Origin: a virus
DNA length: 27,959 bases
IMG/VR virus record: IMGVR_UViG_3300041955_000301
Span: 1-27,959 of that record
Reading direction: 5' to 3' (one strand)
Below, piece by piece: positions 1 to 27,959 of the stretch. Below the pieces are notes generated by a model, which ran no database searches, had not been told where the DNA came from, and saw only the letters and a list, made by a program, of their open reading frames with translations. The first letter of the stretch is position 1; every line of letters begins with the position of its first letter. Made by a program: the position numbers and the translations under genes.

Positions 1-142
1 GCAACAGCGCATGATGCTTATCGGTAATGTCCAAGTCGTGAATGAGCCGGAGCGCATTATTACCGCCGCTGTAGGGCTTAAGGCTTTCGATTGCGCGCAC
101 CACGTCGGGTGCAGAGCTCCCTTCGACCAACTCTCTTATTTT
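1..142 (-). pseudogene. 5'-truncated fragment of a conserved bacterial protein, running off the window edge
   Basis: Read on the minus strand from 142 down to 1, the frame gives KIRELVEGSSAPDVVRAIES and then LKPYSGGNNALRLIHDLDI and TDKHHALL. The pattern of E-x-LKPY-x-GGN-x-AL, a helix, then D-x-x-DKH resembles a widespread family of uncharacterised bacterial proteins, where it lies in the C-terminal half. No ATG or GTG precedes it in frame, and an in-frame TGA lies at 215-217 (minus strand), so the N-terminal half is missing. It is the only leftward, host-like reading in this part, so it may mark the chromosome side of a prophage junction. It could instead be a gene broken by a frameshift near the six-base A run at 140-145. 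Function unknown. Confidence 0.5.
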
Positions 143-315
143 TTGGTCTGGTCTGGGCGTTTCGCTAACGGCTGAAACGCCGTTTCGTGAGCGCTCATAA
201 GTGCCGCCGCCGTTTCAGAGGGCGCCGCTCCAGCCCGCTGCCATACCGGGCGAGCCGCCGCCGGGAAGCGCCGGATTAACAAAAAGGTCAGTATTGCTGA
301 CCATTCTCCTGGCGC

Positions 316-711
316 ATGGAAGCCTCGATTTCCAGCGCGCAGCGTCTGGTCGGCTTCACCGCCGATTTCACCTTCCGGTTTCGCCTGCCGCCGGCGCTGG
401 CGCTGTGCGTCCCGCCCGGCCGCTGGATCGGTCCGTGCATCCATCAGGCGCGGGTCGATGTTGGCGAGGATGCCACCGTCGAGATCCGTGCCTTCAACGG
501 CTCGGAGCTCGAGGCGCGCCGCATCGTCTTCGAACAGACCAAGCGGTTCCTGATCGCTGTCGGCGGCGGCCGGCGCGGATTGCCGGTGGCTAATTTCTCC
601 GGGCGGCTCACCAAGGCGTCGCGGCCGGACCGCTACGAGCATTACGAGATCGTCACTGGCGCCGCACTGTCGATCACCCAGGCCATCATGGCGCCGGCGG
701 TGGTGGCATGA
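316..711 (+). CDS. hypothetical protein, 131 aa
   Basis: An open frame with strong GC third-position bias runs from ATG 316 to TGA 711. The product has no obvious signal peptide or membrane segment and looks beta-rich, with alternating hydrophobic stretches such as GFTADFTFRFRLPP near residue 13 and ARRIVFEQTKRFLIAVGGG near residue 66. I do not recognise the family. There is no clear Shine-Dalgarno before ATG 316, so the start could be wrong. It precedes another rightward hypothetical gene and may belong to an accessory module at the left end of the phage. A 210-residue open frame runs opposite on the minus strand but reads as arginine-rich antisense. Confidence 0.5.
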   Translation: MEASISSAQRLVGFTADFTFRFRLPPALALCVPPGRWIGPCIHQARVDVGEDATVEIRAFNGSELEARRIVFEQTKRFLIAVGGGRRGLPVANFSGRLTKASRPDRYEHYEIVTGAALSITQAIMAPAVVA

Positions 712-815
712 CACCCGTCCCGCGCTGGTGACTCTTTCTTCCGCGGCCTGGCGATCGCCGCCCGCCAACCCGATCGCACGGCCGCGTCATGGGCATCAAA
801 CAGCGCGGAACAACA

Positions 816-1757
816 ATGAACAAACAAAAGTCGCGGCGCGCGAGCAGGGTTGGAGTGGCGGCTGCGAATGCACCGCGGAAAAAAGTCGATATCGAGGAGC
901 TCCTCCGCTGGGCCTATCTCGACGAGCTCAGCAAGCGGCAGACATCGGCCGCCGAGGGCATCTGGGACCGCATGTCGCAATACGGCTCGCTCGGCGGTGT
1001 CAATCCGGACGAAAGCAACTTCGCCGGCGGCGGCGCGCAACGTTACGCGCAATTCGGCCTGCCACATCCCGACGCGGAGGAGATCGAACGAGCCGTCAAT
1101 GCGCTCGGCAAGATCTCGATCGAGCAGGATTTCGACATCATCGTCGGCGAGCTGCGGGCGCTGGTGAGCGTCAACGATCTGCGGCCGCGGCCGAGAGGGC
1201 GCGTACGAGGCCGCACGGCCGAAGCCGGTTATTATGACAAGGATGCGACGCCGCCCCAGGTGCGGCCGCGCGACGTGCTCTTCGTCTCCACCATCAACGT
1301 CACTGCGCTCGTCATCACGCATGCAGTCATGGGGACGCGGCCGAAATGGAAAAGCGGCATGCCGCGGCCGTATCAGATTCCCGGACGGCGCGGGCCGATG
1401 ATCGTCGGCGAATGCCGCAGCAAAAATCTCTACACCGCGGGCTCCTATTGCCCGTTGCGCTGGTCGCCGTCGCCGGCCGAGATCGTACTCGGCCGCGCCG
1501 ATTATCACCTCTGGCATCGCGCGCTCGGCAGCCTGACACAAACGCTTAACCTTACGGAGCACGAGGCGCTGCCGCCGGCGGCGCCGGCCGCACCGTGGCT
1601 CGCGGAACAGAAAAAGCGCGCGGTTTGGTCGCATGTCGTTGGCAAGCCTAAACCTTTGCCGCTCAGACCGCAGCGCAAAAAGGCCGGCGCGCCGACCAAA
1701 AAACCTAGGAATTCCAAGGTGCGAACGGTGCCAGTTGACGAGGGGGCAAAAGCTTGA
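816..1757 (+). CDS. conserved prophage-associated hypothetical protein, 313 aa
   Basis: A soluble protein with a basic N-terminus (MNKQKSRRASR), an acidic helical segment (VDIEELLRWAYLDELSK near residue 25), a central part rich in short hydrophobic stretches, and a basic proline/lysine-rich C-terminal tail. The motif around residues 225-260, with LGRADYHLWHRALGSL followed by a leucine-rich helix and PAAPAAPWL, resembles a family I associate with Rhizobiales prophage-like regions; that is from memory and not checked. No enzymatic motif is visible. ATG 816 is preferred over ATG 789 because nothing resembling a ribosome site precedes 789, though the GCGGAAC before 816 is also weak. The basic ends would suit nucleic-acid binding, which is inference only. 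Confidence 0.65.
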   Translation: MNKQKSRRASRVGVAAANAPRKKVDIEELLRWAYLDELSKRQTSAAEGIWDRMSQYGSLGGVNPDESNFAGGGAQRYAQFGLPHPDAEEIERAVNALGKISIEQDFDIIVGELRALVSVNDLRPRPRGRVRGRTAEAGYYDKDATPPQVRPRDVLFVSTINVTALVITHAVMGTRPKWKSGMPRPYQIPGRRGPMIVGECRSKNLYTAGSYCPLRWSPSPAEIVLGRADYHLWHRALGSLTQTLNLTEHEALPPAAPAAPWLAEQKKRAVWSHVVGKPKPLPLRPQRKKAGAPTKKPRNSKVRTVPVDEGAKA

Positions 1758-1785
1758 CAACGTAGCGAGGCCTGAAAAAGGTTCT

Positions 1786-1830
1786 GAGCCCGCCCGGCGC
1801 CGACGCGCTGCGGCGGGTTTCGCATTTTTT
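1786..1830 (+). terminator. Rho-independent terminator-like hairpin
   Basis: GCCCGCC at 1788-1794 can pair with GGCGGGT at 1812-1818, extended by A-T and G-T pairs, across a GC-rich loop. The T run TTTTTT at 1825-1830 follows after the short spacer TTCGCA. It lies 30 bp after the stop of the 816-1757 gene and fits an intrinsic terminator for that unit. The spacer between stem and T run is longer than ideal. Confidence 0.45.
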
Positions 1831-1901
1831 GGTGGGGAGCCGGCCCATGTGACGCGCGTCGCCACAAAAGCGCTCACCGCGTCGAGCGTGCGCTCGACGA
1901 G

Positions 1902-2141
1902 TTGCGCAGCATGATCCATTTTCTGTCGCCGCCGCTCAATCAGCGGCCGGGGCTATTTCTCGAACAAAAAGACGCGCTCGATCAATTCGTCCTCGGCCTG
2001 CAAAGGCGCATGGGCTTTCAATCGACGTCGCCGACGTCTTTTAGGTCGCCGCAGCGCGACAGCGGAATCGCCGCGATTTGCAGCAAAGGCCGCATCATTC
2101 CGATCCAGCGGCGGCGGATGCTCGCGGACAAACAAACATGA
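1902..2141 (+). CDS. small hypothetical protein, up to 79 aa
   Basis: The frame opens at TTG 1902, with ATG 1911 as an alternative, and ends at TGA 2141. The first 45 residues look coding, with helical and hydrophobic segments (LFLEQKDALDQFVLGLQRRM). The open frame also continues upstream without a stop to about 1851 in coding-like sequence, so the true start is unclear. Its stop overlaps the start of the next micropeptide by ATGA, which supports translation of both. No family recognised. Confidence 0.4.
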   Translation: MRSMIHFLSPPLNQRPGLFLEQKDALDQFVLGLQRRMGFQSTSPTSFRSPQRDSGIAAICSKGRIIPIQRRRMLADKQT

Positions 2142-2230
2142 TAGTGCTCTGGGTCATCGCTTGCTTCGCCGTGTTGCAAGGCATTTTCGCGATCGCGGCT
2201 GAGGAAATGCGATCTTTCTGTTTCCGATAA
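2138..2230 (+). CDS. 30-aa membrane micropeptide
   Basis: ATG 2138 overlaps the preceding stop (ATGA) and runs to TAA 2228-2230. The product begins MIVLWVIACFAVLQGIFAIA and ends with the short tail EEMRSFCFR: a single hydrophobic span of about 20 residues followed by a short charged tail. That layout is typical of phage single-span membrane peptides such as holin-like, lysis-modulating or exclusion peptides. No family can be assigned at this length. Its own ribosome site is weak, so translational coupling to the upstream frame is likely. It is too short for usual gene finders. Confidence 0.4.
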   Translation: MIVLWVIACFAVLQGIFAIAAEEMRSFCFR

Positions 2231-2260
2231 CGGCCGCTTCTCGGAACCAATCAACGGTCA

Positions 2261-2282
2261 CTGTTGACATATAAGTTAACAG
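2261..2282 (+). promoter_or_regulatory. promoter -35 box inside an operator-like inverted repeat
   Basis: CTGTTGAC (2261-2268), a 6-bp spacer, and GTTAACAG (2275-2282) form an inverted repeat with a single mismatch. A consensus -35 hexamer TTGACA (2264-2269) lies inside it. An AT-rich block at 2286-2292 is a poor but correctly placed -10 candidate. A GGAGG ribosome site at 2295-2299 and ATG 2304 follow. The arrangement suits a repressor-controlled promoter for the 2304-2573 gene and possibly the integrase. Confidence 0.45.
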
Positions 2283-2303
2283 CGAATTTTTATCGGAGGT
2301 TTC

Positions 2304-2573
2304 ATGAGTTACGCGTTTGAAGGCTCCTTCCGCACCAAAGAATCGGCCCGGCGCACGGTCATGAAAGACCCCGGCCTGCCGAATGTTGTTCGGGAGGTTT
2401 TGCTCGCCGGAATCATGGCCCTTTCCGATGATACGGATGATCGTTTTTTGTATGTGAGAGCCGTGGGGCATCAAATGGACGGTAGCGGCAGCTATGAGCG
2501 CACAAGTGCGGAATTGCTGATCGAGCCGCGGTACTTCGCGCCAGCTCCTACTTACGGCCGTACGACGGCCTGA
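2304..2573 (+). CDS. hypothetical protein, 89 aa
   Basis: Starts at ATG 2304 behind a strong GGAGG ribosome site with 4-bp spacing. The protein reads as an N-terminal alpha/beta region with a helix (GLPNVVREVLLAGIMALSDD near residues 27-46) and then a beta-rich second half containing VRAVGHQMDGSGSYERTSAE and a final strand ELLIEPRYF. The shape resembles small phage or accessory proteins whose last half carries a G-H...S-x-x-x-A-x-L-x-I pattern, but I cannot name a family. Its base composition is less GC-rich than the structural genes. It sits alone between a palindromic promoter and the integrase leader, so a role in regulation is possible but unproven. Confidence 0.6.
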   Translation: MSYAFEGSFRTKESARRTVMKDPGLPNVVREVLLAGIMALSDDTDDRFLYVRAVGHQMDGSGSYERTSAELLIEPRYFAPAPTYGRTTA

Positions 2574-2583
2574 GCCGGGGTAA

Positions 2584-2661
2584 GTGGCCCATGCGGATCT
2601 GCCGGTCGTCCTCGATCTGGGGGGTCAACCCCAACTTGATTTGGGGTTAACCCCAACATGA
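2584..2661 (+). CDS. possible 25-codon leader ORF coupled to the integrase
   Basis: GTG 2584 opens a 25-codon frame containing ADLPVVLDLGGQPQLDLGL. Its TGA at 2659-2661 overlaps the integrase ATG 2658 as ATGA. It spans both palindromes in front of the integrase, so its translation would disrupt those hairpins. It may equally be an accident of the 16-bp duplication of the integrase N-terminal coding sequence. No good ribosome site precedes it. Confidence 0.25.
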   Translation: MAHADLPVVLDLGGQPQLDLGLTPT

Positions 2662-2684
2662 ACGATAAGGATCTGCCGGTCGTC
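2595..2684 (+). repeat. 16-bp direct repeat flanking the integrase start
   Basis: GGATCTGCCGGTCGTC occurs at 2595-2610 and again at 2669-2684, 74 bp apart. Each copy is followed by a two-base difference and then CGATC. The second copy encodes DLPVV at the integrase N-terminus; the first lies in the possible leader ORF and encodes the same residues. This looks like a small tandem duplication enclosing the palindromes. Confidence 0.85.
2621..2656 (+). promoter_or_regulatory. palindrome cluster upstream of the integrase start
   Basis: TTGGGGTTAACCCCAA at 2641-2656 is a perfect 16-bp palindrome. GGGGTCAACCCC at 2621-2632 is a near copy. In addition AACCCCAA (2627-2634) can pair with TTGGGGTT (2641-2648) across a 6-base loop. 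The structures are mutually exclusive in RNA and end 1 bp before the integrase ATG at 2658. As DNA they look like two operator sites; as RNA they could hide the start. Confidence 0.55.
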
Positions 2685-3695
2685 ACCGATCGGCCGGTCC
2701 CGATCGCCGAGACCACGGACGTACTGGCTCGGCGATCAACCAATCCGGCGCCGGCGCTCGCCGAAGCGCTGCGATCGGCGACTAATTATGCCGCAGCTTC
2801 CAAATCTGAGGCCACGCGACGCGCTTATCGTGCTGATTGGGCGGATTTCGCCCGATGGTGCGACGGCCTTGGCCTATGTCCGCTGCCAGCGGCGCCGACG
2901 ACTCTCGCTACTTACCTCGCGCAGCTTGCCGACGCCGGGAAAAAAGTCTCGACGATCAGGCGGCGCCTGGCTGCGATAGCGTATGCTCACAAACTCAAAG
3001 GCTTAGTCCCGCCCAGCGATGCTGAGACGGTCCGCGCGGTGCTCTCGGGCATCCGCCGCAAGATCGGTGTCGCCGTGACGCGCAAGGCGCCGGCGACGGC
3101 GCAGACTTTGAGCGCGATGCTGAGCAAGCATTCCGCTCAGTTTAACGAAGATGTTAACGCGAAAAACCTGCGCCCCCTTCGCGACCGCGCGCTGATGCTG
3201 CTGGGATTTGCCGCGGCGCTGCGCCGGAGCGAGCTCGTCGCCCTCGACGTCACTGATCTCGAATTCACCGATCGCGGCGTCATCGTCGCCATCCGCGCCT
3301 CGAAAACCGACCAGGACGGCGAAGGCGCCTTCGTCGCCGTGCCGAACGGCCGCAAGCTCAAGCCGGTCGCGGCGCTGCGCGCCTGGCTCGAGGCCGCGGT
3401 GATCGCCGAGGGCCCCGTCTTCCGCTCAATCGACAAAGGCGGTCGAATCGGTAGCCGGCTCACCGACCGCTCGGTGGCGACAATCGTCAAGCATTACGCG
3501 GCGGCCGCCGGATTTGATGACGCGATCTATTCCGGACATTCGATGCGCGCGGGGTTTGTTACCTCGGCGCTCGAGCGCGGCGCCGACTTCTTCTCGGTGA
3601 TGCGTGTCACCCGCCATCGCGACGTCGATACGCTTCGTACCTATGACCGCCGCGCCGGGCTGTTCAAGGATCACGCCGGGAAGGATTTTCTCTAA
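2658..3695 (+). CDS. int: tyrosine site-specific recombinase (phage integrase), 345 aa
   Basis: Catalyses integration and excision by cutting and rejoining attachment sites through a tyrosine-DNA intermediate. The N-terminal core-binding domain (about residues 45-140) is a SAM-like helical bundle with TRRAYRADWADFARWC. The catalytic domain holds the expected residues: Arg189 in LRRSEL, Lys216 in RASKTDQ, His294 and Arg297 in SGHSMRAG, His320 in TRHRD, and nucleophile Tyr329 in LRTYDRR. Length is normal for the family and all catalytic residues are present, so it should be active. ATG 2658 has no good ribosome site and sits behind palindromes and a possible leader ORF, suggesting controlled translation. 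Its TAA overlaps the next gene's ATG (TAATG). It is unusual in reading directly into the packaging genes. Confidence 0.94.
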   Translation: MNDKDLPVVTDRPVPIAETTDVLARRSTNPAPALAEALRSATNYAAASKSEATRRAYRADWADFARWCDGLGLCPLPAAPTTLATYLAQLADAGKKVSTIRRRLAAIAYAHKLKGLVPPSDAETVRAVLSGIRRKIGVAVTRKAPATAQTLSAMLSKHSAQFNEDVNAKNLRPLRDRALMLLGFAAALRRSELVALDVTDLEFTDRGVIVAIRASKTDQDGEGAFVAVPNGRKLKPVAALRAWLEAAVIAEGPVFRSIDKGGRIGSRLTDRSVATIVKHYAAAAGFDDAIYSGHSMRAGFVTSALERGADFFSVMRVTRHRDVDTLRTYDRRAGLFKDHAGKDFL

Positions 3696-3889
3696 TGGGC
3701 TGCGGCTGCGCCGAACGCAAACAGGCGATCGTCATCGCCGCCGGCGCCGCATTCCGCGGCGATGTCGAAACGGTCAAGCGCGAAGTCGCGTTTGTCGGCC
3801 GATCGGCGCTGGAAGATGCGCGCGCGATCGCGCAGCGGGCGCAGCTCGCACGCGTAGCGCTGGCGCACAGGATGGCGGCGCGGCGGTGA
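3695..3889 (+). CDS. small hypothetical phage protein, 64 aa
   Basis: ATG 3695 overlaps the integrase stop and the gene ends by overlapping the next GTG (GTGA). It begins MGCGCAERKQ and continues as mostly alanine- and arginine-rich helix with no membrane span. Short proteins starting with a Cys-Gly-Cys motif are common beside head genes in alphaproteobacterial phages, but I know of no function. The tight overlaps on both sides are the main support that it is translated. Confidence 0.55.
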   Translation: MGCGCAERKQAIVIAAGAAFRGDVETVKREVAFVGRSALEDARAIAQRAQLARVALAHRMAARR

Positions 3890-4467
3890 AGACTTCGCAC
3901 GATTTCGGACTGTTCACGCTCGACGTCCGCGCCGACTTCGAGGAAATGGCGCAGCGATTGCGCACGGTCGGCAACCAGGCGCCGCATGTCATACGCCGCG
4001 CGATCAATCGCGTCGGCGACAAGGCGCGCACCAAGGTCGTGCGCGCGCTGGTCAAGCAAACCGGCGCGAAGTACGGCACGGTGCGGCGCGCGCTGAAGAT
4101 CAGGCGCGCCAATTATGGCGAGCTGGCCTATCGCATCGTCGGCTTCGGCGGCTTCCTGCCGCTCTCGGCATTTTCGGCGCGCCAGCGCAAGGACGGCGTC
4201 TCGGCGGCGCCGTGGGGCACGCGGCGCGTGTTTAAGCAGGCATTTATATCCCCCTCCCTCGGCGGCCATGTCTTCGTCCGTGAAGTGCACGGAGGGTCGC
4301 GTGTCGGCCGATTGCCAATCAGAGAGCTATTCGGGCCTGCCATTCCCCGCGAGCTGCTCAAGGATGATGTGAAGGCGACCTTCGAGTCGACCGTCGCCGC
4401 CGAGCTGCCCGTCGCGGCCGAGCGCGAGCTCGGCGCCTTGCTCTCCGGCTTCGCTCCGCGCGGCTGA
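3886..4467 (+). CDS. minor tail protein Z-like (lambda gpZ family), 193 aa
   Basis: Start GTG 3886 overlaps the upstream TGA; the open frame extends further upstream but only as antisense-like sequence through the integrase end. Residues 10-75 carry the gpZ-family pattern: an N-terminal strand (LFTLDVRADFEEM), then PHVIRRAINRVGDKARTKVV and LVKQTGAKYGTVRRALKIR. Lambda gpZ acts at the head-proximal end of the tail so that finished tails join productively. The middle (LPLSAFSARQ, then WGTRRVFKQAF) matches the beta-rich middle of that family. Its place upstream of the terminase genes is unusual, since tail-completion genes normally follow the head genes. Beside a Mu-type tail it may serve as a general head-tail or neck factor. 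Confidence 0.72.
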   Translation: MKTSHDFGLFTLDVRADFEEMAQRLRTVGNQAPHVIRRAINRVGDKARTKVVRALVKQTGAKYGTVRRALKIRRANYGELAYRIVGFGGFLPLSAFSARQRKDGVSAAPWGTRRVFKQAFISPSLGGHVFVREVHGGSRVGRLPIRELFGPAIPRELLKDDVKATFESTVAAELPVAAERELGALLSGFAPRG

Positions 4468-4620
4468 TGCCCGCTACCGGAACCACATCCGCGGCCGGAT
4501 GGTCGCCCCGCCGGCGGCGCAACCGGCCGAGGGCGGCGGGTCCTTCCTGGCGGGGTACCCCCGCGCTGGCGCGGCAGGTCGAAAAAGCAGTAGCTGATCT
4601 CGAAAAATCCTGGGTCAACG

Positions 4621-5289
4621 GTGTCAACGGTGCAAGTCGCTGGATCGGCGACAGCCGCCGCTGCGCCGCAGCTTTTGTCGCTCTCGGAATTGGCGCGGAC
4701 GCGGAAGCGCGACAAGGCGCTGATCTCGCGCCAGGTCAAAAAACTCGTCGCCGCCGGCAAGCTCAAGATCCGCGACGGCGAGCGCGGCGAGAAGCTGATT
4801 GATCCAGCCGAGTTCGCTCGAGCACTTGGCGAGATCGTCGATCCGACGAAAGTGCAGGCGGCCGCCACAGCGCGCCATTTCCGTGCGGCGGCCGCGCCGC
4901 AGCCGCCTGACGCAAGCTCGCCGCCCGAGCCGACGTTCAGCGCGGCGCAGCTGCAGAAAATCCATTTCGAGGCCGAGCTGAAAAAGCTCGACCTCGCCGA
5001 GCGCCGCGGCCTGGTCGTGCCGATCGCCGACGTCATCGCGGCTTTGCGCGAAGCGGGCGATGCGGCAGTGCAACTGATCGACCGGCTGCCGTTGCGCTCC
5101 GCGGATCTCGTGGAAGCCGTCGGCAGCAACGGCGAAGCCGGCGTCCGGGCGCTGCTCAAGGCAATCGCGTTTGAGCTGCGCAGCGGCCTGGCCGAGGCCT
5201 TCGCCAAGCTCGAGGTGCGAGGCAAAACCGAGGAGGCAGCCGGCCCGCTTGTCGCGGATCTGCCCGACCAGGCGAAGGAGGCACCGTGA
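4621..5289 (+). CDS. terS: terminase small subunit / DNA-packaging protein (Nu1-like), 222 aa
   Basis: Recognises phage DNA and hands it to the large terminase. Residues 18-50 form a winged-helix DNA-binding segment (LLSLSELARTRKRDKALISR, then VKKLVAAGKLKI), as in lambda Nu1-type proteins. A proline-rich linker and a helical region (residues 105-205) for oligomerisation and large-subunit contact follow. The gene precedes and overlaps the large terminase (GTGA). In-frame stops end at 4593, and GTG 4621 and GTG 4630 are both possible starts inside a 9-bp tandem repeat (4614-4631); no clear ribosome site precedes either. At 222 residues it is somewhat longer than lambda Nu1 (181). Confidence 0.75.
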   Translation: MSTVQVAGSATAAAAPQLLSLSELARTRKRDKALISRQVKKLVAAGKLKIRDGERGEKLIDPAEFARALGEIVDPTKVQAAATARHFRAAAAPQPPDASSPPEPTFSAAQLQKIHFEAELKKLDLAERRGLVVPIADVIAALREAGDAAVQLIDRLPLRSADLVEAVGSNGEAGVRALLKAIAFELRSGLAEAFAKLEVRGKTEEAAGPLVADLPDQAKEAP

Positions 5290-7235
5290 GGCTCGCCTAC
5301 ACCCACTCCGCGCGCGCCATCGTCGGCGGCACGCTCTCCGCCCACGTCGCGCCGTCGGTGCCGATCGCGCCGTCCGTCTGGGCGGCCGAATACGCGGTGC
5401 TGCCGGATGGTGAATATGCCGGCGAGAAGATCGATCTGCGCCGCACGCCGCACATCGTCGAGCCGCTCGACATGCTCGGGCTGGACACAGTGAACGAAAT
5501 CGCGGTGATGAAGTCGGGGCAGACCGCCTTCACCACCATGTATCTCTGCGCGATCGGCTACTCGATCGACCGCGATCCCTGCGACATGGTGGTGGTGCAG
5601 CCGACCGACGTCGCGCTGCGCAAATTCAATTCGATCAAGCTCAATCGCTTTATCGAGCGCACCGCGCCGCTGCGCGAAAAGGTCTATCCGCAATCGTCGC
5701 GCTCGGCCACCGGCTCGACCACGTACGAGAAGAAGTTCCCGCGCGGCTCGCTGTCGTTGTTGCTCGCTTCGTCGCCGGCTAACCTGCGTATGCTCACGGC
5801 GAAGAAGGCATTCTGCGACGAGGTCGACGAATACGAGGACGATCTCGAAGGCCAAGGCGATCCGCTTTCGCTGGTCGCCCGCGGGCAGAAATCGTTCAAG
5901 GCCTCGGGCACCTGGAAGCGCGCCTACGTCTCGACGCCGGTCATTCAGGACGCCTCGAAGATCGAGGAGAAGCACGCCGCCGGCGATCAGCGCCGCTGGC
6001 ATGTCGAATGTCCGCAGTGCCAGTCGCGCATCGTGCTCGAGTGGAATGCGCCCTACGATCCTTCGACGCGCGGGCTCAAGTTCAAGAAAACCTTTCCGCA
6101 CCAGGCTCATTACGTCGCGCAGTGCTGCGGCGGCATCATCGAGAGCGCGCAGAAGATCGCAGTCTACCGCACCGGCCGCTGGCAAGCGACCGCGCCGGGC
6201 CCGGGCAAATATCCGTCCTATCACTTCGACGAACTGTCGGCGCCGTTCTCCACCTGGGACGGCATTGCCGCGGATTACGTCGTCGCCGGCAACGACCCGG
6301 CCAAGCTGAAGACCTTCTGGAACCTCACGCTGGGTTTACCCTTCAACGTCGCCGTCGATGCGCCGGACTACGAGCTGCTGATGCAGCGGCGCGAGGATTA
6401 TCCGCCCGAGGTGATTCCGCCCGGTGCGCTCCTCGTCAACGTCTCGGCCGACGTGCAGATGCGCGGCATCTATGTCGAGGTGGTGGCGTTCGCACCCGAT
6501 CAGCAGAGCTGGACCATCTTCGCCGACTATCTCGACGGCTCGACCACCGAGGTCGACGCCGGCGCCTTCGCCGAGCTCACCAAGCTCTACGAGCGCGAAT
6601 GGCCCGACACCAACGGCCGCAAATTCCGCGCCGACGAGTTCCTGATCGACTCCGGATATCGCACCGACGTCGTCTACGAATGGACGCGGCGGCATCCCGG
6701 CACCAGGGCGACCAAGGGCGACGACGGCTGGTCGAAAGTGCCGCTCGGCATCGCCACCGACCAGGACATCGATTACCGCGGCCGCAAGATCAAAGGCGGC
6801 GCCAAGCTCCGCCTGATGGGCACTTGGCCGCTGAAATCGAAATTCTATACCTACGCGGCGCTGATGCCGATCGCCGACGGCGCCGGCCTCACGTTTCCAC
6901 CTGGCTTCTGCCACTTCGGCCGCTTCCTCGACGAGAACTATTTCAAGCAGATCACCTCGGAATATCTCGAGGACGGTGTCTTCCGCGGCCGCAAGCGCAA
7001 GACCTGGAAGCAGCGGCCGCACCGCGACAATCACTTCCTCGACTGCCGCGTTGGCAACATCGCCGGCGCGCACGCCTATTTCACGAGCTTCAAGGCCGAC
7101 GATTGGGCCGCGCGCGCGATCGAGCGGGGCGTGAGCGCCGAGGAGCTACCGGCGGAGGCGCCGGCGCCGGCGGCAAATGCGGGCGAACAAAAAAGCTATT
7201 TCGAGCAGCTCGCGTCATTGAACAAGGGGCTGTGA
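5286..7235 (+). CDS. terL: terminase large subunit (lambda GpA family), 649 aa
   Basis: ATP-driven packaging motor and nuclease that cuts concatemeric DNA and loads it through the portal. The N-terminal ATPase shows a degenerate Walker A (MKSGQTAFTT, residues 75-84), typical of GpA proteins, and a Walker B (KKAFCDEVDEY, Asp178-Glu179). A zinc-finger-like set, Cys242/Cys245 and Cys280/Cys281, lies between the domains. The nuclease domain begins at VSADVQMRGIYVEVV (Asp389) and includes DEFLIDSGYRTD and a late HRDNHFLDCRVGN motif. Length is normal for the family. Start GTG 5286 overlaps the small-subunit stop. The family predicts cos-type ends, but the cos site is not identifiable by eye. Confidence 0.96.
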   Translation: MRLAYTHSARAIVGGTLSAHVAPSVPIAPSVWAAEYAVLPDGEYAGEKIDLRRTPHIVEPLDMLGLDTVNEIAVMKSGQTAFTTMYLCAIGYSIDRDPCDMVVVQPTDVALRKFNSIKLNRFIERTAPLREKVYPQSSRSATGSTTYEKKFPRGSLSLLLASSPANLRMLTAKKAFCDEVDEYEDDLEGQGDPLSLVARGQKSFKASGTWKRAYVSTPVIQDASKIEEKHAAGDQRRWHVECPQCQSRIVLEWNAPYDPSTRGLKFKKTFPHQAHYVAQCCGGIIESAQKIAVYRTGRWQATAPGPGKYPSYHFDELSAPFSTWDGIAADYVVAGNDPAKLKTFWNLTLGLPFNVAVDAPDYELLMQRREDYPPEVIPPGALLVNVSADVQMRGIYVEVVAFAPDQQSWTIFADYLDGSTTEVDAGAFAELTKLYEREWPDTNGRKFRADEFLIDSGYRTDVVYEWTRRHPGTRATKGDDGWSKVPLGIATDQDIDYRGRKIKGGAKLRLMGTWPLKSKFYTYAALMPIADGAGLTFPPGFCHFGRFLDENYFKQITSEYLEDGVFRGRKRKTWKQRPHRDNHFLDCRVGNIAGAHAYFTSFKADDWAARAIERGVSAEELPAEAPAPAANAGEQKSYFEQLASLNKGL

Positions 7236-7236
7236 G

Positions 7237-7548
7237 CTAAAGCGCGACGCCAGTCAGTCCGAGCCTGGCCAGTTCATCCTTCTCGATCTCAACTTGGTCG
7301 AGCACGCACTCCCAGTTTTTGCCCATCTCCGTGACACACTCGTTCAGCGTGTGCCGATGGCACGGGTCAATCAGCGTGTGCCGATGGCACGGGTCAACAA
7401 TTGCATGAATGTGAGCGAGGCCTGGATCATTGACCACGCGCGAATGGACGATCGGCGCGCTACGAGTCGGCGTGAGCACCGCCGGCGCGGCGACGACGCA
7501 GGTGCCGAGCCCCTGCAACAAATTGCGGCGGGATATTGTAAAGGCCAT
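7237..7548 (-). CDS. Tat-exported protein with DPxHxH repeats and a portal-like C-terminus, 103 aa
   Basis: The only well-supported complete minus-strand gene, with a good AGAGGTG ribosome site 5 bp before its ATG at 7548-7546. Residues 5-23 form a twin-arginine signal: ISRRNLLQGL with Arg7-Arg8, a hydrophobic stretch, and a possible cleavage after APA (21-23). Residues 40-69 hold VNDPGLAHIHAIV and then two exact copies of DPCHRHTL, a Cys/His-rich 9-residue repeat. Residues 67-98 (containing NWECVLDQVEIEKDELARLG) match the portal C-terminus (portal residues 495-526) at 16 of 32 positions without gaps. It lies between terL and the gpW gene, which normally adjoin, so it looks like an inserted accessory gene (moron). 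Metal binding and export are inferred; the function is unknown. Confidence 0.75.
   Translation of the reverse strand: MAFTISRRNLLQGLGTCVVAAPAVLTPTRSAPIVHSRVVNDPGLAHIHAIVDPCHRHTLIDPCHRHTLNECVTEMGKNWECVLDQVEIEKDELARLGLTGVAL
7344..7397 (+). repeat. perfect 27-bp tandem duplication in the Tat-protein gene
   Basis: The 27-bp unit at 7344-7370 is repeated without mismatch at 7371-7397. On the minus strand each unit encodes the 9-residue block around DPCHRHTL. The lack of any difference points to a recent duplication or ongoing copy-number change. Confidence 0.95.
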
Positions 7549-7583
7549 TGATCACCTCTCAAGAGCGTCGCGGGGATTATAGC

Positions 7584-7811
7584 ATGAACCTGATCCCGCC
7601 GCACGAGGTTGCCGAGCGCTTACGCCAGGCGGAGCTAGCGCTGCATCGGCTGCAGATCGGCGAGGCCTTTGTCAGCGTACGCCTCTCCGACGGCTCGGCC
7701 ACCGAGTTCACGCCGCCCAAGATCAACGAGCTGCGCGCTTACGTCGATCTGCTGCGCGACCAGCTTCGCGGCCGCGATCGGCGCCGCGGCGCCATCAACG
7801 TGGTGTTTTGA
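7584..7811 (+). CDS. head-tail joining protein, gpW-like, 75 aa
   Basis: In lambda, gpW seals packaged heads below the portal and prepares them for tail attachment. The protein has an N-terminal helix (HEVAERLRQAELALHRLQIG), a beta-hairpin ending in the typical GSATEFTPPKINELRAYVDL, a second helix and a basic tail (GRDRRRGAI); lambda gpW has the same size and order (68 aa). ATG 7584 has a GGGGA site 7 bp upstream. Together with the portal gene downstream it matches the lambda W-B order, apart from the inserted Tat gene on its left and one small gene on its right. Confidence 0.82.
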   Translation: MNLIPPHEVAERLRQAELALHRLQIGEAFVSVRLSDGSATEFTPPKINELRAYVDLLRDQLRGRDRRRGAINVVF

Positions 7812-7812
7812 C

Positions 7813-8046
7813 ATGACGCGCAAAGAACGCCGGGCACTTGAGCGCGAGCGCAATGCACCGCCGCGGCCGCCGCAGGCAGAGCGTGCCGGGGAAACCATCG
7901 AACTGCTCTCCTCTCCTCCCGATGCCGGCCTTTATCCGGCGTTCGAGCGGGACATGCGCGCAAAGCTTGCCGAGGCATTCGGTGGCGGCTTGGCCGTCAT
8001 CCGGCGCACATATAACGAGCATGGCGAACTGGTCAGCGGGAGTTAG
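7813..8046 (+). CDS. small hypothetical protein between gpW and portal, 77 aa
   Basis: ATG 7813 follows the gpW stop by 1 bp. A very basic N-terminus (MTRKERRALERERNAPPRPP) leads to a short helical domain containing LYPAFERDMRAKLAEAFGGG and a final beta-like VIRRTYNEHGELV. No family recognised. The tight spacing supports it as a member of the head operon, perhaps a portal or packaging accessory. Confidence 0.6.
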   Translation: MTRKERRALERERNAPPRPPQAERAGETIELLSSPPDAGLYPAFERDMRAKLAEAFGGGLAVIRRTYNEHGELVSGS

Positions 8047-8052
8047 AGACCC

Positions 8053-9735
8053 GTGAGCGCTTCGCCTGCTCCGATCCAGCCCTCATCAGGCCTGAGTCTT
8101 TGGGGGCGCATGCGCGCCCGCATCGACACGCTCTGGGGCCCGACCGAGACCACCGAGCGCCCGGAGGGCGCCTTCCCGGCGGTCTACAAGGGCGCCAGCC
8201 TCGACTATCAGGAAACCTACGCCTGGCGGCCGCCGCTCACCTCGGCCGAGAGCGCGACCCTCTACGACCGCATCTGGGCCAACAGCCGCGCCGACGATCT
8301 CGCGCGCAACAATCCGCATGCCGCCGCCGGCATCATGCGGCTGGTCGACATGCTGGTCGGCGCCGGCATCCGGCTGGCGCCGCGGCCCGATGCCCACGCG
8401 CTCGGCGTCGATACCGCAAACCGCTCCGGCCGCGACATCATCAAAAAACTCGCCGCCTCGCTCAAGAGCGAGTGGGCGCTGTTCGCCAACGATCCGCGGC
8501 GCTTCGCCGACGCGCAGCGGCGCTATTCTCTCAATACGCTGTTCCGCCTGCAGGCGCGCACGACGGTGCGCCGCGGTGAGAGCACCGCTTATCTGACCTG
8601 GAAACCGCATCCGGCGGCACGCTATGCCACCTGCCTGCGCGTGATCGATCCCGACCGGCTCTGCAATCCGCTCGGCCAGGCCGACACGCTCTGGCTGCGC
8701 GGCGGCATCTCCTATGACGACGATGGCGTGCCGACGCAGTACCACGTCCGCAACGGCCATCCATCGGATTGGTTCCGCTTCGCCCAGCTCCTGAAGTGGA
8801 CGACGATCCCGCGCACTACCGAATCGGGCCGGCCGGTCTTCGTCCACGCCATGGAGCCGGACCGCGAGGACCAGTCGCGCGCCATCACGCCGTTCGCGGC
8901 GCTGATGACCGGCTTGCGCATGATCGGCAAGTTCGCCGAGACCGAGATTGCCACCGCGACGACGAATGCATTGTTCGCCGCCTTCGTGCATTCCAACCTG
9001 CCGGTTGCCGACGCGACGCAGGCGTTCACGGCGCAGGCCACCACCTTCGCCGACAAGCGGCATCATTACTGGCAGCAGAATCCGGCCCGATTGAACGGCG
9101 TGCGCATCCCGGTGATGCCGATCGGCGACGAGATCAAACTCAACACCGCGCCGCGGCAGACCACCGCTTTTGCCGCCTTCGAGACGGCATTTCTGCGCGC
9201 CATCGCTTCCGCGCTCGGCCTGTCCTACGAGCAGCTGGCGATGGACTGGACGAAGACGAATTATTCGTCCGCGCGCGCGGCGCTCAACGAGGTCTGGCGC
9301 CACATCGAATCGCTGTTCTCATCGTTCGTCGAGCAGGTCGTGGCGCCGGTCTATTACGCGGTGATCGAAGAGGCCTTCGACAAGGGCTACATCACCGCAC
9401 CTGCCGGCGCCCCGGATTTCTGGGATGTTCCCGGCGCCTATCTGTGCGCCCGCTGGATCGGCCCGTCGCGCGGCTACGTCGATCCGGTCAAGGAGGCGCA
9501 GGCCGCCGGCATCCGCATGGATCAGCTCACGTCCACGCTCGAGGCGGAATGCGCGCTCGCCGGCGAGGACTGGCTCGACGTGCTCGACCAGGCGGCGATC
9601 GAGAAAGATGAGCTCGGCGCGCGCGGCCTGATGCGCGCCATCTCCGCGCCCGGACGCATTGCGACAGACCCGAGCGACGATCCCGACGGCACGCCGGCGC
9701 CGGAAGACGTCACCAATGAGAAGCAAGCGGCATGA
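8053..9735 (+). CDS. portal protein (lambda gpB family), 560 aa
   Basis: Forms the dodecameric ring at one capsid vertex through which DNA enters and leaves and to which the tail attaches. Family features in order: an N-terminal helix, RADDLARNNPHAAAGIMRLV (about residues 80-99), the wing and stem region with WTTIPRTTESGRPVFVHAME, MTGLRMIGKFAETEIATATT near residue 285, and MDWTKTNYSSARAALNEVW (about residues 397-415). The C-terminus (495-526) carries the VLDQ...IEKDEL motif that recurs in the Tat protein. GTG 8053 is the only sensible start after the previous gene. The TGA overlaps the protease ATG. Length is usual. Confidence 0.96.
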   Translation: MSASPAPIQPSSGLSLWGRMRARIDTLWGPTETTERPEGAFPAVYKGASLDYQETYAWRPPLTSAESATLYDRIWANSRADDLARNNPHAAAGIMRLVDMLVGAGIRLAPRPDAHALGVDTANRSGRDIIKKLAASLKSEWALFANDPRRFADAQRRYSLNTLFRLQARTTVRRGESTAYLTWKPHPAARYATCLRVIDPDRLCNPLGQADTLWLRGGISYDDDGVPTQYHVRNGHPSDWFRFAQLLKWTTIPRTTESGRPVFVHAMEPDREDQSRAITPFAALMTGLRMIGKFAETEIATATTNALFAAFVHSNLPVADATQAFTAQATTFADKRHHYWQQNPARLNGVRIPVMPIGDEIKLNTAPRQTTAFAAFETAFLRAIASALGLSYEQLAMDWTKTNYSSARAALNEVWRHIESLFSSFVEQVVAPVYYAVIEEAFDKGYITAPAGAPDFWDVPGAYLCARWIGPSRGYVDPVKEAQAAGIRMDQLTSTLEAECALAGEDWLDVLDQAAIEKDELGARGLMRAISAPGRIATDPSDDPDGTPAPEDVTNEKQAA

Positions 9736-10658
9736 ACTTCCGTCATCCCCGCATCGCCGCGCGCATCTTCAATACGCCGCTGATGGTCGACGCCGGAAAG
9801 GCGGTGGCCATCGTCGCCGGCATGGGCGGCCGGCTCATTGATGGCCAGCTCGTCATCGACGGCCCGGCCGCAATCGACCATGTCGCCTTCTCAGGCGGGC
9901 GTCCTTCAGAAAAGATGGGCCGGCTCGGCGATCCGATGGGAACGGCGGCCGAGGCGAGGGGCTACGGCGACGACCTTTTGACCAGGTTTGGATCGGTCGC
10001 GGTGATCGCGATCGAGGGCACGCTCGTCCACAAGGGCGCCTGGCTGGACAGCAATTCCGGCGAGACCTCCTACGAGGGCATCCAGACGCAAGTGCTGCGC
10101 GCGGCGCGCGACGAGCGCGTGCGCGGCGTCGTCTTCGAGGTCGATTCCTTCGGCGGCGAGGCCGCCGGCGCCTTCGATACCGCGGACATGATCGCCGAGC
10201 TCTCGGCAGTCAAGCCGACGGTCGCCATTCTCACCGATTTCGCGCTCTCCGGCGGCTATCTGCTCGCCGCCGCGGCGCGGCAGATCGTGCTGCCGGAGAA
10301 CGGTTATGCCGGCTCGATCGGCGTCATCTCCATGCATGTCGATTTCTCGCGCGCGATCGAGAACGACGGCGTGCGCGTCACCGTGCTCACCTCCGGCGCG
10401 CGCAAAGACGACGGCTCGCCGTTCAAGCCGCTCGGCGCCGACGTCGCCGCGCGCTGGCAGGCGGATCTCGACGAGGGCCGCGAACAGTTCGCAACGGCGG
10501 TCGCCAGATATCGCGGCCGCCGGCTGTCGAAGAGCGCTGCGCTCGCCACGGAGGCCGGCGTCTTCCGCGGCGAGAACGCCGTCGAGGCCGGGCTCACTGA
10601 CGGCGTGGTGCGGCCGAGCATGGCCTTTGCCGAATTCGTCCAGCGCGTGAATCGCTGA
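9732..10658 (+). CDS. S49-family capsid protease (lambda gpC-like), 308 aa
   Basis: A serine protease that processes the portal, scaffold or itself during head maturation. The SppA-type Ser/Lys dyad is visible: Ser173 in DFALSGGYLLAAAA and Lys225 in TSGARKDDGSPF. The oxyanion-side GVVFEVDSFGGEAAG (residues 132-146) is also present. The first 90 residues form the extension common in phage members. Lambda gpC carries its scaffold as a nested C-terminal product; here the gene stops at 308 residues and a separate gene downstream is the scaffold candidate. ATG 9732 overlaps the portal stop (ATGA). Confidence 0.94.
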   Translation: MNFRHPRIAARIFNTPLMVDAGKAVAIVAGMGGRLIDGQLVIDGPAAIDHVAFSGGRPSEKMGRLGDPMGTAAEARGYGDDLLTRFGSVAVIAIEGTLVHKGAWLDSNSGETSYEGIQTQVLRAARDERVRGVVFEVDSFGGEAAGAFDTADMIAELSAVKPTVAILTDFALSGGYLLAAAARQIVLPENGYAGSIGVISMHVDFSRAIENDGVRVTVLTSGARKDDGSPFKPLGADVAARWQADLDEGREQFATAVARYRGRRLSKSAALATEAGVFRGENAVEAGLTDGVVRPSMAFAEFVQRVNR

Positions 10659-10692
10659 AGCTTTTTCTCTTCTCAAAAACCTGGAGAACATC

Positions 10693-11178
10693 ATGGACGC
10701 GAATTCCCGCGGTCTCGCCGCCATTGCTACTGCTGCCGATAGCGGCTCGCATGAATCCGGCACGGTGCTCATCACCGGCGCCGGCAAGCTCAAAATCGGT
10801 TTCAGTCCAGAGGAGCATGCCGCCGCGCTCCTCGAGGCGAAAACCGAGGGCAAGAAGGAAGGCACCGTCGCCGCGGCGACCGGCGAGCGAGCGCGCATTG
10901 CCGCGATCGTCAACGCGCCGGAGGCCAAGGGCCGCGAGGGCCTGGCCAATCATCTCGCCTTCAGCACCGAGCTCGCCCCAGCCGCGGCGATCGAGATGCT
11001 CAAGGCCGCGCCGGTTGCCGCGCCGGAGAAGACCTCGCGGCTCGATGGCAAGGTGCCGACGCCGAAGGTCGACGCCGTCGAAAGCGGCGCCCAGCGCGAC
11101 CGCGCCGCGGGCCTGTCGGCCGCGGTGGTCCATCAGCTCGAGAAGATCGGCAAGAAGCCGCTCGCCCGCACCGCCTGA
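10693..11178 (+). CDS. putative scaffolding / capsid-assembly protein, 161 aa
   Basis: ATG 10693 has a GGAG site 6 bp upstream. The product is hydrophilic, alanine-rich and mostly helical (SPEEHAAALLEAKTEGKKEG, then ATGERARIAAIV), with a flexible, lysine/proline-containing second half. That composition and its place between the S49 protease and the decoration gene fit a scaffold, as in other lambda-head phages where Nu3 lies at the end of gene C. The sequence itself is not diagnostic; it could also be a capsid fibre or a protease pro-segment. The short gap from the protease and the good ribosome site suggest strong independent translation. Confidence 0.55.
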   Translation: MDANSRGLAAIATAADSGSHESGTVLITGAGKLKIGFSPEEHAAALLEAKTEGKKEGTVAAATGERARIAAIVNAPEAKGREGLANHLAFSTELAPAAAIEMLKAAPVAAPEKTSRLDGKVPTPKVDAVESGAQRDRAAGLSAAVVHQLEKIGKKPLARTA

Positions 11179-11217
11179 TTTCCAGCCGGCCCGCGCTCGC
11201 GCGTGCCGCCCACCACA

Positions 11218-11249
11218 ACCCGCACTCGCGCGGGTCCCTTGATTGGAGC
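11218..11249 (+). promoter_or_regulatory. hairpin leader before the decoration gene
   Basis: ACCCGC (11218-11223) and GCGGGT (11230-11235) form a perfect 6-bp stem around ACTCGC. The ribosome site TTGGAGCT (11243-11250) follows directly. The same layout and much of the same sequence recur before the capsid gene at 12291-12324. There is no T run, so it is not a terminator; it may stabilise the message or insulate the ribosome site. Confidence 0.5.
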
Positions 11250-11254
11250 TTTCC

Positions 11255-12217
11255 ATGGCCCTCTTCACCGAGACCAAATTCCGCCAAACGCTGCAGACGG
11301 CGTTCCTCAAGTGGTTCGCCGCCGAGGAGATTTCCTTCGAGCAGGAGACCGCGGCGCCGAACTGCGCGGCTAATCCGCCGCCGTCGCCCTCAAGCGGACA
11401 ATCGAATCCGGGCCTGCTCGATATCGGCACCGTCATGAGCCGCATTATCATCGGCGGCGGCACGCCGGCGGCTGCGGTCGCCAATGGCGGCAATACCGGC
11501 GACGGCACCGTCGGCACGGTGACGGCGCAGACCGGCGAGCAGGTTGGGACTTACACCGTCAGCTTCACCGCCGCGACCGCGTTCAACGTCTACGATCCGA
11601 AGGGCGCGCTGGTCGGCTCCGGCACGACCGGCACGGCATTTGCTAACCAGATCGGCTTCACCATCACCGCCGGTGGGACCGCCTTCGTCGCCGGCGACAG
11701 CTTCACCATCGCGGTACCGCCGGGCAGCTATACGGCCAATGCCGGCAATACCGGCAACGGCACCTGTGGCGCGGTGACGGCAAAAGCGGGCTGCCAAGCC
11801 GGCACCTATACCGGCGAGTTCTACGCGGCCACCAAGTTCAGCCTTTACGATCCTTCCGGCAGGTTTGTCGGCGAGGGCACGACTGGCACGGCCTTCTCCA
11901 ACCAGATCGGCTTCACCATCACCGCCGGTGGCACCGCCTTCGTCCTCAGTGATGGCTTCTCCGTCGCGGTACAGACCGGTTCCGGCAATGTGACGCCGCT
12001 CAATCCGTCTGCCGTCGATGGTTCCGCAGTCGCCGTCGGCGTCGTCGTCAGGCCGCAGACCGTGCCGGCGGCCGCGACCGCCACGGTGGTGCTCGCCGAG
12101 CGGCTCGTCGTCGGCCTGCTCGATTATCTGATCTGGCCCGCCGGCATCACCTCGACCCAGCAGGCCGCGGCGCTCGCTCAGCTCGCCGCCAATTACGTCA
12201 TCTGCCGGCCCAGCTGA
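11255..12217 (+). CDS. head decoration protein (lambda gpD-like) with a duplicated inserted domain, 320 aa
   Basis: Binds the outside of the expanded capsid and stabilises it. The decoration-like core is split: residues 1-70 (ending in GLLDIGTVMSRI) and 245-315 (SAVAVGVVVRPQTV, then LVVGLLDYLIWPAGI). Between them are two tandem copies of a beta-sandwich-like module, about 79-156 and 164-240. Each reads roughly NTG-x-GT, GTYT, F-x-AAT-x-F, YDP-x-G, GTTGTAF-x-NQIGFTITAGGTAF, then D-x-F. At about 320 residues it is around three times lambda gpD (110 aa), and the inserts account for the difference. ATG 11255 is chosen over the in-frame ATG 11243 because of TTGGAGCT just upstream. Confidence 0.86.
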   Translation: MALFTETKFRQTLQTAFLKWFAAEEISFEQETAAPNCAANPPPSPSSGQSNPGLLDIGTVMSRIIIGGGTPAAAVANGGNTGDGTVGTVTAQTGEQVGTYTVSFTAATAFNVYDPKGALVGSGTTGTAFANQIGFTITAGGTAFVAGDSFTIAVPPGSYTANAGNTGNGTCGAVTAKAGCQAGTYTGEFYAATKFSLYDPSGRFVGEGTTGTAFSNQIGFTITAGGTAFVLSDGFSVAVQTGSGNVTPLNPSAVDGSAVAVGVVVRPQTVPAAATATVVLAERLVVGLLDYLIWPAGITSTQQAAALAQLAANYVICRPS

Positions 12218-12226
12218 TCTTTGTTT

Positions 12227-12316
12227 GGCCCGCTCGCCGGGCCGATCGCGCGTTTACGCGCGGGAAACGCGCTGTCGCCACACCCAACCCGCCCGCTCGC
12301 GGGCCCTATTGGAGCT
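12227..12316 (+). promoter_or_regulatory. three hairpins in the capsid-gene leader
   Basis: GGCCCG/CGGGCC (12227-12243) and CGCGCG-TTTA-CGCGCG (12247-12262) form tight hairpins. A third, GCCCGC-TC-GCGGGC (12291-12304), stands immediately before the ribosome site TTGGAGCTAGC (12309-12319). The last part repeats the leader before the decoration gene. No T run follows. These may set the high level of capsid translation or mark RNA processing. Confidence 0.5.
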
Positions 12317-12324
12317 AGCTTCCC

Positions 12325-13383
12325 ATGGCCGAAGACCTCAGTCTGATTTTTCCCTACACTCATACGCAGCTGACCGAGCGGATCGAAGTCATCCCGCCGC
12401 TCTACGGGCTCCTCGCCGAGCTCGACCTGTTTCAGAGCGAGGGCTCGATTTCGCGCATTGTCGAGATGCGCTACGAGGAGCACGTCCTGCGCGTGCTGCC
12501 GGCCAAGGAGCGCGGCGCTCCGGCGACGCCGGCGCTGCCGCGCTCGAGCAAGACCATCTTCGTTGAGGTGCCGCACTTCCCCGAGCTCGACCTGATCACG
12601 CCCCAGGATATTCAGGACATCCTGATCCAGATGCAGGACGTGAAACGGCTCACCACCGTCGAGGAGGAAGTCTCCAAGCGGCTGATGGACATCAAGTTCA
12701 ATCACGACATCACCCGCGAATGGCTGCGCTGCCAAGCGCTGCAGGGCAACCTCATCGATGGCAATTCGCAGAGCCTGCTCAATCTCTACAGCGTGTTCGG
12801 CGTATCGCCGACGACGGTTGATTTCGTGCTCGGCACCACCACCACCGACATGAACGCCAAGTGCGCGGCGGTCTGGCAAGCGATCACCACCAACCTGCGC
12901 GGCGAGGTGATGACCGGCATCGAAGCCATCGTCGATCCGACCTTCTTCGAGCGCTTCGTCACTCATACGAACGTGCTGCAATACTATCTGAACGCCGAGC
13001 AGGCGATCATGCTGGCGATGCTGGTGCGCAAGGAGAGCCAGGGCAATATGTGGGGCCGCGAGTTTCAGTTCGGCCGTATCCTGTTCCGCGAATATTACGG
13101 CACCGCGCCAATCAAAACCTCGCCGACGGCGACGACGTTGACCAATCAGGCGTTCTGGGGGGCCAACACCGGCACGGCATATCCGCGCGGCACCCGCAAG
13201 ATGTTCCGCACCTACAATGCGCCGGCGCACGATCTACGCTTCGTCAACACCAAGGGCAATGAGATCTACGTCTCGCCGCACATCAAGGATCACGGCGAAG
13301 GCATCGAGCTCAAGTCGGAGTCGAACCCGCTGCCGATCTGCCGCCGGCCGGAAGCGCTGGTACAGCTGATCAGCTCGAACTGA
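12325..13383 (+). CDS. major capsid protein (lambda gpE family), 352 aa
   Basis: Builds the icosahedral shell in the HK97 fold. Recognisable family blocks are the N-terminal LTERIEVIPPLYGLLAELDL, EVPHFPELDLITPQDIQDIL (residues 86-105), the spine helix VEEEVSKRLMDIKFNHDITR, DPTFFERFVTHTNVLQYYLN in the central domain, and the C-terminal ELKSESNPLPICRRPEALVQ. Length matches lambda gpE (341 aa). ATG 12325 has TTGGAGCT upstream. It follows the decoration gene, as lambda E follows D. Confidence 0.95.
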   Translation: MAEDLSLIFPYTHTQLTERIEVIPPLYGLLAELDLFQSEGSISRIVEMRYEEHVLRVLPAKERGAPATPALPRSSKTIFVEVPHFPELDLITPQDIQDILIQMQDVKRLTTVEEEVSKRLMDIKFNHDITREWLRCQALQGNLIDGNSQSLLNLYSVFGVSPTTVDFVLGTTTTDMNAKCAAVWQAITTNLRGEVMTGIEAIVDPTFFERFVTHTNVLQYYLNAEQAIMLAMLVRKESQGNMWGREFQFGRILFREYYGTAPIKTSPTATTLTNQAFWGANTGTAYPRGTRKMFRTYNAPAHDLRFVNTKGNEIYVSPHIKDHGEGIELKSESNPLPICRRPEALVQLISSN

Positions 13384-13428
13384 TCTCAAGCGCGCCGCGC
13401 GCTCGCCAGTTTTCCAAAACGGCCCCAA

Positions 13429-13608
13429 ATGACTGAGCGCACGGTCCGGCAGATCATCGCTGACGCGGAAATCTTCGGCAAGCTGCGCGAGGATGCGATG
13501 GCGCGCGGCTATCTGCTCGCCGCGTTCATCTATGGGCTGTCAGCGATTCGTCTCTATGCGGACGCGCTCGAGCTCGCCGCCGCCCATGCGAAAGCGGCTC
13601 GCACATGA
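13429..13608 (+). CDS. small helical head-region protein, 59 aa
   Basis: ATG 13429 to TGA 13608, overlapping the next gene's ATG 13605. The product is helical throughout: MTERTVRQIIADAEIFGKLR, then ARGYLLAAFIYGLSAIRLYA with a hydrophobic middle. Very small genes of this type after the capsid gene are common in phages with lambda-like heads (lambda FI occupies this place), but I see no family match. The ATGA coupling is the main support. Confidence 0.6.
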   Translation: MTERTVRQIIADAEIFGKLREDAMARGYLLAAFIYGLSAIRLYADALELAAAHAKAART

Positions 13609-14012
13609 CCGTGTACGAGGATGCGCTCGCGGCTCATTCTCGCTCCGTCGACGCCGTCTATGCGGAGCGGTGGACGTATCTGCCCTGGGCGTCGGCAAAC
13701 GATGACGTCAACGCCCGCGGCGCTCCCGATCCGGCTCGTGTGGTGAAGGAAATCGTCGGCGCCTATCTGAAGCCCTACGCGCGCGCGTTTTCGGCAGAGG
13801 CGCGCCGCCAGGGCGTCAAGCCCGAGCTTCCCGGCCACGCCTCGGCGCGGCCGCAGATCGACTTCGATATGCACCATCTGCCCTACCGGCCACAGCAGGG
13901 CGACCGCCTGCGCCGGCACAAAACCGGCGACCTGTTCCACATCGCCGAGCCGAAATTTCCCTCGGCCGGCACCCGCCTGCAGGTCGATCTCAATCTATTG
14001 AGCCCGCAGTAA
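13605..14012 (+). CDS. putative head-tail joining / head completion protein, 135 aa
   Basis: An N-terminal helix (VYEDALAAHSRSVDAVYAER) is followed by an internal stretch with WTYLPWASANDDVNARG and a C-terminal beta-barrel-like part (QGDRLRRHKTGDLFHIAEPK, then RLQVDLNLL). A late RGD/QGD-R strand followed by a -G-x-x-F-x-I-A- strand is typical of lambda FII and SPP1 gp16-like stopper proteins that bind beneath the portal. Position directly after the capsid block and before the tail genes agrees. Sequence support is moderate only. ATG 13605 overlaps the preceding TGA. Confidence 0.55.
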   Translation: MTVYEDALAAHSRSVDAVYAERWTYLPWASANDDVNARGAPDPARVVKEIVGAYLKPYARAFSAEARRQGVKPELPGHASARPQIDFDMHHLPYRPQQGDRLRRHKTGDLFHIAEPKFPSAGTRLQVDLNLLSPQ

Positions 14013-14024
14013 AGGACCAAAAAT

Positions 14025-14321
14025 ATGTCTGTTCTCGACACGCTGCAAAGCGACCGCCAGCGGTTGCTCGATTGGAAAGCCAAGCAGCTGGCGATCCATG
14101 CGAAGAATTTGCAGGCGGCGGGTGATCATGTCGCCGCGAGGAAGGCTGCACTCGCCGCCGAGCTTGAGCGCCTTTCGAAGTGGCATGACGAACGCACTGC
14201 CGCACATGATGACGGCATAAAGACCGTCAACGATCACATCGACCGCGAAGTCGCCGCGCTCGACCAGCAGATCGCGGCGGAAAAAGAAAGCCTCGCGGGC
14301 GAGAAGAAAACCGCGGCCTGA
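14025..14321 (+). CDS. coiled-coil hypothetical protein, 98 aa
   Basis: ATG 14025 follows an AAAGGA ribosome site. Almost the whole protein is predicted helix with heptad-like leucines and alternating charges: LQSDRQRLLDWKAKQLAIHA near the start and VAALDQQIAAEKESLAGEKK near the end. No transmembrane span or catalytic motif. It lies between the head-completion and the tail-terminator candidate genes, so an assembly or chaperone role is plausible, but nothing in the sequence proves one. Confidence 0.6.
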   Translation: MSVLDTLQSDRQRLLDWKAKQLAIHAKNLQAAGDHVAARKAALAAELERLSKWHDERTAAHDDGIKTVNDHIDREVAALDQQIAAEKESLAGEKKTAA

Positions 14322-14336
14322 TCGGCCGGAACAATC

Positions 14337-15131
14337 ATGCTGTCATCCCTGGCGTTGCGGCTCGCCGCCATCGAAGGCTTAAGGCCAACGCCGGCGCTGC
14401 TCGCCGACGGTCCCTGGCCGACGCTGGCGAAGAAGCACATTTACGACAGCCGCATCGACCCACTTGAGGATATGCAGGAGAAAGAGCAGCGGCCAATCAT
14501 CGTCGTCTATGCGGAAGACGACGACAGCCATGAGGCCGGCCAGAAACGCGGCGGGCCGCCTTATCTGCTCTGCATCGATCTCGTCTTCGAGTGCTCGGTG
14601 GTGGTAAAGGCCGCCGCCGATGCCGATCCCCAGGTTTTCATGGTCGGATGGCCGGAGACCGATGCCGAGCTCGAGGCGACGCTCAATCTGATCAGCGCGC
14701 AAATCTATTTCACGCTGTTCTACGCGCCTTCGGGCCTGATCTTCCGCAAGGTCTGTGCCTCGCGCGTAACCAACATCCGCTCGACCGTGCATCGCACCTC
14801 GGAGGAAGGCCTGCGCCTGGCGCGCCGCACCATCACCTGGAAGGTGCTGGTCAATGGCGACGACGCCTATGATCCGGCGCCGGCGCAACAGCTCACGGGT
14901 TTTGCTCTGTTGCCAGAGCCGCTCAAGACCGTCGCCTGCATGCTGCCGGAGAATTCCTACGGCCGCCGCGTGATCGACGGCCTGATCCAGGAGCCGACCT
15001 TCCCGCAAATGCCCCTGCGCGTGCCGCTGGAGACCGTCGGGCTCAACGTCAAGGCGCATCTGCCCGGCGCCGCGATTCCGGCGACGCCGAACATCGTCGG
15101 CGAAGTGGACGATCTTTACCCCTCTGATTGA
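14337..15131 (+). CDS. putative tail terminator / completion protein (position of Mu gp37), 264 aa
   Basis: Starts at ATG 14337 with a CGGAA site. The protein has an N-terminal helix (MLSSLALRLAAIEGL), an early IIVVYAEDDDSHEAGQK block, then alternating strands (LLCIDLVFECSVVVKA; RRTITWKVLVN) and a C-terminal extension. The order of helix, strands and an R-x-T-x-x-W-K-V strand resembles the alpha/beta fold of phage tail terminators, which cap the tail tube and bind the head. It stands just before the DUF2635 and sheath genes, where Mu has gene K (gp37). It is longer than Mu gp37, so the assignment is by fold impression and context. Confidence 0.6.
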   Translation: MLSSLALRLAAIEGLRPTPALLADGPWPTLAKKHIYDSRIDPLEDMQEKEQRPIIVVYAEDDDSHEAGQKRGGPPYLLCIDLVFECSVVVKAAADADPQVFMVGWPETDAELEATLNLISAQIYFTLFYAPSGLIFRKVCASRVTNIRSTVHRTSEEGLRLARRTITWKVLVNGDDAYDPAPAQQLTGFALLPEPLKTVACMLPENSYGRRVIDGLIQEPTFPQMPLRVPLETVGLNVKAHLPGAAIPATPNIVGEVDDLYPSD

Positions 15132-15169
15132 GCGCAGCTCGCTGCTGCGAGCACGAGAGCCTCACCAAA

Positions 15170-15418
15170 ATGCAAAACGTCTTCATCAAGCCCGCGCCGA
15201 TGACGGACCCGGTCACCAAGGCGCCGATCGCGCGCGTCGTGCCGGACCCGCAGCAGGGCGGCCGGCCGCTCGCCGCCACCGGCGAATGGAAGCCGCTGAA
15301 TTCCTATTGGGCGGCGCGGCTGCGCGACGGTGACGTGGTCGAGATAAATCCGCCGCCCGAGCCCGCACCGAAGCCGGCGCCGCCGCCCGAGCCCAAAGCC
15401 GAGAGGAAGAACCGATGA
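15170..15418 (+). CDS. DUF2635 / Mu gp38-like protein, 82 aa
   Basis: The family signature is clear: FIKPAPMTDPVTKAPIARVV early, then GEWKPLNSYWAARLRDGDVV at residues 52-71. DUF2635 proteins precede the sheath gene in Mu-like phages and have no proven function. The last 20 residues are a Pro/Glu/Lys-rich tail. ATG 15170 is preferred to the upstream in-frame extension because family members begin with M-x-x-F-x-KPA. The TGA overlaps the sheath ATG (ATGA). Confidence 0.82.
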   Translation: MQNVFIKPAPMTDPVTKAPIARVVPDPQQGGRPLAATGEWKPLNSYWAARLRDGDVVEINPPPEPAPKPAPPPEPKAERKNR

Positions 15419-16935
15419 CGACCGTCCCGTTCAACAACGTGCCGGGCAACACGCTCGTCCCCTTCGCCTCGTTCGAGTTCAATTCCGGCGGCACGCCCTA
15501 TTCGGGCGAGACGCAGGAGCTGCTGGTCGGGCAGATGACCTCGACCGGCAACGCGCCGGCCGGCGTCCCCTATGGCCCGATTGCCAGCACGGCCGACGCG
15601 ATTGCCCGCTTCGGCCTCGGTTCCATGCTGGTCAGCATGTACAACACCGCCCGGCTGCAGGCGCCGACCCAGGAAATCTGGGCGCTGCCGCTGGTCGATC
15701 CGGCCGGCGCCGCCGCGGCCGGCAGCATTCTCTTCACCGCGCCGGGAGTCGCCGGCGCCGCGCTGATCGAGGTGATGGGGCGGCTCGTCGCCTGGCAGGT
15801 GAACGCCTCAGATACCGCATCCACCATCGCGACCAATGCGGTCGCCGCGGTCAATGCGCTCAGTCTGCCGGTCGTCGCCGCGGTCGACATCACGATCGCC
15901 AGCAAGATGGATTTGACGGCGCGCCACATCGGCGCGCTCGGCAACAATATCAGCGTCGCGCTGGTCACCAATCAGCCGAATGTGCTGCAATCGGCCAATG
16001 CCACCATCGCGCCGATGTCCGGCGGCTCCGGCATCCCCACGCTCACCACGCCGCTGGCCAATTGCGGCTCGATGCCGTTCGATTGGATCGCGTCGGCCTA
16101 TTCGGACTCGACCTCGCTCACTGCCATTCAGGGATTCCTCAGCGACGCGTCCGGTCGCTGGTCATCGTTCCAGCAGATTTACGGCCATCACATCACGGTC
16201 GCGGCCGGCACGCTCTCGACCCAGACTACACTCGGCTCCGGACGTAACAACCAGCACGAAACCGTCATGGGCGTGCAGGTGTTCCGCACCCCGCCCTGGG
16301 AATGGGCCGCGGCTCTCGGCGGCGCTGCCGTGCAAAACCTCGGCACCGCGCCGCAATGCTCGGTGCCGATGCAGGGCATCGTGCTGCAAGGCGTGCTGCC
16401 GCCGTTCGACCGCACCAAGTGGTGGCAGAATTCCGACCTGCAGGCGCTCTATAGCTACGGCATCGCCGGTTTTACGGTGAATTCGTCCGGTAACGTGGTG
16501 ATCAACCGCATGGTCACCACCTATAAGACCAATTCGGCCAACGCGCCCGATCAGACGTTCATGGACACCGAAACCATGGCGCAGGGCATGTTCGCGCTGC
16601 GCTATTTCGAAAGCACGGTGCAGACCCAACTCGGCCGCAAGGCGTTCGCCGCGGAGAATCCCTTCAACGTCGCGACCATCATTACTCCCGCCGATGTCGC
16701 GGCCGTCGAAGTGCACGCCTATACTGACCTGGTGGCGCTCGGCGTCACTCAGGATGCCGCGAGCTTCGCCACCTTCCTGGTCGTGGAGCAGAACGCCATC
16801 AACCCGAGCCGCTGCGATTCCTATCTGCCACTGGAATTCGTCGCTGGGCTGCGCATCTTTGCCGCCAACGTGACGGCGTTCCTGCAATACTACTCGCCGT
16901 CCGGCGCGCCGCTGGCGGCCCTGGCCAATCCATAA
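15415..16935 (+). CDS. contractile tail sheath protein (Mu gpL family), 506 aa
   Basis: Polymerises around the tail tube and contracts to drive it through the cell envelope. The N-terminus (VPFNNVPGNTLVPFASFEFN) and the QELLVGQMTSTGNAPAG block are typical of Mu gpL. The middle (MKIDLTA-type segment ASKMDLTARHIGALGNNISV) and the C-terminal sheath core (TFMDTETMAQGMFALRYFES, then TIITPADVAAVEVHAY) also match. Length is normal (Mu gpL 495 aa). Start ATG 15415 overlaps the DUF2635 stop. Confidence 0.95.
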   Translation: MTTVPFNNVPGNTLVPFASFEFNSGGTPYSGETQELLVGQMTSTGNAPAGVPYGPIASTADAIARFGLGSMLVSMYNTARLQAPTQEIWALPLVDPAGAAAAGSILFTAPGVAGAALIEVMGRLVAWQVNASDTASTIATNAVAAVNALSLPVVAAVDITIASKMDLTARHIGALGNNISVALVTNQPNVLQSANATIAPMSGGSGIPTLTTPLANCGSMPFDWIASAYSDSTSLTAIQGFLSDASGRWSSFQQIYGHHITVAAGTLSTQTTLGSGRNNQHETVMGVQVFRTPPWEWAAALGGAAVQNLGTAPQCSVPMQGIVLQGVLPPFDRTKWWQNSDLQALYSYGIAGFTVNSSGNVVINRMVTTYKTNSANAPDQTFMDTETMAQGMFALRYFESTVQTQLGRKAFAAENPFNVATIITPADVAAVEVHAYTDLVALGVTQDAASFATFLVVEQNAINPSRCDSYLPLEFVAGLRIFAANVTAFLQYYSPSGAPLAALANP

Positions 16936-16962
16936 ATCTGAACGCCTCGAGCTGGCTCCAAT

Positions 16963-17009
16963 TCGCTCTCGCGCGAGCGGGTTGGTGGGCGGCGCGAGCG
17001 CGAGAGCGA
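16963..17009 (+). promoter_or_regulatory. long hairpin directly before the tail-tube ribosome site
   Basis: TCGCTCTCGCGC (16963-16974) pairs perfectly over 12 bp with GCGCGAGAGCGA (16998-17009) across a 23-base loop. The right arm ends at the GAGG ribosome site (17008-17011) of the tube gene at 17019. No T run follows. It could tune the ratio of tube to sheath or protect the message. Confidence 0.55.
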
Positions 17010-17018
17010 GGATAAATC

Positions 17019-17393
17019 ATGACTGCAGTCCCCAGCCAATTCGGCGGCCGCGTCACCTTCACCTTCAACGGCTGGTCGACGCCGATCGCCGACGCCGACG
17101 TGATGCTCGATCCCTCGATCTATCAGTCGGAGGTTAAGACCAACCAGGACGGCAGCCCGGCGTACTTGCTTAAGCCGAAGCAACCCGGCGCCGAGTTCAA
17201 GCTGCGCATCTCGGCCAATATCAATTGGCAGAGACTGATGCTGCAGATCGGCAATTGCACTATCCGAGAGGTCGACAACAACGTCACCCACCTGTTCACC
17301 AACACGCGGCTCACCGGCACGCCCAAGCACAATCTGTCCACCGGCGAGATCGACGGATTGAAGATCGAGGGCGGCACTTACAGCACTCAATAG
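17019..17393 (+). CDS. tail tube protein (Mu gpM family), 124 aa
   Basis: Stacks as hexameric rings to form the inner tube of the contractile tail. Family features are the N-terminal GGRVTFTFNGWSTPI, a central EFKLRISANINWQRLMLQIG helix-strand pair, and the C-terminal strands NTRLTGTPKHNLSTGEIDGL. The size matches Mu gpM (118 aa). ATG 17019 has GAGG 7 bp upstream, at the foot of a long hairpin. It follows the sheath gene as in Mu. Confidence 0.92.
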   Translation: MTAVPSQFGGRVTFTFNGWSTPIADADVMLDPSIYQSEVKTNQDGSPAYLLKPKQPGAEFKLRISANINWQRLMLQIGNCTIREVDNNVTHLFTNTRLTGTPKHNLSTGEIDGLKIEGGTYSTQ

Positions 17394-17404
17394 TGGAGCG
17401 AGCC

Positions 17405-17791
17405 TTGAGCGAGAACAAACCCGCCGGCAGGACTGTCACCGTCAAGCTCGACAAGCCGATCGTCGGCCACGGCGGCGTCATCACCAAGGCGGTGCTGCGC
17501 GAACCGACCTATGCCGAGTATATGGAAATTGGCGATCCTTTCCTGGTTGGCGTCTCTCCGGGCTCGCGCATTCCCTTCATCATCGAAGATCCGGCCGTCA
17601 TCAGCAAATATTGCGAAGTCCTGCTGGTCGAGCCCGACGCGCTGCTCATTCAGGACGGCGGCATGGAGCTGGCGAAAGCGATCCGCCGCGAGGTGCGAAG
17701 TTTTTTCCGGGACGGCGACGAGGCGGGCGAGGCCTCGAAGACCTCGCCGACGAGCTCGCCTTCGGCGCCGGGCAAGACTGCAGCGCCATAA
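17405..17791 (+). CDS. tail assembly chaperone, short form (Mu gp41-like), 128 aa
   Basis: Coats the tape measure protein before tube assembly. Recognisable features are VTVKLDKPIVGHGGVITKAV followed by LREPTYAEYMEIGDPF, typical of the Mu gp41/P2 gpE family. TTG 17405 is the chosen start because GGAG lies 6 bp before it; GTG 17393 in the same frame overlaps the tube stop and is an alternative. After the slippery site (17701-17707) the frame continues for only 28 more codons of low-complexity sequence (TSPTSSPSAPGKTAAP), which suits a simple zero-frame ending. Confidence 0.86.
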   Translation: MSENKPAGRTVTVKLDKPIVGHGGVITKAVLREPTYAEYMEIGDPFLVGVSPGSRIPFIIEDPAVISKYCEVLLVEPDALLIQDGGMELAKAIRREVRSFFRDGDEAGEASKTSPTSSPSAPGKTAAP

Positions 17792-17862
17792 ATGCGCTGC
17801 CGATCGGCCAGCTCGCGCGCTGGCACGCCCGCGCAGTGGCCTGGCATAGGCGGAGACGATAA
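17405..17862 (+). CDS. tail assembly chaperone, -1 frameshifted long form, about 152 aa
   Basis: A -1 shift at T TTT TTC (17701-17707) joins the gp41-like frame (101 codons to 17707) to a second open frame running from 17707 to TAA 17860-17862. The added 51 residues contain GLEDLADELAFGAG and LPIGQLARWHARAVAWHRRR, which look like the second chaperone domain in P2 E' and Mu gp41-42 type products (a helical LSLxELxxWRxRA motif). The second frame has no ribosome site of its own and its stop overlaps the tape-measure ATG (TAATG). Frameshifting in this gene pair is established across many tailed phages; here it is inferred from sequence. Confidence 0.78.
17701..17707 (+). promoter_or_regulatory. 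programmed -1 ribosomal frameshift slippery heptamer
   Basis: T TTT TTC matches the X XXY YYZ rule exactly in the gp41 zero frame (codons AGT, TTT, TTC). The following sequence is GC-rich and could form a stimulating stem. It sits where the two chaperone frames overlap. Confidence 0.82.
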
Positions 17863-19877
17863 TGGCGCCGAAAGTCCTCGAGTCGCAGCTGGTCATCAGC
17901 GGCCGCGACAAGACCGGCGCGATGTTCGACGCCGTCGGAGGCAAATTCGACAAGCTCGCCGCCGCAGGCAAACGCATGGACGGCGTCGGCCGCAATTTTC
18001 TCAACGTCGGCTCGGCGATCGACCACGCCGGCACGAAGCTCGACATGCTGCACGGCAAGTTGCAGCGCATCGAACGGCTCTCGCAGGTCATCGGCCGGAA
18101 CCTTGGACCGCTGATCGCCGGCGGAATGGCCGGCGCCACGGCCTACGAGGCGGCGCACGTTACCCATGAGCTGGCGGCAAAAACCGCGCATGCGGCGATA
18201 GCCGGCCAGCACGAGCGCGTGCGCATGGAAACCGCCGGCATGACGCCGGGGGAAATCGGCGAGGCCGAAACGGCGGCCGCGAGCGTCTCGGCCAGACTGC
18301 CGGCGCTGTCGCAGACCACGCTGCTGCACATGCTGCGCAACGCGCGCTCGATCGTCGGCTCATTCGAGGAGGCGCAAAAGGTCGTCGAGCCGATGGCAAA
18401 AATGCGCGTCGTCGCCATGGGTGCGCATCCCGAGCGTACCGAAGAGCTGGAAGCGGACTTCGATCAGCTCATCAAGGGCATGGAGATCAAGGGCGTTACC
18501 CAGAACCTGCCGAAGTTCACGCACTACATGGATAACATGGCGAAGGCGCTCAACGTCTTCGGCGACACGCTCAAGCCCACCGATTATTACGCCATGTTCA
18601 AATACGGCCGCGGCGCCACGCAGGCGCTGTCCGACCGGTTCCAGCTGATGACGGCGCCGACCTTCGCCCAGGAAATGGGTGGCAGCTCGGCCGGCAAGGC
18701 GTTGAGCACTTTCTATCAGACGCTCGTCGGCGGCCGGATGCAGGTGAAAGCGGCCAACGAATTGCTCGATCTCGGCCTGATCGGCGATAAATCGAAGGTC
18801 AAGATCTCCAAAGCCGGCATCGTGACGTCGGTCAAGCCTGGCGCGGTTACCGGCTGGCAGCTCGCCGCCGCCGATCCCTATCGCTGGGTGAATGAAATTT
18901 TTCTGCCGGCACTCGCCAAGAAGGGCATCACCGATAAGACGAAGATTCTCGGCGAAATCGCTACGGTCTTTCGCGATGCGACCGCTCAGCAATTGGTCAG
19001 CGTGCTCGCGACGCAGCAGTCGCGCATCATGAAGGATTGGGGGCTCATCGAGCACGCTCATGGGCTTGAGGCCGCCGACATCTTCCTGGGCAAGGATGTC
19101 GGCATGGGTGTTCATGCCGTGACCGAGCAGCTCACCAATTTGATGCAAGTTGCTGCAGGTCCGCTGGCGCTGCCGGCGGCAAGTTCGCTGAAGGCGATCG
19201 CGGATAGCATCGCCTATCTCAATCAGGCCGCACACGAGCACCCAGCTGTGCAGAAAGCCACTGAGGCCGGGCTTGCGACGGTGATCGGCGGCGGCGCGCT
19301 GATCGCCTACGAGAGCGCGCTCGGAATGGCCGGTAAATTCGGCGTGCTGAGCAAGGAACTTGCGTCCTCGCTGATGCGCGCGCCGCTGAAGGCGCTACGC
19401 TTCGGCCTCGGGCCGGAAGTGGCGCCGTTCATACTCGCGGCCGGGGCCTATTCCGGCTGGCTCGATACGATCATGAGCGATCCGAAGCGCAAAAAGGAAG
19501 TCAACGCGCGGCTCGACGAGACGCTCGGTCCCGCCGGCTGGGCCGGCATGTTCGGACCCCTCGGCGTCAGTGACGACACGCTCGCCGAGAACAGGCGGCG
19601 TTCCGACGAGTTGGACCGGGCGGCGGCGCCGCCGGCTTGGCTGGAGTCGGTCAACGCCCTGCAGGCCTGGCTCGATGCGGAACGCGCGCAGCCGAAAGAG
19701 GTCGAGCTCAAAGGCGATGCGACGCTCACGGTCAAGGTGGAGATTCCGGAAGGGCTCGAAGCGGCGATCGAACACGCCGGCGAAATCACCGGCATCAAGG
19801 TCCGCGGTTCGACCGGAGATCGCGGCGTCTCCTGGCCCGATGTCGCACCGGCTGCCTCCTTCAACGACAGGTGGTAG
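17862..19877 (+). CDS. tape measure protein, 671 aa
   Basis: Sets tail length and occupies the tube lumen. Order: basic/helical N-terminus (LESQLVISGRDKTGAMFDAV), long helical stretches (LDMLHGKLQRIERLSQVIGR), hydrophobic segments around residues 85-100 (LGPLIAGGMAGATAYEA) and 460-520 (ATVIGGGALIAYESALGM; VAPFILAAGAYSGWL), and a C-terminal domain with LKGDATLTVKVEIPEGL as in Mu-like tape measures. At about 0.15 nm per residue, 671 residues predict a tail near 100 nm. No peptidoglycan-hydrolase motif is visible. ATG 17862 overlaps the frameshift product's TAA. Confidence 0.91.
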   Translation: MAPKVLESQLVISGRDKTGAMFDAVGGKFDKLAAAGKRMDGVGRNFLNVGSAIDHAGTKLDMLHGKLQRIERLSQVIGRNLGPLIAGGMAGATAYEAAHVTHELAAKTAHAAIAGQHERVRMETAGMTPGEIGEAETAAASVSARLPALSQTTLLHMLRNARSIVGSFEEAQKVVEPMAKMRVVAMGAHPERTEELEADFDQLIKGMEIKGVTQNLPKFTHYMDNMAKALNVFGDTLKPTDYYAMFKYGRGATQALSDRFQLMTAPTFAQEMGGSSAGKALSTFYQTLVGGRMQVKAANELLDLGLIGDKSKVKISKAGIVTSVKPGAVTGWQLAAADPYRWVNEIFLPALAKKGITDKTKILGEIATVFRDATAQQLVSVLATQQSRIMKDWGLIEHAHGLEAADIFLGKDVGMGVHAVTEQLTNLMQVAAGPLALPAASSLKAIADSIAYLNQAAHEHPAVQKATEAGLATVIGGGALIAYESALGMAGKFGVLSKELASSLMRAPLKALRFGLGPEVAPFILAAGAYSGWLDTIMSDPKRKKEVNARLDETLGPAGWAGMFGPLGVSDDTLAENRRRSDELDRAAAPPAWLESVNALQAWLDAERAQPKEVELKGDATLTVKVEIPEGLEAAIEHAGEITGIKVRGSTGDRGVSWPDVAPAASFNDRW

Positions 19878-19880
19878 GCC

Positions 19881-21296
19881 ATGGCGCTGGCGCGCGATTG
19901 GATCAATACGCTGTGGCCGGCGTCTTTTATGGGCATGCCGTTTTTCTTCGAGCACGACGATTCCGAAGGCGGCCGCGACGCCGAAGTGCATGAATATTTC
20001 GGCGCCGAAAGCTGGGACGTCGAAGACACCGGCATCAAGGCGCGGAAATTCTCCGGGCTCGGCTATGTGGCGAGCGACGTCGCCGATCAGCAAGCGGTGG
20101 CGCTCGAGCAGATTTTCGAGACCAAAGGCCCCGGCACGCTGGTCGTGCCAATCATGGGCCCGATCAGCGTTCATTGCGAAGACTTCAAGCGCACCAGCGA
20201 CAAAGACAAGCTCGGCTTCATAACGTTCCATCTGAAGTTCGTCGCCGCCGGGCCGGTGACGCCGGCGGCGCCGTTCGTTTCGGTGCCGCAGCTCGGCCAG
20301 ACGGTCTTCGAACAGGCCGCCGCGCTGTGGCAGACCGGCGCGGGAATGTTTCCCGACGCGCTGGTGCTCAACAATCCGGCCGATTACATCGTCGCGGCCG
20401 CGGTTGACGAAGTCGCCAACGTGGTCGCGGCGATCGAGACGGTGCGGACCGTCAATCCGGTCGATGCCGATACCTCGGCGGCGGTCGCCGCCGCCGATGT
20501 CGCGATCGTCACCGCCGCGCCGGTGCTGATCGCCTACGGTAATCCGGCGGCGCCGGTCTTGGCGACAACGCCGGCATCTTCGCTGACCGGTTCGACTAAT
20601 CCGGAGGTCGCCGCTACGGCCTTGGCCATCGTCACGCTGCTTGACCAGGCGCCGGCGATTCCGCCTTCGCTCACGGATCCAAGCGCCATCCTCGCGGCGA
20701 CAATCGGCGCCACGATCTCACAGCTCGCCGACGGGCTCCAAGGCAATCCCGACGCCGGCGCCGGCGCGATGCTGTCTCTCTATCAGACGCTCGGCATCGT
20801 GCCGACACCGCTTGCGGCCGGCGCGTCGCCGAATGCCGTTGCGGCCGCGGCGAATGCCGCCGCCATCCTGGCGCTGGCGCGGATCGCCGCGCTCGCCGCC
20901 TGGGGCGAAGCACTCGAGCGGCAAACTTATCAAAGCCGGGCCGATGCGGTGGTTGCGCGCGCGCTGTTCGCCGAAATAGTCGGCGACGAGCTCGGCAGCT
21001 GGATCGGCGCCGCCGGTTTTCCGGTCTATGTCGCACTGCAGGATCTGCAGGGCGCCGTAGTGCAATACCTGACGCAGCTGATGGCCAATCTGGCGCCGGT
21101 GGTGACGATCAGCTCGCCGCAATCGATGCCGGCCTTGTGGTGGGCGTGGCGGCTTTATCAGGACCCGATCCGCGCAGTCGACCTGGTGCTGCGCAACAAC
21201 GTCGTGCATCCATCGTTCATGCCACTGTCGTTCGAGGCGCTGGCGCCGGGCTATGCGGCGCCGCCGAACATGCCGGTCAATTGGCCGAGCTCTTAA
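19881..21296 (+). CDS. DNA circularisation / tail baseplate protein (Mu gpN family), 471 aa
   Basis: Mu gpN-type proteins form the ring between the tube and baseplate hub; the Pfam name 'DNA circularisation' is historical. The N-terminal domain is plain: WINTLWPASFMGMPFFFEHD followed by GRDAEVHEYFGAESWDVEDT and LGFITFHLKFVAAG. The middle third is alanine/valine-rich and low in charge, with a long helical part; the C-terminus has LVLRNNVVHPSFMPLSFEAL, characteristic of the family. ATG 19881 starts 3 bp after the tape measure stop. Confidence 0.92.
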   Translation: MALARDWINTLWPASFMGMPFFFEHDDSEGGRDAEVHEYFGAESWDVEDTGIKARKFSGLGYVASDVADQQAVALEQIFETKGPGTLVVPIMGPISVHCEDFKRTSDKDKLGFITFHLKFVAAGPVTPAAPFVSVPQLGQTVFEQAAALWQTGAGMFPDALVLNNPADYIVAAAVDEVANVVAAIETVRTVNPVDADTSAAVAAADVAIVTAAPVLIAYGNPAAPVLATTPASSLTGSTNPEVAATALAIVTLLDQAPAIPPSLTDPSAILAATIGATISQLADGLQGNPDAGAGAMLSLYQTLGIVPTPLAAGASPNAVAAAANAAAILALARIAALAAWGEALERQTYQSRADAVVARALFAEIVGDELGSWIGAAGFPVYVALQDLQGAVVQYLTQLMANLAPVVTISSPQSMPALWWAWRLYQDPIRAVDLVLRNNVVHPSFMPLSFEALAPGYAAPPNMPVNWPSS

Positions 21297-21314
21297 TGCG
21301 CCGGAGCGAGCTCA

Positions 21315-22499
21315 ATGGCCGAAGTTATAACCGTGCTGGCGAACGGCCAGCCGTTCACGGGCACATTCAAGAACTTCGAGGTCGACGCGGGCTATCATCA
21401 CGCGGCGCACAGTTTCTCCTTCGAGGTCGCCCCTTCGTCGCAGCGCTTGAAAATATTCGCTCCCGGCACACCGCTGCAGATCCAATTCAACAATGACGTC
21501 GCTTTCGCCGGCTATGTCGACCGGCTACAACCGACCTTCAAGAAATTGACCGTCAGCGGCCGGTCGAAGTCGCAGGATTTCATCGACTGCGGCGCCATCG
21601 ATCCCGGCGGTACCGGCAACTTCCAGAATCAGTCGCCGCTGGCGATCGCGCAGGCGCTGGCGCAGCCGTTCGGTGTCACGGTCGCGACCGATCAGCAGCT
21701 CGACCAGGTCGACAGCTACCAGCTCGTGCCCGGCGAGTCCGGATTTGCGGCCTGCGAAAAGCTGATGCGCGCGCAGGGGCTGACGCTCAGCGGCCAGTTC
21801 GACGGTTCGATCAAGATCACCAAGCCGGGCAGCAAGCGCCACACCGGCGGTCTTTATCAGGGCCAGGCGCCGCTCAAGGATTTGGAAGGCGATCTGAACT
21901 GGGCGCATCGGCATTCGCCGATCATCGTGCGCGGGCAATCCGCCTCGGGCACCGACGCCGCCGCGCTGCAGGTCGAAGCGACCGCGCAGGACGCCTCGGT
22001 TTGGGGCGGCGGCGCCGCGCCGGTGCAGAGCGCGCCGTCATCGTCGGCGCCGGGTTTTACGACCGGCCGTTACCGGCCGCTGGTGCACGTCGAGGATTCC
22101 GACATCGACAGCGAAACGGCGCAATCGCTAGCCGACGCGCACAGCCAGCGCGAGGCCGGCGAGGCGCTGAAAGCGCATGCAGTGACTTACGGCTTCCGCG
22201 ATTCCGGCGGCACGCTGTGGACGCCAGGCTGGCTCGTCTGGGTCGAGAGCGAGCGGATCGGCCTCTGCCAGGCACTGCTGATCAAGAAGATCAAGTTCAC
22301 GCAGAACCGCGGCCGCGGTCACACCGGCGGCAAGCATGCCTCGACCGGCGGTTCGACCGCGCATCTCGAGCTGGTCGATCCGCGCGCCTATGGCGGCACC
22401 GCGGCAAAAGGCTCTAGCCCGCCCGGCAGCGCGGCGTCGAGCATCTGGAATGTCGGTGCGCCGCCGGTGCCGTTCGCGCCTGGCTCGGTGCCGGGATGA
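21315..22499 (+). CDS. baseplate hub protein (Mu gp44/gpP family), 394 aa
   Basis: Forms the trimeric hub that closes the tube and carries the spike. Evidence: N-terminal FKNFEVDAGYHHAAHSFSFE, the VSGRSKSQDFIDCGAIDPGG block (near residue 80), SGFAACEKLMRAQGLTLSG, and DIDSETAQSLADAHSQREAG in the last third, all typical of gp27-fold Mu gp44 proteins. The C-terminal 60 residues are Gly/Ser/Pro-rich and probably flexible. ATG 21315 has GGAG 8 bp upstream; the stop overlaps the spike gene ATG. Confidence 0.92.
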   Translation: MAEVITVLANGQPFTGTFKNFEVDAGYHHAAHSFSFEVAPSSQRLKIFAPGTPLQIQFNNDVAFAGYVDRLQPTFKKLTVSGRSKSQDFIDCGAIDPGGTGNFQNQSPLAIAQALAQPFGVTVATDQQLDQVDSYQLVPGESGFAACEKLMRAQGLTLSGQFDGSIKITKPGSKRHTGGLYQGQAPLKDLEGDLNWAHRHSPIIVRGQSASGTDAAALQVEATAQDASVWGGGAAPVQSAPSSSAPGFTTGRYRPLVHVEDSDIDSETAQSLADAHSQREAGEALKAHAVTYGFRDSGGTLWTPGWLVWVESERIGLCQALLIKKIKFTQNRGRGHTGGKHASTGGSTAHLELVDPRAYGGTAAKGSSPPGSAASSIWNVGAPPVPFAPGSVPG

Positions 22500-22957
22500 A
22501 GGGCTCCTCTTATCTGTCCGACCGCGACGCGCTGCGCACGATGCTGCGGCGCGCCGCGCTGCGATCGGTCAACGACCAAGGAAGCCAGCAGCTCGTCAGT
22601 TTGTCGGGCCTCGCCAGCGACAAGCCGGTCAATGTCCCGACGGTCGCGCTCTTCGGCTTTAGTTCCAATCCGCCGGCTGGTGGCGTCGGCCTCATCATCT
22701 GTCCCGGCGGCCGTTCCGACCGGGCAATGTTTTTCGGCGGTGAATTAGCGAAATTTCGGCCGAAAAATCAGCCAGTCGGGGGAGTCACCATCTACGACGC
22801 CTTCGGCCAGGCGATCAGCTTCGTGCAGAATAATATTCGCATCGTCGGCACCGGCGCAGTCACCATCACCGCGCCGAGCGGATGCACCATCAACGGCAAC
22901 GTCACGGTGCAAGGCAACCTCGCTGCGAGCGGCGTTATCAGCGCCGCCGGGGCCTGA
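22496..22957 (+). CDS. baseplate spike (Mu gp45 family), 153 aa
   Basis: The central spike that pierces the outer membrane. N-terminal helix (DRDALRTMLRRAALRSVNDQ), an OB-fold with VALFGFSSNPPAGGVGLIIC and FFGGELAKFRPKN, then VTIYDAFGQAISFVQNNIRI leading into a short beta-helix (ITAPSGCTINGNVTVQGNLA). In Mu gp45 and P2 gpV the apex carries an iron site made by HxH motifs; no HxH occurs here and the chain ends SGVISAAGA. ATG 22496 overlaps the previous TGA. Confidence 0.87.
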   Translation: MKGSSYLSDRDALRTMLRRAALRSVNDQGSQQLVSLSGLASDKPVNVPTVALFGFSSNPPAGGVGLIICPGGRSDRAMFFGGELAKFRPKNQPVGGVTIYDAFGQAISFVQNNIRIVGTGAVTITAPSGCTINGNVTVQGNLAASGVISAAGA

Positions 22958-22966
22958 GAGGCCGCG

Positions 22967-23791
22967 ATGACGGAGATATCGCAGATCCCGTTCACGCTGG
23001 GCAGCGGTCTTTCCGGCTCCGGCGGTGCACTCACGCTCGATCCTTCGTTCCTCCGAAGCTATCTAGCCGGTCTACAGCTATCGAACGATAGTACGTCGCC
23101 AAACACGGTGCTCGACATCTCAGCCGGCGTCTGTGTGGACAGCACCAATGCCTATTTCATCAAGCTCGGTGCCTTCACAAAGAGCACGGCTGGCGCATGG
23201 GCTTCTGGGTCTGGCAGTAATGGTATGGGCACTGGGCTCACCGTCGCTGCCGATACTTGGTATCACATCTTTGCTATCCTCAAGGGCGGCGCGTACGACA
23301 TCTATTTTGATACTTCCGTCACGGCGGCCAACGCGCCGGCCGGAACGGTGGCATTCCGGCGGATCGGATCGATTGCCACGGACGGCAACGCGCACATTGT
23401 CCTATTCTCACAGAACGGCGACGAGTTCTTATGGTCAACGCCGTACTCCAACTATGACGGGACGCCGTCGTCCTCACCCATTTCTTTCGTCGTGAGCGTT
23501 CCAACGGGTGTCGAAGTATGTGCGCGATTTAGGGCGTTCATTACCAGCACCAGTGAGGCCACTGGCGTCATCTTTTACTCCCCAGATCAGGCGCCGATGA
23601 CATTTTTTACACCTGCCGGTAATTCGAGTTTGGTCACAAACATTCAGTCCGGCGCTATGCAGGTTTCTGGTGATTTCACAGTAAGGACCAACACCTCACA
23701 ACAGATTACGCTTGCCTCCTTTGAGACTGCCTATCCCAATCTCGCCCTTGCGACATACGGCTGGATCGACCGGCGCGGACGGGACAACTGA
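22967..23791 (+). CDS. unrecognised phage structural protein between spike and gp46, 274 aa
   Basis: GAGAGG stands 6 bp before ATG 22967. The product is rich in Ser, Thr, Gly and Ala with few charges and alternating strand-like segments (TWYHIFAILKGGAYDIYFDT; SPISFVVSVPTGVEVCARF), suggesting an all-beta protein. An early block, LSNDSTSPNTVLDISAGVCV then STNAYFIKLG, resembles N-terminal parts of some phage fibre or receptor-binding proteins. Its DNA is visibly less GC-rich, with more A/T at third positions than its neighbours, consistent with separate acquisition. Mu has no gene at this place. Candidates are a spike-tip, fibre or host-range protein; not determined. Confidence 0.6.
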   Translation: MTEISQIPFTLGSGLSGSGGALTLDPSFLRSYLAGLQLSNDSTSPNTVLDISAGVCVDSTNAYFIKLGAFTKSTAGAWASGSGSNGMGTGLTVAADTWYHIFAILKGGAYDIYFDTSVTAANAPAGTVAFRRIGSIATDGNAHIVLFSQNGDEFLWSTPYSNYDGTPSSSPISFVVSVPTGVEVCARFRAFITSTSEATGVIFYSPDQAPMTFFTPAGNSSLVTNIQSGAMQVSGDFTVRTNTSQQITLASFETAYPNLALATYGWIDRRGRDN

Positions 23792-23809
23792 CAAGGAACA
23801 AAGCGGGCC

Positions 23810-24355
23810 ATGGAAATCCTCATTCGGGCGAACGAGGCCTGTCAGCCCGATCCGTTCCTGTTGTGGGATTCGACCTGGAACCAGGCCGCCGCGCTAGCCG
23901 ATTGGGCGCTCGCCGGCAATGCGCCGCTGAATTCCGGCGGGCTTTCCGCCAATGCCGCGCTGGCGACCGCAGTGATGCTGACGCTGTTCAGCGACGCCGC
24001 CATGCCGCCGGCGCATCCGCTGGCGCAATATGTCCGCGACGGCGACCCGCGCGGTTGGTGGGGCGATGGCATTGACGTGCGCACCGATCTCGGCGAAGGG
24101 CCGCTCGGCTCGCTGTTGTGGGTGCTCTGGAACATGCCGCTGAACTTGGCGGCGCAATGGGCGGCTCCTCTTGCGGAGCAGGCGCTCGCGCCGCTGCAGA
24201 CACAGGGCGCGGTGGTCGAGATCGATTGCTCGGCCGAGATCACGAGTCTCGACGGGCTGGCACTCTCCGTCAATCTCTTCGGCGAGAAGGGCGCGCTCGT
24301 CTACAGCGGCAAGTTCAACCTGGTGTGGCAGCAGGTAGTGGCGGCCGCGGCCTGA
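23810..24355 (+). CDS. baseplate wedge protein (Mu gp46 family), 181 aa
   Basis: Links hub and wedge in the Mu-type baseplate (gp25-like role). The family motif WWGDGIDVRTDLGEGPLGSL (residues 80-99) is unmistakable, preceded by LATAVMLTLFSDAAMPP and followed by LLWVLWNMPLN. The C-terminal half ends in strand-like segments (LALSVNLFGEKGALVYSGKF). ATG 23810 is preceded by an AAGGAAC site. Confidence 0.92.
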   Translation: MEILIRANEACQPDPFLLWDSTWNQAAALADWALAGNAPLNSGGLSANAALATAVMLTLFSDAAMPPAHPLAQYVRDGDPRGWWGDGIDVRTDLGEGPLGSLLWVLWNMPLNLAAQWAAPLAEQALAPLQTQGAVVEIDCSAEITSLDGLALSVNLFGEKGALVYSGKFNLVWQQVVAAAA

Positions 24356-24376
24356 AAATAGTCCCGCGAGCCATAA

Positions 24377-25744
24377 ATGTTTCCAATCCCGTCGCTCTAT
24401 CAACTGGTGACGCGGGCGCGCAACGCGATCCGCGCCAATCTCCCGGGCACCGACGCCTGGCTGTGGCCGAACAACGTCAACCCGACCGCCAAGTTGATCG
24501 GCGGCATGACGTCGGAATTGTTCGGCTTTGCCGACGATATCCAGCGGCAGAAATTTGCGCTCACCGCCGACGGCCCGGACCTCGACCTGCATGGCGCCGA
24601 GATCAATCTCTCGCGCTTTCAGCCGACGCCGTCGGCCGGCAATATCTCGATCGTCGTCGCCGATTCCTACGACATCGCCTACGGCGCCGTCTTCCAGCGC
24701 AGCGACGGCGTGCAGTTCATCGCCACGGCCGCCTTGTCGATCGCCGGCTCGGGCACGATTACCGTGCCGGCGCAATCGGTCGGCACCGGATCAAACACGG
24801 TCACTCAGGCGGGCACATCGCTTTCGATCTCATCGGGCAGCACCGACGTGAACGGCGATGCCGCCGCGGTGGCGACGGTCGCGACCGGCGGCATGACCGG
24901 GGGCACCGACGTCGAGCAGGACGGCGCCACCTTCAATCCGCCGCCGGGCACGTTCCGCTACCGCATCCTGTTCAAGAAGAGAAATCCGCCGCAAGGAGGC
25001 GCGGCGTCCGACTATGTGATCTGGGCGCAGCAGGCCAACGGCAACGTCACCCGCGTGTTCGTCGAGCCGCTGTGGGCCGGCATCGGCACCGTGCGCGTAC
25101 TGCCGATGATGGATAATCTCTACGCCAACGGCATCCCGCAATCCGGGGACATCGCCGGGATCACCGCCTTCATACAAACCGTCCAGCCGTCCGGCGCGAC
25201 CGTCACCGTCGTGGAGCCGACGCCGGTCGCCGTCAATGTCATCATCACCGGACTGACGCCGTCCAATCCGGCGACACAGGCCGCGGTGACCGCCGAGCTG
25301 CAGGCGGCATTCCTTCGGCTCTCGCAGGTCGCCGGCATCGCCACGCCGAACGCGTCGATGCCCTATCTCGCGACTCCCTTCACCTTCCTGCAGCAATGGC
25401 TGCAGCAGGCCGTCGACAACGCGCCGGGCGTCACCAGCGGCACCGTGATCGTGGTGGCTGGCCTGATTACGGCGGCCGGCACGATCTCGACCTCGAGTGC
25501 GACGATCACGATGCCGAACGTCTCGGGCTATCCCTGGGTCGTGCCCGGCATGAACGTCTTTGACGTCACCGCGAACAAGCAGATCGGCACCGTGCTGACA
25601 TATGTCGGCACCACGCTGACCTTGACCGCCAATGCCGCGAATGCCGGCTCCGGCTCGACCGACTCCTTGGCGTTCTCGGCTTCGCCCGGCAACATCTCTT
25701 TGACCGCGGGACAGATCGCCGTGCTCGGCACGGTCACGTTCTGA
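24377..25744 (+). CDS. baseplate J-like protein (Mu gp47 family) with a C-terminal domain insertion, 455 aa
   Basis: A main wedge protein that surrounds the hub. N-terminus IPSLYQLVTRARNAIRANLP, then LADGPDLD-type motif TADGPDLDLHGAEINLSRFQ, GGTDVEQDGATF, and the core YRILFKKRNPPQGGAASDYV and RVFVEPLWAGIGTVRVLPMM are all typical. The usual family ending, GNISLTAGQIAVLGTVTF, is preceded by an extra segment of about 75 residues (about 362-437) with repeated Thr/Val/Gly strands (VPGMNVFDVTANKQIGTVLT, then ANAGSGSTDSLAFSA) that looks like an inserted Ig-like or beta-sandwich module. ATG 24377 has only a weak ribosome site. Confidence 0.94.
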   Translation: MFPIPSLYQLVTRARNAIRANLPGTDAWLWPNNVNPTAKLIGGMTSELFGFADDIQRQKFALTADGPDLDLHGAEINLSRFQPTPSAGNISIVVADSYDIAYGAVFQRSDGVQFIATAALSIAGSGTITVPAQSVGTGSNTVTQAGTSLSISSGSTDVNGDAAAVATVATGGMTGGTDVEQDGATFNPPPGTFRYRILFKKRNPPQGGAASDYVIWAQQANGNVTRVFVEPLWAGIGTVRVLPMMDNLYANGIPQSGDIAGITAFIQTVQPSGATVTVVEPTPVAVNVIITGLTPSNPATQAAVTAELQAAFLRLSQVAGIATPNASMPYLATPFTFLQQWLQQAVDNAPGVTSGTVIVVAGLITAAGTISTSSATITMPNVSGYPWVVPGMNVFDVTANKQIGTVLTYVGTTLTLTANAANAGSGSTDSLAFSASPGNISLTAGQIAVLGTVTF

Positions 25745-25765
25745 GTTAGTGCCGGAGCGGAGCAG

Positions 25766-26551
25766 ATGACCTCTTGCCCGTCCTCGGCACGGCCGCCATT
25801 CACCTGCCCGACGCTCGAGCAGAGCATCATGGCCACCGCCGCGCTGCTGCCGCGCGGCAAAGCATGGCCGGCGAACGATGGCGGCGGCACCATCGCCAAT
25901 TTCCTGGCGTGGCTCGTGTCGCTCAGCAATCGCATTCCGGCGCCGGGCGACTGGCCGCCGGGCTACGTGCAGGCCGGCTTCATCGCCGCGCTCGGCACCG
26001 TGCGCAACTGGATCGAGGGCCAGTTCTGCGCGCTCAAGCAGGAATTTTTCTGCACCTCCGCGACCACGACTCTCGATCTTTGGAACGCCGAATACGGATT
26101 GCCCGACAACTGCGATCCGTATCCGAACCTGTGCGCCAAGGTCGGCTATTTCGGCTCGCCGCATTGCGCCTCGTGGAGCGCCTTAGCCGCGTCGCTCGGC
26201 TGGTTGATCGCTTGTTCGGATCTTGGCGGCGGCACTCAGGCCGGTTGCTGCTATGCCGGCAATGCTCTCGCCAATCCGGGCACGCAGACGACCATCGTCA
26301 CCATCACCGTGTTTCTCGATTCCAGCGGCGCCTATGGAATACCCATGTCGACGCCCTCGCGCGCCGGCGTCTTTCTCGCCGGGCAACAGCAACAATGTCA
26401 GCCCAATATCACGTCGCTTGAGTGCGCCTTTCAACGCATTCTGCCGGCGCATGTGACGGTTAATTACATCACCGACAACTCTTCCGCCTTTGTCGCCCTG
26501 GTCGCTCGCGGCACGGCCAAAGCATCCGGCCGGGCCGGCATCAGCATCTAG
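25766..26551 (+). CDS. baseplate/tail protein (Mu gp48, DUF2313 family), 261 aa
   Basis: Connects the wedge to the tail fibres. The motif AALLPRGKAWPANDGG near residue 27 and the block TATTTLDLW-type SATTTLDLWNAEYGLPDNCD identify the family, as does CAFQRILPAHVTVNYI near the end. It has 12 cysteines in 261 residues, several in clusters (NCDPYPNLC; AGCCYAG), which is unusual for a cytoplasmically assembled protein. ATG 25766 follows a GGAGCGGAG ribosome site. Its place after gp47 and before the fibre is the Mu order. Confidence 0.88.
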   Translation: MTSCPSSARPPFTCPTLEQSIMATAALLPRGKAWPANDGGGTIANFLAWLVSLSNRIPAPGDWPPGYVQAGFIAALGTVRNWIEGQFCALKQEFFCTSATTTLDLWNAEYGLPDNCDPYPNLCAKVGYFGSPHCASWSALAASLGWLIACSDLGGGTQAGCCYAGNALANPGTQTTIVTITVFLDSSGAYGIPMSTPSRAGVFLAGQQQQCQPNITSLECAFQRILPAHVTVNYITDNSSAFVALVARGTAKASGRAGISI

Positions 26552-26587
26552 CTGACTTTTTCCTTCCCCACATCGCGGTAGCACTCC

Positions 26588-27907
26588 ATGACCGATCTTC
26601 TCGGCCCGGCCAATGCTGCAAACTCGGTCACCGTCATGCCCGCGGACTCGCGGGTGTTCGGTACGAGCGACACCTTTTTTCAGGATTGCACGTCGCCGAC
26701 TTCCAACAACGGGACGGCCTACGGCGCTGCTTTCTTTAACGCGCTCCTCGCGCAGGTCCGCGCCGTCATCCGCGGCATGGGGATCACGCAGGACAACACC
26801 AATGCGAGCATGTTGCTGCAGGCGATCCAGGCGGTCTCCCCGCCTTACGCCGCGGATACCGGCGCGCAGAACGCGCTGATCGTCAACGTCAATCAGCCGG
26901 GCTTCACGCTCGGTGCCGGCTCCATCATCCGCACCAAGGTCGCTTACACCATCACCGGCCCGGCGACGATCCAGGTCTATAACGGCGCCAGCAATCTCGG
27001 CACCTTCAATCTGACGCGCTCCGATGCCAGCGCCCTCAATCCTTATGACCTGGTCGCGGGTCAGATGGCGGCGCTGACTTATGATGGCACCGAATTCCAG
27101 ATCCCGCGCGGCGACGCCGGAGGCACCGGCGATGTGAAATGGAAGCTCACTGGCACGACGCTCACCGGCTGGGTGCCGCTCAACGGCTTGACCATCGGCA
27201 GCGCCTCCTCGGCGGCGACCGGCCGCGCCAACGCCGACTGCCAGCAGCTCTACTATCTGCTCTGGAACAATTTCTCCAACACGCTTTGCCCGGTCACCGG
27301 CGGCCGCGGCGGCTCGGCCTCAGCGGACTGGACGGCGAATAAGCCGATCCAGCTGCCCGACGCGCAATGCAAGACGCTCCTTGGCGTCGACGGCATGGGC
27401 GGAGCCGCGACGACGGGCCGCTTGAGCGGCGTTCCCGTCACCGCCGGCGCCGCGGCCACGCTCGGCTCGACGCTCGGCGAGGCGCTGCACGCGCTGGCAA
27501 CCGGCGAGCTCGCTTCGCACAATCACGGCGTCACCGACCCGGGCCACAGTCATTCGGTCAACGATCCGGGCCACAACCACTCGGTCAACGATCCGGGCCA
27601 CAACCACTCGGTCAACGATCCGGGGCACGCGCACACCTTCAACATTTATGTGAACTCTACGGTTGCTGGTGACAACGCAGAAAGCTGCAACCAAGCCGGT
27701 GTCCAATTCAGTGGGGCACCCACTCACGCATCTACCACCGGCATCAGCAACAATTCGTCCGGCACCGGCATCAGCAACAATGCATCGGGCACCGGCGTGA
27801 GCAACAATGCCGCGGACACCGGCATTTCGACCCAGGCTGCCGGCTCCGGCACGGGGCACAACAACACTCAGCTTTCGCTCACCGCGGTCCTGTTCGCGCG
27901 GCTCTGA
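26588..27907 (+). CDS. tail fibre / collar protein with HxH repeats, 439 aa
   Basis: Likely receptor-binding fibre. The N-terminus (residues 1-80, with FFNALLAQVRAVIRGMGITQ) is an attachment domain; GVDGMGGAATTGRL at about residue 259 resembles the collar-domain G-x-D-x-M pattern. GELASHNHGV leads into four 9-residue repeats DPGHxHSVN (residues 317-352), then a less GC-rich segment, then three to four 9-residue TGISNN-x-x-G repeats, ending in LSLTAVLFARL, the usual closing strand of this protein class. HxH repeats in trimeric fibres such as T4 gp37 bind iron along the axis, so metal binding is likely by analogy. ATG 26588 has a poor ribosome site. Confidence 0.87.
   Translation: MTDLLGPANAANSVTVMPADSRVFGTSDTFFQDCTSPTSNNGTAYGAAFFNALLAQVRAVIRGMGITQDNTNASMLLQAIQAVSPPYAADTGAQNALIVNVNQPGFTLGAGSIIRTKVAYTITGPATIQVYNGASNLGTFNLTRSDASALNPYDLVAGQMAALTYDGTEFQIPRGDAGGTGDVKWKLTGTTLTGWVPLNGLTIGSASSAATGRANADCQQLYYLLWNNFSNTLCPVTGGRGGSASADWTANKPIQLPDAQCKTLLGVDGMGGAATTGRLSGVPVTAGAAATLGSTLGEALHALATGELASHNHGVTDPGHSHSVNDPGHNHSVNDPGHNHSVNDPGHAHTFNIYVNSTVAGDNAESCNQAGVQFSGAPTHASTTGISNNSSGTGISNNASGTGVSNNAADTGISTQAAGSGTGHNNTQLSLTAVLFARL
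27536..27643 (+). repeat. 27-bp tandem repeats encoding DPGHxHSVN
   Basis: Four in-frame 27-bp units (27536, 27563, 27590, 27617). The second and third are identical; the outer two differ at a few bases. Each encodes D-P-G-H-x-H plus three residues. A half-unit (HNHGVT) precedes them. Confidence 0.93.
27737..27826 (+). repeat. 27-bp tandem repeats encoding TGISNNxxG
   Basis: Units begin at 27737, 27764, 27791 and a degenerate one at 27818. They share the 27-bp (9-residue) period of the first repeat set but have unrelated sequence. Conserved core T-G-I/V-S-N-N. Confidence 0.88.
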
Positions 27908-27959
27908 TCTTATCGAGCCTGACTGTCGCAATTGCGATCCCGCGAATTCCCACCAAGCG

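Follow-up and report, generated by a model that had tools for sequence, protein, structure and literature searches.

A leftward gene with a predicted Tat signal, inserted between terL and gpW of a probably temperate phage and carrying fibre-like and portal-like modules

The window (the whole stretch of DNA that was analysed) is a virus record of 27,959 nucleotides from IMG/VR. It contains an integrase-like gene followed by terS, terL, gpW, portal, protease, sheath, baseplate, and tail-fibre genes, all on the + strand. The presence of the integrase-like gene suggests a temperate lifestyle. The closer terL relatives that reside within bacterial genomes are those of Xanthobacteraceae, Methylovirgula, and Rhodopseudomonas MAGs, and the host was therefore placed near Hyphomicrobiales. 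In other words, the phage is probably temperate, contractile-tailed, and Hyphomicrobiales-infecting. A single short ORF running leftward separates terL from gpW. The layout of this locus, and of the other genes to which it was compared, is as follows:

2658..3695, + strand: integrase-like tyrosine-recombinase gene (Pfam Phage_integrase, E 5e-15; PHROG 1, E 1e-18)
3681..3691, no strand: site at which sister phages carry a Tat + DPCHxH gene of their own (370-bp insertion), absent from the window; located by comparison with a 53-kb sister
5286..7235, + strand: terL, terminase large subunit of the GpA family (Pfam GpA_ATPase, E 3e-56; GpA_nuclease, E 2e-58)
7236..7583, no strand: inserted stretch of 348 bp from the terL stop to the gpW ATG
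7237..7548, - strand: ORF for an accessory protein with a predicted Tat signal (P0001), 103 aa, ATG start
7255..7341, - strand: portal-like tail of P0001, residues 70-98, ECVTEMGKNWECVLDQVEIEKDELARLGL
7342..7446, - strand: Cys/His repeat block of P0001, residues about 35-69, HSRVVNDPGLAHIHAIVDPCHRHTLIDPCHRHTLN
7462..7548, - strand: predicted Tat signal of P0001, residues about 1-29, MAFTISRRNLLQGLGTCVVAAPAVLTPTR
7551..7558, - strand: Shine-Dalgarno sequence, GAGGTGAT
7576..7584, - strand: extended -10 promoter-like element, TGCTATAAT
7584..7811, + strand: gpW-like head-tail joining protein (Pfam gpW, E 1.5e-9; PHROG 75)
8053..9735, + strand: portal protein (Pfam Phage_portal_2, E 8e-87), whose C-terminus at 9547-9633 resembles the tail of P0001
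26588..27907, + strand: tail fibre/collar-like protein (PHROG 8763, E 1e-37; PHROG 8469, E 1e-25) with DPGHxH repeats in the 27545-27658 region

The 103-aa product of the leftward ORF is MAFTISRRNLLQGLGTCVVAAPAVLTPTRSAPIVHSRVVNDPGLAHIHAIVDPCHRHTLIDPCHRHTLNECVTEMGKNWECVLDQVEIEKDELARLGLTGVAL. The initial annotation had described a leftward gene with its own ribosome site splitting terL from gpW, and this description was confirmed: the ORF lies between the terL stop codon (7233-7235) and the gpW ATG, and the Shine-Dalgarno sequence is directly upstream of its own ATG. Positions 5-12422 of the window recur with 100% identity in a 12,418-bp contig of a second IMG/VR record, so the ORF cannot be put down to a single faulty assembly. 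Its codon usage, like that of the Tat gene of the sister phages, matches the phage type weakly; for the ORF in the window, this fits a foreign origin and is no positive proof of coding. An AlphaFold single-chain model of the protein was uninformative (mean pLDDT 35). Searches of P0001 against Pfam, PHROGs, and NCBIfam returned no family other than fibre-type repeats, and the region had no match in Rfam. An identity as an IS200/Y1 HUH transposase was rejected, as Y1_Tnp scored 15.8 against a 23-bit cut-off with its profile matched in part only.

The ORF is an insertion, because the terL-gpW gap of 348 bp in the window shrinks to 3 bp in six sister contigs (L007, L008, L009, L010, L012, and L022). 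The terL search of viral contigs retrieved sister relatives at 94-95% protein identity. The flanking DNA resembles the sister up to 7237 and again from 7605, a position inside gpW. Consequently, the first codons of gpW also differ, and the recombination may extend into gpW. No repeat suggestive of a transposon was noticed at the insertion. The G+C content of the insert is 59.8% versus 65% for the genome, which falls in the lowest 9% of windows of the genome. A gpW search for a donor lineage returned the same phages only. The other terL-portal gaps in relatives contained no Tat ORF, and different genes were inserted in some of them. A more distant relative (L024, 7206-8259) has two other genes between terL and gpW, one of them a ParA-like P-loop ATPase as judged by eye. 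Thus, the terL-gpW junction accepts insertions elsewhere too.

Other parts of the window also invite comparison with the sister phages. The ORF starting at 7814, downstream of gpW, is unlike the sisters in its middle (window 7854-7992) and matches them at its ends, a case of local mosaicism. Another variable site is window 2268-2620 (ORF 2304-2573), in place of which the sister phages have a different 720-bp segment. Window 22967-23791 and sister g5rc 9690-10432 represent a non-homologous gene replacement of similar length, and the sister version bears DPSHTHG/DPGHTHG fibre-type repeats. Two 238-bp direct tandem copies that are 76% identical (window 11480-11717 and 11735-11972) lie inside ORF 11243-12217 and form an internal domain duplication in a head-region protein; the sister phages have it too. 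Also common to the sister phages are two alike, structured GC-rich stretches of ~50 nt in opposite orientation (window 12267-12319 on the + strand and 16950-17002 on the - strand), neither of which matched Rfam.

The sister phages possess a second gene with a Tat-type leader and a DPCHxH motif. The main comparison genome was the 53-kb sister (G005), which looks circular because its ends overlap. Its Tat ORF, MIARRKFIQSLLPGAAALVAAAAIARLPASPETEWMTHAKARAELGITDPDYTHTIIDPCHQHPWAFSIDTQSAFSKGIA, is on the + strand; it follows the integrase-like gene, and its stop overlaps the start codon of the gene after it. The sisters carrying this gene are about 90% identical to the window at the nucleotide level, and the copies of the gene across sister contigs are identical in DNA. 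The sister insert has a G+C content of 55.9% versus 64.6% for the genome (lowest 3% of windows). The ORF encodes a leader with RRKFIQ and a DPxxxHT-IDPCHxH pair, and it is preceded by the Shine-Dalgarno sequence AAGGAGG and, upstream, TGCTATATA. The sister protein matches P0001 with a HMMER E of 2e-6 (34% over residues 5-67). The two proteins have little in common beyond the RR and the DPxHxH pair, and the sister protein has no portal-like tail. The gene at the 3681-3691 site therefore indicates that this kind of gene recurs in the phage group, in another place and in another orientation. The idea raised with the initial annotation that homologues might always lie antisense in head operons does not hold, since the sister gene reads in the sense direction next to the integrase-like gene.

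On the minus strand, read 5' to 3', the promoter-like element and then the Shine-Dalgarno sequence precede the ATG of the leftward ORF. TATAAT begins 33 nt before this ATG and is present in one copy in the window (both strands), inside the element. TGCTATA is likewise present in one copy in the window (both strands; 0.35 expected by shuffling) and in one copy in the 53-kb sister genome, and both copies are located about 30-36 nt upstream of the respective Tat gene start. For the sole copy to land in one particular 30-nt slot on a set strand, the chance is 5e-4 for the window and 3e-4 for the sister; the arrangement was noticed post hoc. When the fetched loci were all scanned for the element followed by a Shine-Dalgarno sequence and an ORF, the two Tat genes were the only convincing matches. 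The extended -10 has no evident -35 box beside it. Judging from the sequence match, the element would be the ORF's own promoter. Together with the empty site in the sisters, the ribosome site, and the second sister Tat gene, this element bears out the earlier claim that an accessory gene was inserted in the packaging operon. The element also points into the 3' end of terL, and a scan near the ORF found no terminator in between, so the cassette could act through its leftward transcript, an antisense RNA lowering terL expression in lysogeny, with the protein being incidental. However, the sister gene is elsewhere and in sense orientation, and an antisense RNA would leave the shared Tat and DPCHxH protein pattern unexplained; this role is considered highly improbable.

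A strict Tat rule was applied that called for RR within 35 residues, hydrophobic residues at +3/+4, 13 or more uncharged residues, and a hydrophobic core. In the window, 1 of 170 ORFs of at least 60 aa passed, namely the leftward ORF. The sister genome gave 2 passes among 349 ORFs, the sister's own Tat gene and one that is lipoprotein-like by eye. The RR signal seen in the initial annotation is thus retained as the sole strict-rule pass in the window, with a score in the generic NCBIfam Tat model TIGR01409 that is below the cut-off (13.2 versus 16.7 bits, E 0.092). This sub-threshold score is one reason to ask whether the leader might instead belong to the ordinary Sec pathway or anchor the protein in the membrane. 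Others are the lack of a classic AxA site in the c-region and the replacement of F by L in the Tat motif. However, the RR is correctly placed in P0001, the sister gene has RRKFIQ, and the Tat-target model TIGR02811 gave an E of 0.0019, though likewise below its cut-off. A Sec signal or an anchor is accordingly viewed as unlikely, and, as far as the leader can tell, P0001 probably leaves the cytoplasm through the host Tat system. Tat commonly exports folded, often cofactor-loaded proteins, so a metal-binding protein is compatible with this route.

The Cys/His block of P0001 matches the window's own tail fibre and phage tail-fibre families. The BLASTP match to the window's fibre has an E of 5e-11, a value that composition bias inflates, and a 9-residue period is seen in both proteins. 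The match to PHROG 8469 (tail fibre) has an E of 5e-5, which composition bias may also inflate. The likeness of the block to the fibre at the DNA level was not above chance (score 28 versus 31 for shuffles); hence a fibre origin of the block is a matter of protein similarity only. The block includes a 27-bp near-exact tandem repeat. The known counterparts are the HxH repeats of T4 gp37, R-pyocin fibres, and collar-type DPGHxH proteins, with which P0001 shares DPxHxH and the 9-residue period, its best match being the fibre of the window itself. Unlike them, P0001 has Cys in place of Gly (DPCHxH), stops at 2-3 repeats, lacks fibre domains, and begins with a Tat-type leader. HxH motifs of phage fibres and spikes bind iron via the histidines of three chains (PMC6116203; PMC11705849). 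By analogy, the DPCHxH of P0001 is probably a cysteine-containing version of the motif with which tail fibres bind iron, and the protein probably folds around a metal held by its DPCHxH/HxH repeats.

The C-terminal end of P0001 resembles a different virion protein. Its residues 70-98 are 55% identical to the C-terminus of the window's own portal (BLASTP E 4e-6), and a 53-nt DNA alignment of the ORF to the 3' end of the portal gene scored 46, whereas the best of 1000 shuffles scored 35. All three modules named in the initial annotation, the RR signal, the Cys/His repeats, and the portal-like C-terminus, were thereby recovered at the protein level, the last of them at the DNA level too. In comparison with the lambda-family portals (Phage_portal_2), P0001 has the ~29 C-terminal residues but not the portal core. 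Pfam likewise found neither a portal core nor a fibre domain in P0001, and the portal likeness is confined to the 29 C-terminal residues. By domain content, P0001 is neither a portal nor a tail fibre. No clear role suggests itself for the portal-like tail.

A DNA search of 2.9 million viral contigs for DPx[HY]xH-x3-DPCHxH returned 6 contigs, all from this phage lineage: five sister contigs and one identical to the window. The DPCHxH DNA pattern had 14 matches in 297 genomes from the order of a Rhodopseudomonas MAG, none of them in a Tat-like short ORF, and these matches are read as chance. A search with P0001 of 199 genomes from the family of a Xanthobacteraceae MAG returned nothing, nor did a search with a two-row profile of 397 genomes of the order, neither set having a positive-control genome. 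In phage records and plasmids, P0001 matched tail fibres only. An alphaproteobacterial family of Tat proteins, APAIVRASSLMPV, was not found in phage records.

Confinement to one lineage, a chimeric build from pieces that look like virion genes, a recent 27-bp tandem duplication, and weak codon usage are all features expected of recombination debris. In that case, the ORF would be a chance or newborn one, produced by illegitimate joining of a fibre repeat and a portal end behind a hydrophobic leader, and P0001 would have no function. On the other hand, the ORF is intact and is accompanied by an extended -10 and a Shine-Dalgarno sequence, and a separate sister gene shares the promoter-like element, the Tat signal, and the DPCHxH pair. 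A functionless P0001 is therefore judged to be an unlikely outcome.

The genomic pattern of the ORF resembles that of phage morons. It is an extra gene that separates two genes lying side by side in relatives, has its own promoter-like element, is antisense to the late operon, is lower in G+C than the genome, and varies among close relatives. A prophage gene that is antisense to lytic genes and has its own promoter is characteristic of moron loci (PMC7067206). The ORF differs from morons in that no terminator was found, in that its product is assembled from virion-like pieces, and in its predicted Tat export; a literature search that was not exhaustive found neither a precedent for such export among phage morons nor a description of a phage-encoded Tat-exported cargo gene. 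In a looser usage, a moron is an independently transcribed, acquired accessory gene for which a terminator is not required (PMC7067206; PMC6469090), and the term is used here for the genomic pattern of the ORF because this usage needs no terminator. The explanation preferred here, with reasonable though not strong confidence, is that ORF 7237-7548 is a moron, a prophage cargo gene with transcription of its own, and that it encodes a periplasmic protein that is predicted to be exported by Tat and probably binds metal. In this view, recombination would have placed a small accessory gene at the terL-gpW junction of a temperate phage. Its leftward transcription would start from its own extended -10 promoter and not from the late operon, making expression possible in the lysogen. 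The product would be sent out by the host Tat system and fold around metal in the DPCHxH/HxH repeats, and a protein placed in the periplasm or membrane in this way would most likely alter the lysogen.

How might such a protein alter the lysogen? A tentative first guess from the sequence is exclusion of related phages or some other interference with their entry. Known superinfection-exclusion proteins (P22 SieA, Cor, and Ltp) are, like P0001 by prediction only, small prophage-encoded envelope proteins. They differ from it in that SieA is an inner-membrane protein, Ltp is a lipoprotein, and Cor inactivates the FhuA receptor. A second and rather less likely guess is that P0001 handles metal for the host, as a periplasmic protein for iron, copper, or zinc handling or for stress that has nothing to do with other phages. 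The Cys/His-rich repeats, the iron binding of fibre HxH motifs, and the cofactor-loaded cargo commonly carried by Tat fit this role. However, it is hard to see what the portal-like tail would do in metal handling, and no bacterial homologue was found with P0001 in the 199 family genomes or with the two-row profile in the 397 order genomes. A more elaborate proposal is a class of Tat-exported cargo that mimics the virion, in which metal-loaded fibre-type needle repeats and a portal tail in the lysogen envelope would block related phages by mimicry; this proposal is speculative and quite improbable.

The presence of two separate Tat and DPCHxH genes, with the same promoter-like element but at different sites and in different orientations, suggests that these phages repeatedly need an exported protein that binds metal. 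If this is true, virion modules would be reused as exported proteins.
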